Of a stretch of 64,000 nucleotides of DNA, positions 1 through 64,000 are shown piece after piece; within the stretch, counting starts at the first letter, position 1, and each line of letters starts with the position of its first letter. Source of the DNA: Roseobacter denitrificans OCh 114 (lineage in GTDB: Bacteria; Pseudomonadota; Alphaproteobacteria; Rhodobacterales; Rhodobacteraceae). A program made the position numbers and the translations under genes. The notes under the pieces were generated by a model. It ran no database searches. It saw only the letters and a program-made list of their open reading frames with translations, and was not told the origin of the DNA. Where the stretch lies: positions 3,681,001-3,745,000 of the forward strand of contig NC_008209.1 in NCBI RefSeq assembly GCF_000014045.1, in the 5' to 3' direction.

Positions 1-1
1 T

Positions 2-1168
2 AAATACGCCGGCAATGTCATCCTGACCGACGACGAAATTGAAGCCGCCAGCGCCAAGGTCAGCCAGAAACTGAAAGATGATATTGCCTTTGCGCATGAT
101 AATGTGCGCCGCTTTGCCGAAGTGCAGAAATCCACGATGAAGGATGTGGAGCTTGAGATCGTCCCCGGTTTGATCGCCGGGCAAAAGGCGATCCCCGTGC
201 GCGCGGCCGGATGCTATGTTCCCGGTGGACGCTATAGTCACATCGCCAGCGCCATCATGACCGTCACCACGGCAAAGGTGGCGGGCTGCCAGCACATCAC
301 CGCATGTTCGCCGCCGCGCCCCGATGTCGGGATCAACCCCGCCATCGTCTATGCCGCCAACCTCTGCGGTGCCGACAAAATCCTGTCCATGGGCGGGGTT
401 CAGGGGGTCGCCGCCATGACCTTTGGCCTCTTTGGTCTGCCAAAAGCCGACATTCTGGTCGGGCCGGGCAACCAATTTGTCGCCGAAGCCAAGCGCATCC
501 TGTTTGGTCGCGTGGGCATTGATATGATCGCCGGGCCAACCGACAGTCTGGTCTTGGCTGATGCCACGGCGGATCCATTCATGGTCGCAACAGACCTAGT
601 CAGCCAGGCAGAGCATGGGTATAATTCGCCGGTCTGGCTGGTGACGGACAGCCGCGTGTTGGCGGAAAAGGTCATGGAGCTGGTGCCGGGCATGATTGAC
701 GATCTGCCAGAACTGAACCGCGACAACGCCTTTGCCGCGTGGCGCGACTATGCAGAGGTCATCGTCTGTGCCAACCGCGAGGAAATGGCCGCCTGCTCGG
801 ATGACTACGCCCCCGAACACCTGACCGTACAGGCCGAAGACCTGCCGTGGTGGCTCGACCGGTTGCAGTGCTACGGCTCGCTCTTCCTTGGGGAAGAGAC
901 AACCGTTTCATTTGGCGACAAAGCCTCGGGCACCAATCACGTTCTGCCAACATCGCGATCCGCAAAATACACGGGCGGTCTGTCGGTCCACAAATACATG
1001 AAAATCGTCACGTGGCAGCGCTCCACCCGGGACGGCGCACGACCGGTGGCCGAAGCCACGGCGCGGATTTCACGTCTGGAGGGGATGGAAGGGCACGCGC
1101 GCGCCGCGGATGCGCGCCTGCACAAGTATTTTCCGAACGAGAACTTTGACCTCTCAGCGGTGGATTAA
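2..1168 (+). CDS. hpsN: Sulfopropanediol 3-dehydrogenase HpsN (5' partial)
   Basis: This histidinol-dehydrogenase-fold enzyme probably oxidises (R)-2,3-dihydroxypropane-1-sulfonate (DHPS) with NAD to (R)-sulfolactate. The reading frame is open to the window edge with HDH-like residues (KYAGNVILTDDEIE...) before any start, so the true start lies upstream. The family zinc-site regions are visible: SQAEHG, YAPEHLTVQ, and the C-terminal segment with GTNHVLPT and GGLSVHKYMK. True HisD normally sits among his genes; here an SDR, a zinc alcohol dehydrogenase and sulfopyruvate decarboxylase follow, the context of the known hpsNOP genes. A HisD role is the main alternative and looks unlikely. The next gene starts 5 bp after the stop. 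Confidence 0.87.
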   Translation, partial: KYAGNVILTDDEIEAASAKVSQKLKDDIAFAHDNVRRFAEVQKSTMKDVELEIVPGLIAGQKAIPVRAAGCYVPGGRYSHIASAIMTVTTAKVAGCQHITACSPPRPDVGINPAIVYAANLCGADKILSMGGVQGVAAMTFGLFGLPKADILVGPGNQFVAEAKRILFGRVGIDMIAGPTDSLVLADATADPFMVATDLVSQAEHGYNSPVWLVTDSRVLAEKVMELVPGMIDDLPELNRDNAFAAWRDYAEVIVCANREEMAACSDDYAPEHLTVQAEDLPWWLDRLQCYGSLFLGEETTVSFGDKASGTNHVLPTSRSAKYTGGLSVHKYMKIVTWQRSTRDGARPVAEATARISRLEGMEGHARAADARLHKYFPNENFDLSAVD

Positions 1169-1173
1169 GTCAG

Positions 1174-1926
1174 GTGGCGGCGCTCTTTGATGTCAGCGGC
1201 AGGGTGGTTTGCGTGACCGGCGCAAGCAGCGGCCTCGGTCGACAGGCCGCCACGATGCTGGCACAGGCCGGCGCCAAAGTCATCGGCGTCGCCCGACGCG
1301 CAGAAGAGCTTGAAGCCTGGAACAACTCAACCGAGGGACAGACCGCCTACGTCACCGCCGACCTGGCCGACAGGGCGGCATTGAAAAAGGTGGCCGTGCA
1401 GGTCAGCATGCCCTTTGGCACGGTCGATGTCCTGATCAACGCGGCGGGTATCAATACGCGCCAACACGCCGACGAGGTGACAGACACCGGATGGGATGTA
1501 ACCCTCAATCTGAACCTCGCCGCGCCTTTCTTTCTCGCGCAAGCGCTGGTTCCCGCCATGAAACGGAAAGGATGGGGGCGGATCATAAATTTCGCCTCAC
1601 TGCAATCGCAGCGCGCCTTTCCCAATGGCATCAGCTATGGCGCGTCCAAAGGCGGGGTGGAACAGATGACCCGTGCCATGGCCGAAGCATGGTCAGGCTA
1701 TGGCATCACCGCGAACGCCGTGGCACCCGGTTTTTTCCGCACGGAACTCACGGGGCCGGTTTTTGCCGATCCCGAACTGGCGCAGCGCAATGCGGATCAG
1801 ACCTGCATCGGGCGCAACGGCGAACCTGTGGACCTTGATGGACCACTGATGTTTTTCTGCGCGCCCGCGTCTGACTATGTGACTGGCCAGACACTATTTG
1901 TCGACGGAGGTTTTACAGCAAAATGA
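1174..1926 (+). CDS. hpsO: SDR-family DHPS dehydrogenase HpsO
   Basis: This is a 250-residue classical short-chain dehydrogenase. It shows the N-terminal cofactor motif TGASSGLG (residues about 15-22) and the catalytic YGASK. The start is a GTG, the only one fitting directly behind hpsN. Its stop overlaps the hpsP start (ATGA, 4 bp), so the genes are translationally coupled. In characterised hps loci HpsO and HpsP oxidise and re-reduce DHPS at C2 and so interconvert its enantiomers for HpsN. The family call is certain; the HpsO role rests on its place between HpsN and HpsP. Confidence 0.82.
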   Translation: MAALFDVSGRVVCVTGASSGLGRQAATMLAQAGAKVIGVARRAEELEAWNNSTEGQTAYVTADLADRAALKKVAVQVSMPFGTVDVLINAAGINTRQHADEVTDTGWDVTLNLNLAAPFFLAQALVPAMKRKGWGRIINFASLQSQRAFPNGISYGASKGGVEQMTRAMAEAWSGYGITANAVAPGFFRTELTGPVFADPELAQRNADQTCIGRNGEPVDLDGPLMFFCAPASDYVTGQTLFVDGGFTAK

Positions 1927-2930
1927 AGGCGTTAGTCTATACTGACATTGAGCAATTGACCTATCAGGACCGCCCCCTCCCAACCCCCGGCGCGGGCGAG
2001 CATCTGGTGCGCATCGAGGCGTCGGGGATTTGCGGGTCGGACATGCATGCTTTTCTCGGCCACGACGAACGCCGCCCTGCCCCGCTGACATTGGGGCATG
2101 AGGCCGCCGGGGTTGTGGTCGGTGGGGCCATGGACGGGCGGCGTGTCACTCTGAATCCGTTGGTCACCTGCCTGTCCTGCGATGCATGCACCTCGGGCCG
2201 CGAGAACCTTTGCAGCGATCGGCAGATCATCTCGATGCTGCCGCGCGAAGGCGCGTTTGCCGAATATGTCTGCGCACCGGAGCGTAACCTTGTCACCGTA
2301 CCGGATCACGTTGACCTCAAGAAAGCCGCATTGACCGAACCCATTGCCTGTGGCTGGCACGCCGCGCGGCTCACCCGTGCCGTGGTGGGCGGCGATCTCA
2401 AGGATGCCCGCTGCGCCGTCATCGGCGGCGGCGCCATTGGTGTTGGCGCGGCTTTGGCGCTTGCGGCACAGGGCGCTCGGGACATCACGGTGATTGAACC
2501 CAATGAGCTACGACGCGCGCGTCTTGCAGATGTCGCAGGCTTCGAGGTCTGCGCGCCGGATGAACCCGCCGCCCCCGAAGCGGGCAGCGTGGATCTTGTG
2601 ATCGACGGTGTGGGCTATGCGGCCACCCGCGCGGCGGCCTGCGCGATGGTGCGTGCCGGCGGGGTGATCGGACACATCGGCCTCGGCAGTGGGGAGGGCG
2701 GTCTGGATGTGCGCCGCATGACGTTGCAGGAAATCACCTTTATTGGTACGTATACCTATACGGCGCAGGACTTCCGCGACACGGCCGAGGCCATTTTTGA
2801 CGGGCGGCTCGGCCCCCTTGACTGGATCGAGACACGCTCCCTGGCGCAGGGCCAATCTGCGTTTCACGACATTCGCAACGGTCAGGTCGCATCGCCCAAG
2901 ATCGTCCTGATCCCCGAACACGCCGATTAA
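1923..2930 (+). CDS. hpsP: Zinc-dependent DHPS 2-dehydrogenase HpsP
   Basis: This is a 335-residue medium-chain alcohol dehydrogenase. GICGSD and GHEAAG near the N-terminus mark the catalytic zinc site, and CLSCDACTSGRENLC carries the four structural-zinc cysteines. The Rossmann segment reads AVIGGGAIGVGAALALAAQG. It starts inside the hpsO stop codon (4-bp overlap). Paired with the SDR HpsO, it would interconvert DHPS enantiomers through the C2 ketone. Other polyol dehydrogenases (sorbitol or threonine type) look similar, so the assignment rests on the hps neighbourhood. Confidence 0.82.
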   Translation: MKALVYTDIEQLTYQDRPLPTPGAGEHLVRIEASGICGSDMHAFLGHDERRPAPLTLGHEAAGVVVGGAMDGRRVTLNPLVTCLSCDACTSGRENLCSDRQIISMLPREGAFAEYVCAPERNLVTVPDHVDLKKAALTEPIACGWHAARLTRAVVGGDLKDARCAVIGGGAIGVGAALALAAQGARDITVIEPNELRRARLADVAGFEVCAPDEPAAPEAGSVDLVIDGVGYAATRAAACAMVRAGGVIGHIGLGSGEGGLDVRRMTLQEITFIGTYTYTAQDFRDTAEAIFDGRLGPLDWIETRSLAQGQSAFHDIRNGQVASPKIVLIPEHAD

Positions 2931-2961
2931 TCCGCAGCCCGCAACCGAAAAAGGACATAGC

Positions 2962-3366
2962 ATGTACAAGAAGATCATCGTCTGCCTCGCTCTTGATCAC
3001 GGCATAAGTGAAACCGCGCTGGCCAAGGCGAAACTGTTGCTGGATGACGGCGGCGAAATCATTGCACTGCATGTCCATGAACTGCCGTCGGGCACCACGA
3101 ATGCCTATGTCACCGACGATATCGTGGAGCGTGAACGGGCGAATGCCGAAAAACGGCTGTTGGAACGCGTGCAGGGTATCCCCAACGCCAGGGCTGTCCT
3201 GATCAACGGCCACACGGGACGCTCAATTGCGCAATATGCAAAGGAACAAAACGCCGATTGCATCATCCTCGGGTCTCACAAACCCGGTCTGAGCGATTTC
3301 TTTCTCGGCTCTACGGCTGCGCGGATCGTGCAGCAGGCGCATTGTTCTGTCGTCGTGTTGCGCTAG
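2962..3366 (+). CDS. Universal stress protein (UspA family)
   Basis: This is a 134-residue single-domain Usp protein. The N-terminus MYKKIIVCLALDHG is typical, and the C-terminal part has the ATP-binding pattern of the family (GSHKPGLSDFFLGSTAARI, ending CSVVVLR), so it is probably an ATP-binding Usp. An AAAGGAC ribosome-binding site precedes the ATG. It lies between hpsP and comD on the same strand with short gaps (31 and 65 bp), so it is probably cotranscribed with sulfonate catabolism genes. Its role there is unknown. Confidence 0.85.
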   Translation: MYKKIIVCLALDHGISETALAKAKLLLDDGGEIIALHVHELPSGTTNAYVTDDIVERERANAEKRLLERVQGIPNARAVLINGHTGRSIAQYAKEQNADCIILGSHKPGLSDFFLGSTAARIVQQAHCSVVVLR

Positions 3367-3431
3367 GCAGGCTGGTACCGTTCCCGATCACATGATTTTC
3401 ACTTCAATCTGAACCCCAGGAGGCCACATTC

Positions 3432-3938
3432 GTGTCCATCAGCTCTAAAATTGTGGACGATTTCATCGCGGAAGGCGTTGAATTCATTACCACAGTGCCG
3501 TGCAAACAACTTGCCGGCGTCATCGAGGAAGTCGAGGCAAGACCCGAAATCCATCATGTCCCCTCCAACAAGGAAGACGAAGGCATGGGCCTGTGCGCGG
3601 GGGCTTTCATGGGGGGCAAGAAACCTGCCATCATCATGCAGAACACCGCGATTGGTGTGACAATCAACACGCTGGCGACGCTGACGCAATACTACCGGAT
3701 GCCGCTGCCCATGTTGATCTCCTACCGGGGCGAATTGCGCGAACCTGTGGCCTGTCAGGTCGAGATGGCGGTGCATACCAAGGCGCTGTTGAACCAGATG
3801 CTGATCCCCACGTTCCACTTCCATAAGGAATCCGATGCAGCCGAACTGCCTGAGATTCTGAAATACACATTCATGTGCAACAAACCTGTGGCGATCCTGA
3901 CGGATGCGTCCTTCTGGGGAGGCTATGGCGACCAATGA
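3432..3938 (+). CDS. comD: Sulfopyruvate decarboxylase alpha subunit ComD
   Basis: This 168-residue protein forms the pyrimidine-binding half of the thiamine-diphosphate enzyme that decarboxylates 3-sulfopyruvate to sulfoacetaldehyde. It opens with an F-I-A-E-G-V-E-F-I-T-T-V-P-C-K-Q segment and carries the conserved NKEDEGMGLCAGA stretch, whose Glu activates TPP in the family. The start is a GTG about 7 bp behind a strong CAGGAGG site. The stop overlaps comE through ATGA. Phosphonopyruvate decarboxylase is the closest alternative, but that enzyme is usually one fused chain; two subunits beside hps genes favour ComDE. Confidence 0.88.
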   Translation: MSISSKIVDDFIAEGVEFITTVPCKQLAGVIEEVEARPEIHHVPSNKEDEGMGLCAGAFMGGKKPAIIMQNTAIGVTINTLATLTQYYRMPLPMLISYRGELREPVACQVEMAVHTKALLNQMLIPTFHFHKESDAAELPEILKYTFMCNKPVAILTDASFWGGYGDQ

Positions 3939-4489
3939 TCCGTTCTGAAATCCTGCGCGAAATCGCGCCCATCCTTCGGGATCACCTCGTTATCTGCAAC
4001 ATCGGTCTGCCCAGCCAGGAACTGCATATGATCGACGACCAGCCGACCAATTTCTACATGCTCGGCACCATGGGTTTGTCGTCTTCCATCGGGCTTGGCC
4101 TTGCCATGGCACAGGACAAAACCGTGATCTCCATCGACGGGGACGGCTCTGTTCTGACCAACATGGGCACTCTGCCTACTATCGCCAACAACGTCGCGGA
4201 CAACTATATCCTGATGATCATCGACAATGGATCTTACGGTTCCACCGGGGATCAACCGACCTACGCGGGCAAGAAAACGTCGCTGGCGGCAGTGGCATCA
4301 GCCTGTGGCTGTGAAAACGTGATCGAGTGTCAGGACAAAGACACCGGCGAGGTTCTGCAAAAAGCCATCGACAGCAAACAGATGACGATCATCGTCGTGA
4401 AATGCGACAGCGGCAACATCAAGCTGCCTGTGATCACCATGGACCCGGTCGTCATTCGCGACCGCTTCATGAAGGCGGTTCAGGCCTGA
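3935..4489 (+). CDS. comE: Sulfopyruvate decarboxylase beta subunit ComE
   Basis: This 184-residue protein is the TPP/Mg-binding subunit of sulfopyruvate decarboxylase. The diphosphate-binding motif runs from GDGSVLTNMGTL to NNYILMIIDNGSYGSTG (starting near residue 68). The ATG at 3935 overlaps the comD stop by 4 bp; a longer in-frame version from 3875 would run deep into comD and is rejected. Sulfoacetaldehyde, the product, is normally taken on by Xsc to sulfite and acetyl phosphate; no xsc is in this window. Confidence 0.88.
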   Translation: MIRSEILREIAPILRDHLVICNIGLPSQELHMIDDQPTNFYMLGTMGLSSSIGLGLAMAQDKTVISIDGDGSVLTNMGTLPTIANNVADNYILMIIDNGSYGSTGDQPTYAGKKTSLAAVASACGCENVIECQDKDTGEVLQKAIDSKQMTIIVVKCDSGNIKLPVITMDPVVIRDRFMKAVQA

Positions 4490-4493
4490 TCTG

Positions 4494-5597
4494 ATGGGAG
4501 CGACCATCCACAGCTATGACGACGCCCGCCGCATCGCGCGGCGGCGTCTGCCTTGGATGGTCTTTGACTACATTGACGGGGCGGCGGGCAATGGCGTGGC
4601 CGAAGCGCGCAACCTCGCCGCCCTGCGAGACGTCGAATTGCAGCCGCGTGTGCTGCGCAACGTTGCGCGTCGCGACATCGGTGTGCAGGTGTTTGAGCAC
4701 GCGGGCCAAGCTCCCTTTGGCATCAGCCCGATGGGTATGTGCAATCTGTCAGGTCCCGGCGCAGATGTGATGCTGGCGCGCATTGCTGCGAAACATCAGG
4801 TGCCTGTCGGTGTCTCGACCGTTGCGTCCACCTCACTGGAAACGATGATCGAAGAGGCGCAGGGACACGCCTGGTTTCAGCTCTACTTTTCCGGGGATGG
4901 CAGCGGCACGGCCAAGCTGGTGGAACGCGCCAAGGCTGCTGGATACAAAACCCTGATCATGACGCTGGATGTGCCCGAAGTTGGCCGACGTCCGCGCGAA
5001 TTGCGGCGCGGGTTCAAGATGCCGTTCAAAATCGGGCCGATGCAATTCATCGACTTTGCCCTGCATCCGCGCTGGTCCCTCTCCAGCCTCATGGCAGGCG
5101 CGCCCGATCTGGCGAACTTCCAGACACCGGAGTTTACCTTTGATCGAACCGAAAGCCGCGCGGCCGCAGATTGGGATTTTCTCAAGCGTTTGCGGGACAG
5201 TTGGGATGGCCATCTGGTGGCCAAAGGTGTGACAGATGTGGTCGATGCCTTGCGATTGAAAGCGCAGGGTGTTGACGCCATTCAGGTCTCAACCCATGGC
5301 GGACGACAGTTGGACAGCGCGCCGCCCCCGATCCTTGCACTCAAACGCATACGCGACGCCATCGGCCCGCAGTATCCCCTGTTTTATGACACCGGGATGC
5401 GGTCGGGTGAAGACGTGGTCAAAGCCTATCAAATGGGTGCTGATTTTGTCTTTTTTGGTCGCGCGATGCAGTTTGCGATTGCCGCAGGCGGGCGCGACGG
5501 GCTTGCGCAATATTGGGACTTGCTGGCAGATGAGGTCAGCCTCACCCTGGCCCAGATGGGTTTGACCACCCTCCCCATCAACCGCGATGTGACCTGA
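4494..5597 (+). CDS. FMN-dependent 2-hydroxyacid dehydrogenase, candidate sulfolactate dehydrogenase
   Basis: This 367-residue protein belongs to the lactate dehydrogenase/glycolate oxidase FMN family (LldD-like). Visible family elements are SPMGMCNLSGPGAD, WFQLYF, LDVPEVGRRPRE, the lysine segment VAKGVTDVVDA, the catalytic STHGGRQLD (His base and Arg) and the FMN phosphate site DTGMRSGEDVV...FFGRA. It begins 4 bp behind comE, so it is almost certainly in the same operon. Between HpsN (which makes sulfolactate) and ComDE (which uses sulfopyruvate) one oxidation step is missing, and this enzyme fits it. Known sulfolactate dehydrogenases (SlcD, SlcC, ComC) belong to other families, so the substrate is inferred. 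Plain lactate or glycolate oxidation is the alternative. Confidence 0.75.
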   Translation: MGATIHSYDDARRIARRRLPWMVFDYIDGAAGNGVAEARNLAALRDVELQPRVLRNVARRDIGVQVFEHAGQAPFGISPMGMCNLSGPGADVMLARIAAKHQVPVGVSTVASTSLETMIEEAQGHAWFQLYFSGDGSGTAKLVERAKAAGYKTLIMTLDVPEVGRRPRELRRGFKMPFKIGPMQFIDFALHPRWSLSSLMAGAPDLANFQTPEFTFDRTESRAAADWDFLKRLRDSWDGHLVAKGVTDVVDALRLKAQGVDAIQVSTHGGRQLDSAPPPILALKRIRDAIGPQYPLFYDTGMRSGEDVVKAYQMGADFVFFGRAMQFAIAAGGRDGLAQYWDLLADEVSLTLAQMGLTTLPINRDVT

Positions 5598-5619
5598 TGA
5601 ACGCCGGCGACAGCGTCCC

Positions 5620-5706
5620 ACGAAATACCACAAACATCACGTAACGCATTCAACGCTCTGATGTAAGGCAGCGTTACGCTATGCAGGTTCTTCGCATGGC
5701 GCTTTT
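5620..5706 (+). repeat. Dispersed palindromic intergenic repeat, copy A
   Basis: This non-coding element shares its start (ACGAAATACC), an inverted pair (ACGTAACGC ... GCGTTACG), an internal AGGCAGCGTT and its end (TTCGCATG-G-CGCTTT) with copies at 62615-62698 and, in reverse orientation, 37079-37173. It lies between the stop of the FMN dehydrogenase gene and the 3' end of bluB. The inverted pair could fold as a hairpin, so it may serve as a bidirectional terminator or a REP-like element. Confidence 0.72.
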
Positions 5707-5751
5707 GCGTGCCAGCAGACGCTGTGGTCGCCAAATGTCAGATGCAGCCCG

Positions 5752-6375
5752 TTAGCGAATAATCCACTGCGTCGCGGTATCCTCCTGCCATCCTGTCTGA
5801 TGCAAAAGGGGCGTGTCTGACTCCGCTTCCGCATACCCAAGGCACAGGTATCCGGTCAGCGACCACTCTGGCGGGGCGCCCAAGGTGGCACAGACGTCAT
5901 CCGGATCAAGGATCGACACCCACCCGACACCAAGGTTTTCCGCCCGTGCTGCCAGCCACAATGTGTGGATCGCCATCGCGGTGGAATAGGACAACATCTC
6001 CGGCATGCTCTGCCGCCCCAAGCCTTTACCCTCATTTGGTGCCGTATCGGTGAACACGGCCAGATGCACGGGTGCATCGCGCAGCCCTGCCAGTTTCAGC
6101 GCCAGATAGGCCTGCTGATCGCTGCCGGAGTAAAGCTGCGCTGCCTCGGCATTGCTCTCTTCGAAATTCGCAATGATCCGGGCGCGCAGGGCAGTGTCTT
6201 CGATCTGAAGGATACGCCAGGGGCGCGAATTTCCGACCGATGGCGCGCTGTCCATCGCAGTGCGCAGCCGTACCAGCACCTCCGGCGCGACGGGATCGTT
6301 GCGAAAATGCCGGACATCGCGTCGCCACGTCAGGATATCCTGCAACGCTTGCCGATGTGTCTGTGTCAGTTTCAC
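5752..6375 (-). CDS. bluB: 5,6-dimethylbenzimidazole synthase BluB
   Basis: This 207-residue flavodestructase cleaves reduced FMN with oxygen to give 5,6-dimethylbenzimidazole, the lower ligand of cobalamin. It is a nitroreductase-fold protein with the BluB-typical N-terminus (WRRDVRHF), SVGNSRPWRIL and the signature ENLGVGWVSILDP. It is the most distal gene of the minus-strand cobalamin locus, 60 bp behind cobF, and contributes the ligand for the corrin ring the locus builds. Confidence 0.92.
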   Translation of the reverse strand: MKLTQTHRQALQDILTWRRDVRHFRNDPVAPEVLVRLRTAMDSAPSVGNSRPWRILQIEDTALRARIIANFEESNAEAAQLYSGSDQQAYLALKLAGLRDAPVHLAVFTDTAPNEGKGLGRQSMPEMLSYSTAMAIHTLWLAARAENLGVGWVSILDPDDVCATLGAPPEWSLTGYLCLGYAEAESDTPLLHQTGWQEDTATQWIIR

Positions 6376-6435
6376 CGCTCGCCCTCTCTTGACACCCTAT
6401 TAAATCCGCCCGTCCGCAAAAGGCCCCTCACGGCG

Positions 6436-7179
6436 TCATCTGTCGCCTTTGCGCAGCAAATACGTATCCATGATCCAGCCATGATCCGCGCGGGCCTTGG
6501 CCCGTTTTTCCACGATCTGCGCGCCCACATCGCGCAGGTGACCCTTGATGGTTATCTGTTCGGGCATGCCCAGAAAAGCCCCCCACCAGATCATGAGGTC
6601 CGGATCATCCAGCGCCATGAAACTGCATTTACCATCCAGCATCACAACGACAGTCTCTGCGTTGCCCGGCAGAGCATGGGTGCGCAGTTGCTGGCCGGTC
6701 GTGACGCAGACCGACCCGTCGATTGTGTTGAAGGGGATGGCATGCGCGGCTGTCAAAGCCTGCAAAGCCGTGACCCCCGGAACAACCCGGATCGTGGGGC
6801 GCGGCGACAGGCGCTCGGCAATGCGCAGGGTGCTGTCGTATAATCCGGGATCGCCCCAGACCAACAGGGCAACCGGACCTGTGATTTCTGTTTCTGCCAA
6901 AGCGCCCTGCCACGCCAGCGCGATCTGATCATGCCACAGCGCCACACGTTCCTGATAGGGCAGTGTATCATCGCGCACCGGCATCTCGAACGGCACGACC
7001 TTTGCCTGCGCGCCAGCGGCCGCGATGATTTTCAGACGCACCGTGGCGAGGTCATCCTTGCCCGCCCCCTTGCGCGGCAACAGGATCACGGCCGCGTCGC
7101 GGATCGCCTGCTGGCCTTCCAGCGTGATATGCGACATCGCGCCGGTACCAATCCCGATGAGCCACAGATGCGAGATCAT
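6436..7179 (-). CDS. cobF: Precorrin-6A synthase (deacetylating) CobF
   Basis: This 247-residue SAM-dependent tetrapyrrole methylase methylates C1 of precorrin-5 and releases acetate, an aerobic-pathway-only step. The N-terminus HLWLIGIGTGAMSHIT and LLVWGDPGLYDS are typical of CobF. Its presence with cobG marks the oxygen-dependent route. It follows cobA by 8 bp and is part of the riboswitch-headed transcript. Confidence 0.92.
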   Translation of the reverse strand: MISHLWLIGIGTGAMSHITLEGQQAIRDAAVILLPRKGAGKDDLATVRLKIIAAAGAQAKVVPFEMPVRDDTLPYQERVALWHDQIALAWQGALAETEITGPVALLVWGDPGLYDSTLRIAERLSPRPTIRVVPGVTALQALTAAHAIPFNTIDGSVCVTTGQQLRTHALPGNAETVVVMLDGKCSFMALDDPDLMIWWGAFLGMPEQITIKGHLRDVGAQIVEKRAKARADHGWIMDTYLLRKGDR

Positions 7180-7187
7180 AGCGGCCG

Positions 7188-7907
7188 CTACCCTTCTGCC
7201 AGAGGTCCATAGAAAATCAGCGCCGGTTTTGATCCGACCTCTGACGTCAATGTATCGACCAGCGCTGCCACGGTGGTTCGGGTGATTGTCTGCTCCTGTG
7301 TGCCCACGGCCTCGGCAAGAATGGCAGGCGTTTCGGGAGGCAGGCCCCGCGCCATCAGGGCCTGCGCCAGCCTTGGAAAGGTCCGTTTGCCCATAAACAC
7401 CACGGTGCAGGCGGTTTTATCGGCAAGTGCGGTGAGGTCCAGATCATCCGGCAAATCCCCTGATGCATCATGCCCTGTCACAAACTGGACACGGCGCGCG
7501 GTGAACCGGCGGGTCAGCGGGATGCCGCAAGCAGCAGCAGCGGCAACGGCGGATGGCACGCCGGGAATGATCTCGTATTCAATGCCGGCGGCGCGCAGCG
7601 CCACGAGTTCTTCTTCGAGGCGGCCAAACAGACCGCTGTCGCCCGATTTCAGCCGCACGATGCGCCCGCCTGCCTCGGCGTATTCGACCAGCAAGCGGCT
7701 GACGTGCTGTTGGTTCGGTGACGGGCGGCCCGCCCGTTTGCCCACGCTCACCAGATCAGCCCCCTGCCGCGCATGGGTCAAGATCGGGCCGGAGGATAGA
7801 TCATCAAAGAGAACGGCATCCGCGCGCTTGAGCCGGTCCACCGCCTTGAGGGTCAGCAACTCCGGATCGCCCGGGCCGGAGCCGACGAAGGAAACGAAAC
7901 CGCTCAT
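7188..7907 (-). CDS. cobA: Uroporphyrinogen-III C-methyltransferase CobA
   Basis: This 239-residue protein adds methyls to C2 and C7 of uroporphyrinogen III to give precorrin-2, the entry step of the corrin branch. Family motifs are VGSGPGDPELLTLKA, DDLSSGPIL, VGKRAG, RLKSGDSGLFGR and PGVPSA. It has no CysG-type dehydrogenase/chelatase domain, so it is a stand-alone SUMT. It overlaps cobB by 4 bp. Confidence 0.93.
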   Translation of the reverse strand: MSGFVSFVGSGPGDPELLTLKAVDRLKRADAVLFDDLSSGPILTHARQGADLVSVGKRAGRPSPNQQHVSRLLVEYAEAGGRIVRLKSGDSGLFGRLEEELVALRAAGIEYEIIPGVPSAVAAAAACGIPLTRRFTARRVQFVTGHDASGDLPDDLDLTALADKTACTVVFMGKRTFPRLAQALMARGLPPETPAILAEAVGTQEQTITRTTVAALVDTLTSEVGSKPALIFYGPLAEG

Positions 7908-9220
7908 GCTGCCTCTGGCGTGATCAGATGGAAGAACGTACCCGTCACATTGCCGCGCAACGACCCGGTTTCAGGCACCGGGTTGCCATCGGCATCAAAC
8001 ACATCCGCCAGCGCCGCATCCGGTTGCTCCAGAATGGTCGAGTAATGAAACTCATGCCCGCGCAACGCCTGACCGGTGGCAAAACCGGGCATCGCCGCCC
8101 CTAGAACGGCACGACGGTAGCCAAGGTGGAATTTCCTTTTCTCATAAGAAGTCACAAGGCCAAGCAACCCGGCCATCGCATGGGTGTTGCCCTCTTTGTC
8201 GATCAATGCGGTACCAAGCGCCATGTATCCACCGCATTCCCCATGTACCGGGCGCGTCTCTGCATGGGCGCGCAAGCCTGCAAGGAACCGGGACGCCCCC
8301 GCCAATTGCCCGGCATGCAATTCCGGGTATCCGCCGGGCAACCACACGAGATCTGCACCCGCATCAGGTGGCTCATCGGCCAGCGGCGAAAACGGTAGGA
8401 TCTCGGCCCCCGCCGCGCGCCAGCCCTTTAGCAGATGCGGGTAGGTGAACGAAAAGGCCGCATCCTGCGCAAGCGCAATGCGCTGTGCGGGCGGGCGCGG
8501 CAGCCCGCCGCCCGATTGCTGCACAGTACCCGCAGCCGCCGCATGGATCGCCGACAGATCGACATGCGCACGCAGGAATTCGGCATATCCCGCAATCGCG
8601 GTTTCCAGATCAGGATGTTCAACCGCCTGAATAAGGCCAAGGTGACGTTCCGGCAGGCTCAGATCCCCCCGACGGGGCAAAACGCCCAACACCGGGATGC
8701 CGGCCTTGTCCATGCCAAGGCGCGCAAGCCGTTCGTGACGCGGGCTGGCCACGCGGTTCAGGATCACGCCTGCAAAGGGCAAATCCGGCGCATAGGCTTT
8801 GAACCCCAGTGCCGTGGCCGCCGCAGATTGCGCCTGACCGCCCACATCGACGACCAAGATCACCGGCCAGCCCATCCGCATCGCCGTCTCCGCGCTGGAG
8901 CCAAAGCCGGTCTGGCCCTGTGTGGCCACCCCATCATAAAGCCCCATGGACCCTTCCGCGACGCAGATGTCGGCATCCATCATCTCAGCCGCGATCCCAT
9001 TCAGCAGCACGGGGTCCATCGCCCAGGTATCAAGGTTGAACGAGGGCCGCCCGCTGGCTGCACGGTGAAACGCCGGATCAATGTAATCAGGCCCGGATTT
9101 ATAGGGCTGCACCGTCAATCCGTCATCACGCAAGGCGCGCAACAGGCCCAGCATCACGGTTGTTTTCCCTGTCCCCGAAGAGGGTGCGGAAATCAGCAGG
9201 CCGGGGGGTACGTCAGTCAT
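7904..9220 (-). CDS. cobB: Hydrogenobyrinic acid a,c-diamide synthase CobB
   Basis: This 438-residue ATP- and glutamine-dependent amidotransferase amidates the a and c side chains of the corrin ring. The N-terminal P-loop reads [11 protein letters not shown]; the C-terminal glutamine-amidotransferase domain contains [10 protein letters not shown] and the nucleophile region [12 protein letters not shown] chose the ATG at 9220, which overlaps the cobM stop by 8 bp; the frame is open to 9319, but that extension runs into cobM and lacks family similarity. An ATG at 9226 is also possible. Confidence 0.92.
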
Positions 9221-10007
9221 CACCATGTCTCCATTCCGACCACGGGCTTTGCGCCGATTGTGGTCTGTAACGTCTGTCATAATCAGCGGCGTATAACCGG
9301 CTTTCAGCGAAATCCTCACCGCCGATGGCCGGGCCGACCAAAATCAAGGCGGTGCGTGAAATGTCCGGATCAAGCTGGGCCTGCACCGTGGCGAGCGTGG
9401 CGCGCAGCACACGTTCATCGGGCCAACTGGCGCGAAAGACCACGGCGACCGGGCACTCGGCACCGTAATGCGGGGTCAGTTCCTCAACCACTTTCGCAAG
9501 GTTCCCGATCGACAGATGCAGCGCAAGCGTGGCACCTGTCGCACCAAAATTCGCCAGCGTCTCACGTTCTGGCATGGACGACGCACGACCCTGCGTGCGC
9601 GTCAGAACCAGCGATTGGGACTGGCCCGGCAGGGTCAACTCCTGCCCCAGACTTGCGGCGGCGGCGGCAAAAGACGGCACACCCGGCGTCACGCTAAAGG
9701 GGATCTCCAGCGCCTTGAGACGCCGCAATTGTTCGCCCATGGCAGACCACAGCGACAAATCCCCCGAATGCAACCGCGCCACATCCTGCCCGGCGGCATG
9801 GGCATCGGCAATCTCAGCGATGATCGCATCAAGGTCCATGGGTGCCGTGTTGATGATCCGCGTCCCCGGCTGGCAATGCTCCAGCACGGCCTCAGGCACA
9901 AGCGAACCCGCATAAAGGCACACCGGGCAAGCCGCAATCAGATCCCGCCCGCGCAACGTGAGCAGATCCGCCGCACCCGGGCCTGCACCGATGAAATGAA
10001 CCGTCAT
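9213..10007 (-). CDS. cobM: Precorrin-4 C11-methyltransferase CobM
   Basis: This 264-residue tetrapyrrole methylase methylates C11 of precorrin-4. It begins [20 protein letters not shown] and contains [27 protein letters not shown] and [19 protein letters not shown], all typical of CobM. The start at 10007 overlaps cobE by 4 bp; an in-frame start at 10034 would lie inside cobE and adds nine unconserved residues. Confidence 0.93.
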
Positions 10008-10372
10008 GCGCCCTCTCCTATCGCCAGTGCACAAGTTGCCTTGCCATCGGATGATTTGACGCGCGGTGCAAGCAGTTTCGCGCCCGGGCCCGCAGCGGCG
10101 AGGGCGGCGGCCTCGGCGACCGATCCGGTGCCTCGCGCCGCCTGTGACGCCGCCGATTGCGTATGCGTCACCTGTTCGCGCAAGACCGGTGCGGACACAG
10201 CGATGATCGGCAAAGACATGTCAGCGGCGAGGGTCCGAAACCCCTTGGCACAGGCCTTGTCGTCTATGGTTGCGATTGCATCAACGGTTGTTTGTGACCC
10301 CGTTTCAGACAGCGCATCCCTGAGGCTGGCCGCCGTTGCCGCCGATTGAAACCCAAAACCCGCCACGATCAT
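10004..10372 (-). CDS. cobE: Cobalamin biosynthesis protein CobE
   Basis: This 122-residue CobE/GbiG C-terminal-domain protein starts [20 protein letters not shown] and includes [13 protein letters not shown] and [10 protein letters not shown], the usual family pattern. CobE is found in aerobic cobalamin loci, and its exact biochemical role is not settled. It overlaps both cobL (4 bp) and cobM (4 bp). The start at 10372 is preferred to 10414, which lies within cobL. Confidence 0.85.
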
Positions 10373-11568
10373 CGCACGCCGCTCCACTGCACGAGGGGAT
10401 AGGATGGCTTCCACGCGGTTTTGGCACCCAGCGGTTGCGCGGTCGACACATCAATACGCAACAACTCACCCCCCTTGCGTGCATGTGTTTCCGCCAACAG
10501 GCGTTCAGCCTCAAGCGTGACGGCATTGGCCACAACGCGCGTGCCGACGGGCAATAGTCCCTCCAGCGCATCCATCATTTCCGCACTCAAACCGCCCCCG
10601 ATGAACACCGCATCAGGGCTTGGCAACCCGGTCAGCACATCGGGCGCCTCGCCATGGACAACGCGCAAACGATCCACCCCAAGCGCCGCTGCGTTGTGTT
10701 CAATCAGCCCCACGCGATCCGCGCGCGGCTCAACCGAAATGGCGCGGCACGCCTGGTGCGCCAGCAGCCATTCGATGCCAATGGACCCAGACCCGCCACC
10801 GATGTCCCACAGCAACTCCCCCGGTTTCGGTGCGAGGGACGACAGGGTTACGGCCCGCACCGGGCGTTTGGTCATCACGCCGTCGGTGTCAAAAAACGCA
10901 TCCGGCAAACCCGCGGCAACGGGCATCACTGCACCGGCGCCCTTGGGCTTGACCGCCACGCAGACCGGATGCTGGAATGTGCGGGGCTGCATGTCGTCGG
11001 CACGCAGCGGCGTGCATTTTTCGCGCGGCCCGCCAAGCGCCTCCATCACGGTCAGCTCGCTTTCGCCAAACCCTTCGCCCTGCAGGTATTGCGCAAGCGC
11101 GTGCACAGCATCCCCATCGCGCAAAAAGACCACAAGCTGAAGATGCGGCGCGAGATAGGGCCGCAGCCGCGTCAAGGGCGCCGCATGCAGGCCAAGGCAG
11201 ATCGTCTGATCAATCGCCCAGCCCATATGGCTCGCGGCCCGCGAGAAAGTAGACGGCGCGGGCAGACATCGCCACTCCCCCGCCTCAAATTCACGCGCAA
11301 TGACGGAGCCTGCGCCGAACCAGAACGGATCACCCGACGCCAGAACGACGACATTTTGCCCCCTGAGGGACGCCAAAAGCCCTATCCCGTCAGAAAACGG
11401 CACAGGCCATTCGATCAGCCTGGCAGTGGTCTCGTCGAGCAATGACAAATGCCGCCGCGGCGCCATGATCACCTCGGCAGCGGCAAGGGCCTTATGGCTT
11501 GCAGGGGGCAGGCCATCCGGTCCATCTTCGCCCAGACCGATGATGGTGATCCAAGGGGCTTTAGTCAT
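10369..11568 (-). CDS. cobL: Precorrin-6Y C5,15-methyltransferase (decarboxylating) CobL
   Basis: This 399-residue bifunctional enzyme methylates C5 and C15 and decarboxylates the C12 acetate of precorrin-6B. The N-terminal half is a tetrapyrrole methylase (WITIIGLGEDGPDGL, APRRHLSLL, VLASGDPFWFG, PAPSTFSRAA). The C-terminal half is a class I methyltransferase of CbiT type (LLWDIGGGSGSIGIEWL, FIGGGL). The ATG at 11566-11568 interlocks with the cobK ATG on the other strand; the frame is open to 12003, but that extension is antisense to cobK and not family-like. Confidence 0.93.
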   Translation of the reverse strand: MTKAPWITIIGLGEDGPDGLPPASHKALAAAEVIMAPRRHLSLLDETTARLIEWPVPFSDGIGLLASLRGQNVVVLASGDPFWFGAGSVIAREFEAGEWRCLPAPSTFSRAASHMGWAIDQTICLGLHAAPLTRLRPYLAPHLQLVVFLRDGDAVHALAQYLQGEGFGESELTVMEALGGPREKCTPLRADDMQPRTFQHPVCVAVKPKGAGAVMPVAAGLPDAFFDTDGVMTKRPVRAVTLSSLAPKPGELLWDIGGGSGSIGIEWLLAHQACRAISVEPRADRVGLIEHNAAALGVDRLRVVHGEAPDVLTGLPSPDAVFIGGGLSAEMMDALEGLLPVGTRVVANAVTLEAERLLAETHARKGGELLRIDVSTAQPLGAKTAWKPSYPLVQWSGVR

Positions 11569-12322
11569 GACGCCAAACCTGCTGATACTGGGCGGTACGA
11601 CCGAGGCCACAGCACTCGCCAACACGCTGGCCAAAGCTGGGATCAAAGGCACCGTGTCTTTTGCCGGGCGCGTAGAACGACCGATCCGCCAACCCTTGCC
11701 GCAGCGTGTTGGCGGTTTTGGTGGCGCAGAAGGTCTTGCGCGGTACATGCGGGCGGAAAAGATCACCCATCTGGTCGATGCAACCCATCCCTTTGCCGCG
11801 CAGATGAGCCGCAATGCGGTCGCGGCCTCTGCGCAGGCCGGGGTGCCGATGATCGCCCTGACCCGTCCCAAGTGGGAGCCCGAACCGCAGGACAAATGGC
11901 AGCATGTTGCGGATATCGCGGGGGCTGTCGCCGCGCTCGAGCGCGCACCGCTGCGGGTGATGCTGGCGGTGGGGCGCATGCATCTGGCCGATTTCGCGCC
12001 CAACCCGCAGCATTTTTATCTGTTGCGGCTGGTGGACCCGCCCAAGGCCGCGCTGCCCCTGCCCGACGCAAATGTGATTGTCGCGCGTGGCCCGTTTACC
12101 GAACCCGACGACCGGGCCTTGATGCAGGAGCACAGGATCGACATCGTCGTGTCGAAAAATGCCGGTGGCAGCGGCGCCTATGCCAAGATCGCCGCCGCGC
12201 GCGCGCTTGGGTTGCCGGTCATCATGATCGACCGTCCGTCTGTGCCGGAGCGGCACGAGGTCGCGACCCCCGCAGACGTGCTGGACTGGCTCAGCCATCA
12301 GGAGACCGACCGCGGGGTATAA
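11567..12322 (+). CDS. cobK: Precorrin-6A reductase CobK, antisense within the cob locus
   Basis: This 251-residue protein reduces precorrin-6A to precorrin-6B with NADPH. It has the N-terminal LILGGTTEATALA, VDATHPFAAQMS, RPKWEPEPQD and the C-terminal VSKNAGGSGAYAKI, all CobK hallmarks. It is the only plus-strand gene in the locus. Its ATG (11567-11569) overlaps the cobL ATG head-to-head by 2 bp, and its last 25 bp overlap the 3' end of cobJ tail-to-tail. It therefore cannot be on the riboswitch transcript, and its promoter must lie inside cobL. Confidence 0.93.
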   Translation: MTPNLLILGGTTEATALANTLAKAGIKGTVSFAGRVERPIRQPLPQRVGGFGGAEGLARYMRAEKITHLVDATHPFAAQMSRNAVAASAQAGVPMIALTRPKWEPEPQDKWQHVADIAGAVAALERAPLRVMLAVGRMHLADFAPNPQHFYLLRLVDPPKAALPLPDANVIVARGPFTEPDDRALMQEHRIDIVVSKNAGGSGAYAKIAAARALGLPVIMIDRPSVPERHEVATPADVLDWLSHQETDRGV

Positions 12323-13047
12323 ACGATGGGGTCGCCCGCCCGTTCGATCAGCCGCGTCCGGGATGAGCCGACCAGCACCACAGTGCGCATATCCGCCATT
12401 TCAGGCGTCGCATCGGCAAGCCGCACCACGCGAATCTGCTGTTCGGCCGTCGAAACCGCGCGGGCGAAGATCAGCAACCGCTCGGGCGCGCATCCCTCGC
12501 GCAGAACATCTAGAACGCGCGCAAAACCCGTGGGGCGCGCTTTGGAACGCGGATTGTAAAAACCCATCGCGAAATCAGCCTCTACCGCCAGTCGCAGCCG
12601 CTTTTCGATCAGATCCCATGGTTTCAGGTTATCGCTCAGGTTGATCGCGCAAAAGTCATGGCCAAGCGGCGCTCCGGCTGCCGCTGATGCGGCCAGCATG
12701 GCGGTGATGCCGGGTAAAACCCGCACGTCCAACGCGCGCCACGCCGCATCGCCCGCTTCAAGGGCTTCGAAAACGGCCGAGGCCATCGCAAAGACACCCG
12801 GATCACCTGAGCTGACCACCACCACACGGCGGCCATCGGCAGCCATCTGCAAAGCGTGGCGCGCGCGATCCAGTTCCACCCGGTTGTCGCTTTCGTGCAA
12901 GGTCAGACCGGCGCGCGGCGCGATGCGGCGCACGTAGGGAATGTAGCCGACGATATCCGTGGCCTGCGCGATGGCCTCCGTCACCTCGGGCATAACGAAG
13001 CTCTCCCGCCCCGGGCCGAGACCCGCGATGATGACCCAGCCGCTCAC
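12298..13047 (-). CDS. cobJ: Precorrin-3B C17-methyltransferase CobJ
   Basis: This 249-residue tetrapyrrole methylase methylates C17 with ring contraction. Its motifs are IIAGLGPGRESFVMPEV, DIVGYIPYV, VVSSGDPGVFAMA, PGITAMLA, LGHDFCAINLSDNLKPW and FYNPRSKARP, the last two diagnostic of CobJ/CbiH. It overlaps cobI upstream by 4 bp, and its 3' end overlaps the convergent cobK by 25 bp. Confidence 0.94.
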   Translation of the reverse strand: MSGWVIIAGLGPGRESFVMPEVTEAIAQATDIVGYIPYVRRIAPRAGLTLHESDNRVELDRARHALQMAADGRRVVVVSSGDPGVFAMASAVFEALEAGDAAWRALDVRVLPGITAMLAASAAAGAPLGHDFCAINLSDNLKPWDLIEKRLRLAVEADFAMGFYNPRSKARPTGFARVLDVLREGCAPERLLIFARAVSTAEQQIRVVRLADATPEMADMRTVVLVGSSRTRLIERAGDPIVYTPRSVS

Positions 13048-13769
13048 GGTCTGCGGCCCTGTCCATGCACGATGATGATTGAAAAATAGGGCAGCGTTTC
13101 CGCACCAAATTCGGCCAGAGGGCAGATTTCCTGCCCCTCCATGCTGGCGTATTTCACAAGGATCGCGCGCTCCGCCTTGCCCGCCGCCGCCAGTGCCCGG
13201 CGCACCTTGGGCAGGTTGCGCCCGATTTTCATAACGACCAATGCATCGGCTTCGGTCATCGCCTTGGTCAAGGTCTCTTCATCCAGCGTCCCCATGACGG
13301 TCGACAGGATGTCATCCCCCCAAGTGATCGGTGCGCCACTCGCTGTCCAGGCGGCGGACATGCCCGTGATGGCAGGAACGACTTCGATCGGCAGGCTGTC
13401 TTTCAGGCGCGTATAGACATGCATGAAGGAGCCATAGAAAAACGGATCGCCCTCGCACAGGACAACAACGTCCTCGCCCGCCTCCACAAGTTTTTGCAGA
13501 TGCGCGGTACACTCCGAATAGAACGCCGAAAGGGATGCGTTGTAGCGCGGGTCAGACAGCGGGATCTCGGTGGTGACGGGGTATTCCATCGCAAAGAGCA
13601 CCACATCATCGCGCAACATCCCGTCCACGATGGTCCGCGCGCGGCCCGACCGGCCTTTCTTGCGGAAATACGCGATGTTTCGGGTCTGGCGCACCAGACG
13701 ATCCGATTTGACACTCATCAATTCAGGATCACCGGGGCCCAGTCCGACGCCATACAGGGTGCCGGTCAT
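13044..13769 (-). CDS. cobI: Precorrin-2 C20-methyltransferase CobI
   Basis: This 241-residue tetrapyrrole methylase converts precorrin-2 to precorrin-3A. Recognisable pieces are LYGVGLGPGDPELMSVKS, VLCEGDPFFYGSFMHVY, PAITGMSAAW and MKIGRNLPKVRRAL. The ATG at 13769 overlaps cobH by 4 bp; the in-frame extension to 13868 lies inside cobH and is rejected. Confidence 0.94.
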   Translation of the reverse strand: MTGTLYGVGLGPGDPELMSVKSDRLVRQTRNIAYFRKKGRSGRARTIVDGMLRDDVVLFAMEYPVTTEIPLSDPRYNASLSAFYSECTAHLQKLVEAGEDVVVLCEGDPFFYGSFMHVYTRLKDSLPIEVVPAITGMSAAWTASGAPITWGDDILSTVMGTLDEETLTKAMTEADALVVMKIGRNLPKVRRALAAAGKAERAILVKYASMEGQEICPLAEFGAETLPYFSIIIVHGQGRRP

Positions 13770-14395
13770 TCTGCGCGGCTCGCGATGGCGTTGATGGCGG
13801 CGACGGTGATGGCACTGCCCCCCAGACGCCCCTCGACAATCAGCGAGGGCACCGGATTGGCCGCCCATAGCGCATCCTTACTTTCGCGCGCACCCACAAA
13901 ACCAACCGGGCAGCCGATGATCGCCGCAGGTCGTGGGCATGCAGGATCTTCGAGCATCTCCAGCAGGTGGAACAGCGCGGTTGGTGCATTGCCGATGGCG
14001 ACAACCGCGCCCTCAAGGCGATCCCGCCAAAGCTCAAGCGCTGCGGCGGAGCGGGTCGTGCCGAGTTGTGCAGCCATGTCCGGCACACGGGAATCCCGCA
14101 GTGTGCAGATCACATCGTTATCGGCGGGCAGGCGTTTGCGTGTCACCCCTTCGCTCACCATATAGGCATCGCAGAAGATCGGCGCGCCCTGCTTCAACGC
14201 ATCCCGCGCCGCTGCGACCATGCCGGGGGCAACTTTCACATGCGCTTCGAGGCCCACCAGACCTGCGGCGTGGATCATGCGCACGACGACCTGCTCTTCG
14301 TCAGGTGCGAAGCGATCCAGCGCGGCTTCGGCACGTATGGTGGCAAAGCTCTCCAGATAGATGGCCGCCCCGTCTTTCTCGTATTGGTAAGGCAT
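13766..14395 (-). CDS. cobH: Precorrin-8X methylmutase CobH
   Basis: This 209-residue enzyme moves the C11 methyl group to C12, giving hydrogenobyrinic acid. CobH segments are MPYQYEKDGAAIYLESF, VVRMIHAAGLVGLE (containing the catalytic His), FCDAYMVSEGVTRKRLP, GNAPTALFHLLEML and IIGCPVGFVGARESK. It starts 2 bp behind the cobG stop and overlaps cobI. Confidence 0.95.
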   Translation of the reverse strand: MPYQYEKDGAAIYLESFATIRAEAALDRFAPDEEQVVVRMIHAAGLVGLEAHVKVAPGMVAAARDALKQGAPIFCDAYMVSEGVTRKRLPADNDVICTLRDSRVPDMAAQLGTTRSAAALELWRDRLEGAVVAIGNAPTALFHLLEMLEDPACPRPAAIIGCPVGFVGARESKDALWAANPVPSLIVEGRLGGSAITVAAINAIASRAE

Positions 14396-14397
14396 GG

Positions 14398-15537
14398 TTA
14401 CTGCGTCAGTTCCTTGATAACTTCGTCGCTGGACAATCCGCGCGCAAACGGCTCATCCCATGCAGCGCCATGCCTGACAAGATCGAATTTTCCATTCGCA
14501 CCAACCAGTGTGACATCCGCAGGCCCCGCATGCGCGCAGCCCTTTGAACAGCCCGACACATGCAGGCTTTGTCCCTTGGGCATGCGGGTGGCCAGTGCCT
14601 CGGCCAAGGCACGGGTTTCGGTTTCGCCCTGTTCACAAAGCGGCGCACCGGGGCAGGCATGTACATTCAGGATATGCGCACCCGGTTTCGTGACGAAACA
14701 GTCGGTTGCGACCTTTGAGGCCCCTTCGAGCAGGAACAGCCGCCACGGCGTGCAACGCAGCCCTGCGACCGCTTCATCCGCGAACAAACCGATCAAACCG
14801 CGTGCATCCAGCGCTCCGAAACCCGCACCCAAAAGGTAGCCGTCTGCGCAGGGGCCCGGCTGCGGCGCTGTGTCAGTGCGACGCGGCGCATGGCCCTGAA
14901 AACCCTCCGGCAGCGCATTACTTTCCAAGTGGCGGCACATGCGGCCTGCCTGAGCACCGCCGCTGTCCACAAACCACTGCGCCAGATCAATGAGCGCAGA
15001 CAGTGCCGTGTCCGGGCTGATTGCCATACCCGTCGCGGCACCATCCGCGCGCAGGATCAGGGGGGTTTGTTCGCCACGTTCGAACCTGAAATCACCCGAG
15101 GCCAACGACAAGAGCGGCTGCGCACCTGTATCAAGGACAATCCCCATTTTGGCCGGTAAACCCGGCAAGGCCCGCAACCCCGCCACGATCCTCGGATAAA
15201 GGTTTTCGGTAAGGCCATCCTGCCCCCAGAAAGGCGTTGTGAGGATGTTCCTGCGCGCCTCATCCTCTGCTGTGGCATCCAAAAGGCGCGCGTCCATCAG
15301 CGCATCCAGCAGTGCGCCGTGCCGGCCCTGATCCACGCCCCTGATCTGCAGGTTGCCCCGCGAGGTCAGATCAATCACGCCATTGCCGTATTCGATCGCG
15401 AGTTCGGCCAGCGTGCAGGCTTGGGTGCGGTCGAGACGGCTCATCTGAGGGCGCACACGCACAACGAGCCCGTCGCCCGAGGCCATCGGGCGATGCGCGC
15501 CGGGGCACCACCCCTTGACAAGGGGCGCGCGGTTCAT
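14398..15537 (-). CDS. cobG: Precorrin-3B synthase CobG
   Basis: This 379-residue monooxygenase hydroxylates C20 of precorrin-3A using O2 and a 4Fe-4S centre; it defines the aerobic pathway. It is built like a small sulfite/nitrite reductase: GDGLVVRVRP, LTSRGNLQIRG, and the cluster cysteines in HACPGAPLCEQG and HVSGCSKGCAHAG. It overlaps the cobN stop by 4 bp. Confidence 0.93.
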   Translation of the reverse strand: MNRAPLVKGWCPGAHRPMASGDGLVVRVRPQMSRLDRTQACTLAELAIEYGNGVIDLTSRGNLQIRGVDQGRHGALLDALMDARLLDATAEDEARRNILTTPFWGQDGLTENLYPRIVAGLRALPGLPAKMGIVLDTGAQPLLSLASGDFRFERGEQTPLILRADGAATGMAISPDTALSALIDLAQWFVDSGGAQAGRMCRHLESNALPEGFQGHAPRRTDTAPQPGPCADGYLLGAGFGALDARGLIGLFADEAVAGLRCTPWRLFLLEGASKVATDCFVTKPGAHILNVHACPGAPLCEQGETETRALAEALATRMPKGQSLHVSGCSKGCAHAGPADVTLVGANGKFDLVRHGAAWDEPFARGLSSDEVIKELTQ

Positions 15538-18500
15538 TCCGCCGCCTCAAGCGAGGCGAGGATCGAGTTGCGCCGTGATTTCCACAGGCCCGCCGCATGC
15601 AGTGCTGCAAACCGGTCCCGCATGGCCGCCAGCGCCGCAGGGTTCGCATCGGCCAGAAAGGAGGTGACATCCGCATCGCCCAAAGTGGCATCGAAATAGA
15701 GATCGAACAGATGCCCCGGCACCACATCGGCAAGCTGGGCAAAGGCTGCCATGTTTTCAAGCGTCGTGGCGATTTCCGCCGCCCCGCGAAAGCCATGCCG
15801 CTGCATGCCCGCAATCCATTCCGGTTGCGTGGCGCGCGCATGAACCACGCGGGCAATCTCTTCGGTCAGGGTTCGGGTGCGCGGGTTTTCGAAATCGGTC
15901 GCATCCATATGGTAGAGGGCTGCGCGCCCCCCGGTGACGGATTTGGCGGCGGCGAAGCCTGCCTCATGGGTGGCGTAGTCTTCGGCCAGCAGCACATCGG
16001 TTTCCGGCAAGTCCTGAAAGTGCAGAAACGCAGTCGCCTCGCTGACCCGCGCCTTGATGCCAGCGGCGTCCTGCTGAACGTTTTCCCCGTCCAACGCCCA
16101 GCTTGAGGCGGCCAGCCAGGCCTCGCCTGCCGCCAGTTTCGCCGCCTCGGAATAATCACCAATATGTGCCCCCACGGCGACGCCGAAACTGCCCGGTGCC
16201 GGGCCGAAAACGCGCGTGGTGTCAGCCCCGGCATAGGGATTCCAGTCGGGCGCTTCATCGCGGGCGGCCAAGGCGCGCACCGCTTGCGAAAACAGCGCTG
16301 TAAGTGTCGGGAACACGTCGCGAAACAGCCCCGACACACGTAAGGTCACATCCACGCGCGGGCGGTCCAATTCGGTGATCGGCAGCACCTCGATGCCTGA
16401 TACGCGTTCGGACCCATCATCCCAGACCGGGCGCACACCCAGCAGCCACAGCGCCATCGCGAACTCCTCGCCCGCCGTGCGCATGGTGGCCGACCCCCAG
16501 AGATCCACGATCAGGCTGCGCGGCCAGTCGCCTTCGTCCTGCAGATGCCTGCGCACGAACTCATCCGCAAGCCTGCAGCCCTGTTCGTAAGCGGCCCGCG
16601 TCGGAACGGAGCGTTGGTCTATGGTATAAAGGTTGCGCCCGGTGGGCAGCACATCAAGCCGCCCCCGGTAGGGCGATCCGGACGGGCCACCCGCGATGCG
16701 TTTGCCATCCAGTGCCGCCAGGAGGGCCGCACTCTCGCATCGCGCGGAAAGGCCCGCATCAAAACTGGTATCCACCTGCGGCGCGCGGCCCCAGATATGC
16801 AAGCCATCGCCAAACTGGCTGTCCTTGATGTCACAGACAAAGCGGTCGATGCGCGTGATGGCTTCGGCCGCGCAGGACACATCGTCCAACCCCAGTTCAT
16901 GTTCCACACCGAGCGCCTGCGCTTCGTCACGAATGTTCTGTTGCAACAGATCCCGGCGGCGCGGATCAAGCCCATCCGCATTGGAAAACTCATCCAGCAA
17001 AGCTTCGAGCCGCACCAGCCGCAGCGGCGTGGCAGTGGGGCGCAGGGGCGGCGGAATATGCCCCAGCGTCACAGCCCCGATGCGGCGCTTGGCTTGTGCC
17101 GCCTCGCCGGGATCATTCACGATAAAGGGATAAATCACCGGCGTCGCCCCGCTCAGCGCATCCGGCCAACACTGATCTGACAAAGCGACCGCTTTGCCCG
17201 GCAACCATTCCAGCGTGCCATGCGCCCCGATGTGAACGATAGCATCCACCTGCCTGCGCAGCCACAGGTAGAAGGCCACATATTCATGGCGCGGGACACG
17301 GGACAGGTCGTGGTATTCTTCATCCCGTTTCTGCGGTGTGCCACGTTCTGGCTGCAGGGCGATCCAGACATTGCCACGCCGCACAGCCGGCAGTGCGATA
17401 CCACCGTGTTCAGGCGGATCGCCCCATGCCGCCGTGAGATCGTCGCGCAGGCTCTGGGGCAGATTGGCCAGCAGCGCCTGATAGTCACGCGCATCAAGCC
17501 GTTGGTCGGCGCGCTCAAAATCCTGCGCGGTAACGTGCCCGTCGGTCGCGTAGCCGGCACCTGCCAGATCCTCAAGGATCGCGCAGGCAGAGCCAAGCGC
17601 GTCCATCCCCACAGCATGCGCGAGGTTCCACTCGCGCCCCGGATAGGTGGACATCACCAATGCAATGCGGCGTTCACTGGCGGGTCTGGACGCCAGATGG
17701 ACCCAAGCCGCCACGCGATCCGCGATTGCCGTGATCCGCTCAGCGTGGGGGCGGTGCACAAAGCGCGAGTATTGCAAATCCGCGTCCCGCTTTTGCGGCT
17801 CCTTGAAAGAGGCGACACCGGCGAACAGCCGTCCATCAACTTCTGGCAGCACCACATGCATGGCCAGATCAGCGGGGGACAAGCCGCGCTCTGCTTCGGC
17901 CCATGCCGCCTGCCGTGAGGTGGCCAGCGCCATCTGGAAAACCGGCACGTCGCCTGCATCCAGCGGCGAGGCGCCGCGCGTGCCCTGTCCGGAGAACGAG
18001 GTCGCATTGACGATTGCGACGGGGCTGAGATGGGCCACCTGACGTGTCAACCATTCCGCAGCCCCCGGAGCCTTGAGCGAGGGCGCAAACAGCCCCATCA
18101 AGGCGAACCCCTTGGCGCGCAGCGCGGCAAAGACCTGTTCAATCGGTGCCAGATCTGCGGCCACCAGAAACGACCGGTAAAAGACGACCAGGACCAGCGG
18201 GTCCGTGGCCGCGCTGGCCAGAACCGGACAGGTCACACCATGTTCCGGCGTCCATCCCCCGACCAAGGGCAACGTCTTGGCCCCGCGCACTGGCCCTGCA
18301 TAAAGCCCCGATGCCAGCGCCATCTGCGCCAGTGCCGCCTGCCACGCAACCACACCACCGGTATCACACAGCTTTTGCAACTGACGCAATGTGGACACCG
18401 GCAAGGTGGAAACGGCATCAAGGCGCGCATCCATGCGCCCATCCGCAGGCAGCACGGCCAGCGCAATGCCTTTGGCCCGCGCCAAGGCCTCGATCTGCTG

Positions 18501-18800
18501 CAGGCCATAGGGCCAGTAAGGCACACCGCCAATCAACCGGATGAGGATACCCTTTGCGCCGCACAGCGTTTGTTCGACATAGGTATCGACCGACAGCGGG
18601 TGTTTCAGAGCCGCGATGTTCGCCAGTCGCAGGCCGGGCAGCCTGCCCTCGGGCCCGCCCCCCTTGCGCCACGCCTCCGCCAAAGCACCGAGGTCTGAAT
18701 CAGACAGGCTGAGCACAACCAGATCGGCGGGCGTCTGCCCCAGATCGGTTGGCGTTTCCGTCTCTTCCAGACCATGGCTTTCGCGAAAGACGACATGCAT
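15534..18800 (-). CDS. cobN: Aerobic cobaltochelatase subunit CobN
   Basis: This 1088-residue large subunit of the ATP-dependent chelatase inserts cobalt into hydrogenobyrinic acid a,c-diamide together with CobS and CobT, which are not in this window. CobN/Mg-chelatase H features include HIGAHGTLEWLPGKAVALSD, YPFIVNDPGEAAQAKRRIGA and LYTIDQRSVPT. The chain is somewhat shorter than long CobN forms of about 1250 residues but appears complete at both ends. It starts 6 bp behind cobW and overlaps cobG. Confidence 0.95.
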   Translation of the reverse strand: MHVVFRESHGLEETETPTDLGQTPADLVVLSLSDSDLGALAEAWRKGGGPEGRLPGLRLANIAALKHPLSVDTYVEQTLCGAKGILIRLIGGVPYWPYGLQQIEALARAKGIALAVLPADGRMDARLDAVSTLPVSTLRQLQKLCDTGGVVAWQAALAQMALASGLYAGPVRGAKTLPLVGGWTPEHGVTCPVLASAATDPLVLVVFYRSFLVAADLAPIEQVFAALRAKGFALMGLFAPSLKAPGAAEWLTRQVAHLSPVAIVNATSFSGQGTRGASPLDAGDVPVFQMALATSRQAAWAEAERGLSPADLAMHVVLPEVDGRLFAGVASFKEPQKRDADLQYSRFVHRPHAERITAIADRVAAWVHLASRPASERRIALVMSTYPGREWNLAHAVGMDALGSACAILEDLAGAGYATDGHVTAQDFERADQRLDARDYQALLANLPQSLRDDLTAAWGDPPEHGGIALPAVRRGNVWIALQPERGTPQKRDEEYHDLSRVPRHEYVAFYLWLRRQVDAIVHIGAHGTLEWLPGKAVALSDQCWPDALSGATPVIYPFIVNDPGEAAQAKRRIGAVTLGHIPPPLRPTATPLRLVRLEALLDEFSNADGLDPRRRDLLQQNIRDEAQALGVEHELGLDDVSCAAEAITRIDRFVCDIKDSQFGDGLHIWGRAPQVDTSFDAGLSARCESAALLAALDGKRIAGGPSGSPYRGRLDVLPTGRNLYTIDQRSVPTRAAYEQGCRLADEFVRRHLQDEGDWPRSLIVDLWGSATMRTAGEEFAMALWLLGVRPVWDDGSERVSGIEVLPITELDRPRVDVTLRVSGLFRDVFPTLTALFSQAVRALAARDEAPDWNPYAGADTTRVFGPAPGSFGVAVGAHIGDYSEAAKLAAGEAWLAASSWALDGENVQQDAAGIKARVSEATAFLHFQDLPETDVLLAEDYATHEAGFAAAKSVTGGRAALYHMDATDFENPRTRTLTEEIARVVHARATQPEWIAGMQRHGFRGAAEIATTLENMAAFAQLADVVPGHLFDLYFDATLGDADVTSFLADANPAALAAMRDRFAALHAAGLWKSRRNSILASLEAAE

Positions 18801-18806
18801 GGCAGG

Positions 18807-19862
18807 TTACTCGGCAGCCGCTGGCACGGGAACCAAAACGGATTGCACCGCCTCATAGCTCACATCATCATGTTCAGCGATCACGACCAACCGGCCCCGG
18901 CGCGGTTCATTTTCGGCCCAGGGGCGGTCAAACTGATGGCGCACGCGCGCGCCCACCGCCTGCACCAGGAGCCGCATGGGCTTGCCCTTCACACAAGCAT
19001 AGCCTTTGACGCGCAGGATGTTTTGCTCCTTGGCCAGAACCTCGATGCGGGCAACCAGTTCGGCCGGATCGGACACTTCGGGAATCTCCACCACGATCGA
19101 TTCAAAATCGTCATGTTCGTGATCGTCATGCCCATCATGGTGTGACGGGCGCGCATCCATATCGTCTTCGGCGGCGGCCTCCAGCCCCAGAATGACGCGC
19201 GGGTCAATCAACCCTTCGGCGACCTCAATCACCGGGACGGGGCGCGGACTGCGCGCAGCGATTTCCTCTTTGGCTTTGGCCACACCTTCGGCACCGGCCA
19301 GATCGGGCTTGGTCAGCAGGATAATATCCGCACAGGAAATCTGGTCTTCGAAGACCTCGGACAAGGGCGTGTCATGATCAAGGCTGTCATCCGCAAGGCG
19401 CTGTGCATCCACCGCCGCCACATTCGAGGCAAAACGGCCCGCGGCCACGGCCTCGGCATCAGCCAGCGCGATGACGCCATCCACCGTGATCTTCGAGCGG
19501 ATATCCGGCCAGTCAAACGCCTTGAGCAGCGGTTTCGGCAGGGCAAGGCCGGAGGTTTCGATCACGATATGCTCCGGGCGCGGCTCCAGCGCCATGAGCG
19601 CTTCGATGGTCGGGATGAAATCATCCGCGACTGTGCAGCAGATGCAGCCGTTCGCAAGCTCCATGATGTTTTCCGCCGGGCAATCCGGGATCGCACAGCT
19701 TTTGAGGATTTCACCATCCACCCCCACATCGCCAAATTCATTCACCACAACCGCCAGACGTTTGCCGCCGGGGTTCTGGATCAGGTGCGAAATCAGTGTG
19801 GTTTTCCCGGACCCGAGAAACCCTGTGATCACGGTGACGGGAAGTTTTGCAAGATCAGCCAT
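18807..19862 (-). CDS. cobW: CobW-type GTP-binding metallochaperone
   Basis: This 351-residue COG0523 G3E GTPase has the P-loop ITGFLGSGKTTL, the metal-binding ANGCICCTV motif, ETSGLALP and a His/Asp-rich stretch (HHDGHDDHEHDD, roughly residues 240-252). Proteins of this class are thought to deliver or sense metal; placed before cobN it presumably supports cobalt insertion. It overlaps the upstream DUF1636 gene by 8 bp and lies in the riboswitch-controlled transcript. Confidence 0.93.
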   Translation of the reverse strand: MADLAKLPVTVITGFLGSGKTTLISHLIQNPGGKRLAVVVNEFGDVGVDGEILKSCAIPDCPAENIMELANGCICCTVADDFIPTIEALMALEPRPEHIVIETSGLALPKPLLKAFDWPDIRSKITVDGVIALADAEAVAAGRFASNVAAVDAQRLADDSLDHDTPLSEVFEDQISCADIILLTKPDLAGAEGVAKAKEEIAARSPRPVPVIEVAEGLIDPRVILGLEAAAEDDMDARPSHHDGHDDHEHDDFESIVVEIPEVSDPAELVARIEVLAKEQNILRVKGYACVKGKPMRLLVQAVGARVRHQFDRPWAENEPRRGRLVVIAEHDDVSYEAVQSVLVPVPAAAE

Positions 19863-20232
19863 TGTTGTCCTCCAGCGGCGGTATGCGCGCGATACAGTTA
19901 CGTTTGAAATGTTCCGGGCGGGTGCGCCACGGGATCAGACCATCGCTGGTCTCATGATAAAGGGCGGCCCCCTCGATCAGCGTGTCCAGATGCGACGCCT
20001 CATGCAGGTTTCCGTACAGATAGGTCCACTTGTCCCCGCCCCCCCGCAGCGCGACGGAGCAGCCGGAATCGCAGTTTTGCAAACATTCCACCGCCCGCAA
20101 ATCAAGCCCCTCGGGCAGACCGCGCGCCTGCAATTCATCAAACAGACGCTGGCCCGGACGTTCGCCGTCGTCGGTAACGTCGGTGCCGCGTTTGCATTTG
20201 ATGCACACCAGTATCTCTGTGCGCTCACCCAT
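19855..20232 (-). CDS. DUF1636 small metal-binding protein
   Basis: This 125-residue protein has four cysteines spaced like a thioredoxin-like ferredoxin: CIKC near residues 10-13 and CLQNCDSGCS near residues 50-59. The family (DUF1636) is commonly found beside cobW and under cobalamin riboswitches; its function is not established. It is the first sizeable gene behind the riboswitch and overlaps cobW by 8 bp, so it should be cotranscribed with cobW and cobN. A role in metal or iron-sulfur handling for cobaltochelation is inference. Confidence 0.85.
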   Translation of the reverse strand: MGERTEILVCIKCKRGTDVTDDGERPGQRLFDELQARGLPEGLDLRAVECLQNCDSGCSVALRGGGDKWTYLYGNLHEASHLDTLIEGAALYHETSDGLIPWRTRPEHFKRNCIARIPPLEDNNG

Positions 20233-20290
20233 GGGGGCGGCCAGTGCAGGTTACATCATTGTCCGTTATAACAGCATGTGCCGTCATCAT
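20225..20290 (-). CDS. Possible 21-residue leader ORF between riboswitch and DUF1636 gene
   Basis: A short frame begins ATGATG, 4 nt behind a good AAAGGAA ribosome-binding site (20295-20301), and ends inside the DUF1636 gene, its TGA 8 nt past that gene's ATG edge. It contains two His and one Cys. The DUF1636 ATG itself has no purine-rich site in front (the sequence there is C-rich), so translation may be coupled through this small frame. Nothing identifies a function. Confidence 0.35.
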   Translation of the reverse strand: MMTAHAVITDNDVTCTGRPHG

Positions 20291-20339
20291 GTCATTCCTT
20301 TCCGGAGCACCCCGCCCGGTCTTATGTTGCGTTTGTGAT

Positions 20340-20510
20340 GGCAGGTCTCCTGGCTCGCGGGTCAGCGCGCCTCTTTTGCCTTCCCAACCCGTCTTTCGGT
20401 CAGTGGCGTGCGACAGAGGCACTCTTCGCTTACAGTTGCGGGGGCAGCCACGGCATTTCACCGCGTTCCCTTTTATGTCCCGGCCTGAACCGGAACAACC
20501 ATCGTGCCCT
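20340..20510 (-). promoter_or_regulatory. Cobalamin riboswitch (AdoCbl class)
   Basis: Read on the minus strand, the region shows the cobalamin aptamer landmarks in order: GGGCACGAT near 20510, AAAAGGGAA then CGCGGTGAAATGCC near 20460-20475, the B12 box CTGCCCCCGCAACTGTAAGC, GCCACTG, and the closing CCAGGAGACCTGCC ending at 20340. It lies about 107 bp before the DUF1636 start and heads the cob operon, so B12 excess should shut down DUF1636-cobW-cobN and downstream genes. A GC-rich segment just behind it (20305-20325) may be part of the expression platform. Confidence 0.95.
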
Positions 20511-20816
20511 GCATTTTCCAGCGATGGCGTGGGAAGTCAATGGCGCACCGGCTTGTCTGGCGATTATCATTTCTGATTGGCCAACTGGCGGTAGAGTGCG
20601 CGCGGTTCACCACGCCACAGGGTGCCGTCAGATACCCGCGTGACAGCGGATCACGAGGCTGCAACTATAACCATCAGAAAACACGCCGGTGTCCAGACCG
20701 GCGGCCAAACACTTGGGAGGCCATGTGCAAAACACACTGACAAGCCGCGCGGATCGGATGCACATGCGCCCCGCGTATCGTGCAAGCGTTGCTTTGTTCC
20801 GCCGGGTCGCCGCCAC
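20511..20816. other. Intergenic region between riboswitch and ackA
   Basis: About 300 bp without a convincing gene. It should hold the minus-strand promoter for the riboswitch transcript and the plus-strand promoter for ackA. An in-frame upstream extension of ackA runs through it without family similarity and is rejected. I could not pick a clear promoter. Confidence 0.5.
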
Positions 20817-21968
20817 ATGAGCGGTATCCTTACATTAAACACTGGCTCGTCGTCGCTGAAATTCGGGCTTTACCGGGATGCGCCAGAACCTGACCTGCTG
20901 CTGCACGGTCAGGTCGATGAGATTGGCGACAACGCGCTATTGATCCTGAACACCGGCGAGGAAAGAACCAAACAGAAGGTAGCGGCACCCAAGCCCGCTG
21001 CAGCGCTGGAACATGTGATGCAGGCGCTGGCGCCGCATTTGAGCGGGTTGCCCATCCACGGGGTGGGCCACAGGATTGTGCATGGCGGCATGGATTTTAC
21101 GAAACCCACGCTGCTGACCGGCGATGTGATGGCGGCGCTTGCCCGGTTCAACCCGCTCGCCCCGCTCCATCAGCCCCATAACCTCGCCGGGGTTGAAGCC
21201 GCGCGCACGGCCTTTCCGGATGCCGTTCAGGTCGGGTGTTTCGACACGGCGTTTCACCGGGGCCATCCGTGGGTCAATGACACCTTTGCCCTGCCGCGCG
21301 CCTTTTATGACGAAGGGGTGCGGCGCTACGGGTTTCACGGGGTCAGTTACGAATACATCACAGGCGTTATCAAAACCACCTATCCCGACCTGCACAAAGG
21401 GCGGCTCGTGATTGCGCATCTGGGCAACGGGGCGTCCATGTGCGCGATTACAAACGGTAAAAGCGTCGGCTCCACAATGGGATTTTCGGCATTGGATGGT
21501 TTGCCCATGGGCACCCGCTGCGGCCAGATCGACCCCGGTGTGGTGCTGTATCTGCTCACGCAAAAGGGCATGGCACCCCTTGAAGTGATGGAAATGCTCT
21601 ATTCCCAAAGCGGGCTTCTGGGCCTTTCGGGGATCACCAGCGATATGCGCGCACTTCTGGCCTCGGACGATCCGCAGGCGCGCGAAGCAATCGATTACTA
21701 CGTATTCCGCGCCCGGCGTGAAATTGGGGCGCTGACGGCGGTGCTGGGGGGCATTGATGCGCTGATCTTTTGCGGGGGCATCGGGGAAAACGCAGCCCCC
21801 ATCCGCAGCCGCATCGTTGAAGGGCTGGAGTACCTGAACATCAAGATTGACCCGGCGCAAAACCTGCGCAATGCGCGCGATATCGGGACGGGATCAACAC
21901 GCGTGATGGTCATCCCGACGGATGAGGAACGCATCATCGCGCGCGCGGTTCATGCGGCAATATCATAG
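20817..21968 (+). CDS. ackA: Acetate kinase
   Basis: This 383-residue protein interconverts acetyl phosphate plus ADP with acetate plus ATP. Family signatures are LTLNTGSSSLKFGLY at the N-terminus, GHRIVHGG, CFDTAFH, YGFHGVSYEYI, HLGNGASMCAI, STMGFSALDGLPMGTR and FCGGIGENA. The ATG at 20817 directly precedes the conserved N-terminus. No pta is adjacent. Acetyl phosphate could come from phosphoketolase or from sulfoacetaldehyde acetyltransferase, which would link it loosely to the DHPS genes. Confidence 0.93.
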   Translation: MSGILTLNTGSSSLKFGLYRDAPEPDLLLHGQVDEIGDNALLILNTGEERTKQKVAAPKPAAALEHVMQALAPHLSGLPIHGVGHRIVHGGMDFTKPTLLTGDVMAALARFNPLAPLHQPHNLAGVEAARTAFPDAVQVGCFDTAFHRGHPWVNDTFALPRAFYDEGVRRYGFHGVSYEYITGVIKTTYPDLHKGRLVIAHLGNGASMCAITNGKSVGSTMGFSALDGLPMGTRCGQIDPGVVLYLLTQKGMAPLEVMEMLYSQSGLLGLSGITSDMRALLASDDPQAREAIDYYVFRARREIGALTAVLGGIDALIFCGGIGENAAPIRSRIVEGLEYLNIKIDPAQNLRNARDIGTGSTRVMVIPTDEERIIARAVHAAIS

Positions 21969-21993
21969 GGCACGACGCCTTGAGCCGGATCAA

Positions 21994-23424
21994 TCACAAC
22001 ACCGGGCCAATGGTGGCGATGACATTGTGCCAGATGCGTTCGTGTCGGGGCCAGGCAAGCACCGTGTCAAGAAGTACAGGATCGGATTGCGCGATATACC
22101 CGGCCTGCCTGTCACAGATTTCGCGCGTGATGCGCGCGTCCTGCAAAAGCACGTTGTTTTCATAGTTCAGATCGAAACTGCGCAAATCCAGATTGGAGGA
22201 GCCGATCAGCGTCACTTTATCGTCTATCGTCAGTGTCTTGGCATGGAGCAGCCCCGCTTTGAACTCGTGGATATGACACCCGGCTGACAACAGCCTGCGG
22301 TAATAGCTGCGGCTGGCGGCGGCCACGATCCAGCTGTCGTTCTTTTGCGGAAAGATCAGCGTTACACGCACGCCGCGATAGGCCGCCGCACAGAGCGCAT
22401 CCAGAACCGTCGCATCCGGCACGAAATATGGCGTGGTCAGCGTTATCGTGCTCTGCGCACAGTTGAAAAGGCTGGAAAACAACTGCGGCGTGGCGCTGTT
22501 GCGTTCGGTCGGGCCATCCCCGATTGCATGGGCCGGGAAGCCGGGGGAAAGACACTCGACCGTCACGGCATCAGGTTCAAACGCCTCGCCCGTTGCCTGC
22601 ATCCAGTCACTCATGAACAACAGTTCATTCTGCGCAACCACGGGCCCTTGAAAACGCAGCATGATGTCCACCCATGGTCCAAACCGGGCTTTTGGCAGAA
22701 ACTCCGGATCGGCACAGTTGCGGCTACCGCAATAGGTGATCTTGCCATCAATGACAGTGATCTTGCGGTGGTTGCGCAAATCAATCCGACTGGTCAGCAG
22801 TGTAAGAATGGGACGGTTGAGCGGCAGTGTCACGGCCACCTGAACACCTGCCTCTTTCATCTGCGTCCACAACGGCGATCTTATCAGCGCGCGCGAGCCC
22901 AGCCCGTCGGCCATGGCACGACATGTCACCCCGCGTTTGGCCGCGCGCATCAGCGCTTGCGCCACCTCGGTGCCCGTGCCGTCCGTCAGCCAGATGTAAT
23001 ACAGCACATGCACATGGCTCTGGGCGCGATCAATATCGGCGATCATGGCGGCTTTGGTGGCACGGTCATCCGCCATCAACTCCGCCTGATTGCCCGTCAT
23101 GGGAAAGAAGCCGTTGATGGAACTCGCATACCGAAAGGCAGATTGGTAATAAGGGTCAATCAGGGCGTCGCAGATCTGCGCATCGCCAAAGATCACACCC
23201 GCCTGTGGCCGAATTTCGTCAAAAACCTGTTTGTGCCGGTTTTCCGCATGATGGCCGAGGTCAACCTCACCGAACAGGAAATAAAGCCCGCTGCCGACAT
23301 AAGGCACAACGGCAAGAATGATAAACCACGCCAGCCGCGCAGGCGGCGACAGGTCATCGCGCAACAGGATGCGCGTCGTGAAAGCGACCACAACCACGAA
23401 ATGTGCCAGTAAAAGCAGGGTCAT
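21994..23424 (-). CDS. cls: Phospholipase D family cardiolipin synthase
   Basis: This 476-residue protein has two N-terminal membrane helices (about residues 1-52, the PLD-nuclease N-terminal domain) followed by two PLD phosphodiesterase motifs: NHRKITVIDGKITYCGSRN and HAKTLTIDDKVTLIGSSNLD. This is the architecture of bacterial cardiolipin synthase, which condenses two phosphatidylglycerols at the inner membrane. The start overlaps the upstream nuclease-like gene by 4 bp, so the two are cotranscribed. Confidence 0.88.
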   Translation of the reverse strand: MTLLLLAHFVVVVAFTTRILLRDDLSPPARLAWFIILAVVPYVGSGLYFLFGEVDLGHHAENRHKQVFDEIRPQAGVIFGDAQICDALIDPYYQSAFRYASSINGFFPMTGNQAELMADDRATKAAMIADIDRAQSHVHVLYYIWLTDGTGTEVAQALMRAAKRGVTCRAMADGLGSRALIRSPLWTQMKEAGVQVAVTLPLNRPILTLLTSRIDLRNHRKITVIDGKITYCGSRNCADPEFLPKARFGPWVDIMLRFQGPVVAQNELLFMSDWMQATGEAFEPDAVTVECLSPGFPAHAIGDGPTERNSATPQLFSSLFNCAQSTITLTTPYFVPDATVLDALCAAAYRGVRVTLIFPQKNDSWIVAAASRSYYRRLLSAGCHIHEFKAGLLHAKTLTIDDKVTLIGSSNLDLRSFDLNYENNVLLQDARITREICDRQAGYIAQSDPVLLDTVLAWPRHERIWHNVIATIGPVL

Positions 23425-24104
23425 GGCTCAGCCCCTGTCAGATCGACGGTGATCACGATTGGCAGGTGATCCGACGCGCGCGCGGCAAGGTTCGATTTAT
23501 GCACATGCGATGACACAACGCGCACACCGGGTCCGAGAACAAACCGATCGAGCGCCGCTCTGGGACGGGCGGCGTGAAAGCTCAGCCCCGGGGAGACGAC
23601 CTGCGCATCGGTGCCGAAATCAAGCCGCTTGAGGTTCCATTCGTTGAAATCCCCGGCCAGAATCACGGGGTGGGGGCGATCCTGCAAAACCTGCCTGAGC
23701 ACATCAACCTGTTTGCGCCGCGTCCCCGGTGTCAGCCCAAGGTGCACGCCGATAATCTCGACACATGGGTCAGAGATCTGCACGGACACCGCCCCGCGCG
23801 GATCAATCGACGGCAGATCAATACGGCGCGCGGCGTGGCTGTCATAGCGGGATCGCAACAGTATCGCGTTGCCGTGCCACCCATGGCTGAGCGCGCGTAC
23901 CGAGAAGTCGGGCAAGAGATAGCCCAGCTCATCCTCCAGCCGCTCAAGGGGCAGCACCCCTGCACGCGTGCCCGTCCTGCGGTCGGCCTCTTGCAACACC
24001 ACCACATCCGCGTCGATTTCAAGCAGAACATCCGCGACCCGGTCCGGGTCACGCCGCCAGTCAAGACCGACAGCTTTTCGTATGTTGTAACTTGCAATTT
24101 TCAC
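23421..24104 (-). CDS. Endonuclease/exonuclease/phosphatase family protein
   Basis: This 227-residue EEP-fold hydrolase shows the expected N-terminal YNIRKAVG, the metal-binding Glu in VVLQEADRR, GVHLGLTPGTRRKQ, AGDFNEWN and the C-terminal ASDHLPIVI. Substrates in this fold range from DNA to phospholipids. Because it is translationally coupled to a phospholipase D protein, a phosphodiesterase acting in lipid metabolism is plausible but unproven. Confidence 0.85.
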   Translation of the reverse strand: MKIASYNIRKAVGLDWRRDPDRVADVLLEIDADVVVLQEADRRTGTRAGVLPLERLEDELGYLLPDFSVRALSHGWHGNAILLRSRYDSHAARRIDLPSIDPRGAVSVQISDPCVEIIGVHLGLTPGTRRKQVDVLRQVLQDRPHPVILAGDFNEWNLKRLDFGTDAQVVSPGLSFHAARPRAALDRFVLGPGVRVVSSHVHKSNLAARASDHLPIVITVDLTGAEP

Positions 24105-24677
24105 TGGTTGGACCTGGGGTTCACTTTAATCGGGGTTCAACCATGACCAATGGTCATGGACGCGGTCTTGGATGCATAGCCCAAACGGCAACGTCAGGCC
24201 AAGGCGGGAAACACATCCCCCGCCCCTGCGTCACGACCATATGGGCGCCATGCTCGACAGGGTCACAGCAAAAACCGCGTTACATCCACCTGCGTGATGG
24301 CGCCGATCGGGCATGGACCATCAGCGTCGCAATGCCCCCTGCCCCATGATGCCCGAAGATATGATCGGTTAACCGCTCAGGTCCTGCGCTTGGCGTGCTG
24401 CCGCCAAGGGCCATCGCACGCGCAGCGCTCGGCACGAGCCAGGTGACATGGCGCGGCATTACACCGCCCACCATGTGTCACCTTTCACGCGCGACTCTGA
24501 AAACCCTCCATGCGCTGGCGATCAGCAATCAGGATATGGGTTCAGATCAATTCGACTTGGGTCATGGATGCACCGCGGATCAGCGTTAAAGCCGTGCCAC
24601 TGTCTGTGCAAAAACAGCAATTGCCGTCACCATGCCAAAGCGCAGTGCTTTGTCAGAAACGAACATGGGCCAGACCG
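24105..24677. other. Gene-poor stretch between the EEP gene and the Wzc-like gene
   Basis: These 573 bp carry only short frames without recognisable domains or ribosome-binding sites. The longest minus-strand frame (24280-24474) is rich in Gly/Ala/Arg and looks coding in composition, so a decayed gene fragment is possible. The region must hold the promoter of the EEP-cls pair and the 3' untranslated end of the Wzc-like gene. Confidence 0.4.
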
Positions 24678-26747
24678 TCAGGACCAGTATCGTGCGAAAA
24701 CGCCCTTTGACGCGCCGTAGTTCTTGCCAAATGCTTCGGGCGCATCGCACAGGGCCACGACGTGGCGTTCCACTTTCGCGGTTTCAAGCGCTGCGACCGT
24801 CTCGCGGACCGCTGGCCGTGGGCATTGATCATAGCCCGCGACCAGAACATGCGCATTCAGATGCGTTGCAATGCGCGAGGCGTCCGGCGCGCTCAGAACA
24901 GGGGGGGTGTCAAAGATGATGATCTCATACCGCTGACGCAGTGCCTCGATCAGCTGCGAGAACCGTTCCACCTCCAGAAGGTCAGCCGGGTTAACCTGAG
25001 AATGACCGCTCGGCAGCAAGTCAAATCCGGGCCCGTCCAACGTCGTGATCGCATCCGATGGATCGACATCGCCGGCGATGACCTCATGCAGACCGGGGTG
25101 ATCACGCGCAACGCCAAGGCTTTTGGACAAAGCGCCCGAACGCATGTCACCATCCACAACGATGACACGGCGGTCGATCTTGGCAAAACTATGCGCCAGC
25201 GCTTGCGTGACCAGCGACTTACCTTCGCTTGGCACCGATGAGAATACACCGGCCACAATCGGCCCGGTGACGTCAGCGCTTGCCACAAGCCGATGGCGCA
25301 AAGCGCGGATACCATCCAGAAAGGGCGATGCTTCTTCTGACGACAGATCCAGCGTGCCGGAGGTGTTCTTGCCTCCCTTGCCGCCATGCGCCGGGGGCAG
25401 TTGGACGATGCTGTCGCTGCCGGTGATTTCCGCCAGTTCCGAGACGCGGCGCACGCGGTCGTTGGCCGCTTCGCGCACCAACACATGGGCAATTCCGATA
25501 AAGAGCCCGAGCACAGCCGCAATCGCCACCATGCGGCGGCGCCCTTGTGCATCCGTGCGCAGGGGGGCCTCGGCTGTGGCGAGGATCTGCGCACCGGCGT
25601 CGCGCAAACCTGTCTGAATCGAAAGCTCCTTGAGGCGCGCAAGCGAGCTTTCATAGACCTGTGACGTGGTCTCCACCTCAACCTCCAACTGGCGCAGGCC
25701 GACCATGAAGGCATTGGCCTCGGCAATCCGCTCCTCAATGGCGACAAGCCCGTTGCGCAGCGCCGCGTTGAGTTGTTCGAACCGTGACCGCTCCGCCTGC
25801 ACCGCGGCGCGCAGCGTTTCAATGTCCTGCGCAACAGTTTCAGCACCGACAGACCGACCCAGATTGGTCCGCTCCATGCGCAAGAGCGTTTCGTTTTGAT
25901 CAACGGCCGCCCGCACGGCCTCGAAATCGCCCTCTGGTGTTGCATCCAGCACTGCAAGCGCTGCGTTCAGTTGATCCAGGGATGTCTGCGTGCTCTCAAG
26001 CCTTGCGCGGACATTGACCGCCTCGCCCGCGAGATCAGACGTGGATTCCATCGCGGTGCTCGTGGCGCTGGCGCTGTAATCCTGCAAAAGCGCCTGATCA
26101 GCCTCCAGACGCAGGCGCAGTTCATTGACCCGCGTTCTCAGGGCCCCCGCCGCGCGTTCGGTTTCGCTCTGCCCGCGCTGCAGCTGATAGTCGAGATAGG
26201 CATCAAGATAGGCATTCGCGATGGCTGCGGATTTTTCCGGAACGGTCGTCGTCGCCCGCAGGACGATCACATTTGTCCCCGGCAGAATGCTGACTTGCGT
26301 GATCGAGGCCAGCCAATCCAGCGCGAACTGGCGCACGATGCTGTCGGGGTAAATCTCTGCCTCAGGATCGTCTGCGAGGATCGCGATATTCGGGTTCACC
26401 TCGGGGTCATTGGTCAGGTCCAACCGTTCGATCACCTGCAGCGCGAGGCTGCGCGACCCCAGAATGGTCAGTGCATTCACGATTGCGCCCTGCGTAACCT
26501 CAGCGTCACCGGCACTGTCAAATTCGACAATCTCGAGATTTCCGCGCGCCAGAAGCATCTGCGCCTCGGCGGTGTAGGTGTCAGGCGCGCGCAGCACCAA
26601 TATCGCGGTCAGCAGCGTCAAGATGAACGCCGGCACCATGATGCGCAGTTTGTTACCCCACAAAAGTCGCCACAGCGCCACGATCCCGACCGGAGAATCA
26701 TCCTGGTCAGGCTGTTCGGGGAAGGTATTTCTGGGCGTATAATGCAT
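24678..26747 (-). CDS. Polysaccharide co-polymerase with BY-kinase domain (Wzc/ExoP/GumC type)
   Basis: This 689-residue inner-membrane protein controls chain length and export of exopolysaccharide. An N-terminal Wzz domain follows a first transmembrane helix (IMVPAFILTLLTAILVL, about residues 36-52), then a long periplasmic coiled coil (about 190-400), a second helix (MVAIAAVLGLFIGIAHVL) and a cytoplasmic kinase domain. The kinase has Walker A SSVPSEGKSLV, A' VIVVDGDMR and B IIFDTPPVL. The C-terminus has only two tyrosines (NYG, RYW) rather than a Tyr-rich cluster. It diverges from the sulfotransferase gene. Confidence 0.9.
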   Translation of the reverse strand: MHYTPRNTFPEQPDQDDSPVGIVALWRLLWGNKLRIMVPAFILTLLTAILVLRAPDTYTAEAQMLLARGNLEIVEFDSAGDAEVTQGAIVNALTILGSRSLALQVIERLDLTNDPEVNPNIAILADDPEAEIYPDSIVRQFALDWLASITQVSILPGTNVIVLRATTTVPEKSAAIANAYLDAYLDYQLQRGQSETERAAGALRTRVNELRLRLEADQALLQDYSASATSTAMESTSDLAGEAVNVRARLESTQTSLDQLNAALAVLDATPEGDFEAVRAAVDQNETLLRMERTNLGRSVGAETVAQDIETLRAAVQAERSRFEQLNAALRNGLVAIEERIAEANAFMVGLRQLEVEVETTSQVYESSLARLKELSIQTGLRDAGAQILATAEAPLRTDAQGRRRMVAIAAVLGLFIGIAHVLVREAANDRVRRVSELAEITGSDSIVQLPPAHGGKGGKNTSGTLDLSSEEASPFLDGIRALRHRLVASADVTGPIVAGVFSSVPSEGKSLVTQALAHSFAKIDRRVIVVDGDMRSGALSKSLGVARDHPGLHEVIAGDVDPSDAITTLDGPGFDLLPSGHSQVNPADLLEVERFSQLIEALRQRYEIIIFDTPPVLSAPDASRIATHLNAHVLVAGYDQCPRPAVRETVAALETAKVERHVVALCDAPEAFGKNYGASKGVFARYWS

Positions 26748-27052
26748 CTGAATTACTCAATCATCACTTTGTATTGCCATGGCAGCGGGATCACACAGGC
26801 ATCCATTGCCCCGGTATGAAGCCAAAAATTGTCTGACGCGTTAATAAGACCGTTTCTTGGGGCATGAAAGGGCAAATGGCTTTTCCAGCCATTTGGGCGA
26901 AAATTGCACGCGAAAAGCGCGCCACATGCCCAGCTTATCGGCTAAATTAACCGACCAAGCGCGAATCTGCCTGCCATTGCTTGCACCGTGCAGCCGTTAA
27001 GATGTAAGCCCTTTAAAACACCACGCAAAGACTGACGGATAGGCATTGTGCG
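26748..27052. promoter_or_regulatory. Divergent control region of the exopolysaccharide locus
   Basis: This 305-bp AT-richer gap separates the divergent Wzc-like and sulfotransferase genes and should contain both promoters. A perfect 9-bp inverted repeat, CAAATGGCT with loop TTTCC and AGCCATTTG, lies at 26873-26895 and is a candidate operator or small hairpin. No further gene is seen. Confidence 0.5.
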
Positions 27053-27892
27053 ATGACGCTACCGAATTATTTTTATGGCGGCCCACCAAAAGCAGGCTCT
27101 TCCTGGATTTACAGCCTTTTGGCCGCGCACCCGGAGGTTTTCGTCCCCGAGGGGAAATACGTACAGTTTTTCACGGATTTCTATGATCGCGGCATCAATT
27201 GGTATGAAAAGCTCTATGAGACGGCGACGCCTGAGCAGACGGCACGATGTGATCTGACCACGGATTACCTGTTTGTCCCCGAAGCGGCGGAGCGGCTGGC
27301 ACAACACGTCCCGGATGCGCGTATCTTCTTTTCGCTGCGCAACCCGGCGGAGCGGGACTGGTCCGCCTATCAGCACCTTTTGCGCACAGGACAGGCGCGC
27401 GGTTCGCTTGAGCAGGAAGCCGACACAGCACACCGTTTGCTGTCGACCTGCAGCGCCTATTCCGACGCGATCGAACGCGCATGGCGGCTTTTTGGCAAGG
27501 AAAACACGCATATCCTGTGGTTTGACGATATCAAATCGAACCCGCAGGCGGCGGCCGACTCGCTGCATGATTTCATGGGCGTATCGCGCCGGATGATCGA
27601 TGCGGATGACGAGGGGGCCAAGAATGTGGCCCGTGCCGCGCGCAACCCTTATCTCAACGGGATGCTCAAGCAGGGTGCGGTCGCCTTGCGGGCCGCTGGC
27701 CTGAGCAAGGTGCTTGGCAAACTCAAGGACAGCGCGCTGGTCGACAAGGTATTGTTCAGCAAGGACCGGGTGCCAAAGCTGCGCGACACACCTGACGCGC
27801 TGGCCTTTTTGAACGATAGGCATGCCGCCGAAATCGACCGGCTGGAAACCCTACTGGCGCGCGATCTGTCCGCATGGCGAGGGCGTCCGTGA
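27053..27892 (+). CDS. PAPS-dependent sulfotransferase, exopolysaccharide locus
   Basis: This 279-residue protein has the 5'-phosphosulfate-binding loop GGPPKAGSSWIYSLL at residues 9-23 and the 3'-phosphate-binding region FFSLRNPAERDWSAYQHL near residues 93-110, the two hallmarks of sulfotransferases. It is the first plus-strand gene of the locus and overlaps the Wzy-like gene, suggesting sulfation of the polysaccharide or its lipid-linked unit. The acceptor is unknown. Confidence 0.86.
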   Translation: MTLPNYFYGGPPKAGSSWIYSLLAAHPEVFVPEGKYVQFFTDFYDRGINWYEKLYETATPEQTARCDLTTDYLFVPEAAERLAQHVPDARIFFSLRNPAERDWSAYQHLLRTGQARGSLEQEADTAHRLLSTCSAYSDAIERAWRLFGKENTHILWFDDIKSNPQAAADSLHDFMGVSRRMIDADDEGAKNVARAARNPYLNGMLKQGAVALRAAGLSKVLGKLKDSALVDKVLFSKDRVPKLRDTPDALAFLNDRHAAEIDRLETLLARDLSAWRGRP

Positions 27893-29160
27893 CAGCCCGC
27901 CACCGGACGAATAGCGTATCGGACGCTTTGGGCGCGCTGAGCTGGCGCGTCTATGTCTTTGCCATTCTGCTGAGCTTTTTCGTTGTGGTTGAACCTGCAC
28001 CAACCGATCTGGTGTTCATGATCGCGGTGGCGATCTTTTGCTTCTCGCGCCCCGTCACGACCAATTTCCTCAGCGGATCGGCACTGTTGGGCATCTACCT
28101 GTACCTCGCTTTCTCGGTTTTATCGCTCGTTTTTGTAGAATTCGTTTTCATGTTCGCCTTGCGGGCCGTTGCAATCGAATTTTACATGATCGGGCTTTTT
28201 GCGATGACCGCCTACTTCGTGAAAACGCGGGGGGATGCGGCCTTTGCCACTATTCTGGGCGCAATGGCGATTGGCGGTGTGCTTGCCTCCTTTGTGACGC
28301 TTGTGGCCCTGTTCGACCTCATCCCCAACAGCGAAATCCTGTTTCGCGGTGAAGGCGCGCGAAACAGGGTGAAGGCGACGTTCAAGGATCCAAACGTATT
28401 TGGCCCCTTCCTGGTGCCGGGCTTTCTGTTCCTGACCTGGGTGGTGGTGGAATCGCCGCGCTTTCGTCTTTGGGCGCTCGGGGCCATGGGTCTTGTGACC
28501 ATATCCCTGATCGCGACTTTCTCACGCGGTGCATGGGTCCATGCATTCATCTCACTGTCGGTCTTCAGCCTTGCCCTGCTGGTCTATCGCCCCACGGCGC
28601 GGGCCACATTCACGGCCATTGTGTGGTTCGCGATTATCGTCTGCTGCGTCATATTGCTGTTTCTGGATCAGATCACGGCGCGCCTTGCGGATTCCTTTTT
28701 CGCGCAACGCCTGTCCCTGCAAACCTATGACACCTCGCGCTTTGGCTATGTCGCTGATGCCGCCCGCCAAATCTGGGAGCACCCGCTGGGCATCGGACCG
28801 TTTCAGGCGCGCTATGTCTATGGATATCTGCCCCATAATACCTTTGTCGCCTTTGCCATGCACAATGGTCTTTTTGCCTGTCTTGGGCTGATCCTGATCT
28901 ATGGCTCGGCGATGGCCCGCTGCATCGTGAAAGTCGTTGATCAACAGCCCGGCTGGACAAAATATGCACTGGTCTTTTCGGTTTTGCTCGGGCTTCTGGT
29001 GCTGATGCAGGTTGTGGGCTCCATCCATTGGCGGCACATGTATCTGGTCTGTGGGCTGGCCTTCGGGACCTATACGACAAACACCCTGTTGGTTGCCCCG
29101 AACCCGCTGCGCAGGCGCAAACGTGCTGCGCGTCGGCGAAACTGGCAACCTGCTGAATGA
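27874..29160 (+). CDS. O-antigen ligase/Wzy-like polymerase
   Basis: This is a 428-residue integral membrane protein with about ten hydrophobic segments and a large periplasmic loop, and the GIGPFQARYVYGYLPHNTF stretch typical of the Wzy_C/O-antigen-ligase family (His in PHNT). It probably polymerises lipid-linked repeat units in the periplasm. The ATG at 27874 overlaps the sulfotransferase by 19 bp; a GTG at 27889 giving a GTGA overlap is an equally good start. It ends in a basic tail (RRRKRAARRR). Confidence 0.82.
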   Translation: MARASVTARHRTNSVSDALGALSWRVYVFAILLSFFVVVEPAPTDLVFMIAVAIFCFSRPVTTNFLSGSALLGIYLYLAFSVLSLVFVEFVFMFALRAVAIEFYMIGLFAMTAYFVKTRGDAAFATILGAMAIGGVLASFVTLVALFDLIPNSEILFRGEGARNRVKATFKDPNVFGPFLVPGFLFLTWVVVESPRFRLWALGAMGLVTISLIATFSRGAWVHAFISLSVFSLALLVYRPTARATFTAIVWFAIIVCCVILLFLDQITARLADSFFAQRLSLQTYDTSRFGYVADAARQIWEHPLGIGPFQARYVYGYLPHNTFVAFAMHNGLFACLGLILIYGSAMARCIVKVVDQQPGWTKYALVFSVLLGLLVLMQVVGSIHWRHMYLVCGLAFGTYTTNTLLVAPNPLRRRKRAARRRNWQPAE

Positions 29161-29188
29161 CCACGACCAAAATCAGGGCAAGTGAACC

Positions 29189-30496
29189 ATGAAAAAACTC
29201 ATGCTCGGCAGTGTTCTGTCTGCGGGTCTGAAAGTCGCAAGCGCCGGGTTGACGTTCCTGATGTTCATGCTGCTTGCGCGTGTCCTGGGGGCCGAGGAAT
29301 ACGGGCTCTTCGCCTCAATGTTCGCGCTTGGCACGATTGGTGCGATCACGGCACTCTTTGGGCAACACACGCTGAGCATCAAAACGCTGTCCGCACTGGG
29401 CGATGACCCGGAACGCGCAGCGGACAGGCGCTTTGCCATCCGGCGCAGTTTTCTGATCACGCTGGCCGGTGCGGTCCTGGTCATCGGCGCGATCCTCGGC
29501 GCAGGATTGGCCGCGCCGCTGCTGGGCTTTGATGTCAATCCTGTCTACCTGATCGGAGCCTGCGCGCTGGTCATCCCCTTTGCGCTGGCCGAACTTGTGT
29601 CACACCAATACCGCGGCTTCGGGAGTATTCTGTGGGCGCTGGCACCGCGTGACGTCTTGTGGCGTGCAATCGTCCTTCTGGCCTGTCTGGGGGCGGCCAG
29701 TATGCCGTTTGTGTTTCGGGATGCCTTTACGGCGATGATCGGCATTTCCCTTGTTTTGATGGCCCTCGTCGTTGTGCAGTTGATCGCCATGCTGCTGCGC
29801 TATCGCGACCAGTTTGCGGCCCGCCCGGGCGCGCAGGTTTCGGTCACCATGCCGTGGGGCGTGTCGGCCTGGATGTGGGTTGCCTCCCTTGGCACGATGG
29901 GCGCAAGCCTCAACCTGTCTGCTGCTGCGCTGTTCTTGCCGCCGGATCAGATCGGGGCCTATTTCGCAGCACAGAAAACATCGCAGCTTTTGCAATTGCC
30001 CATCATCGCGATCAACATTGCGGCGACCCCTGTTTTCGCCCGCCTTCACAGTCAGAACGACATCAGCGGCCTGTGCGATGTGGGCCGAAAACTGGCAATG
30101 CTGATTGCGGGGCCGCTGGCCATCGGGGCCGCCATTCTGATCTTTTTCGCGCCTGATCTGTTGTCCCTCTTTGATCCGAGCTTCGCAGCCGCCGCGCTCG
30201 CGTTGAGTATTCTGGCGGGCAGTTACCTTTTGATCGGACTTGGCGGGCCAACCCGCCCGCTGATGTTGATGAGCAACGGGGAACGCCCGGTGGTGCGCAT
30301 GACCCTGATATCCGAGGCCGTGGGCCTGATGCTCATTCCTGTGCTGGTGCCCGCCTTCGGGATTGTCGGGGCGGCATTGGCCGCATTTGTGGTGCGCGTG
30401 CTTTTCACCCTGCAAACCGTTGCATGGTGCCGCAGCAAGCTTGGCGTGGATACGTCCATTCTGTCGGTATTGACCCGCGGCAAAAAGGCGGTGTGA
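29189..30496 (+). CDS. Wzx-like polysaccharide flippase
   Basis: This 435-residue polytopic protein of the MATE/oligosaccharide-flippase type has 12 or so hydrophobic segments, beginning GLKVASAGLTFLMFMLLARVLGAEEYG, the classic Wzx opening. It would flip undecaprenyl-linked repeat units to the periplasm for the Wzy-like protein encoded 28 bp upstream. It converges with the following sulfotransferase gene, leaving 3 bp between stops. Confidence 0.87.
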   Translation: MKKLMLGSVLSAGLKVASAGLTFLMFMLLARVLGAEEYGLFASMFALGTIGAITALFGQHTLSIKTLSALGDDPERAADRRFAIRRSFLITLAGAVLVIGAILGAGLAAPLLGFDVNPVYLIGACALVIPFALAELVSHQYRGFGSILWALAPRDVLWRAIVLLACLGAASMPFVFRDAFTAMIGISLVLMALVVVQLIAMLLRYRDQFAARPGAQVSVTMPWGVSAWMWVASLGTMGASLNLSAAALFLPPDQIGAYFAAQKTSQLLQLPIIAINIAATPVFARLHSQNDISGLCDVGRKLAMLIAGPLAIGAAILIFFAPDLLSLFDPSFAAAALALSILAGSYLLIGLGGPTRPLMLMSNGERPVVRMTLISEAVGLMLIPVLVPAFGIVGAALAAFVVRVLFTLQTVAWCRSKLGVDTSILSVLTRGKKAV

Positions 30497-30499
30497 GGC

Positions 30500-31480
30500 T
30501 CATACCGCACCCATGACGTAGCCGTAACGGCGCGCTGCGGGGCCGCAAATCATCCGCGCCAGCCGTCGGTCAGTCCCCGAGATTTCATCGCGCCATGAGG
30601 TGTTTGGATCAAGCGTCACCTCCCCGAGGATAAACCGTGCAGGATTGCCGCTGATGGAGTGCTGGGCGTGCACGAGCGCTGCGCGACTGTTTTCGCCCCC
30701 CCTGCCCCCCGGCACCTGCTCAAACAGTGGCGCAGCGTCGGTCGCCAGCGCCCTTTGCCAGTTCTCGGCAAAATCCTCGAAGCGCACCCTGTAATAGCGG
30801 TCCGGCGCAAGATGCGCGAACCGCTCGCATTCCGCATTCACCACAGCCCACTGCAACAGCGAACGTGTGGATGAATATCGCGGAAACAACTGCCCTTCGG
30901 AGACATCCTCGCGCGGCTTCCTTTTCTTCCAAGAGTGCAAGACAGCACGCGGGTCGCGCACCAGATGCAAGAAAACGACGTCAAAGGACCGCTGCTCATA
31001 AAGCAGGTTCAGCGCGTAAAACGGGCTCTTGGATGCATCAATCAAAACCCGGCTCTGGCTTCTCTCGAACGCCTCTGCATATAGCCCCATCAAAAGGTCA
31101 AGATCGCCTGCAGAGCGGTCAAAGTACGTCTTTCGGGATCGTTCGTTGTGCAGGCCCGGAAACTGCCGACGCCGCGCCCCGCTGCCGATTGAACGCGTCA
31201 AGGCGCGCGCCCGCTCAGAATCCATAGCCTTCAACGGTTGCGCACCAAAGGACAGGTCGGGCCAGAAAGCGCATTCTGAAAACGCGGCCTCGCAGCCGCA
31301 TATTCCATCTTCCATGACACCACGGTCCCACAGATAGCGCATTTCGCCCAAAGATGCGGCGTCAGGCATGGAGCCAAGAATATTTGCCATCACGGAGCTG
31401 CCGCTGCGGCCCCACCCCAGAATGTAAACCAGCAAGGGACGCGCATGTTGCCTGAACCCGATTGACACCGCGCTATGCAT
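30500..31480 (-). CDS. Second sulfotransferase
   Basis: This protein of about 326 residues has the phosphosulfate loop YILGWGRSGSSVMANILG near its N-terminus and a VRDPRAVLHSWKKRK segment that matches the 3'-phosphate site. It is unrelated in detail to the sulfotransferase at 27053, suggesting a different acceptor. The frame is open to 31546, with ATGs at 31501 and 31480; the shortest keeps the domain close to the N-terminus, as in relatives, but the start is uncertain. It is encoded opposite to the flanking polysaccharide genes. Confidence 0.83.
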   Translation of the reverse strand: MHSAVSIGFRQHARPLLVYILGWGRSGSSVMANILGSMPDAASLGEMRYLWDRGVMEDGICGCEAAFSECAFWPDLSFGAQPLKAMDSERARALTRSIGSGARRRQFPGLHNERSRKTYFDRSAGDLDLLMGLYAEAFERSQSRVLIDASKSPFYALNLLYEQRSFDVVFLHLVRDPRAVLHSWKKRKPREDVSEGQLFPRYSSTRSLLQWAVVNAECERFAHLAPDRYYRVRFEDFAENWQRALATDAAPLFEQVPGGRGGENSRAALVHAQHSISGNPARFILGEVTLDPNTSWRDEISGTDRRLARMICGPAARRYGYVMGAV

Positions 31481-31801
31481 GTTCAACCCATTTTCCAGCA
31501 TCTGAACCGGCGAGAAGGCGCGCGAGTGGCGGTCGGGCAAATGCAATGGTCATGAAAAGAGCAACCGGAAAAGTTCTGCGTCCAAGCGTGGTGGAGGGTT
31601 TCCATAGGGTCAACCCCCGGCGACAAAATCATCAAAATCTCGCCAAGTCCATGCCACCAAATCATACTAATTTGAAATCAGAGCGGGTTTGAGTATATTT
31701 CCTACGCCGCACGCTCTGGACAAAACGCGTGAAACAGGGTCAGTGTCTGCGCGTCACATGAAAGGGTAATTCGATGTTCTTTAAGGGGGTCGGTGTTTGG
31801 T

Positions 31802-33031
31802 ATGCGTAAGTCATTGACAGAAATTATTGGTCGTACGGCACGCACTTTTGCAGTTGGGCTGCTGTGCACGCTGGCAACCGCTGCTACGGCAGAGCCCTAC
31901 CGTCTGGCACCGGGTGATCGTGTGCTGGTCCAGATCATCGAATTGAACAACCACTCTTACGTCGGCACGGTGGATACGGCAGGTCAAATCCGCCTGCCTT
32001 ATCTGGGCACGCATCTGGCTGCGAACAAAACGCTCGATGAGTTGTCGCAGGATATTTCGCTGGCTGTCGCAGGCCAGCAAATCCGTTCGGTCCAGAACGG
32101 CATATCCTCGGTCATCGTGCTGGATGAACAGGACATTTTCCTTGATATCGACACCTATCGCCCCGTCACCGTGGTCGGCGCTGTCGCCGCACCGGGCCGC
32201 GTCCCCTTTGAGCCGGGGCTCAATGTGCGGGCCGCCATCGGCTCGGCTGGCGGGAACGCGCTGGCGGGGCAAACGGAACGCGTTGATCAACTGGCCAACT
32301 TTCGCACCCGGCAGGCCGAGTTGCGCGAGACCGAAGCATGGCTTGCGGCGGAGCTTTGGCGCATCGACGTTCTGCTGTCCGGCGCGGACAGCGATACACC
32401 GATTGGTGAAGAGTACCGGATCGTCGAAGATCGCCTCGACAGCCGCGATGTCGAGAATTTCAGACGCATGATCGACGGCGCGCGCGCGCAATTGGACCGG
32501 GAACGCGAAGACAATGCAGCGCGGATCGTTCTGACCAAGAAGCGCACGGAGTTTCTTGAAACCGCGCTGGCGCAGTTTCAAACAGCATCAGAGATCGAGG
32601 AAGAAAGACTGCAGGATGTTCTGCAGCTGTCAAACCGGGGGCTGACCACGGTCAACTCTCTCGACAATGCCCGCGAGGGGGCGCTTAACGCGTCGTCGCG
32701 TTTGCTGACGACGCAAGCCGATCTGGCCGCCGCAGAGAGCGAATTGCAGTCGCTGATGATCGAAAAACAGGGGCTGGACGCAGACTTCGTTCAGGCGTTG
32801 ATGGATGAGAAAGCCAAGTTCGAGCGTGACTATGACGAAGCGCGGGCGCGTCTGACCAGCCTCAACCGTGAACTGGCGCTTGGCACCTTCACCGCCGAAC
32901 AGGACGACTCCACGGAACTGCAATACATCCTGCATCGTCAAGACGGCGCAAGCGAGACGAGCACGGAAGTCACGCCAGACACGCTGTTGCGTCCGGGCGA
33001 CGTTGTGGAAGTGATCTTTACCTACAACTGA
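31802..33031 (+). CDS. Periplasmic polysaccharide export protein, ExoF-like
   Basis: This protein of 409 residues has a signal peptide ending near TAATA/EPY and a polysaccharide-export (Poly_export) domain (YRLAPGDRVLVQI). An SLBB-type segment follows (VTVVGAVAAPGRVPFEPG), then a long coiled coil (about residues 170-360) and a C-terminal second export-like motif (LLRPGDVVEVIF). This layout resembles ExoF of rhizobial succinoglycan systems rather than outer-membrane Wza. An in-frame GTG at 31793 lies only 3 bp behind the GGGGGT site, so the ATG at 31802 is preferred. Confidence 0.85.
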   Translation: MRKSLTEIIGRTARTFAVGLLCTLATAATAEPYRLAPGDRVLVQIIELNNHSYVGTVDTAGQIRLPYLGTHLAANKTLDELSQDISLAVAGQQIRSVQNGISSVIVLDEQDIFLDIDTYRPVTVVGAVAAPGRVPFEPGLNVRAAIGSAGGNALAGQTERVDQLANFRTRQAELRETEAWLAAELWRIDVLLSGADSDTPIGEEYRIVEDRLDSRDVENFRRMIDGARAQLDREREDNAARIVLTKKRTEFLETALAQFQTASEIEEERLQDVLQLSNRGLTTVNSLDNAREGALNASSRLLTTQADLAAAESELQSLMIEKQGLDADFVQALMDEKAKFERDYDEARARLTSLNRELALGTFTAEQDDSTELQYILHRQDGASETSTEVTPDTLLRPGDVVEVIFTYN

Positions 33032-33049
33032 ACCGATTGGACGAGGACG

Positions 33050-34366
33050 TCAGGACGGACAATTGAGCGCTGAGTCAAAGGCGCCATTCTCGCGCACCTC
33101 GGCGCCAATTCTGTTCCAGACATCCCCGCCCGATGACAGGATCAGATTACGCTCGACCCGGACGTCCTGCGCGAAATCACCAATACCGCCCAAGCGCACC
33201 GCGTCCCGCTTGACGTCGCACACACAGTTCTCGGCAATGGTGATGTTGCTGAACTTTCCGATCCCGCTGTCATCCTTGTGGCGGTAAGCCATGATGCCAA
33301 AGCCATTGCTGTCAAAGACAAGGTTGTCGACCACGCGAATGCGATCAAGGTTCGGGTTCTGCGGATCCCGGCCGGATTCGCGCGCCAGAACGATACCGTT
33401 CTGAACGCCGAACACGGCGTTGCGCTGCACATCAATATTCGCGACCGTGCGGCTTCCTGCGTCAATGTAGATGCCGTGCCGCTCGATCCCGTGCATGACA
33501 TTATCTGTGATGGACCCGTTGATCGCCCCCGCCTTGGCATCAATCCCATATTGGCGCGTATCGAATATGTAGTTGTTTCGGATCACAAACCCATCCACGC
33601 CGCCGCCAAGGGAAATAGCTTCGTTGACACCCTTGGGGTAATTCGTGTTGGTCATCCTGTTGCCCTGTACGAGGATGTCGAACAGGCGGTATTCATTCAC
33701 CTTGGTGACATAGCGCATGACGATCCCACCGACATAGATCGCCGCGTTCCCGGTTGTATCAATGTCATTGTTCAGGATGCGAATATCCCGCTCGCCTTCA
33801 TCGGTGCCTTCGACAAAGATGCCGTCACGGGCTGCATTCTGAAGACGAAACCCGGAGACAGTGATGTGGCTGGCCCCGCGGATCTCGATCAAGCCGCGCG
33901 TTTCCCTGCCGGTTCCGTCAATGACTGCGCGCTCGGCGCCAACGGTTTGCCCGGCAATGATGATCGGCGCCGAAGGCGTGCCCGACATGCGCATCACAAC
34001 CGGTTGGTACTCGCCCGGCTGGACGATGATTTTGTCCCCGGGACGCGCATTGTTCAATGCCACCTGCAGGCGCTGCAGCGGACGTGCCTCAGACCCGTTC
34101 CCGCCCCGCGCGGCGCGGCTGGAGACAAAGACCAGCCTGTTGGGGTTTTCCTCAACGACGGGCACATCCTGAAGCGACAAAAGATGCTGCGCCATATCGG
34201 GCGTGCTCAACCCTTTGTTCGCAAGGGTTTGCAGCGCGCCGACACACCAACCGCCGGCCTGGCTGGCCGCATGAACCGGCACTGCAAAACCCGCTGCCAA
34301 CAGCAGCAGCACCAAAAACAGACGGTGAGCGCCCGTCAACAGGGCGTTCATTTTGACACGCATCAT
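33050..34366 (-). CDS. Secreted right-handed beta-helix protein
   Basis: This 438-residue protein has a signal peptide (hydrophobic LFLVLLLLAAGFAVPVHA) and a stack of parallel beta-helix repeats (ITVSGFRLQNAARDGIFVEG, FVIRNNYIFDTRQYGIDAK, DNVMHGIERHGIYID and others, about residues 110-420). Folds of this kind include polysaccharide lyases and C5-epimerases. In this locus it may modify or trim the exopolysaccharide in the periplasm. I cannot assign catalytic residues. Confidence 0.78.
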   Translation of the reverse strand: MMRVKMNALLTGAHRLFLVLLLLAAGFAVPVHAASQAGGWCVGALQTLANKGLSTPDMAQHLLSLQDVPVVEENPNRLVFVSSRAARGGNGSEARPLQRLQVALNNARPGDKIIVQPGEYQPVVMRMSGTPSAPIIIAGQTVGAERAVIDGTGRETRGLIEIRGASHITVSGFRLQNAARDGIFVEGTDEGERDIRILNNDIDTTGNAAIYVGGIVMRYVTKVNEYRLFDILVQGNRMTNTNYPKGVNEAISLGGGVDGFVIRNNYIFDTRQYGIDAKAGAINGSITDNVMHGIERHGIYIDAGSRTVANIDVQRNAVFGVQNGIVLARESGRDPQNPNLDRIRVVDNLVFDSNGFGIMAYRHKDDSGIGKFSNITIAENCVCDVKRDAVRLGGIGDFAQDVRVERNLILSSGGDVWNRIGAEVRENGAFDSALNCPS

Positions 34367-34549
34367 GATTTATTCATTCCATTTTGACCCAGATCAGCAC
34401 AAACGCCGCGCTTTTGTCCATATTGCTGCGAGCATATTGAAATAAATAGGCATCTTGGCTCTGGAAGCTACAGCCTCACGGTCTTATCAATGGAGATGCG
34501 CCTTTTTTTCTGGCAAACGTAGCCGCACCCTAGGAATAGTAGCCACCTC

Positions 34550-35749
34550 ATGGATTCCAGCCTCAATACAGCGGAAATGCGCCTGCATGTGGCCTTTGCC
34601 AAAGTGGGCTTTACGCAAGACGAACAGCGGGCGGCCGAATCGCTGGCGCGGCAGGTCACCGACTGGGACGGTTTCGTGGCAACGGCGATGCGCAATTTCA
34701 GCCTGCCCAACATGCGCATGCACCTCAGTCGCATGACCCCGGATTGCGTGCCGCAAAAGGTGCATGATGAGCTGAACACCGCAGCCAATGCGTCGGCCAT
34801 CAGGAACATGTTGCTGGTATCCGCCCAGCATAAATTCAAGGAAAGGTGCCTTGATCCGCTTGGGGCCGAGGCGTTGTTTTTCAAAGGCATCAGCCTGGTC
34901 AGCCAGTACTACCCGGATCTCGGCCTGCGGCCTTGCCGCGACATTGACGTTCTGGTGCGCCCCGAAACGCTGCGCCCCGTTGTGCTGGCGGCAATCGACG
35001 CAGGCTATAAGTTCGTCGTGCCCGGCCAGGCCGAGCATCCGCTGACAGAACCCTCGGAAATTGACGCCGCACTCCATTATCGCAATGACGCGAGCCTTCT
35101 GACGCCGGAAGGCATGGCGATTGACCTGCAGGTCAAGCTGGACAAATACTCCGGCATCTTCTCGCGCGAGGATGTCTTTGCGCAGGCCATACCCGCCGTG
35201 CTCGGTGGCAAAGAGTTCATGACCATGCCGCCTGCGTTTCTGTTCAACTACCTGTGCCACCACCACGCACGGCATGTCTGGTCCCGGCTGCACTGGCTGA
35301 GCGATCTGGATGCGCTGGTCAATGCGCCCCAATTTGATGTGGATGAGGCCGTCGCGCTGGCCCAAAAGCTCAATCAGAGCGGTACTGTCGAGGCCAGCCT
35401 TGAGATGCAGCGCCTCATGTCGCCCGCGCAATCCTGGGATGACGCCCCGGAAATGTGGCGGGGCTTCAAGTTTCTGGAACTCAGTCTGCGTAACCTCTCC
35501 GGTGACCTCGATCTGGAAAAACGCATCGGGTTCAACATGAAGGGCGCGGAATTCATGTTTGACTGGCAAGCAGATCCCAGCCTCATTCGCAAAGCACGGC
35601 TGCGCCACTCCCTGCGCGTGTGGCAGCCGACGATCCGACAATACACCCGCTTTCCCCTGCCGCGCGGCTTGCGATGGCTTTATGTCTTCCCGAGGTTCAT
35701 GCACCTGTTGGAAAGAACGCGGGATCGGGGCGGCAAGAAAGCAGAATAA
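34550..35749 (+). CDS. Nucleotidyltransferase family protein (NTP_transf_5-like)
   Basis: This 399-residue protein carries the motif FFKGISLVSQYYPDLGLRPCRDIDVLVRPE (about residues 106-135) written here in pieces: FFKGISL, then RPCRDIDVLV, the DxD metal site of the PF14907 uncharacterised nucleotidyltransferases. To my knowledge such genes recur beside kinase-type lasso-peptide operons and in polysaccharide loci. Here the lasso genes begin 2 kb away on the other strand. Whether it acts on the peptide or on a sugar is open. It is followed by a glycosyltransferase on the same strand. Confidence 0.72.
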   Translation: MDSSLNTAEMRLHVAFAKVGFTQDEQRAAESLARQVTDWDGFVATAMRNFSLPNMRMHLSRMTPDCVPQKVHDELNTAANASAIRNMLLVSAQHKFKERCLDPLGAEALFFKGISLVSQYYPDLGLRPCRDIDVLVRPETLRPVVLAAIDAGYKFVVPGQAEHPLTEPSEIDAALHYRNDASLLTPEGMAIDLQVKLDKYSGIFSREDVFAQAIPAVLGGKEFMTMPPAFLFNYLCHHHARHVWSRLHWLSDLDALVNAPQFDVDEAVALAQKLNQSGTVEASLEMQRLMSPAQSWDDAPEMWRGFKFLELSLRNLSGDLDLEKRIGFNMKGAEFMFDWQADPSLIRKARLRHSLRVWQPTIRQYTRFPLPRGLRWLYVFPRFMHLLERTRDRGGKKAE

Positions 35750-35778
35750 ACCCTGAGCCCATCACGAAGGACAGGCGC

Positions 35779-35832
35779 ATGGTTGACCTTCTCCCCTTGG
35801 AACGCTTTGAGAGCCCGGACAAAAACTTTTGA
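35779..35832 (+). CDS. Possible 17-residue small ORF
   Basis: A short frame (ATG at 35779, TGA at 35830) follows an AAGGACA site at suitable distance and fills most of the 97-bp gap between the nucleotidyltransferase and glycosyltransferase genes. The product would be acidic-amphipathic (MVDLLPLERFESPDKNF). No homology can be asserted. It lacks the lasso leader pattern. Confidence 0.25.
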   Translation: MVDLLPLERFESPDKNF

Positions 35833-35846
35833 GGACATCTGATACC

Positions 35847-36974
35847 ATGCAGCAGCCGCTTCGCATTGCGCTTGTTCTGGAAACCTCTGGCGGAGGGTCC
35901 GGGCGCCACGCGCTTGATCTTGCCGAAGGGCTGGCCCTGTCCGGCCATGACGTCACCGTGATCTGGTCACCGGTGCGCGCACAGGAAGATTTTCAGACAC
36001 GGCTGTTGGCCATGCCGACTATTAAAAACCTGCAACTGACGATGCATCGCGCTGTAGGGTTGGCCGATGCAAGCAGCCTGCGTGCGCTCAAATCGCTGCT
36101 GAAGGCGCATGGCCCGTTTGATGTGATCCACGGTCACAGCTCCAAGGCAGGCGCGTTGATCCGCCTGCTGCCGCGCAGTATCCCCGGGGCGCGCATTTAC
36201 ACGCCGCATGCTTTTCGCACGATGGACCCGGATATGGGCGGCCGGGCCCGGCGCGTCTATGGCATGATCGAACGGATTCTCGCGCCGCGTGGGGATCAAA
36301 TCATCACTGTGAGTTCCGCAGAATATCAGCACGCCGTCGGACTGGGGATCAACGCGCGAAAGCTGACGACAGTTGTGAATGGAGCGACGCTGCACGGTGA
36401 GGCGGATCGTGCTGCGGCGCGCGCCTTCATGGAGCTTGGGCCCGATGACGTGGCGGTCGGATTCATCGGACGTCTCGACGCACAAAAAGCGCCACTGCGC
36501 TTTGTCGAGGCGGTTTCATTGGCCGCAAAGCAGGCGCCCCACCTGCGCGGCCTCGTGATCGGCGATGGGTCACTGCGTGCGCACGCAGAAGCGCTCAACA
36601 CCGCAGACGCGGTTCGGTTTCTGGGGTGGCAGGATGGACCGGCGCTGTTTCCCGGCCTCGATGTCTTTTGTATGACCAGCCACTACGAAGCGATGCCCTA
36701 CACCCTGCTTGAGGCGCTGCATGCGGGCGTGCCGATTGTGACCACCTCTGTTGGCGGCGTCGAAGAAACCGTGAATGAAGGCGTGAACGGATTTGTGCTG
36801 CCGACAGACAGCACCGCAGCCGAGATTGCAGAACCGCTGATCAAGCTTGCCACAGACGCCGGGCAACGCGATGCTTTTGGCGCTGAGGCCCAACGCATGG
36901 CCATGACACGCACGGTGCAGGTTATGGTCGAGGACACAATACGCGTGTATCAGACCGCCTGCGCGCAGGGCTGA
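35847..36974 (+). CDS. GT4-family glycosyltransferase
   Basis: This 375-residue GT-B glycosyltransferase has an N-terminal glycine-rich acceptor loop (LETSGGGSGRHALDLAEGL). The C-terminal donor domain contains VGFIGRLDAQKAPLRFVEA, IGDGSLR and the EAMPYTLLEALHAGVPIVTT stretch with the family Glu pair. It likely adds a sugar to the lipid-linked repeat unit in the cytoplasm. The ATG at 35847 is preferred to an in-frame TTG at 35829. Confidence 0.9.
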   Translation: MQQPLRIALVLETSGGGSGRHALDLAEGLALSGHDVTVIWSPVRAQEDFQTRLLAMPTIKNLQLTMHRAVGLADASSLRALKSLLKAHGPFDVIHGHSSKAGALIRLLPRSIPGARIYTPHAFRTMDPDMGGRARRVYGMIERILAPRGDQIITVSSAEYQHAVGLGINARKLTTVVNGATLHGEADRAAARAFMELGPDDVAVGFIGRLDAQKAPLRFVEAVSLAAKQAPHLRGLVIGDGSLRAHAEALNTADAVRFLGWQDGPALFPGLDVFCMTSHYEAMPYTLLEALHAGVPIVTTSVGGVEETVNEGVNGFVLPTDSTAAEIAEPLIKLATDAGQRDAFGAEAQRMAMTRTVQVMVEDTIRVYQTACAQG

Positions 36975-37078
36975 CGCGAACCGGGCCGCGTCGCGCGTCG
37001 CGTCTACCGTGAGGCACGTCAGTTTTCGCGTTCAACCGCAGGCAAATGCAGCGAACAAGCAGTAAAAGCGAAACGCTT

Positions 37079-37173
37079 TTAAAGCGTCATGCGAAAAACC
37101 TTGATCACGCAACGCTGCCTGAAACCAAGGATTTCAACGCGGTACGTGATGTTTGATGCTTCAGGCATTTCGT
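37079..37173 (-). repeat. Dispersed palindromic intergenic repeat, copy C
   Basis: Read on the minus strand this element begins ACGAAATGCCTGAA, holds AACATCACGTACCGCGTTGAAA and AGGCAGCGTTGCGTGAT in its middle, and ends TTTCGCATGACGCTTTAA. It shares AAACATCACGTA with copy A (5620) and CGTTGAAA plus the whole 3' end with copy B (62615). It sits between the GT4 gene and the spike-base gene, just 3' of the latter. Confidence 0.72.
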
Positions 37174-37181
37174 CAGACGCT

Positions 37182-37445
37182 CTAGTAGAGCCCGACAATG
37201 CCGGACGCCGTCGTCCCCGTCTGATGCACGACCGTGCAGCGCAGCGGGTAAATCATGCCGGGTTGAACCGATGCGAGGTTAACGGTCTGACCATGTGCCA
37301 TCGTAACCGTCAGGTTGCCTTCGGCTCCGACGTAGACCGCGCGGGTCACATGCAAAAGTGGTGTGGCATCATCCGGCGTAATCTCGAAAGCTCCGAAAGC
37401 AGGTGCATTCAGGCCAGGACTATGGTGTTTGAAAGGATCAGACAT
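37182..37445 (-). CDS. GTA/phage spike-base protein (Rcc01079 family) orphan
   Basis: This 87-residue protein begins MSDPFKHHSPGLNAPAFGAF and ends with TGTTASGIVGLY, with YVGAEGNLTVTMAHGQTV and VQPGMIYPLR between. That is the pattern of small beta-rich spike-base proteins of the Rhodobacter capsulatus gene transfer agent (rcc01079) and related prophages. No other GTA or phage structural gene is nearby. The ATG at 37445 is chosen; a GTG at 37451 is in frame. It lies directly downstream of the lasso kinase gene (305 bp gap), same strand, inside an exopolysaccharide locus. Confidence 0.7.
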   Translation of the reverse strand: MSDPFKHHSPGLNAPAFGAFEITPDDATPLLHVTRAVYVGAEGNLTVTMAHGQTVNLASVQPGMIYPLRCTVVHQTGTTASGIVGLY

Positions 37446-37750
37446 GTTCACTCACTTTGGTTTGAAGGATTGACGGCTTCTGCGTGGACTTATGCCCTCA
37501 AATATCCTTGCAAAGTGAGAACCCACCGCACGCCCGGTTAGGATATCCGTACCGCGCACGGTCATAGCTTTTCGGGTTTAACCTGAGGCATGCCAGATTG
37601 CTTCTCGCATGCGACCAAAGGCAAAGGCAGCGCACATGTGATGCAGGATGGACGCGAAACGCATGTAAGCGTGGCCAACAATTGCGCGCACGTGTCTTCA
37701 AGCAGCCACAAAGGTCAACCGTTTGGAGTCTGCGACTGGCGGTGCGCGCA
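37446..37750. other. Intergenic region upstream of the spike-base gene
   Basis: About 300 bp without a supported gene, between the lasso kinase stop and the spike-base start on the minus strand. It should hold the promoter of the spike-base gene. No clear terminator for the lasso operon was found here. Confidence 0.4.
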
Positions 37751-38683
37751 TCAGGTGGTCTGATCGACGAATTGCTCAATCGTTTCGGACAGATCATCAA
37801 GGCGGGTCAGGTCCGCAGGCACCAGTAATTCAAAGACAGGCGCTTGTGAGACAACGGCACCACAGCGTTTGAGGTGGCTTATCAGATGGGCCTGCCCCAA
37901 CCGCGTTTCGCCGTAGCGCGCCATAAAGGTATAGCGCAACACTGTCTCAAGCGCCTTGTGCGGGGGCAGGCGAACGGCCTTGGGCGCGCTGACCTCATCG
38001 CTCCTGCGCAGCATGAACAGGCTGCCCAAGGGCACCGCATCCTCCGCAATCGGAGTTGCCATCCGCTTTTGTACCTTGGGCAGCGAGGGATGAATCAACC
38101 GATCGCTTGCCTCATCGCCAAGGCCGAGCGCCTCGATGGAATCCGGCCAGAGCTTCATGCTCGAAAAACCCGGCTGCACCGTCAGCGTTTCATCTTCAGA
38201 CAGGGTCTGGCCCACGGCGACCAGATCATCGGTAATCGGCACATGCCCGCGCGCCACCAATGCAGCACTGGTCGTTGACTTGCCGGCCCCCTTGTCCCCC
38301 AGAAAAAGCGCCGCATGACCCTGCACCGATACCGCACTAGCGTGCAGACACAGAACGCCCCGCCGTTCAAGCACCAGCGACATCACCAAACCCAGAAGCG
38401 CCTGCGACACGAGATAATCCGATACGCCTTCCTTCGGCTCGATCCTGACCGTTGACGGATCATCGATGCAAAATGTTCCGACCGCGTTCCAGTGCATATA
38501 TTGCCGGTCAGGCTGGATATCGAAATAGGGGTCGAATTCGGGGGCGCGGGCCGGGGAAAGGCCTGTTGTGCGTTCCACACGCACCACGTCGCCCGCCTCT
38601 GCTGGATCAACCAGTTCCAGCACATCACAGATGAAATCAGACGCGAGCGTGAGCCCGAACACGGCGTAGTAATGCGGTTCCAT
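37751..38683 (-). CDS. HprK-like lasso peptide kinase
   Basis: This 310-residue protein has the C-terminal-domain architecture of HPr kinase: LHASAVSVQGHAALF, the P-loop GDKGAGKSTT (about residues 129-138) and ITDDLVAV with the catalytic Asp pair. Homologues in lasso clusters of Paenibacillus, Thermobacillus and Sphingobium phosphorylate the precursor's C-terminal Ser, and this cluster's precursor does end in Ser. The ATG at 38683 shares one base with the cyclase stop (TGATG); an in-frame TTG at 38686 is less likely. It is the last gene of the lasso operon. Confidence 0.85.
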   Translation of the reverse strand: MEPHYYAVFGLTLASDFICDVLELVDPAEAGDVVRVERTTGLSPARAPEFDPYFDIQPDRQYMHWNAVGTFCIDDPSTVRIEPKEGVSDYLVSQALLGLVMSLVLERRGVLCLHASAVSVQGHAALFLGDKGAGKSTTSAALVARGHVPITDDLVAVGQTLSEDETLTVQPGFSSMKLWPDSIEALGLGDEASDRLIHPSLPKVQKRMATPIAEDAVPLGSLFMLRRSDEVSAPKAVRLPPHKALETVLRYTFMARYGETRLGQAHLISHLKRCGAVVSQAPVFELLVPADLTRLDDLSETIEQFVDQTT

Positions 38684-40572
38684 CAAATCAGCATCCCCTT
38701 GGCCTGTGCTTCACGCCATTCAGTAAGCCCTTTAAACCAATAACTTAAAACGGCCAGTCGCCACAACGCTCTAATCGCAGCCACGTCTGTGACTTCGCGC
38801 ACAATCACCTGTTGGCGCACTCGCTCTGCGGCATCGGCATTGACGAAATCACCCAGCGGCGCGAAAAATCCAATGTCTTTATCACTGTAAAACTCATGGA
38901 TGACGGCAGAAATCTCATCCCCGAATTCCGCTTTGTCCGCGCGTGTTCTGATGCTCTCTGGCAGGATCCCGCGCATCGCCTCGCGCAGCACCCATCTGCT
39001 GCGGCCATCACGCAGTTTCATTTCTGCAGGAAATGACAGGCACAGGGATACGACACGGCGGTCGAAAAAAGGATATCTTGGCAGAACACCGGCGGCACTG
39101 GCCGAACGGTGGAGCACTTCAAACGCCTGCGCCATCAGTGGCGCTTTCAAGGCCCGCAGGTGCGTCAGCCTTTCGGCCCTATTGAAATCCGCCTGCGTCT
39201 TTAACAACGGGTCGGGCGCGTATCTTTCTTCCGCGCCGATCTTTCGCTGCAGGTCGGGCGCGATCAACGCCATGGGCTTTTCCGACCAGCCAGCGATGGA
39301 AGACCGCTTTGTTTGGTAGCGTGCCAGCTTCAGACACAGGCGGCGCAGCGGATTTCTGGGGCGCATTCCGCTGTAATGGGCGATATGGCTGGCGAAAAGG
39401 GTGAGAAACGGCAGGCTATGGACCTGCGCCGCGCCACGCGCCTCACGATAAAGCTGCCAGAATTTCCGGCGTGTCGCCAGTTCCACGAGGCGCCCGTATC
39501 CATGCGATATGACCTCATCGCCGCCGTGCCCGTCAATCACCGCCGTCAACCCCAACGCGCGCGCATCGCTGTAGATACGCCGCGATTTCGCAAGGCCTGG
39601 TGCGAGAAACAAATCCATCTGTTCGTCGATCAGCGGGCCAAGGTCATCGAGCGGGGGCGCACCCGAAATCGCAATTTTATGCGGTACACTGCCGAAGAGT
39701 TCATTGGCCGCGTCGATGTAAGGCGTTTCGTCATATGCCTTATCCGCACCATATACGAAAGAGACGGTTTTCAAAGGCGCAACCGATGCCTTTGCCGCCA
39801 ACCCGGCAAGGGCCGAGGAATCCAACCCACCGCTCAACATTGCGCCGACACGTCCTTCGGGGCGCAGACATGAACCGGTGGCCGTCTGCAGCGTGTCCCG
39901 CAAGCGCGCGGGGCAATCGCTTTTCACCGTAGTCTCAGGGATTTCCAGTTGCCAATACCGGCGCGGCGTCACCCCTTCACCTGCCGCTTCAAGGCGATGC
40001 GCTGGTGGCAGGCGCAGCACTTGTTCAAAGGCTGTGCGGTCGAAATCGACTTCCTCGCCGTGGATGTAATCGGCAAGTCGCGTCGCATCGGCATTCAGCG
40101 CGATACCGGACACATGCAGACACGCGCGCAAATCGGACGCGCATGTCACCGCGCCATCAGACACCGTGTAATAGAACGGGAAGATGCCGAAATGATCCCG
40201 GTACGCCTCAAAACGACCAGTCTCCTTGTGAACGAACACAAGTGAGAATGCACCACATACGTCATGCACAAAATCCGGCCCCTTGGCCACGCGCAAAGCG
40301 AGCAGCAATTCGAGGTCCGACTGTTCAGCGGCCTGCTGGGGCGATGCATCACCGTGGTGGGCCACACTCTCACGGTCATGCAAAAACGCAAGGCCAAAGG
40401 CGACCCAACCGGCAGCGTTACAAACCCCTGCATCACCGGTTGTCGCACCATCCACGCCAGCCACTGGCTGCGTCAGATGCCAGCCCTGATCCTGCAAACG
40501 CGCAATGCGCGCAGGCGCGGCGTGTGAAGCGGTCCCGGCAAGGGAGATCCGCGAGACAAAACAATGCGTCAT
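38683..40572 (-). CDS. Lasso macrolactam synthetase (asparagine-synthetase-like C protein)
   Basis: This 629-residue protein resembles AsnB. The N-terminal amidotransferase-like domain starts MTHCFVS, so the catalytic Cys2 of true glutaminases is absent. The ATP-pyrophosphatase domain has the signature LSGGLDSS at about residues 246-253. In lasso clusters this enzyme adenylates the ring Asp/Glu side chain and joins it to the core N-terminus, threading the tail. It overlaps the B2 gene by 4 bp and the kinase gene by 1 bp. The precursor, RRE and B2 next door argue strongly against plain asparagine synthesis. Confidence 0.9.
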   Translation of the reverse strand: MTHCFVSRISLAGTASHAAPARIARLQDQGWHLTQPVAGVDGATTGDAGVCNAAGWVAFGLAFLHDRESVAHHGDASPQQAAEQSDLELLLALRVAKGPDFVHDVCGAFSLVFVHKETGRFEAYRDHFGIFPFYYTVSDGAVTCASDLRACLHVSGIALNADATRLADYIHGEEVDFDRTAFEQVLRLPPAHRLEAAGEGVTPRRYWQLEIPETTVKSDCPARLRDTLQTATGSCLRPEGRVGAMLSGGLDSSALAGLAAKASVAPLKTVSFVYGADKAYDETPYIDAANELFGSVPHKIAISGAPPLDDLGPLIDEQMDLFLAPGLAKSRRIYSDARALGLTAVIDGHGGDEVISHGYGRLVELATRRKFWQLYREARGAAQVHSLPFLTLFASHIAHYSGMRPRNPLRRLCLKLARYQTKRSSIAGWSEKPMALIAPDLQRKIGAEERYAPDPLLKTQADFNRAERLTHLRALKAPLMAQAFEVLHRSASAAGVLPRYPFFDRRVVSLCLSFPAEMKLRDGRSRWVLREAMRGILPESIRTRADKAEFGDEISAVIHEFYSDKDIGFFAPLGDFVNADAAERVRQQVIVREVTDVAAIRALWRLAVLSYWFKGLTEWREAQAKGMLI

Positions 40573-41000
40573 AAAGAGACGGACGATCTGACAGGCGTTG
40601 GCAGATCCAGGATCTTGTTGAAATCGAGCAAGGTGCCTTCATTACCTTCAAGAACAACCTGCCCGTTCCAAGTCAGCCATGCGTGCGCTTTGAGCGTCGT
40701 TTCATCCTCTTTCTTCAGACCCATTGTGATGGTTGACGGGATGCCCTTCCACGACAGGATCGCCTGACAGGAAATCGTCTGCGTCAGGCAGCTGGCATCG
40801 GGGATAAATCGCGCGATCCGGGCAACCGCATGCGTCACGCGCGCGACCGTGGCGCGCCGTTCCAGTTGCGGGTCATCCGGGCATGGACGTACCAGCGCCG
40901 CCCGGATGCGTTGATAACGCGTGACCCAAAGGCCGACACGTACCACCAGTACAACCAGCAGACTTAAGGTGTAAATTCCTGCCCAACGAATAGCGCGCAT
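40569..41000 (-). CDS. Lasso leader peptidase B2 (transglutaminase-like)
   Basis: This 143-residue protein has a hydrophobic N-terminal segment (residues 8-26) and the B2 catalytic core: Cys71 in PDASCLTQTI and His106 in LKAHAWLTWNG. It is the PF13471-type protease that removes the lasso leader. The length matches stand-alone B2 proteins of split-B clusters. It begins 3 bp behind B1 and overlaps the cyclase by 4 bp. Confidence 0.92.
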   Translation of the reverse strand: MRAIRWAGIYTLSLLVVLVVRVGLWVTRYQRIRAALVRPCPDDPQLERRATVARVTHAVARIARFIPDASCLTQTISCQAILSWKGIPSTITMGLKKEDETTLKAHAWLTWNGQVVLEGNEGTLLDFNKILDLPTPVRSSVSL

Positions 41001-41003
41001 GTA

Positions 41004-41291
41004 TCACTTGGCCTCATCCGCCACGACCTTGACCACATTCGCCTCAACCATCTGACCCACAAGGGTTTCGATGTCTGCTCTGCACTGATCATCCGTCACA
41101 TCGAATTTTTCTGTCACAATCTGAACCATCTCATTCAAAGACTTAGGTTCGGACAAGCCCAGCCACAAGGCCGACGCGGTCGCATTCATCGTGAAATAGG
41201 TGTTGGTCTGGAGATGCAGCAACGCCCTGTCCCCGCCAATATCGCAATCCACCACATCAGACTGCGCGACATAACAATTTTCAGATACCAT
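41004..41291 (-). CDS. Lasso RiPP recognition element protein B1 (PqqD-like)
   Basis: This 95-residue PqqD-family protein has the expected DVVDCDIGGDRALLHLQTN beta-strands and FTMNATASALWLGL helix. B1 proteins bind the Tyr/Pro/Leu region of the leader and deliver it to B2 and C. It is the first of four tightly packed genes (B1-B2-C-K), 194 bp behind the precursor gene and its terminator hairpin. Confidence 0.92.
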   Translation of the reverse strand: MVSENCYVAQSDVVDCDIGGDRALLHLQTNTYFTMNATASALWLGLSEPKSLNEMVQIVTEKFDVTDDQCRADIETLVGQMVEANVVKVVADEAK

Positions 41292-41404
41292 AAGGCCGAT
41301 CCACTTTAATTATATTTGGTGTACGACACCAGAAACAGAACACGCTTAAAGATCGCTTGAAAAAGGGATGGCGTAAACCAAAAAACAGCGTTCCTGAAAC
41401 ATCC

Positions 41405-41441
41405 AAAAAAATGCCGGAGACCGGTTCACCCGGACTCCGGC
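41405..41441 (-). terminator. Intrinsic terminator/attenuator directly behind the lasso precursor gene
   Basis: On the minus strand a near-perfect stem forms from GCCGGAG-T-CCGG, loop GTGAA, and CCGG-T-CTCCGGC, with one T-T mismatch. It is followed by A and seven T residues (41411-41405). It lies 45 bp behind the precursor stop and about 114 bp before B1. Partial read-through would give much more precursor than enzyme mRNA, a common arrangement for RiPP operons. Confidence 0.88.
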
Positions 41442-41485
41442 GGAGTTATATTAGACTGACGCCACAAGGACGCCCGACCTGTCGC

Positions 41486-41626
41486 TTAGGACAGTGTCAA
41501 GTCTGTGAATGGCGTGCCAGCTGGGAATGCCGCGTCAAGGCTGGAACCTGTGGAACCACCTTTTGTTACGGCCTCAACTTTGCCATGCGAGCGCAGTACA
41601 GGCGCTTCGTATACAGCTTTAGTCAT
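41486..41626 (-). CDS. Lasso peptide precursor (A), 46 residues
   Basis: A strong AAGGAGA site (41631-41637) precedes the ATG at 41626. The 22-residue leader fits the lasso pattern Y-x2-P-x-L-x3-G-x5-T-x exactly: Tyr6, Pro9, Leu11, Gly15, Thr21, with Thr at position -2. The 24-residue core starts GGSTGSSLDAAF, so Gly1 can be joined to Asp9 in a nine-membered ring. The 15-residue tail contains Phe12 and Phe18 as possible plugs and ends in Ser24. It lies between its exporter gene and B1. The gene is too short for ordinary ORF lists and is partly covered by an antisense frame. Confidence 0.93.
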   Translation of the reverse strand: MTKAVYEAPVLRSHGKVEAVTKGGSTGSSLDAAFPAGTPFTDLTLS

Positions 41627-41653
41627 GACTTCTCCTTAAATATTAACCAGAAA

Positions 41654-41673
41654 TAGTTAACGCGTATTAACTA
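41654..41673. promoter_or_regulatory. Palindromic operator candidate before the lasso precursor
   Basis: TAGTTAA and TTAACTA form a perfect 7-bp inverted repeat separated by CGCGTA. It overlaps the -10 element of the precursor promoter by four bases, so a bound protein would block transcription. The half-site TTAACTA also occurs at 44424-44430 upstream of the ExoY-like gene. Confidence 0.55.
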
Positions 41674-41699
41674 TATCGGTCTTACAGAGCAATTCTCAA
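41670..41699 (-). promoter_or_regulatory. Sigma-70-type promoter of the lasso operon
   Basis: On the minus strand TTGAGA (41699-41694) and TATAGT (41675-41670) are separated by 18 bp. Transcription would begin about 41660, some 35 bp before the precursor ATG. It lies in the 143-bp gap behind the exporter gene, so the precursor has its own promoter even if the exporter transcript reads through. Confidence 0.6.
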
Positions 41700-41769
41700 G
41701 GCTTATTCTCAGGATTTGTCGGTTTTCCGCCTAAAAACTGCGCCATGCCTAAAGTTTAACACGTAGCGT

Positions 41770-43593
41770 CTAGCTTCGGTAGCCACGCCCCTGCCGTTCA
41801 AACATTTCGGCATAGCGCCCATTTTGACCAATAAGTTGCGCGTGGGTGCCTTCTTCGACAATTTTACCGTTGTCTAGCACGTAAGTATAGTCTGCCTGTC
41901 GGATCGTCGACAGCCTGTGGCTGATCACAAGGGCACCGCGCCCTTCCAGCTTGTCACGGAAGCCGTCAAACAGTTCCGCCTCCGCATTCGGGTCGATGGC
42001 ACTGGTTGGTTCATCCAGAATGATGAATTTCGATTCGGGGAACATCGCTCTGGAGAGCGCTATTTTCTGCCACTGCCCCCCCGAAAGCTCAACACCACCA
42101 TCGAACATGCGCGACAGAACCGTGTCATAGCCATGCGGCAGTTCTTCGAGAACCTCATGCGCGCCGGTCAGTCGCGCAACATCATGCAGCCGCGCGTCGT
42201 TCCCGTCCCGGCCCAGATCCGCCAGCCGAATGTTATCACGCCCGGTGTAGGCGAATTGAACGAAGTCCTGAAAAATCACGCTGAACTGTTTGCGGTAGGC
42301 GACCGGGTCGAATGCCTGAACATTCACGCCATCATAGGTCACACTGCCTTCCTGCGGGTCATAAAGGCGGCACAAAAGCTTGATCAGCGTGGTTTTCCCC
42401 GACCCGTTGCCCCCGACAAGTGCCGTGAACTGCCCCGGCCTGATGCGCAGCGACACATCCTCCAAAGCCGGCTGCTCCGAGGTCGGATAAGAGAAAGTCA
42501 CATGTTCGAGCGCAACACCTTCTTTCGCCTGCGCCGGGAGCGGTTGCGCCACCTCGCCCTTCGCCATGACGGGTTTCAGTTCAAGAAATACAAAGAGCTG
42601 GTTCAGGAACAATTGATCGTCATAAAGACGCGACAGACTCATCACGAAATCCCGGCCAGCGGTTTCCGCCCGCACCAGGAGCAGCACCACCATGATAAGG
42701 TCCGAAAGCTGTGCCTGCCCTGTGGAAAACCGGTACAGAATGAACGCAGCAGACGCAAAAACCACCAGCGTCCCCACGACCGACACGAGGCTTTCCGCAA
42801 TGGATTTCCGGCGCTCAATCGCGAGGTAATCCTTGCGCACGACCTTGCGGATATTCATGTATTGCGCGCGCAGATACGCGCCAATATCCCATAGCCTGAT
42901 TTCCTTGGCGAAGGGCTGCGATGTCATCAGCCAATCCGCATAGGAAGCGTGGCGTTCCTTTTGCACAAGCCGGCGTTGGAGCAAAAACCGCTGCCGGGTA
43001 AACCGCACCTGCACAACCAGCATCAAACCAACCGCGATCAGACTGATGGGCAACAACCGCCATTCAACGATGAAGAGGACAACCGCAATACCTGCGAGCA
43101 TCATGCCGCCCCGAAACACGTTCAGCGCATTGGCGATGACCTGTGCGGGGCGCTGTGCACCTGCCTGTCGCGCGCGCTCAAGACTGTCGTAGTAAAGCGC
43201 GCTGTCGTAAAAGCTCAGGTCAGCCGCGACCGCGCGTTCCTGAATGGCTCTGTTCACGTAGTCGCTGACGACGAACCCTTGGGCTGCGCGATAATAATTC
43301 GCCACCGAATGCATGATACGGCCAGCCAAAAACAACCCCAGTACGATCGAGATTGCCGCCAGAACGCGGCCCATATCGACACCATCGCCTGAATTTGCAG
43401 ATTGGGTGATATCGTCAACGGCGAGCTTGATGGCCAGCAGCGCGCCAAGTGCCAGCATGATTTCCAGCAATGCCGCCACGAAAACAAAGATGCCCAGTCG
43501 CTTGCTGCTGTACTTCAGCAGCGCGATGACTTTGCGCCACAGGGAAAAGTAGCGTTCGATCTTACCGGAGATGGAAGGAGATTGGGCCGACAT
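41770..43593 (-). CDS. ABC exporter of the lasso cluster (D protein)
   Basis: This 607-residue half-transporter has an N-terminal six-helix membrane domain (about residues 25-320) and a C-terminal ATPase with Walker A VGGNGSGKTTL, signature LSGGQWQKIALSR and Walker B FIILDEPTSAID. It lies directly upstream of the precursor gene, the usual place for a lasso exporter, which also gives self-immunity. A lipid-flippase role in the polysaccharide locus is the alternative. Confidence 0.85.
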   Translation of the reverse strand: MSAQSPSISGKIERYFSLWRKVIALLKYSSKRLGIFVFVAALLEIMLALGALLAIKLAVDDITQSANSGDGVDMGRVLAAISIVLGLFLAGRIMHSVANYYRAAQGFVVSDYVNRAIQERAVAADLSFYDSALYYDSLERARQAGAQRPAQVIANALNVFRGGMMLAGIAVVLFIVEWRLLPISLIAVGLMLVVQVRFTRQRFLLQRRLVQKERHASYADWLMTSQPFAKEIRLWDIGAYLRAQYMNIRKVVRKDYLAIERRKSIAESLVSVVGTLVVFASAAFILYRFSTGQAQLSDLIMVVLLLVRAETAGRDFVMSLSRLYDDQLFLNQLFVFLELKPVMAKGEVAQPLPAQAKEGVALEHVTFSYPTSEQPALEDVSLRIRPGQFTALVGGNGSGKTTLIKLLCRLYDPQEGSVTYDGVNVQAFDPVAYRKQFSVIFQDFVQFAYTGRDNIRLADLGRDGNDARLHDVARLTGAHEVLEELPHGYDTVLSRMFDGGVELSGGQWQKIALSRAMFPESKFIILDEPTSAIDPNAEAELFDGFRDKLEGRGALVISHRLSTIRQADYTYVLDNGKIVEEGTHAQLIGQNGRYAEMFERQGRGYRS

Positions 43594-43711
43594 CTGTGTT
43601 AAACCTTTCGACGGTCTGTTTAAAACCGTCGAACCGGCAATACCACAGGCAAATTCAATTGGGTCTCATGCGGTCGTTTTTGGGCAGGCGGGTGATCAGT
43701 CGAAGTATCCT

Positions 43712-44389
43712 CTACCGACCCGTCGCGCCCACAACAGACAGGCCGGTCTTTGCGATCAGTCGCAGGTCTGTCAGCAGCGATATGTCCTTGGCGTATTCCA
43801 CGTCGAAGTTCACACGCTCATCATAGGTCACGTCATTGCGGCCAGACACCTGCCAAAGCCCCGTGATGCCCGGTGTCATCGACAAATAGACAGGGCGGTG
43901 CGTTCCGTATTTATGCAATTCAACGCGCACGATGGGGCGTGGACCGACGAAGCTCATCTCGCCGCGGATCACGTTCCAGATTTGCGGCAATTCATCGAGG
44001 CTGGTTTTGCGCAGGAAACGCCCCAACCGGGTGATGCGGGGGTCATCATCCAGTTTGTGATCTCTCGCCCATTCCTCGGCGGCGGCGGGGTTGTCCCTCA
44101 GATGCTCGCGCAGTTTTGTTTCTGCATCCACCACCATGGTGCGCAGCTTCCAGCACCGGAATACCTTGCCATTGCGCCCCACCCGTCTGTGTCCGAAGAA
44201 ACCGCTGCCACCGTCCCGCTTTGTCAAAACCCACAAAACGGCAATCAACGGCACCAGCACCGGCATCAGAGCCAAAGCCAGCACCAGATCAAAAACACGC
44301 TTTCCGGCTTTTTTGTAGGGGGCGAAGCCGTCACGGGCTTCTTCAAAGTGCTCAAGCTTTTTGACTTCAGCAGAGTGGAACATCGCCAT
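43712..44389 (-). CDS. ExoY-like initiating sugar-1-phosphate transferase
   Basis: This 225-residue membrane enzyme transfers hexose-1-phosphate to undecaprenyl phosphate, the first step of repeat-unit assembly. It has one N-terminal helix ([20 protein letters not shown]) and the family blocks [49 protein letters not shown] and [13 protein letters not shown]. An AGGGAGA site is 8 bp before the ATG at 44389; the in-frame ATG at 44410 lies upstream of that site and is rejected. Confidence 0.9.
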
Positions 44390-44919
44390 AATCACCGTCT
44401 CCCTAAACATGCATTTAAAGAACTTAACTAATCCTTAACCTTTTTTCGGCCAATTTTAAGTCAAACGAAAGCGAAAAGTTGCCAAAACTCAAATATTAGC
44501 AGTTTCCCGCATAGGTAGTGGTTAATTTTACGTCAATGGGCCCGATTGGACACGTTTGGGAACCCAGCGGGCGCGTAGGTCTGGTGCGCGCAGCGGTATG
44601 CGGCGGCGGCGGACCTCGGTGATTCGGTCAATCCAAGGCTGCAAGAGGTCGCGACATCATGTTCTGTTCAGTTCCTTCACCGCACCGTTTTGAGCAACGT
44701 CCTGTGTGGTGTCACAAGACAGATGCAAGCCCACAATCCAATCGAAGCTGAGGTTGACCAAACGGATAGGTACCCCTGAAAAGATACGATACGACCACTG
44801 GGTTTGTTTACCCGTGATAGTAGTTTTTGCAATCACAGGAAAATTATGGCTAGTCTGGTGCAGGGCCCATTCGTCTGAAAGACACCTTGTGCCGGGATAA
44901 AAGAGAAAGCGCCTCAGCT
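44390..44919. other. Gene-poor region between exoY-like and XRE-cupin genes
   Basis: About 500 bp with an AT-rich part (44410-44540), likely the divergent promoter zone of the ExoY-like gene, including a TTAACTA half-site at 44424. The middle part (44545-44700) is GC-rich with broken short frames and could be a gene or transposase remnant, but nothing is recognisable. Confidence 0.4.
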
Positions 44920-45576
44920 GTGAATATTGAAAAAACCAGTCACGATATGGCAGTCAAACTGGCGCAGAACCCGCACAGCATCCGCGAGGGCGAGCGTGAA
45001 AAAGTTCTCGAAGTGGCGATTGGCCGGGAAGTACGCGGCCATCGTAAGCAACATGGCATCACGGTCGCCGAGTTATCGGCCTTGACCGGTATATCCATCG
45101 GGATGCTCTCCAAAATCGAGAACGGCAACACCTCGCCATCGCTGACGACGCTTCAAACGCTGGCACACGCCCTTTCCGTGCCGCTGACCAGCTTCTTCCG
45201 ACGCTTTGAGGAAAGCCGGGTCGCTGTACACACCCGCGCCGGCGAAGGCGTTGAAATTGATCGCGAAGGCACCCGCGCTAACCACCAGTATAACCTGCTG
45301 GGACATATCGGCTCGAATGCGTCCGGCGTTATTGTCGAACCCTACCTGATCACGCTCACGGCCGAATCTGACGTTTTTCCCACGTTCATGCATGGCGGGA
45401 TTGAGACCATTTACATGCTGGAAGGCCAGGTTGACTATCGTCACGGTGACGATGTGCACCCTCTCAAACCGGGGGATACGCTTTTCTTCGATGCGGATGC
45501 CCCTCACGGCCCGGAAAAGCTGATCAAACTACCGGCGCGCTATCTGGCCATCATCAGTTACCCGCAGAACAAGTAG
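44920..45576 (+). CDS. XRE-family regulator with C-terminal cupin
   Basis: This protein of about 218 residues has a helix-turn-helix domain (REVRGHRKQHGITVAELSAL, then GISIGMLSKIENG) followed by a linker and a cupin domain (FMHGGIETIYMLEGQVDYRHGD...LKPGDTLFFDADAPHGPE). Such regulators sense small metabolites through the cupin and often control amine or amino-acid genes. The nearby DUF1989-GcvT gene is a likely target. The start is uncertain: TTG 44887, GTG 44920 or ATG 44947. Confidence 0.85.
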   Translation: MNIEKTSHDMAVKLAQNPHSIREGEREKVLEVAIGREVRGHRKQHGITVAELSALTGISIGMLSKIENGNTSPSLTTLQTLAHALSVPLTSFFRRFEESRVAVHTRAGEGVEIDREGTRANHQYNLLGHIGSNASGVIVEPYLITLTAESDVFPTFMHGGIETIYMLEGQVDYRHGDDVHPLKPGDTLFFDADAPHGPEKLIKLPARYLAIISYPQNK

Positions 45577-45655
45577 GCACCGCGCGGGCCGGATGATCCA
45601 TTCTGCCGCGTGGCCTTGAGGGATACCGCTGGTAACGTCGGGCATCAATCTGGCG

Positions 45656-46102
45656 TCACGGCGCGCCGGACACACGCAGAAACACGATTGTTTGTTGCAA
45701 GGCGGCTTTGTCCTTGAGCGACACATCCACGATATTGCCTCCGACCGTAAAGCGACGCAAATCGTAGCTGTCGGGGTGGTTGACCCCAGCATCACCATCA
45801 GCCCGGGCGTTGCCATCGGCACAGAGCGCGACGCGTTTTACCATGGCGTCAAAGGCCAGATGACTTTGTGATGCGCGATAGGGAAACGCCCAGTAGCAGT
45901 GGTTGGACACTGAACCGGAGAGCGCCCGCGACGCCCCGCAGACAGGGTCAGTATCCAGACCCGCCGCATCAAAAAGCGACAGATCGCCTTGTTCAGACGT
46001 CTCGTATTCCTCAAGCGCGGCGCAAAAACCATCGGCCAGTGACGCGCCACCAATGCACGCTGCGACAAGAAGGCAAATGAGACGGCAAACCCGATGGCGC
46101 AT
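45656..46102 (-). CDS. Small secreted protein, unknown
   Basis: This protein of 148 residues has a signal peptide (RLICLLVAACIGGASLA) and four cysteines in the mature part (FCAAL, PVCGA, NHCYW, ALCAD), suggesting disulfides in the periplasm. No family is recognised. It starts 1 bp behind the stop of another small secreted protein gene, so the two form a pair. The ATG at 46102 directly precedes the signal peptide; the longer frame to 46183 overlaps the neighbour. Confidence 0.6.
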   Translation of the reverse strand: MRHRVCRLICLLVAACIGGASLADGFCAALEEYETSEQGDLSLFDAAGLDTDPVCGASRALSGSVSNHCYWAFPYRASQSHLAFDAMVKRVALCADGNARADGDAGVNHPDSYDLRRFTVGGNIVDVSLKDKAALQQTIVFLRVSGAP

Positions 46103-46103
46103 G

Positions 46104-46490
46104 CTATTCGCTGACCATCTGGTTTCCTTCTTCGACGCGGAAAGGTGTCGGCGGGGTTGATTTACTGACCCAGTAGAAATCACCGTCCCATTCCATCACG
46201 AACCAGCTTTTCCACTCCGGAGCATTGCGCCAGATGCTCTGGAGTTCGTCACGCTGCGCATCTACGCGCCAGTCCCCTTGCAGCGAACCTGCGTCTGACG
46301 ATGCGAAAATGGTCTCTCCCGCTTCGCCAAAAAACTGACGGTACTCAACACCGTCCCATTGGCCAAACACAGTGTTCCCAGACAGCAGGATCTCTATCTC
46401 ATACGCCTTCAGCTTGACCGCCTGTGCCGTGGCTGGCAGCGCAGCAAAAACCGCGATCGCCACGGCGCACAAGGTGCTGATCGCCTTCAT
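46104..46490 (-). CDS. Small secreted protein, unknown
   Basis: This protein of 128 residues has a clear signal peptide (MKAISTLCAVAIAVFAALPATAQA) and a mature domain rich in Trp (WDGVEYRQFFGE, GDWRV, WKSWFVMEWDGDFYWVS). It looks like a small beta-structured periplasmic protein; no function is assigned. It lies 101 bp behind the DUF1989-GcvT gene and is paired with the next small secreted gene. Confidence 0.6.
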   Translation of the reverse strand: MKAISTLCAVAIAVFAALPATAQAVKLKAYEIEILLSGNTVFGQWDGVEYRQFFGEAGETIFASSDAGSLQGDWRVDAQRDELQSIWRNAPEWKSWFVMEWDGDFYWVSKSTPPTPFRVEEGNQMVSE

Positions 46491-46591
46491 CGGTGCGCCA
46501 CCGCGCCAGCGTTGGGCAGCGACAATGCCGTTTCCCGCATGGTGCCGCTGCTGCTGCGATTGACCCGCGATTTGATCACAGATGAAGCGCG

Positions 46592-48964
46592 TCACGAGCG
46601 CGGGCGTTCCTTGCCGGGGTCATAGGCCGCAACATTGGGCGCAATTACCGCAGGCAGACGTTTCTGGTGGCCATCCAGTTTGCCCACCTCAAGTGCTGTG
46701 CCCGCAACGGCATGGGCCACGTCAACGCGCGCCAGGGCGATGTTCTTGCCCAGAAGCGGGGAGCGCATGGACGAGGTCACTTCCCCGACCTGCGCGCGGC
46801 CCACGTGCAGGCAATCGCCGTGGCCCACATCCACATTGCTGTCGATCTCAAGGCCGACCAGCTTGCGCATCGGGTTTTCCTTGCGCCGGATCAGCGCATC
46901 GCGGCCAATGAAATCATCCGTTTTTGACTTCAACGGCACAGTAAACCCGATGCCCGCCTCAAAGGGGTCGGTCTGGTCGGAAAAGTCGTAGCCTGCGAAA
47001 ATCAGGCCCGCTTCGATGCGCACCATGTCAAGGGCCTCAAGCCCCATGGGTTTGATCCCATGCGCCTGCCCGGCCTCCCAGATGGCATCGAAAATCTCTG
47101 CGCAGTCCTTGGGATGACACATCACCTCATAACCCAATTCACCGGTATACCCCGTCCGTGAAACAACAAAGGGCGTGCCGGTTTCATCGCGCAGGCGCGC
47201 CGGTGTAAAGCGGAACCATCCAAGCTGGTCGAACTCCGGATTGTGGGGCGCTGTCCAGACGAGCTTGCGCAGCAGATCGCGGCTTTCAGGGCCCTGAACC
47301 GCCACGTTGTGCAACTGATCGGTGGACGAACGTATCAGAACCTTGAGGCCAAGTTTCTCAGCCTGCTCCCTGATCCATTCACCGCCATAGTCGCTGCCGC
47401 CAATCCAGCGGAAATTGTCCTTGGCCAGCCGGAACACCGTGCCATCGTCAATCATCCCGCCGTGTTCGTAGCACATCGCGGTATAGACAACCCCGCCCAC
47501 GGCCAGGGTCTTCATGTTGCGGGTAAAGATATACTGGCACAGCGCTTCGGCATCGGGTCCCATAATCTCGAATTTGCGCAAGGGGCTGAGGTCCATGATC
47601 ACGCATTTCTGGCGGCAGGCGTGGTATTCCTCAATCGGTCCGGCCTCGGCAAAACAATTGGCCAACCAATAGCCATTGTATTCGATGAAGTTACGTGTGT
47701 GCTTGGCAAAGCTATCGTGAAATCCGGTTTGTTTTGTCATTTTTGGCTCTGCTTCAGGGGTGGGACGATACGCAATCGCGCGTTGAAATTTCTCTTTTCC
47801 AGAGTAGGTGCGGACATGGATATCGGTCGGGTTCCATCCGTTTGCGGCAGACGTGTCATCCGGGCAGGCAGATGAGACGCAGACGATATCGGTCAGCGCC
47901 CGCAGCAGCACGTAATCACCGGGGCGGGACCACGGCTCATCCGAATACATCACCCCGTGCTCATCCAGAAAGGTGTTGAAGAAGAAGTTGATCGCCATCC
48001 AACCCGGGCGGCCCGTCACGTTGAACTTGGCCAGCGCCGCATTGAAGTTTTCCGAACAATTCACATGGCCGGGATAGCCGATATCATCATAGTATTTCGC
48101 CGAGCAAGCCAATGCAAAGGCATCATGGCGCCCGCAGGTGTCCTGTACGACCTCAACCAGCGGCAGCATTTCCTGATCATAGTATTTCGCGTGCAATCCC
48201 GGCATCGGATAGGCATGCTCCATCAGCGTGCGCGTGGTCGTCACGTCCAGGGCATGTTCGATCCCCTTGTCGAGCTTGCGGGCCGAGAAACACTCGAAAT
48301 CCGTGCACTGCCTGCCATCCACATCAATGATCTGAATGTAGTCCCCGGCCTTGACGAAATAGGCCTCCGCGGTTTGGGTGTGGACGCGAATGTCATCTAC
48401 CGGGTCGGCAAGCGGGTCCGGCAGTTCAAAGCTGGTGTGCGGCTTGATGATGGCGCGTTTGACCATCACGGTGATCGGTGTGCTTGTGTTCTGACGCTCG
48501 AGGTCCATCGGTTCGCCCGGCGCTGCGATGATCAGGCTGCCGTCACGCGCCACCCGCAGGCTTTCCTGCGTTCCGGCGGGCGTGTCGCTGGCGAATATCT
48601 GCAAGGCTGGCGCATCTGCAAGGTCGATACCGCGCGCATCAAGACCCATGCGCAGCCCGCGCAGGGATTGATCACTGCTTACCAACAAGCGGCGCAGCCC
48701 TTCGGCCTGTGCATTGGCTGGCGCATTCAGGATCGCCGGGTCGATCTTGCCCCCTTTTCCCGCTGCAATGACTTCGCAGACCTGCGCACCTTCGTCATTG
48801 GTCAGGGATACCGTATCGCCCGCAAAGACGGGTATCAAAACCGCGCCCATGCCCTCGACCACGTAACGCTCCGTCCCGGGGGGCAAGGTAAACTGCGACG
48901 GTACATAGATTTTGCTGGGCGACGGTGGCCCCGGGCGCACCTTTGAATAAATCTCATCAAGCAT
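46592..48964 (-). CDS. DUF1989-GcvT fusion protein (folate-dependent methyltransferase-like)
   Basis: This 790-residue two-part protein has N-terminal DUF1989 (urea-carboxylase-associated) sequence to about residue 390, with VDGRQCTDFECFSA, CGRHDAFALACSAKYY and the conserved HVNCSENFNAAL. From about residue 410 it is a glycine-cleavage T-protein/aminomethyltransferase (GPDAEALCQYIFTRNM, GMIDDGTVFRL, SRTGYTGELGYEV, GLEALDMVRIEAGL). DUF1989 members include the carboxyguanidine deiminase subunits. The fusion suggests a deimination or C-N cleavage step coupled to C1 transfer to tetrahydrofolate; the substrate is unknown. Confidence 0.8.
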   Translation of the reverse strand: MLDEIYSKVRPGPPSPSKIYVPSQFTLPPGTERYVVEGMGAVLIPVFAGDTVSLTNDEGAQVCEVIAAGKGGKIDPAILNAPANAQAEGLRRLLVSSDQSLRGLRMGLDARGIDLADAPALQIFASDTPAGTQESLRVARDGSLIIAAPGEPMDLERQNTSTPITVMVKRAIIKPHTSFELPDPLADPVDDIRVHTQTAEAYFVKAGDYIQIIDVDGRQCTDFECFSARKLDKGIEHALDVTTTRTLMEHAYPMPGLHAKYYDQEMLPLVEVVQDTCGRHDAFALACSAKYYDDIGYPGHVNCSENFNAALAKFNVTGRPGWMAINFFFNTFLDEHGVMYSDEPWSRPGDYVLLRALTDIVCVSSACPDDTSAANGWNPTDIHVRTYSGKEKFQRAIAYRPTPEAEPKMTKQTGFHDSFAKHTRNFIEYNGYWLANCFAEAGPIEEYHACRQKCVIMDLSPLRKFEIMGPDAEALCQYIFTRNMKTLAVGGVVYTAMCYEHGGMIDDGTVFRLAKDNFRWIGGSDYGGEWIREQAEKLGLKVLIRSSTDQLHNVAVQGPESRDLLRKLVWTAPHNPEFDQLGWFRFTPARLRDETGTPFVVSRTGYTGELGYEVMCHPKDCAEIFDAIWEAGQAHGIKPMGLEALDMVRIEAGLIFAGYDFSDQTDPFEAGIGFTVPLKSKTDDFIGRDALIRRKENPMRKLVGLEIDSNVDVGHGDCLHVGRAQVGEVTSSMRSPLLGKNIALARVDVAHAVAGTALEVGKLDGHQKRLPAVIAPNVAAYDPGKERPRS

Positions 48965-48997
48965 AACGCGCAGTCTCCCAGCTATTTTTGCACGACC

Positions 48998-49015
48998 GGA
49001 ATAAATATTTATTCC
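48998..49015. promoter_or_regulatory. Perfect 18-bp palindrome upstream of the DUF1989-GcvT gene
   Basis: GGAATAAATATTTATTCC is a perfect inverted repeat 34 bp before the ATG, followed at once by a further partial copy (GAATAAA, 49019-49025). Its position in the promoter region makes it a candidate operator, possibly for the XRE-cupin regulator encoded 3.4 kb away. Confidence 0.6.
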
Positions 49016-49252
49016 TACGAATAAACCTGTGGCGCAGTTTCTGCAAGCATTTTAACATATTCGCAGGCGTTTTCGTTGCATCACGGCCTGTGTTGCCCGG
49101 TCCTCAGCGGCGCGGCTGTTTTGCGCCCCCCTTGCGCAATGCGCAAACCCCATCACGGCGTTGGTCCAGAGCACACGCGGGCGATCAATGGCACCCATCA
49201 CAAGAACAACAACGCGCGATTCGCAACATGTTAACCAAACACAGTATCGTCA

Positions 49253-50353
49253 TTAAATTTCGCTCGATTGATATTGCGACCGGGCCAACCACTCCGGCGA
49301 TATCTCGACACCCCAACCGGGCGCATCCGTGACACGGGCATGCCCGTCTTCGATTTCATAGGGTGTTTTAACAAACAGCCCCTCTTGCCATGGATAATAG
49401 TCCGGCCCCTCGATTGAAAACTCCAGATACTTCCCGGCATTGGGAATGGCGCGCAAAAGGTGCATGGTAAACAACGTCACAAGCGACCAGTTCGCGCAAT
49501 GCGGCGTGACCGGCAAGCCGGCCGCCCGCGCCATCTCCACAACCCTGAGCGTGCGACAGATACCCCCGAGATAAAGGATATCGGGTTGCACGATATCCAC
49601 CGCCCGCATGTCGATCATGCGCTGCCATGTTGGCAGATCGCAGTCCTGTTCTCCCCCGGTCACGTCAATGTCCAGCGCGTCGGTCACCTGCTTTGTCTGC
49701 GCCAGTTCCCAATAGGGGCAGGGTTCCTCAAAGTGGCAAAAGCCATGATCCTGCAACATATGGCCCACTTCGATCGCGCGGTCGGGCGTATAGCAGCTAT
49801 TGGCGTCGATCAGCAGATCCACATCATCGCCCAATTCACGGCGCATGGTGGGGATGATCTCTTCTGTGCGGCCGGGCCATTCATCCCTGTTGCGCCCGAC
49901 CTCCGCCCCGGCACGCACTTTAAAAGCGGTAAAGCCTTGTGTATCGCGCAGCCTTTTCAGCCGCTCCGCTTCGTCCCTCGGCGTGATGTCGCGCTTCATG
50001 GAGGAGGCATAGGCGCGGATCAACCCCGGTGTGCCACCCAGCACTTCAGCGACAGGTTTGCCCTGTTGCTTGCCGCGCAAATCCCAGATCGCTGTATCCA
50101 CACCGGCCATGGCACGGCGCAGATAGGAGCCGGGGAATTTATGCTCGCGTTCCGTCACGATATCGAGCAGGTCATCCAGATCGGTGATGTCCTGACCCAG
50201 CATCCAGGGCGCGACCTGCCGATGCAAGACCGTGCAGGTGATGTCAGCGTGATAGGTCGACACCTGCCCCCACCCCTGCGCCCCGTCCTGCGTTGTGACG
50301 CGCACGAAACCCACGGCGTCATTGGTAAAGGTCTCAATCGCTTTCAGCTTCAT
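49253..50353 (-). CDS. Mandelate racemase/muconate lactonizing family enzyme
   Basis: This 366-residue enolase-superfamily enzyme has an N-terminal capping domain followed by the barrel. It shows the base-bearing KVRAG segment, the three metal ligands (Asp in LLIDANSCY, Glu in FEEPCP, Glu in TGGEQD) and the Asp/His dyad (DIVQPDILY, TPHCANW), which indicates the mandelate-racemase subgroup. It probably epimerises or dehydrates a hydroxy- or amino-acid-like solute imported by the adjacent transporter. It is the last gene of the operon, 11 bp behind the GMC gene. Confidence 0.87.
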   Translation of the reverse strand: MKLKAIETFTNDAVGFVRVTTQDGAQGWGQVSTYHADITCTVLHRQVAPWMLGQDITDLDDLLDIVTEREHKFPGSYLRRAMAGVDTAIWDLRGKQQGKPVAEVLGGTPGLIRAYASSMKRDITPRDEAERLKRLRDTQGFTAFKVRAGAEVGRNRDEWPGRTEEIIPTMRRELGDDVDLLIDANSCYTPDRAIEVGHMLQDHGFCHFEEPCPYWELAQTKQVTDALDIDVTGGEQDCDLPTWQRMIDMRAVDIVQPDILYLGGICRTLRVVEMARAAGLPVTPHCANWSLVTLFTMHLLRAIPNAGKYLEFSIEGPDYYPWQEGLFVKTPYEIEDGHARVTDAPGWGVEISPEWLARSQYQSSEI

Positions 50354-50364
50354 CTGATATCCTT

Positions 50365-51981
50365 TCAGGGTTTGGCATCGGCAAGAATAAGGTCGGATGC
50401 TTTCTCTCCCACCATGATCGCGGGGGCGTTTGTGTTGCCGGTCGGGATGGTTGGAAAGATGGAAGCATCTGCCACTCTGAGGCCTTCGACCCCGTGCACC
50501 TTCAGCCTCGGGTCAACCACTGATGCGGCGGGGTCCATTCCCATCCGACAGGTCGCGCAGGGGTGAAAGACTGTCCATGATTTTTCCCGGATATAGGCAG
50601 CGATGTCTTCGTCGCGCGTGCATGCTTCGCCGGGCAAATCTTCACTTTCGATCACCGCCTGCATCGCCGGGGTCGCAGCGATCTCGCGGATCAATTTGAT
50701 CCCGGCCAGCATCAGCGCACGATCCTGTGCCGTGTCCAGATAGTTGGGGTATATCAAAGGGGCGACCATCGGGTCGGGCGATTGGATCTGCAAATACCCG
50801 ACGCTTGTCGGCTTGCACGGGTTGAACCCCATCAGAAAGCCGGGAAACGGGTCCGGGCTCATCAGCGGGCGCACGCCAACAGGCGCGCGTGCGTAGCTGA
50901 GCGGCGAGAAATAAAGCTGCAGGTCAGGCCCCGTCGATGTGTCGAACAGGCGCATGAACCCGCCCCCCTGATTGAGGCTGAGCGACAGCGGCCCTTTGCG
51001 CTTCAGCGCGTATTGCAACGCCGCCCTGATCTTGCCCGGCAGGGGGCGCAGCTGCTGATTAAGGCTCGGCACACGGGCGCGGTAGAGGTGATCAATACCC
51101 AGATGATCCTGCAGGTTCTGCCCAACTGCGGGGGCATCCTGCACGATTTCTAAGCCTTGCGCCTGCAACACGGCGCCCGGACCAACCCCCGACAGTTGCA
51201 GGATCTGCGGTGAGCCGATGGCCCCCCCCGACAGGATCACTTCGGCGCGTGCCCTTACGGTTCTGATTTGGCCCTCTTGCCGGTATTCGACCCCCACCGC
51301 ACGCTTGCCCTCGAACAAAACGCGCGTGGCATGGGCACGGGTGCGAATGTCCAAATTCGCACGCTTTCTCGCAGGTCTCAGGTAACTGCGCGCGGCAGAG
51401 GCGCGCAGGCCCCCTTTGGTATTGATCTGATAGCAACTCGCACCCTCCATCTCGCCCGCGTTATAGTCGCGGTTTGGGGGGATACCCGCCTGCTCAGCGC
51501 CGCGCAGATAGGCATGGGTCAGCGGGTGCACCTCGCCCCACACATCATGCACCGCCAGAGGGCCCGCCGTGCCGCGCGCCGGGTCTGGCGGGCCGTCCCA
51601 GTCTTCCATGCGCCGAAACAGCGGGGCCACGTCATCCCAACCCCAGCCCGGGGCGACCGCCTCCCATTCGGCATAATCGCGCGGGTGCCCGCGTACATAG
51701 ACCATGGCGTTTATCGAACTGGACCCACCCAGCACCTTGCCGCGCGGCCAATAGGATCGCTGACCCTCAAGCTGCGCATTGGGTTCGGTGTTATATTTCC
51801 AATTGACCCGTGCGTCATGGTAAATCTTGCCATAGCCGATGGGCATTTGGACCCACAGGTTTCTGTCGGTTCCCCCCGCCTCCAGCAGCAGCACGGTATA
51901 TCTGCCGCTTTTCGTCAGGCGGTTGGCAAGGACCGAGCCTGCTGACCCTGCACCGACAATGACATAGTCCACGGTATCCAA
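50365..51981 (-). CDS. GMC-family FAD oxidoreductase (choline dehydrogenase-like)
   Basis: This protein of about 538 residues has the N-terminal FAD motif VIVGAGSAGSVLANRL, the GMC signature PRGKVLGGSSSINAMVYVRG and the C-terminal catalytic region SWTVFHPCATCRMG with the active-site His. It oxidises an alcohol, perhaps a quaternary-amine or hydroxyacid compound; DddA, which oxidises 3-hydroxypropionate in DMSP users, is also a GMC enzyme. I prefer the TTG at 51981 just behind the permease stop; an ATG at 52020 would overlap the permease by 38 bp. Confidence 0.87.
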   Translation of the reverse strand: MDTVDYVIVGAGSAGSVLANRLTKSGRYTVLLLEAGGTDRNLWVQMPIGYGKIYHDARVNWKYNTEPNAQLEGQRSYWPRGKVLGGSSSINAMVYVRGHPRDYAEWEAVAPGWGWDDVAPLFRRMEDWDGPPDPARGTAGPLAVHDVWGEVHPLTHAYLRGAEQAGIPPNRDYNAGEMEGASCYQINTKGGLRASAARSYLRPARKRANLDIRTRAHATRVLFEGKRAVGVEYRQEGQIRTVRARAEVILSGGAIGSPQILQLSGVGPGAVLQAQGLEIVQDAPAVGQNLQDHLGIDHLYRARVPSLNQQLRPLPGKIRAALQYALKRKGPLSLSLNQGGGFMRLFDTSTGPDLQLYFSPLSYARAPVGVRPLMSPDPFPGFLMGFNPCKPTSVGYLQIQSPDPMVAPLIYPNYLDTAQDRALMLAGIKLIREIAATPAMQAVIESEDLPGEACTRDEDIAAYIREKSWTVFHPCATCRMGMDPAASVVDPRLKVHGVEGLRVADASIFPTIPTGNTNAPAIMVGEKASDLILADAKP

Positions 51982-51982
51982 A

Positions 51983-52807
51983 CTACTTATCCGACGGGTT
52001 GCGCCCAAAGATCTGCGCAAGGATCATCATCAGAGAGGTAATGATGATCATGATCGTTGAGATCGCGGCAATCGTCGGGTCGATCTGATCACGCAGCGCG
52101 TTGAACATGTTGCGCGTCAGGGTCGGGTTGTCCCCGCCCGAAATGAACATTGCCACCACCACCTCGTCAAAGGACGTCAGGAACGCCAAGAGCGCCGCCG
52201 TCACGATGGCAAAGCGGATTTGCGGGACGGTGATGGTCAAGAACGCCTTCCACCGCGGCGCCCCAAGGCTGCGCGCGGCAAGTTCCTGATTCATGTCATA
52301 GCTCTTGAGCGCAGAACCCGTCACGATCACCACGAGCGGCAAAGCCAGCACCGAATGCGCCAGAACAAGGCCGGTGAGGGTATAAAGCAGTTTGATCTGA
52401 ACAAAGACATAAAATGCACCGATCGCCACCAACACCACCGGCACCATCATCGGGGTGATCAGCATCAGATAGGCCAGCCGCACAAAGCGCACGCGGGAGG
52501 TATGCAAGCCATAGGCGGCAAACACCCCGACCGGCGTCGCCACCAGCATGGTCAGAACCGCCGCCTTGAGCGATGTGGCCGTGGCCTGCATCCATTCAGG
52601 TGAGCCGAAATAGTTGCGATACCAGCGCAAGGACCATGTTTCAGGCGGGAATTCCAGATATTGGGATTCCGAGAATGACATCGGGATGACGATGAGCGTC
52701 GGTGCCACCAAAAGCAGCATCACGATCACGGCAAAAACATAGAGCCACAGGCGCTGACCATGCGTGACCTGGGTCTCAGAGGCGCGGCTGTTCAACCACT
52801 TCAGCAT
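51983..52807 (-). CDS. ABC transporter permease (PotC-like)
   Basis: This 274-residue inner-membrane permease has about six helices, with the cytoplasmic EAA-type loop AARSLGAPRWKAFLTITVPQI near residues 185-205. The ATG at 52807 overlaps the stop of the first permease; the longer frame to 53014 lacks similarity and is antisense-like. It forms the channel with the PotB-like partner for the spermidine/putrescine- or opine-type importer. Confidence 0.9.
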   Translation of the reverse strand: MLKWLNSRASETQVTHGQRLWLYVFAVIVMLLLVAPTLIVIPMSFSESQYLEFPPETWSLRWYRNYFGSPEWMQATATSLKAAVLTMLVATPVGVFAAYGLHTSRVRFVRLAYLMLITPMMVPVVLVAIGAFYVFVQIKLLYTLTGLVLAHSVLALPLVVIVTGSALKSYDMNQELAARSLGAPRWKAFLTITVPQIRFAIVTAALLAFLTSFDEVVVAMFISGGDNPTLTRNMFNALRDQIDPTIAAISTIMIIITSLMMILAQIFGRNPSDK

Positions 52808-53700
52808 CAATGCCCGCCCCCCGTTACACTGCGCAGGTTGACGAAACGCGACGCCAGCCAAAGGATGCCGACCGTCAACACCAGAAGCACAACACCCAGC
52901 GCGCTCGCAGCGCCCCAGTTCACGAATAACTCGATATTGGACACGATCTTCATCGACACCATGATCACCTTGCCGCCGCCAAGAACGGCAGGGGTTACAA
53001 AGAACCCAAGGCACAAGATGAACACCATCAACGACCCGGCCAACAGCCCCGGGATCGACAGCGGAAAGAACACCGTCCAGAACGCGCGGCGTGGGCTCGC
53101 GCCGAGATTGGCGGCGGCCTTGAGGTAGTCGTGGTCAATCGCCTTCATCGCGTTGTAGACGGGCAGGATCAGGAAAGGCAGCATGATATGCACCATTCCG
53201 ATTAGGGTGCCCGTCATATTGTGAACCATCTTGATCGGCTCGTCCCAAAGCCCCAGCGAAATGGCCCATTGGTTGACCAGCCCCTGCTTTTGCAAAAGCA
53301 CCAGCCACGCATATGTCCGCACCAACAGCGATGTCCAGAACGGCACCAGCACCGTGATCAAGGCAAGGTTTGCCCAGCGGTTTGGCAGTTGTGACATGAA
53401 ATAGGCCAGAGGATAGCCGATCAGAATGCACAAGCCCGTGGTCAGCAGGCTGACCTGAAAGGTCGTCACGAAAATCCTGGAATAGGATTTGCGCTTGATC
53501 ATGCGTTCGTAGTTTTCCAGCGAAAATTGCCCGTCCGCCCCGATGAAGGAGACATAGAACAGCCACCCCAACGGGATTACCAGAACAACCAGCACCATCA
53601 ACAGCGCAGGCGAACTGAGACCAAAGAGCTTCAGCCGCTCCAGCGCGCCGTCCCGCCGCAAGCCTTCGCATTGATGGGGATCGAGGGACGCGTCAGTCAT
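52807..53700 (-). CDS. ABC transporter permease (PotB-like)
   Basis: This 297-residue permease has six hydrophobic helices and the EAA loop AAANLGASPRRAFWTVFFPLSI. It overlaps the ATPase gene by 8 bp and the second permease by 3 bp. It pairs with the PotC-like protein in the importer membrane channel. Confidence 0.9.
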   Translation of the reverse strand: MTDASLDPHQCEGLRRDGALERLKLFGLSSPALLMVLVVLVIPLGWLFYVSFIGADGQFSLENYERMIKRKSYSRIFVTTFQVSLLTTGLCILIGYPLAYFMSQLPNRWANLALITVLVPFWTSLLVRTYAWLVLLQKQGLVNQWAISLGLWDEPIKMVHNMTGTLIGMVHIMLPFLILPVYNAMKAIDHDYLKAAANLGASPRRAFWTVFFPLSIPGLLAGSLMVFILCLGFFVTPAVLGGGKVIMVSMKIVSNIELFVNWGAASALGVVLLVLTVGILWLASRFVNLRSVTGGGH

Positions 53701-54760
53701 CAGCGCTGATCAACACAGTATCGGCCGCTTCAAGCGACAGGGCGACCGGATCACCAACGCTTGGCAAATGCGCGACGATATCGCCACGGACACCGCCCCG
53801 CAGGCTGATGTCGGTGCCATCGGCAAGCGTTGCATACATCAGGTAGCTGTCGCCCTGATAAACGACATTGGACACGCTGGCCTGAAAAACATTCGCAGTC
53901 TCAGATGCCGCAGCAAGGCGCAGCCGTTCCGGGCGGATCATCAACAGCAGCGGCCCTGCAGATGGCACATCGCCCGCGTATTTCAGCGCCATCCCGGCAT
54001 ATGTGATCTGATTGCCCCGCCGCTCCACCGGCAAAAAGGTGGAATCACCAATGAAATCCGCCACGAACCGGTTGGCCGGAAAATCATAGAGCTGCCGTGG
54101 CGTGGCCAGTTGCATGATCTTGCCGTGGTTTACCACCGCAATGCGGTCCGACATCGTCAGCGCTTCCCGCTGATCATGGGTCACATAGACGGTCGTCATG
54201 CCCAGCTTTTCGTGCAGGCTGCGCAATTCGATCTGCATCTGATCGCGCAGTTTTTTATCCAGCGCAGACAGGGGTTCGTCCATCAACAGGATGCGCGGCT
54301 CAAACACGATGGAACGCGCCAGTGCGACGCGCTGTTTTTGCCCGCCGGAGAGTTGATCAATGCGCCGCGCCCCGAAACCGCCCAGTTGCACCGTCTCCAG
54401 TGCCTCTTCGACCCGCCGCGCGATTTCAGCCGCAGGTGTTTTACGCAGCCTGAGCGGATAGCCCACATTCCCGGCCACGGTCATATGCGGAAAGAGCGCA
54501 TAGTTCTGAAACACCATGCCCACACCGCGCAGGTGGGGGGCGGTGCGGATGACCTCTTCGTCGCCGAATTTCAGACTGCCGCTGTCGGGACGTGTGAACC
54601 CCGCCAGAACCATCAACAGCGTGGTTTTCCCGGAACCCGATGGCCCCAGCAGGGTCAGGAATTCGCCGCTTTTGACATCCAGCGACACGTCATCAAGCGC
54701 ATGCACCGACCCGTAGGTTTTGGTCACATGCCGGGCCGTGATGGGCAGTGCGTTGTTCAA
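53693..54760 (-). CDS. ABC transporter ATPase (PotA-like)
   Basis: This 355-residue ATPase has Walker A GPSGSGKTT, Q-loop FQNYALFPHMTV, signature LSGGQKQRVALAR and Walker B ILLMDEPLSALD. A C-terminal TOBE-type domain lies at about residues 270-350. It energises uptake through the two permeases. It follows the binding-protein gene by 67 bp, a gap that contains a strong hairpin. Confidence 0.93.
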   Translation of the reverse strand: MNNALPITARHVTKTYGSVHALDDVSLDVKSGEFLTLLGPSGSGKTTLLMVLAGFTRPDSGSLKFGDEEVIRTAPHLRGVGMVFQNYALFPHMTVAGNVGYPLRLRKTPAAEIARRVEEALETVQLGGFGARRIDQLSGGQKQRVALARSIVFEPRILLMDEPLSALDKKLRDQMQIELRSLHEKLGMTTVYVTHDQREALTMSDRIAVVNHGKIMQLATPRQLYDFPANRFVADFIGDSTFLPVERRGNQITYAGMALKYAGDVPSAGPLLLMIRPERLRLAAASETANVFQASVSNVVYQGDSYLMYATLADGTDISLRGGVRGDIVAHLPSVGDPVALSLEAADTVLISADD

Positions 54761-54780
54761 ATTCTGTTCCTCAGGTCATT

Positions 54781-54805
54781 CTGCGGGCCGCGATACGGCC
54801 CGCAG
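54781..54805 (-). terminator. Hairpin between binding-protein and ATPase genes
   Basis: CTGCGGGCCG, loop CGATA, CGGCCCGCAG makes a perfect 10-bp stem, 22 bp behind the binding-protein stop. There is no T-run, so it more likely protects the 3' end of the binding-protein mRNA (or attenuates weakly) than terminates fully, raising binding protein over transporter subunits. Confidence 0.75.
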
Positions 54806-54827
54806 ATCATGGTATGGGCGACTGTGA

Positions 54828-55868
54828 TCACTCAGTCAGCATTTCCTGATACATCTCATCCGCGATGGTTTCCCACTTTGCGTACCATTCCAACGAAACC
54901 GGCAGCTGCATCGCGGCATTTTCAGGCGAGGATGGCAGGCCCGCCGCCATTTCCGCCGTGATCACACCGGTTTCATAGGCGGCTTTATTGGTGGGACCGT
55001 AGGTAATGTAGGTAGGCAGATCATCCTGATACTCAGGTTTTGAGATCTCGGCGAGGAATTCCATCGCCACATCCTTGTTGGGCGCACCAAGCGGGATTGC
55101 AAAACAGTCGTAATCCAACAGCGCCTGATTGAAGCTGTATTTGACCTGCGCACCGTCCTTGGCGGCATTGTCAAACCGCCCGTTCCAGCCGGTGGTCATG
55201 TCAACCTCACCGTCCTTCATAAGCTGTGCCTGTTGTGCACCGGAGGACCAGAACACGTCGATGTTCGGCTTGAGCTCGCGGATTTTGTCCAGCGCGCGTT
55301 CGATCCCTTCTTCAGAATCCAGCTCCTTGTAAACATCCTCAGGTGCCACGCCCAGCGCCATCATGGCAGGCTCAAGCGCGCCGGCGACCCTGTTGCGATA
55401 CGCACGCTTTCCCGGGAATTTTTCCACATCGAAAAAGTCCGCCCAGCTTTGTGGGCCGTCATCGCCGTAGGTTTGCGTGTTCCACGCATAGACGGTGGAA
55501 AACACATCCCCACCGACACAGTAATCCGTGTAGAGGCCCTCGTAGAAATTCGAGACATCAATCACGCTGTAATCAAGCTTCTCCAGAAGCCCCTCAGCAG
55601 CGGCACGCGCGGCAGAACCTGACCCGCTGGCCACAATATCAAGGGACACGGCACCGGATGAAACCTGCAGGCGCACGTCAGACATGCCGCCATAGGTTTC
55701 CTGTTTCACCACGATGCCCGTGTTTGCAGCCGCCGGTTCAAAGAGCGCTTTGCTTTGCGCCTCCTGATATGACCCGCCCCACGATGCAACCGTAACGGTC
55801 TTTTCCTGTGCATGCGCGGCGGTGCTCAGCAATGTTGCGGCCAGTGTCAAACCAAGTGTTCTTTTCAT
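54828..55868 (-). CDS. Periplasmic solute-binding protein (PotD-like)
   Basis: This 346-residue protein has a signal peptide (MKRTLGLTLAATLLSTAAHAQ) and the type-2 binding-protein fold of the spermidine/putrescine group (VTVASWGGSYQEAQ at the mature start, VYAWNTQTYGDDGPQSWADFF, YSFNQALLDYDCFAIP). The ligand is probably a cationic amine or betaine-like compound. The ATG at 55868 follows an AAGGAGGAAAA site; a longer frame to 55994 is rejected. Confidence 0.9.
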   Translation of the reverse strand: MKRTLGLTLAATLLSTAAHAQEKTVTVASWGGSYQEAQSKALFEPAAANTGIVVKQETYGGMSDVRLQVSSGAVSLDIVASGSGSAARAAAEGLLEKLDYSVIDVSNFYEGLYTDYCVGGDVFSTVYAWNTQTYGDDGPQSWADFFDVEKFPGKRAYRNRVAGALEPAMMALGVAPEDVYKELDSEEGIERALDKIRELKPNIDVFWSSGAQQAQLMKDGEVDMTTGWNGRFDNAAKDGAQVKYSFNQALLDYDCFAIPLGAPNKDVAMEFLAEISKPEYQDDLPTYITYGPTNKAAYETGVITAEMAAGLPSSPENAAMQLPVSLEWYAKWETIADEMYQEMLTE

Positions 55869-55935
55869 GATTTTCCTCCTTGTTGTTTTCGTTTTGCGGG
55901 GCGACTCGGCATCATGGCCGCCGCGCCTTCTTGCC

Positions 55936-57258
55936 CTAAGATGATGCAGCGGCACGTTCACTCTCAATCCGGTCCTGTCTGCGATACCATGCAACGGTCG
56001 CAGGCAGGAACCACGGCTTCCCGGTATAAAACGGGCGCGTCGGGTGCGTCAGACCATCAAAGGCCGTTACCCCTTCCGGCTTGCCGAGGACCTTTTGCCC
56101 CAGCCGTTTGCCCAGATAGCTGGCCATGGAAACACCCGACCCACAGTAGCCCATGGCATAATGCACCCCATCATGCGTGCCGGTGTGAGCAAGTTCATCG
56201 AACGTATAGGCCACCTGCCCTGTCCATGAATGGGTGATCCCGTATGGCGCAAGTTGTGGAAAGATCCGACACATATCGGCAAAGAGTTTTGGCCCGCTGA
56301 CTGCGGCATCGGCTTCATTGGCAGACACACGCCCTCCAAAGAGCACGCGTGTGCCATCCGGTGACGGGCGATAATAATAGATGACCTTGCGCGTATCGCT
56401 GGCGATCCGGAAGGTCGGGAAAAGCTCGCGCACGAGGTCCCGCGGCAAGGGTTCCGTTGCGATCACATAGCTGCCAATCGGAATGACGCGGCGCTGCAAC
56501 CACGGGGTCACGCCGCCTGTGTAGCCGTTGGTTGCCACGACCACATCGCGCGCGCACACCTGCCCTTTTGCGGTCGCGAGTACAAAACCGGAAGCGTCTC
56601 GCCTGATTTGAGTTACCGCACAATGCCCGACGATATGCGCCCCGGCTGCCTGCGCCAAAGCCAACAGGCCGCGATGGTATTTCGCCGGATTGATGGCCGC
56701 ATGGCGCGGGTAGACCACACCTCCATGGTAGGTGTCCGATCCAAGCTCGCGGCGCTGTTCTTGACGGGGCACGGCAAAGGCCTCGATCCCTTCTGTCCGG
56801 TTCAGGGTTTCTGCACCGCGCGCGATTTCTTCGTAATGGGCGGGCGTATGTGCGGCATGATACCGGCCGCTGCGCAGGAAATCGCACGCAAGCCCCTCCG
56901 TCGCAACGAAATCACCGATCCATTCAAGTGCGGCCTCCCCCTCCTTGCGGATCGCGCGCGCGCGCGCCGCCCCGTATTTGGCCGTCAGCTTTTCGAGGGA
57001 CGGTTTGATGCTGGTGCTGATCTGGCCGCCGTTTCTAGTGCTGCACCCCCAGCCGGGGTCTTGCGCATCCAGAACCATGGTCGAACGCCCCGCCCGCGCC
57101 GTTTCGATGGCCGCATGCATGCCCGTGTATCCCGAACCGATGATGGCAACATCGACAGTTTTCAGCGGTGTATCCGGCAAGACAGGCAGCGCTGGCAAGC
57201 CGTCAAGCCAGAACGAACTGTCCTTGCACTCCCGCCCGAACACCGTGATCGACGCCAT
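55936..57258 (-). CDS. FAD-dependent amine/amino-acid oxidoreductase (DadA/PuuB-like)
   Basis: This protein of 440 residues has the FAD motif VAIIGSGYTGMHAAIETARAG near residue 37, CSTRNGGQISTSIKPS, VVATNGYTGG and the C-terminal YAMGYCGSGVSMASYLGK. It resembles gamma-glutamylputrescine oxidase and other amine oxidases of the D-amino-acid oxidase family. It is the first gene of the uptake operon and divergent from the LysR regulator. The frame is open to 57357, but the ATG at 57258 fits the family. Confidence 0.88.
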   Translation of the reverse strand: MASITVFGRECKDSSFWLDGLPALPVLPDTPLKTVDVAIIGSGYTGMHAAIETARAGRSTMVLDAQDPGWGCSTRNGGQISTSIKPSLEKLTAKYGAARARAIRKEGEAALEWIGDFVATEGLACDFLRSGRYHAAHTPAHYEEIARGAETLNRTEGIEAFAVPRQEQRRELGSDTYHGGVVYPRHAAINPAKYHRGLLALAQAAGAHIVGHCAVTQIRRDASGFVLATAKGQVCARDVVVATNGYTGGVTPWLQRRVIPIGSYVIATEPLPRDLVRELFPTFRIASDTRKVIYYYRPSPDGTRVLFGGRVSANEADAAVSGPKLFADMCRIFPQLAPYGITHSWTGQVAYTFDELAHTGTHDGVHYAMGYCGSGVSMASYLGKRLGQKVLGKPEGVTAFDGLTHPTRPFYTGKPWFLPATVAWYRRQDRIESERAAASS

Positions 57259-57366
57259 CTCACGCTCCCCCAAACGCCCGGTTGCCCTTATCAATCGCGC
57301 CGCGGGATGTATGCGCACGCTTTCGAAAAAGGATCTGCCCGTTGACGTTAGAAACAAGAAGAGATT

Positions 57367-57386
57367 AAATCAATTTAAAATCAATT
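57367..57386. promoter_or_regulatory. Direct repeat in the divergent LysR/FAD-oxidase promoter region
   Basis: AAATCAATT occurs at 57367-57375 and again at 57378-57386, an 11-bp period that puts both copies on one helix face. It lies in the 175-bp AT-rich gap between the divergent operon and lysR, a likely binding zone for the LysR protein. Confidence 0.45.
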
Positions 57387-57433
57387 ATCAAAGTATTCGA
57401 TTCACTTATGCAAAAAGCGACCTAGTGGGCACG

Positions 57434-58321
57434 ATGAAGCTCCGGCACATGGAAGTGTTCAACGCCTTGATCGAGGCAGGTTCCGTGTCCCGCGCGGCTG
57501 AAAAGCTCAACCTGACGCAACCCGCCGTCAGCATCGCGCTCAGTAACTTCGAGGCAGACCTCGGGTTTCGTCTGTTTCACCGCGAACGCGGGTTTTTCAC
57601 GCCAACGACCGAAGCGATGCTGCTGCATGAAGAGGTCATGAAGGGCTTGCAGGCGATTTCGCTGGTGGAACAGCGCGCGGCAGGCATTCTTTCAGGCCAG
57701 ACCGGTCACATCAGCATCGCGACGAATGGTGTGCTCGCGTTCAACTTTCTGCCGCAACTGCTGGCGTCGTTCCAACGAGATCACCCCAATATCAAGACGG
57801 ATATCAAGGTCCATTCCTCGCGCCAGATCGCCACTTGGGTTGCCGGTCATCAGATCGATATCGGCCTCATTGACCTGCCTGTGCCGGTGGCGGGGCTTCA
57901 TGCGGAAATCTTCAACTTTGAATGTGTCTGCGCGGTTCACAAGGACGACCCGCTTGCCGCGCAGGAGGTGATACACCCCACGTCCCTTGCCGGGCGCTCC
58001 GTTGTCAGCATTACCGGCGATCACCAGATTGACCGTCAGCTTGAAACGCTTCTGGCCGACAGCAACACCGTCATCACACGCAACGCCACCGCCTATTACT
58101 TTGCAATTGCGCGCAACCTCGTGGCTGCCGGCGACTATGTCGCGATCCTTGACCCGATCAACGGCAAGGCGGATTTGCAGGACAATGTTGTGTGGCGTCC
58201 GTTCGTTCCGCGCATCGACAATGACCTCGCCGTGATCACCGCAAAGGGGCTGCCGCTCGGCCGCGCGGTCCTGGAAATGCATACCCGCATCCGCTCAGCG
58301 CTCATGCAACGCGCCGCATGA
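57434..58321 (+). CDS. LysR-type transcriptional regulator
   Basis: This 295-residue regulator has the N-terminal winged helix (MEVFNALIEAGSVSRAAEKL, NLTQPAVSIALSNFE) and a C-terminal periplasmic-binding-like effector domain (GQTGHISIATNGVLAF onward). It is divergent from the FAD-oxidase/ABC operon, which it presumably controls, and overlaps the DddQ-like gene by 4 bp. The frame is open far upstream (56945), antisense to the oxidase gene; the ATG at 57434 matches the family N-terminus. Confidence 0.92.
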   Translation: MKLRHMEVFNALIEAGSVSRAAEKLNLTQPAVSIALSNFEADLGFRLFHRERGFFTPTTEAMLLHEEVMKGLQAISLVEQRAAGILSGQTGHISIATNGVLAFNFLPQLLASFQRDHPNIKTDIKVHSSRQIATWVAGHQIDIGLIDLPVPVAGLHAEIFNFECVCAVHKDDPLAAQEVIHPTSLAGRSVVSITGDHQIDRQLETLLADSNTVITRNATAYYFAIARNLVAAGDYVAILDPINGKADLQDNVVWRPFVPRIDNDLAVITAKGLPLGRAVLEMHTRIRSALMQRAA

Positions 58322-58926
58322 CAGGCGCGCGCACACCCACTGCGCGCGCCGCTGGCCGGCTGGTCGCATTCATGCAGACCGCAGCCGCAGTGGTCCGCCG
58401 CCATGACATCGAAATTGCCCGCCGCATCAGTGCCGCACTGGCTGTGGATCAATCACACCCGCCCACATTGCCCCCGGCAACCGTCCCAGCCTGTCACATC
58501 TTGCCTGAGCTACTGTCAGACCCGCAGTCCGATCTCATGTCGCATCTGGCCGGCTGTCGCGACGATTTGCATTGGCGGCAGGCGGGGTTTGGAAAACTGC
58601 CTGAGCCAGCGGCGCAAAAGCTCGCGGTCACCGAATTGATCGGCCCAAACGGCATGTTTCCAGCCCCCGATATACGGATTGGCCTGTTGATACAGACGGG
58701 TGGTTTTCACTACCCCAAACACCAGCACGCCGCAGCGGAGTTGTATCTGATCCTCAAAGGCACCGCTTGCTGGGGCATCGAGGATGAACCGCCCGGCCCC
58801 CGGGCACCGGGTGATTTCGTGCACCATAAATCACAGCAGCCGCACAGGATCATCACGTCGGATGAGCCATTGCTCGCACTATGGGGCTGGGTCGGTGATA
58901 TTGATGGCGCTTCTTACTCGGTCTGA
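58318..58926 (+). CDS. dddQ: DMSP lyase-family cupin, DddQ-like
   Basis: This 202-residue single-domain cupin has HYPKHQHAAAELYLI at residues 131-145. Tyr132, His137, Glu141 and Tyr143 have the spacing of the DddQ catalytic Tyr120 and metal ligands His125, Glu129 and Tyr131. His176 fits the fourth ligand (His163) with a one-residue insertion, and WGWVGDID near the end is also family-like. DddQ cleaves dimethylsulfoniopropionate to acrylate and dimethyl sulfide. It is coupled to lysR (4-bp overlap). Lyase activity is inferred from these residues; some homologues may act on other substrates. Confidence 0.75.
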   Translation: MTGARTPTARAAGRLVAFMQTAAAVVRRHDIEIARRISAALAVDQSHPPTLPPATVPACHILPELLSDPQSDLMSHLAGCRDDLHWRQAGFGKLPEPAAQKLAVTELIGPNGMFPAPDIRIGLLIQTGGFHYPKHQHAAAELYLILKGTACWGIEDEPPGPRAPGDFVHHKSQQPHRIITSDEPLLALWGWVGDIDGASYSV

Positions 58927-58967
58927 AAGATCGCCGCCTTGCATGATCCGCAGGCAAGCTGCGCCTA

Positions 58968-60005
58968 TCACATGGATTTGCGCGATCTAGATATTTCTGT
59001 CACGGCAGGTGCTGCATCCGCGCCACCCCGCCACGCAGATGGCGCAACCCCGGTCACGCGGCGAAACTCCCGGTTAAAGTTGGATTTGGTATTGAAGCCA
59101 CTCCCCAGCATCGCATCGGTGACGGAGGACCCTGCTTCAATCAGGCGACAGGCATGGCGGATGCGCCAGGCATTGATATAGCGTGAAACGTTGGACCCCG
59201 TGGCGCGGTTGACGGCTGCGGACAGCCGCTTTTCCGGCAGATGCAAACGCCGTGCAAGGCGCGTCAGGTTCAGATTCGGGTCCAGATGCAAAGGCTCTCG
59301 CGACAGGAACCCTTCGAGGCGCTTCAGGATTGCATGATCCTCCTCCGTAAACGCCTGCGCGGGCACTGCGCGCGGCGCGGCCACATCGGTTTCCGCACCA
59401 GATGCTGCCGCGCTGCCGCTGAGCAAGCCCAGCAACAACAGCGCGAGCGATGACGAGGCGGTGATCATCCAGCCCGTCCAGCCGTCGTGACCGGTCATGA
59501 AAGCCAGCGCGATCAGAACATCACTGAGAGCAGAACCGATCAGCGCCCAACCGAGGACTTTCCAGATCATGGCGGGCATTTCTGCGGCCTCCAGCCGTGC
59601 GAGCGGCATGTCGGAAAATGTGCTGATGCGCCAGAGGATCGCAGCGCCGTAGCCCGCAAAGATCGCCGGCACGACCACATCCAGCGTTTCGGGGGCAAAG
59701 AGGCGACAGAACAGCGCAAAGGCCGGTGCAGCAGCATGCAGGAACAGCTTGTGCCCCGGCAAGCGCGCGATCAAGGCATCCTGAAAGGCTATCCATGCCA
59801 ATGGCGGGATCGCAACCGCACTCACCGGCAGGACCGGACGCAACCATTCCACACCATACCCATGGACCAGCGCCACGAGACAGGATTGCACGGCACAGGC
59901 CAGCAAAAATATGACCAGCACCGGCCTGCCCTGCGCAAGGAAACGACGCACAGCAAGATAGGCAAGAACAAGCGCCACGAAGGCGGGTATGGGCAACATC
60001 GGCAT
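58968..60005 (-). CDS. AraC-family regulator with membrane-embedded N-terminus
   Basis: This 345-residue protein has an N-terminal half with seven or so hydrophobic helices (residues 1-200) and a C-terminal AraC DNA-binding domain (LTRLARRLHLPEKRLSAAVNR, then VTDAMLGSGFNTKSNFNREFRRVTG). Membrane-bound AraC regulators probably sense a signal at the membrane. It is divergent from the secreted hydrolase gene 112 bp away, its likely target. Confidence 0.86.
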   Translation of the reverse strand: MPMLPIPAFVALVLAYLAVRRFLAQGRPVLVIFLLACAVQSCLVALVHGYGVEWLRPVLPVSAVAIPPLAWIAFQDALIARLPGHKLFLHAAAPAFALFCRLFAPETLDVVVPAIFAGYGAAILWRISTFSDMPLARLEAAEMPAMIWKVLGWALIGSALSDVLIALAFMTGHDGWTGWMITASSSLALLLLGLLSGSAAASGAETDVAAPRAVPAQAFTEEDHAILKRLEGFLSREPLHLDPNLNLTRLARRLHLPEKRLSAAVNRATGSNVSRYINAWRIRHACRLIEAGSSVTDAMLGSGFNTKSNFNREFRRVTGVAPSAWRGGADAAPAVTEISRSRKSM

Positions 60006-60117
60006 GAGCCCCTTTTATCCGAAATCCGGATCATGGCGACCTCAATCCCGAATATAGGACGCGGGCCGAGCGCGATCTGGCGCATCAGGGCAACAACGTT
60101 CATCAACGGAGGTTCCC

Positions 60118-61131
60118 ATGAAACGTATCGCACTCTTGTCGCTTTTGTCCTTGTCGCACGCATATGCCGCCGCGGCGGATATGCTGCCCGGTTATGACCG
60201 GTTTGATCTGTTCGCGGCCCATCGCGCGACCCCGGTTGCAGCGTCGATCTGGTATCCTGCGGCCAATCCAACCTACCGCGCCCCTGTCGGGGACGGCCCG
60301 ATTTTCGAGCCGAGCTTTGCCTTTATTGGTCCTGCGGTTGCGCAGGGCCAACACCCGCTTGTCCTGCTGTCCCACGGGTCGGGCGGCAATGCGCAAACGC
60401 TGGGCTGGCTGGCAAGCGGTCTGGTGGATCGCGGGGCGATGGTGCTTGCGGTCAATCATCCCGGCTCCACCAGCGGGGACAGCTCACCGCGCCGCTCTGT
60501 CGATCTTGAAGCGCGTGCCTCCGATCTGTCGGCAGCGCTGGACATGATCCTTGCGGATCCTGCCTTCGCGCGCCACATCGACCGGGACAGGATCAGCACC
60601 GTTGGTTTCTCGCTTGGGGGGGCGACGTCGCTTGGGCTGGCCGGGGTGCGATTCATCGGCGCATGGCAGGATGAAAACTGCGCAACGGAGCCAGAGGCCG
60701 CCGATTGCACCTTTTTCCAGCTCGGGGGTGTGCGGTTTGCCGACTATCCCGGCTTTGACGCAGATACCCGCGACCGGCGCATCAGCGGCGCGGTGATCAT
60801 CGACCCGGGGTTTGGCGGCTCCGCTGACCCTGCCAGCCTCGCCACTGCGCTGCCCGGCATCACGTTGATCAATCTGGGCGATGCGGATCGTCTGGCGGCG
60901 GCCGATGTAGGGCCAAATGGCAATGATCTGGCCCGACGCTTGCCCGATGCCCGTTACATCGAAATCGCTTCAGCGCATCATTTCACCTTTTTGAGCACCT
61001 GCAAAACGGGGGCCGTCCAAATGCTGGAAGAGGAAGGAGAAGACCCGATCTGCACAGACCCTGCCGGAGTTGACCGCGCAGCAACACATGCGCTTTTGAT
61101 CGACGCAATTGCCGACGGGCTTGGATACTGA
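60118..61131 (+). CDS. Secreted alpha/beta hydrolase (PAF-acetylhydrolase/dienelactone-hydrolase-like)
   Basis: This protein of 337 residues has a signal peptide (MKRIALLSLLSLSHAYAAA) and an oxyanion-region HGSGG at residues 86-90. The nucleophile elbow GFSLGG has Ser165, and a C-terminal His lies in ASAHHFTFL. It probably hydrolyses esters in the periplasm. A GGAGG site precedes the ATG. Substrate unknown; an AraC regulator is divergent. Confidence 0.82.
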   Translation: MKRIALLSLLSLSHAYAAAADMLPGYDRFDLFAAHRATPVAASIWYPAANPTYRAPVGDGPIFEPSFAFIGPAVAQGQHPLVLLSHGSGGNAQTLGWLASGLVDRGAMVLAVNHPGSTSGDSSPRRSVDLEARASDLSAALDMILADPAFARHIDRDRISTVGFSLGGATSLGLAGVRFIGAWQDENCATEPEAADCTFFQLGGVRFADYPGFDADTRDRRISGAVIIDPGFGGSADPASLATALPGITLINLGDADRLAAADVGPNGNDLARRLPDARYIEIASAHHFTFLSTCKTGAVQMLEEEGEDPICTDPAGVDRAATHALLIDAIADGLGY

Positions 61132-61366
61132 CCCAAATACTGGAATGAAATACGGCAGTCTTGCGCCGGGGATTGTCCCGGCGATGGCACTCATTTCCGG
61201 TCAGGATCGCGGGCTTTTGACCGCTCTCATCTCCAACACGGCCAACACCCGATACCAAAGATCCATCCAGAACGTCCCTGAAAAGATTTTGACCATTTCA
61301 ACTATGCCGTTAACATCCGTCCACGCCGCCCCTCTTTTGCAGGCGGCGATCAAGGGAGGACCATGA

Positions 61367-62557
61367 ATGAACGACCGAATGCGTTTTGGAATTTTTCTGG
61401 CACCGTTTCACAAGCCCGGTATCAATCCGACACTGGCGCTGGAGCAAGACCTCGAACTGGTGCAATGGCTGGATCGATGCGACTATGATGAGGTGTGGTT
61501 TGGCGAACACCATTCCGCCGGGTCCGAGATATCCGCCAGTCCCGAACTGATGATCGCCAGTGCCGCACCGCGCACCCGGCGGATCAAGCTGGGCACGGGT
61601 GTCGTCTCCGTCAGCTATCACAACCCGCTTTGGGTCGCTGAAAAGATCGTGCAACTGGATCACCTGACACGCGGCCGCGCCATGCTGGGCCTTGGGCCCG
61701 GATCCTTGCCAACCGACGCCGCCATGATCGGGCTGAGCCAGAAAGACACCCGTGGATTGCTGGCAGATGGGCTGGACATCATCACACGTCTGTTGCGCTC
61801 TGACGAACCGGTGAACTTCGAGAACGACCGCTGGACGTTGAAAGATGCCCGCCTGCACCTGCGGCCCTATTCCAACTTTGATCTGGCCACTGCCGCCGTT
61901 GCCTCGCCAACCGGGCCGAAACTGGCCGGAAAATATGGGACCGGGTTGATTTCCATCGGGGCGACAACGGCCGCCGGGTTCGATGCCCTTGCCCTGCATT
62001 GGGACGTGATCGAGGAAGAAGCGCGCCATCACAAGCAACAGGTGGACCGCTCAAAATGGCGGCTCGTGGGCCTGTGTCATATCGCGGAAACCGCCGAACA
62101 GGCGCGCCGCGATGTGGAATACGGGATTGAACACTGGTTCCACTATTTCCAGGAAATCGCCGCCTTCCCGCAGATGTCCATGCCAGGCCAGAACGCCAAG
62201 GAGATGATTGATTTCATCAACGACAGCGGCTTTGGCGCAATCGGCACGCCGGAGATGTGCAGGGCGCAGATCGACCGTTTGTGGAAGCAATCCAACGGCG
62301 GGTTTGGTGCCTATCTGATGCTGGCGCACAACTGGGCGAACTTTGATGCCACGCGCAGAAGCTATGAGTTGATTGCACGTGAAGTCTTCCCGCACTTCCA
62401 GGGCCAGCACCACTCCACGATGAATGCCGCCATGCGGGCCCAAAAGATGCGCCCCGAACTGGCGGCGGTCCATGCCAAGGCCGTGGAAACCGCGCAGGAG
62501 ATTTACTCGGCGGAGAAAGACAGCCGCGGCGTAAAAGCAGCCGAACCGGCGGAATAA
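61367..62557 (+). CDS. LLM-class flavin-dependent monooxygenase
   Basis: This 396-residue bacterial-luciferase-like protein starts MRFGIFLAPFHKPGINPTLA and contains VWFGEHHSAG, KLGTGVVSVSYHNPL and GLGPGSLPTDAAMIG, typical of flavin-dependent limonene- or alkane-type monooxygenases that use reduced flavin from a partner reductase. The AAGGGAGGA site at 61352 favours the ATG at 61367; the ATG at 61363 is in another frame. No reductase is adjacent. Confidence 0.88.
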   Translation: MNDRMRFGIFLAPFHKPGINPTLALEQDLELVQWLDRCDYDEVWFGEHHSAGSEISASPELMIASAAPRTRRIKLGTGVVSVSYHNPLWVAEKIVQLDHLTRGRAMLGLGPGSLPTDAAMIGLSQKDTRGLLADGLDIITRLLRSDEPVNFENDRWTLKDARLHLRPYSNFDLATAAVASPTGPKLAGKYGTGLISIGATTAAGFDALALHWDVIEEEARHHKQQVDRSKWRLVGLCHIAETAEQARRDVEYGIEHWFHYFQEIAAFPQMSMPGQNAKEMIDFINDSGFGAIGTPEMCRAQIDRLWKQSNGGFGAYLMLAHNWANFDATRRSYELIAREVFPHFQGQHHSTMNAAMRAQKMRPELAAVHAKAVETAQEIYSAEKDSRGVKAAEPAE

Positions 62558-62564
62558 TCTCCTG

Positions 62565-62592
62565 GGCTGCCGCACGTCATCCTGCGGCAGCC
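62565..62592 (+). terminator. Hairpin behind the LLM monooxygenase gene
   Basis: GGCTGCCGCA and TGCGGCAGCC form a perfect 10-bp stem with an 8-nt loop, 8 bp past the stop codon. There is no T-run, so termination may be assisted; the dispersed repeat (copy B) follows directly. Confidence 0.7.
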
Positions 62593-62614
62593 TGAGGCCC
62601 GTCTGGAGCAACTG

Positions 62615-62698
62615 ACGAAATGCCTGAACCACGTAACGCGTTGAAAACCTTGATTTGAGGCAGCGTTACGTGGTCGAGACCTTTCGCATGACGCTTTA
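62615..62698 (+). repeat. Dispersed palindromic intergenic repeat, copy B
   Basis: The element begins ACGAAATGCCTGAA, holds a perfect 11-bp inverted pair (CCACGTAACGC ... GCGTTACGTGG) around TTGAAAACCTTGATTTGAGG, and ends TTTCGCATGACGCTTTAA. Its last bases overlap the stop codon of the convergent SDR gene. It matches copies at 5620 and, reversed, 37079. Confidence 0.75.
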
Positions 62699-63436
62699 AT
62701 AGGTTGCCCGCCCGCCGGACAGATCGAACACACCAGCGGTGGTAAAACTGTTTTCGCGCGACACAAGCCAGGCGATCATCTCGGCGGCCTCAGTCACCTC
62801 AAGGAAGCGCGCGCGCGGGATTCTCGACAGCATGTAGTCAATATGCTCTTGGCTCATCTGATCGAAAATACGGGTGCGCGCTGCCGCAGGTGTGACGCAA
62901 TTCACCGCGATATCAAGGTCTGCCAGCTCTTTGCCCAGCGATTTGGTGAAACCGATCACACCCGCTTTTGACGCTGAATAGGCGGAGGCATTGGGGTTCC
63001 CCTCCTTGCCTGCGACTGAGGCGATATTGACGATCCGTCCGTATTTCGCATCCCGCATGGAAGGCACAACCGCCTTGTTGACGTGGAACGTACCGAGCAG
63101 GTTGATCGCCACGATCTTGGCGAATTCTTCCACCGGATAGTCCTCGACGGTGGCATTCATTCCCGCAACGCCGGCAGAATTCACCACGACATCAATGCGC
63201 GCCGCAGCAGCCAGCGTTGCATCGCGCGCCGCACAGACACTGTCCCAATCAGAAATATCGACACCAATCGCACTGCTGTCGTCCCCCAGTTCAGCGGCCG
63301 TCTGCTGGGCCAGACCCTCATCCGCATCCCAGATGACAATGCGCGCGCCCTGCCTGCGCAACACTTCACAGACCGCGCGGCCAATCCCCTGCGCACCGCC
63401 GGTGACAACGGCCACCTGTCCTGAAAAATCCATCAT
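62696..63436 (-). CDS. Short-chain dehydrogenase/reductase
   Basis: This SDR of 246 residues has VVTGGAQGIG at the N-terminus, NSAGVAG and the catalytic YSASKAG. It belongs to the FabG-like/polyol group. It overlaps the upstream sugar isomerase gene through ATGA, so both probably act in the same carbohydrate pathway. The start 63436 is preferred to 63448, which lies inside the neighbour. Confidence 0.88.
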   Translation of the reverse strand: MMDFSGQVAVVTGGAQGIGRAVCEVLRRQGARIVIWDADEGLAQQTAAELGDDSSAIGVDISDWDSVCAARDATLAAAARIDVVVNSAGVAGMNATVEDYPVEEFAKIVAINLLGTFHVNKAVVPSMRDAKYGRIVNIASVAGKEGNPNASAYSASKAGVIGFTKSLGKELADLDIAVNCVTPAAARTRIFDQMSQEHIDYMLSRIPRARFLEVTEAAEMIAWLVSRENSFTTAGVFDLSGGRATY

Positions 63437-64000
63437 GCCGCGTCCCATCCTTCTCTGATACAGCGATAGCCATCGCGATAATATGCCTCGGGGCTTTCCG
63501 CAAAATCACGCCAGACACGCGTTGCCGCCGCAAGTTCGGGCAAGCCGCGTCCAAAGGCTTCGATCGTCAGCCAACGGTCATAGCCCGACGCCTTGATCGC
63601 CGCGAAGGTCTCGGCAAAGGGGATATGCCCGCGCCCCGGCACGCCGCGATCATTCTCGGAAATATGCACATGTACGATATTGTCGGCATTGCGCCTAAAC
63701 GCATCAATCGGGTCACGCTCTTCCAGATTGGCGTGGAAAGTGTCGTACATTGTCTTGATCGCGGGGTGATCCAGCGATGTGGTATAGGCGCACAGATCGT
63801 CCATCGTATTGGCGAAATAGGTTTCAAACCGGTTCACCGCCTCCAATGCGATTGTGACGCCATTGGCGCTGGCATGATCACCTACCTGCCGGTGGACCTC
63901 GCGCGCCCGGTCAAACTCTGCCCCGGTCGGTCCCGCGCCGGTGAAATGCCCCAGCGTCTGGTGCAAAGGCCCCCCGATCGCATCCGCCCCCAGCGCCGCC
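63433..64000 (-). CDS. Sugar phosphate isomerase/epimerase family protein (5' partial)
   Basis: This TIM-barrel (AP-endonuclease-2-like) protein is truncated by the window edge; the frame continues through LGADAIGGPLHQTLGHF to the last base. Metal-site features are IALEAVNRFETYF (Glu), MYDTFHANLEE (Asp, His), HVHISENDRGVPGRGHI (His, Asp, Arg) and IEAFG (Glu). It resembles ketose 3-epimerases and isomerases. It is coupled to an SDR. Confidence 0.87.
   Translation of the reverse strand, partial: AALGADAIGGPLHQTLGHFTGAGPTGAEFDRAREVHRQVGDHASANGVTIALEAVNRFETYFANTMDDLCAYTTSLDHPAIKTMYDTFHANLEERDPIDAFRRNADNIVHVHISENDRGVPGRGHIPFAETFAAIKASGYDRWLTIEAFGRGLPELAAATRVWRDFAESPEAYYRDGYRCIREGWDAA

Follow-up and report, generated by a model that had tools for sequence, protein, structure and literature searches.

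The closest described systems are the paeninodin-type clusters of PadeK, ThcoK and, from the proteobacterium Sphingobium yanoikuyae, SyanK, which, according to PMC9266682, combine A, B1, B2, C and D with an HprK-like kinase K. The same gene set occurs in the 64,000-nucleotide stretch of DNA analysed here (the window), and both also have the C-terminal Ser of the precursor and the His-Lys-Asp-Asp residues of the kinase that the paper gives. Paeninodin clusters of Bacilli moreover often lie within capsular polysaccharide loci, a linkage published in 2026 (PMC13381572); the cluster in the window lies within an exopolysaccharide locus. In a comparison of leader and host, the window differs from paeninodin in that its leader carries Tyr instead of Trp and its host belongs to the Rhodobacterales. 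In the 2026 paper paeninodins are confined to Bacillota, and the strict family, with its Trp leader motif and Bacillota host (PMC13381572), was rejected for a precursor with a Tyr leader and relatives in the Rhodobacteraceae.

Three further systems bear on the locus. In pseudomycoidin, a kinase (PsmK) and an annotated nucleotidyltransferase (PsmN) share one lasso locus; the window's lasso locus likewise holds a nucleotidyltransferase (NT), matched to PsmN by gene role. It differs in phylum and in that NT, with a GT4 glycosyltransferase adjoining it, is separated from the biosynthetic operon. By analogy, a phosphate and a hexose on the C-terminal Ser would be expected for the window's product. 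The bsf cluster of Gram-negative Bradymonas sediminis (BsfK, BsfN) has the A, B1, B2, C, D, K and N set of the window, but, according to PMC10368454, BsfA ends in Asp, is phosphorylated on Ser3 and has Ile at leader position -2, whereas the window's precursor has a terminal Ser and Thr at -2. Finally, the linear polyphosphorylated peptides (LPPs) of Bacillota resemble the window in their RRE, HprK-like kinase, NTP transferase, MsbA-like exporter and capsule loci (PMC13381572). LPPs, however, use a SipW-like peptidase and no cyclase (PMC13381572), and membership was rejected for a cluster that encodes both B2 and C. The biosynthetic genes and the exporter of the window are as follows.

41770..43593, minus strand: D, ABC exporter, permease and ATPase (Pfam ABC_tran, 108 bits)
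41486..41626, minus strand: A, lasso precursor of 46 aa, with a 22-residue leader and a 24-residue core (Gly1, Asp9, C-terminal Ser24; lasso_leader_L3, alignment A1)
41004..41291, minus strand: B1, PqqD-like leader-binding protein, RRE (Pfam PqqD, 59 bits)
40569..41000, minus strand: B2, leader peptidase with Cys71 and His106 (NCBIfam lasso_biosyn_B2)
38683..40572, minus strand: C, asparagine-synthetase-like macrolactam cyclase without Cys2 (Pfam Asn_synthase, 162 bits)
37751..38686, minus strand: K, HprK-like kinase (Pfam Hpr_kinase_C)

With genes for B1 (PqqD/RRE), for a B2 of the Cys-His transglutaminase-like kind and for an AsnB-like C in one cluster, the locus almost certainly encodes a lasso-peptide pathway. 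The original prediction had placed such a pathway at 37751-43593 on the minus strand, and all six genes lie where it put them; its description of the cluster as complete holds for these core pathway genes and fails for the nucleotidyltransferase and the enclosing polysaccharide locus, which it left out. B2 scores 90.8 bits against Transglut_core3 and 71.7 bits against lasso_biosyn_B2 (cut-off 33), and its Cys71 and His106 lie exactly where predicted and do not vary in an alignment of 16 B2 proteins, with at most two rows gapped per column. C begins with MTHC and lacks Cys2, as had been said of this AsnB-like protein; it carries SGGLDSS at 247, and the NCBIfam model that it matches best is one for lasso cyclases, at 298.5, below the cut-off of 525. 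K, whose start is probably the ATG that begins at 38683 and overlaps the stop of C, scores 32.9 bits against Hpr_kinase_C, slightly below the cut-off of 33.3, and its solved-structure relatives are HPr kinases only. Its residues H115, K136, S137, D153 and D154 are invariant among 13 aligned kinases (at most two gapped), and they include the conserved H, K, D, D motif of PMC9266682; the residues named as catalytic in that paper and in PMC10368454 are invariant among these 13 kinases.

The precursor, MTKAVYEAPVLRSHGKVEAVTK|GGSTGSSLDAAFPAGTPFTDLTLS (leader|core), lies with its 46 codons and upstream AAGGAGA site exactly where it had been predicted (41486-41626, minus strand). Its leader has the YxxPxL motif and Thr at -2, and is followed by Gly1 and by Asp9, which falls within the ring positions (7-9) where lasso precursors have Asp/Glu; the leader scores 25.4 bits against NCBIfam lasso_leader_L3 (cut-off 19). 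Compared with the precursors of genomes G425, G650 and G653, pS is 0.54-0.69 and pN 0.08-0.11, while the nearest precursor, that of G646, differs at only about seven sites (four synonymous, three not), too few to tell. The original prediction had staked the gene on conservation of this frame in relatives, and the frame is present, adjoining B1, in 10/10 lasso loci found through B2 alone. Because the leader model is passed, changes are mostly synonymous and the frame recurs in relatives found independently of it, A is, by these sequence measures, a real gene; a chance ORF is ruled out by the same three observations. That it is an uncalled one is not supported, since the exact protein is already in the protein database (P0001, 3 member sequences). 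A close relative of P0001 is named there "lasso RiPP family leader peptide-containing protein", and the nearest named relatives are from Roseobacter/Rhodobacteraceae. A class-wide profile search with A1 matched 2/385 genomes, the window's own and one weak match with an internal stop.

The hand-calculated masses of the original prediction, 2251.06 Da for the cyclised core and 2331.03 Da with one phosphate, were reproduced on recomputation (2251.064 and 2331.031), and the comparative data support its kinase-type cluster with a 24-residue core carrying Gly1 and Asp9. The prediction did not recognise the product from the characterised set. We found no paper on this core family in the open-licence literature, and the core belongs to a large conserved family. 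The database holds 525 relatives; of the best 120, which were read, all but one (119) have a 24-residue core with Gly1, Asp9, Thr22 and a terminal Ser, and the 117 distinct 24-mers vary freely at few positions. The terminal Ser is found in 20/20 precursors of alignment A1, in 18/18 cluster precursors and in 119/119 of these 24-residue cores. Three of the 18 clusters have deviant cores (Ala1 in L011, 26 residues in L020, Thr1 in L055), all keeping Asp9 and the terminal Ser. Across nine genera, identity is 64% for the core, 49% for the leader, 48% for B2, 44% for K and 40% for C; within the genus, window versus L028, it is 83% for the core, 95% for the leader and 80% for B2, so that there the core does not stand above leader or B2. 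These counts leave out L023 (G392), where B2, B1 and D were found and A, C and K were not, and take L010, L037 and L040, all from G653, as one. NCBIfam rhodolasso (NF033534) and lasso_cyano (NF033528) show leader similarity to window residues 3-23; membership in either was rejected, as all 20 A1 members, and P0020 too, fall below both curated cut-offs, with most matches reaching no further than the leader or its vicinity (rhodolasso: window 16.3 bits, best of ten scored individually 22.8, cut-off 30).

Two putative regulatory elements flank A.

41670..41699, minus strand: sigma-70-like promoter, TTGAGA-18-TATAGT, 10 of 12, about 43 bases before A
41405..41441, minus strand: G+C-rich hairpin with T-run between A and B1 (fold z-score)

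The promoter is weak evidence, since the region holds five sigma-70-like sites against 3.3 (sd 1.8) in shuffles. The hairpin has a fold z-score of -3.2, with 1 of 200 shuffles folding equally well, and a hairpin follows soon 3' of A in all 15 cluster loci folded (minimum-energy folds, judged by eye and unshuffled); a consensus terminator scan of the window region did not list it. It is perhaps a terminator or attenuator favouring the A transcript.

Beyond K lie two genes that may act on the finished peptide.

34550..35749, plus strand: NT, PF14907 nucleotidyltransferase with KG and DxD motifs (124.9 bits)
35829..36974, plus strand: GT4 glycosyltransferase directly after NT (Pfam Glycos_transf_1, 100 bits); the listed ORF starts at TTG and the true start may be further in

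NT accompanies 17/18 clusters, the window included (the exception being L030), and adjoins A in 10/13 loci outside the genus, nine divergently and L020 on the same strand; GT4 adjoins NT in five genus loci. Within the genus, NT occurs in the same 5/19 genomes as A. Exclusivity of NT to lasso clusters was rejected, as 6/8 family genomes matched in the NT search gave no B2 match, and a search for solved-structure relatives of NT found none (best E 0.68).

The cluster sits among genes of an exopolysaccharide locus.

43712..44410, minus strand: WbaP-like initiating sugar transferase, upstream of D (Pfam Bac_transf, 204 bits)
33050..34366, minus strand: right-handed beta-helix protein, possibly polysaccharide-active
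31793..33031, plus strand: Wza-like polysaccharide export protein (Pfam Poly_export, SLBB)
30500..31546, minus strand: second sulfotransferase
29189..30496, plus strand: Wzx-like flippase (MatE just above, Polysacc_synt below cut-off)
27874..29160, plus strand: Wzy-like polymerase (Wzy_C)
27053..27892, plus strand: sulfotransferase
24678..26747, minus strand: Wzc-like chain-length determinant/autokinase (Pfam AAA_31 above cut-off; GNVR and Wzz slightly below)

The Wzc-like protein is the only match at 1e-10 in the window's genome. A Wzc, Wza or initiating sugar transferase lies within about 20 kb of A in 15/15 clusters with enough flank, a raw count from related loci, and Wzc itself is near A in 14/15. 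A K relative is present in seven annotated plasmid records; five of these, one of them from a haloarchaeon, have clear polysaccharide genes nearby, and the linkage is equivocal in Thalassobaculum and modest in Priestia; the stretch is without annotation in records H12 and H13, which were left unscored.

We propose that transcription of A starts at a promoter of its own, and that the hairpin after it probably keeps B1-B2-C-K lower. Leader binding through YxxPxL is established for B1-type proteins, and B1 would grip the leader in this way. Given the catalytic residues in K and the invariant terminal Ser, as in phosphorylated lasso peptides, K very probably phosphorylates Ser24, as PadeK does. 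Judging from gene families and invariant residues, B2 would then cut between Lys22 and Gly23 of the precursor, and C would join Gly1 to Asp9 around the tail, giving a nine-residue ring and no Cys. NT is assigned a PsmN-like role by analogy, and it is rather likely that NT, perhaps with GT4, caps the phosphate with a sugar, as PsmN does in pseudomycoidin. D would export the product to a place of action in or on the exopolysaccharide that the neighbouring genes produce, where it might be a matrix part, an assembly factor or a matrix-borne signal, to judge by linkage and core conservation. In sum, the genes point to a lasso peptide that is phosphorylated at its C-terminus and probably glycosylated, and whose site of action is probably within or on the polysaccharide layer; for function in that layer taken separately, we lean slightly in favour. 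The conserved core and the position of the genes inside a polysaccharide locus suggest that the peptide serves the sugar coat rather than killing competitors.

It is possible, if rather doubtful, that the peptide acts as a secreted signal or as an interaction factor and that the polysaccharide link reflects only hot spots in which gene blocks are exchanged together. This would accord with the gain and loss, as a unit, of A, NT and the sugar transferase that goes with them (the WbaP-like version occurs at 73% or more only in the 5/19 genus genomes that have A), with the plasmid location of the system in Paracoccus and Sulfitobacter, and with the raw nature of the linkage counts. The linkage nevertheless persists although gene order differs, D being upstream of A and NT beyond K in Roseobacter-like loci and NT divergent from A with D after K in most other genera, and a similar one is seen in an archaeon and, according to PMC13381572, in Bacillota. 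Distinctly unlikely is that the target of K is not Ser24 but another residue, in the way that BsfK phosphorylates core Ser3 (PMC10368454), and that NT serves the polysaccharide pathway instead of the peptide. In 81/119 cores (best 120 of 525 relatives) position 3 is a Ser, the window's NT adjoins polysaccharide genes, and PF14907 also occurs without B2; position 3, however, is elsewhere Ala, Thr, Val, Lys or Arg, unlike the constant Ser24, and NT adjoins A in most loci outside the genus. Finally, many characterised lasso peptides are antimicrobial and D could also confer self-protection, but a conventional antimicrobial for which the polysaccharide genes are irrelevant is very unlikely, because a core with few free positions, more alike across genera than its enzymes, is not expected from an arms race.

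If the modified peptide we favour is indeed part of the matrix, it would be a new kind of matrix component. An extended version, in which K's phosphate on the C-terminal Ser links the peptide covalently to a glycan built by NT and the adjacent GT4, with the peptide as cap, primer or cross-link of the exopolysaccharide, seems unlikely; if true, it would amount to a peptidyl-polysaccharide headed by a lasso of 24 residues that hardly varies, whose relatives would range from Rhodobacterales to cyanobacteria, and Bacilli and haloarchaea would offer parallels. According to PMC13381572, it is not known what paeninodins and related phosphorylated peptides do. The near-fixed core across genera, the polysaccharide genes in every locus with enough flank and the presence in one genome of a second precursor away from the cluster make the question testable in culturable strains such as Sulfitobacter indolifex DSM 14862, where the system is on plasmid pDSM14862_d. 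This second precursor is an orphan at 905 kb in the window's genome, which has yet only one B2 and one K, and the same enzymes might mature it in trans. The orphan, the PF14907 linkage, the exopolysaccharide setting and the core conservation had all escaped the original prediction. Another orphan precursor, Gly-rich and from G051, resembles the LPP idea.

The lasso genes of the window are all read from the minus strand (37751-43593), and in the order of transcription the exporter gene D is followed by the 46-codon precursor gene A and then by B1, B2, C and K, the last four being separated from, or overlapping with, one another by few bases. In profile searches B1 matches PqqD, and B2 matches the lasso B2 family with a score well over the cut-off; C resembles asparagine synthase, K resembles HprK with a score slightly below the Pfam cut-off, and D is identified as an ABC exporter. 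A contains the NCBI lasso leader domain (score over the cut-off). Cys71 and His106 are invariant among 16 aligned B2 sequences, as are H115, K136, S137, D153 and D154 among 13 kinase sequences (at most two rows gapped per column in either case), and it is from these gene families and residues that we infer the biosynthetic steps. The same gene set is described for paeninodin-like and pseudomycoidin-type pathways (PMC9266682) and for the bsf cluster (PMC10368454); the window pathway would appear to be a variant of those making phosphorylated lasso peptides. Some 43 bases separate A from a promoter-like site 5' of it, in a region no richer in such sites than its shuffles. The gap between A and B1 contains a hairpin with a T-run (fold z -3.2), and a hairpin shortly 3' of A recurs in the 15 cluster loci folded, as judged by eye from minimum-energy folds without shuffles.

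The original prediction of a kinase-type lasso cluster is confirmed, its parts being ordinary, and recomputation returned the masses it had given for the product (2251.06 Da cyclised, 2331.03 Da with one phosphate). Its description of the precursor as uncalled finds no support: the protein already has an entry in the protein database, where one close relative bears the name of a lasso leader protein. The PLSDB gene table shows nothing at the precursor of pDSM14862_d, a plasmid of Sulfitobacter indolifex, but the table is incomplete and this proves nothing. Relatives were also sought independently of the precursor, by searching 394 family genomes with B2 (nine matches, including the window's own genome) and by a genome contig scan (two loci). 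With the G392 locus, which lacks A, C and K, left out, the precursor frame is kept and adjoins B1 in all ten loci found via B2. Against three relatives within the genus, A shows pN of 0.08-0.11 versus pS of 0.54-0.69; its comparison with the nearest relative involves only about 7 differing sites and carries little information.

The core of the precursor is nearly invariant. Across nine genera, mean pairwise identity is 64% for the core, 49% for the leader, 48% for B2, 44% for K, 41% for B1, 40% for C and 40% for the PF14907-type nucleotidyltransferase (NT), with enzymes compared across their profile-matched parts and the divergent loci L011 and L020 excluded; with these two included, the values are 54% (core), 48% (leader), 43% (B2) and 42% (K). 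Within the genus the core is not the part most alike (window versus L028: leader 95%, core 83%, B2 80%, NT 77%, K 66%, C 60%). When 5.8 billion proteins were searched by profile, 525 precursor relatives were obtained, and among the best 120 of these, with the core start placed by the Thr(-2) rule, the core is exactly 24 residues long in 119 (117 distinct). Gly1, Asp9, Thr22 and Ser24 are invariant in these 119 cores, and Thr16 (118), Gly5 (116), Phe12 (115), Pro17 (114), Pro13 (109), Gly15 (108) and Asp20 (105) follow. Being the best-scoring, the 120 are biased towards likeness, and the B2-anchored loci served as the check: one consensus fits eight of their ten cores, and L011 and L020 deviate, yet retain Asp9 and the terminal Ser. 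Among the matches listed are Roseobacter, Cereibacter, Paracoccus, Thioclava, Devosia, Mesorhizobium, an Oxalobacteraceae MAG and the cyanobacterium Rivularia; per genome the precursor is rare (7/390 in the order, 9/355 in the family, 2/385 in the class, one of these weak). The open-licence literature searched yielded nothing on this core family, on how widely it is spread or on its orphan precursors.

Eighteen loci were counted as clusters (the window, L010, L011, L020-L022, L024-L030, L038, L039, L053, L055 and L056), ten of them reached via B2 and the rest via A, or via A or K for the Sulfitobacter and Paracoccus plasmids. All 18 cores have Asp9 and the terminal Ser; 16 begin with Gly, and the other two with Ala (L011) and Thr (L055). 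K is present in all 15 loci not cut by a contig end and NT in 17 of 18, the exception being L030. Outside the genus, NT adjoins A divergently in 9 of 13 loci; in L020 it adjoins A in the same orientation, and in L055 and L056 it lies farther away. Within it, A and NT co-occur in the identical 5 of 19 genomes, and only those five carry the sugar transferase at 73% identity or more (some match occurs in 17/19). Exclusivity of NT to lasso clusters was ruled out: six of eight NT-matching genomes among the 394 had no B2 match, in a single-sequence search that missed divergent NTs found by profile.

This near-invariant-core lasso peptide is kept with the kinase and, with one exception, the nucleotidyltransferase in polysaccharide loci, a wider pattern that is out of the ordinary. 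In the window, the lasso genes have on one side two sulfotransferase genes, the gene of a beta-helix protein and genes resembling Wzc, Wzy, Wzx and Wza; their other flank holds a WbaP-like sugar transferase. Sufficient flank is available for 15 of the 18 loci (L011, L027 and L053 were too short), and each of the 15 has at least one of Wzc, Wza and an initiating sugar transferase within about 20 kb of A; 14 have Wzc itself, none being seen in G091. These cases share ancestry and hence are not independent. Measured in 11 loci, A and Wzc lie 14.7-19.7 kb apart within the genus and only 6.1-8.3 kb apart in six other genera. A search at 1e-10 places Wzc at 1-2 sites per genome, implying a chance of about 1-2% each; this is an undercount, because the search missed the L029 Wzc that a profile found, and the chance may reach a few percent per locus. 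On the 41.8-kb plasmid of Paracoccus sp. MC1862 the lasso and polysaccharide genes all fall inside 19 kb, and a lasso-like block is found in a haloarchaeon:

Paracoccus sp. MC1862 plasmid, 19 kb: NT, GT2, GH16, O-antigen ligase, sugar transferase, A, B1, B2, C, K, D, GNVR protein, three glycosyltransferases
L060, 8734-16474, Halopiger xanaduensis plasmid: PqqD, B2, AsnB, kinase-like stretch, NT and ABC exporter, adjoining a flippase and GT4

Nine plasmid records hold a K relative, and clear polysaccharide genes lie near it in five of the seven annotated (Sulfitobacter, Paracoccus, Azospirillum, Halopiger and Butyrivibrio); Priestia has GalU near it, together with a short product labelled "polysaccharide biosynthesis protein", and Thalassobaculum only GalE and a sulfotransferase. 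According to PMC13381572 (2026), the paeninodins and linear polyphosphorylated peptides of Bacilli are frequently found together with capsular polysaccharide loci, so the capsule link was already known there; the paper describes the role of these peptides as unknown and a part in biofilm as speculation. Separately, B1, B2 and an ABC exporter occur in G392 (L023, 13721-16297, minus strand), where C, K and A were not detected; some 5 kb off is a Wzc-like gene, and the locus is perhaps a different peptide pathway among polysaccharide genes.

Any function of the peptide we infer from linkage and conservation. The kinase alone probably does not account for the conserved core, since, according to PMC9266682, PadeK is replaceable by ThcoK, and the precursors of ThcoK and of SyanK, the phosphorylating lasso kinase known from one alphaproteobacterium, have little in common except the terminal Ser. 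A fixed extracellular partner would account for it. Shortly 3' of K, in a position kept in the five loci of the genus, lies:

37182-37451, minus strand: spike base protein, RCAP_Rcc01079 family (112 bits, cut-off 28)

An ORF of about 790 aa encoding a beta-helix follows this gene in L010, L028 and L038 and is absent there in the window and L039, and relatives are present in 16 phage records, among them Rhodobacter and Flavobacterium phages. Because the head spike fibre of the R. capsulatus GTA binds capsule (PMC10218006), the arrangement is suggestive of a capsule-binding spike adjoining capsule genes.

Precursors also occur apart from the clusters, or in addition to the cluster copy:

C1:905020-905157 (L031:9521-9658), minus strand: second precursor of the window's genome, 46 codons from TTG or 51 from an upstream ATG
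L057, 14995-15141, plus strand: Nostoc plasmid ORF
L055, 12679-12807, minus strand: second precursor-like ORF, Sulfitobacter indolifex plasmid
L054, 8876-9169, plus strand: orphan precursor of G051

The first (65-67% identity, predicted cyclised mass 2180.99 Da) has no B1, B2, C, K or D match in the 20 kb around it, the genome as a whole holding one B2 over the cut-off and one K; a metagenomic protein (76%) is closer to it than the window precursor is, and none of the 18 other genomes of the genus has such an orphan alongside A. The Nostoc ORF has a lasso leader and a 24-residue core like that of A (Gly1, Asp9, terminal Ser); in a gene table that is incomplete, none of the entries within 15 kb is a lasso enzyme. 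The Sulfitobacter ORF has a divergent end without the terminal Ser and is possibly decayed. The G051 orphan, about 65 kb from that genome's cluster, has a near-identical leader, the end TFS and a Gly/Trp/His-rich core with no ring acceptor (ring positions 7-9 hold neither Asp nor Glu); its product may be a linear phosphopeptide, and its retention of leader and TFS end without a ring acceptor suggests that leader and tail are enough for entry into the pathway.
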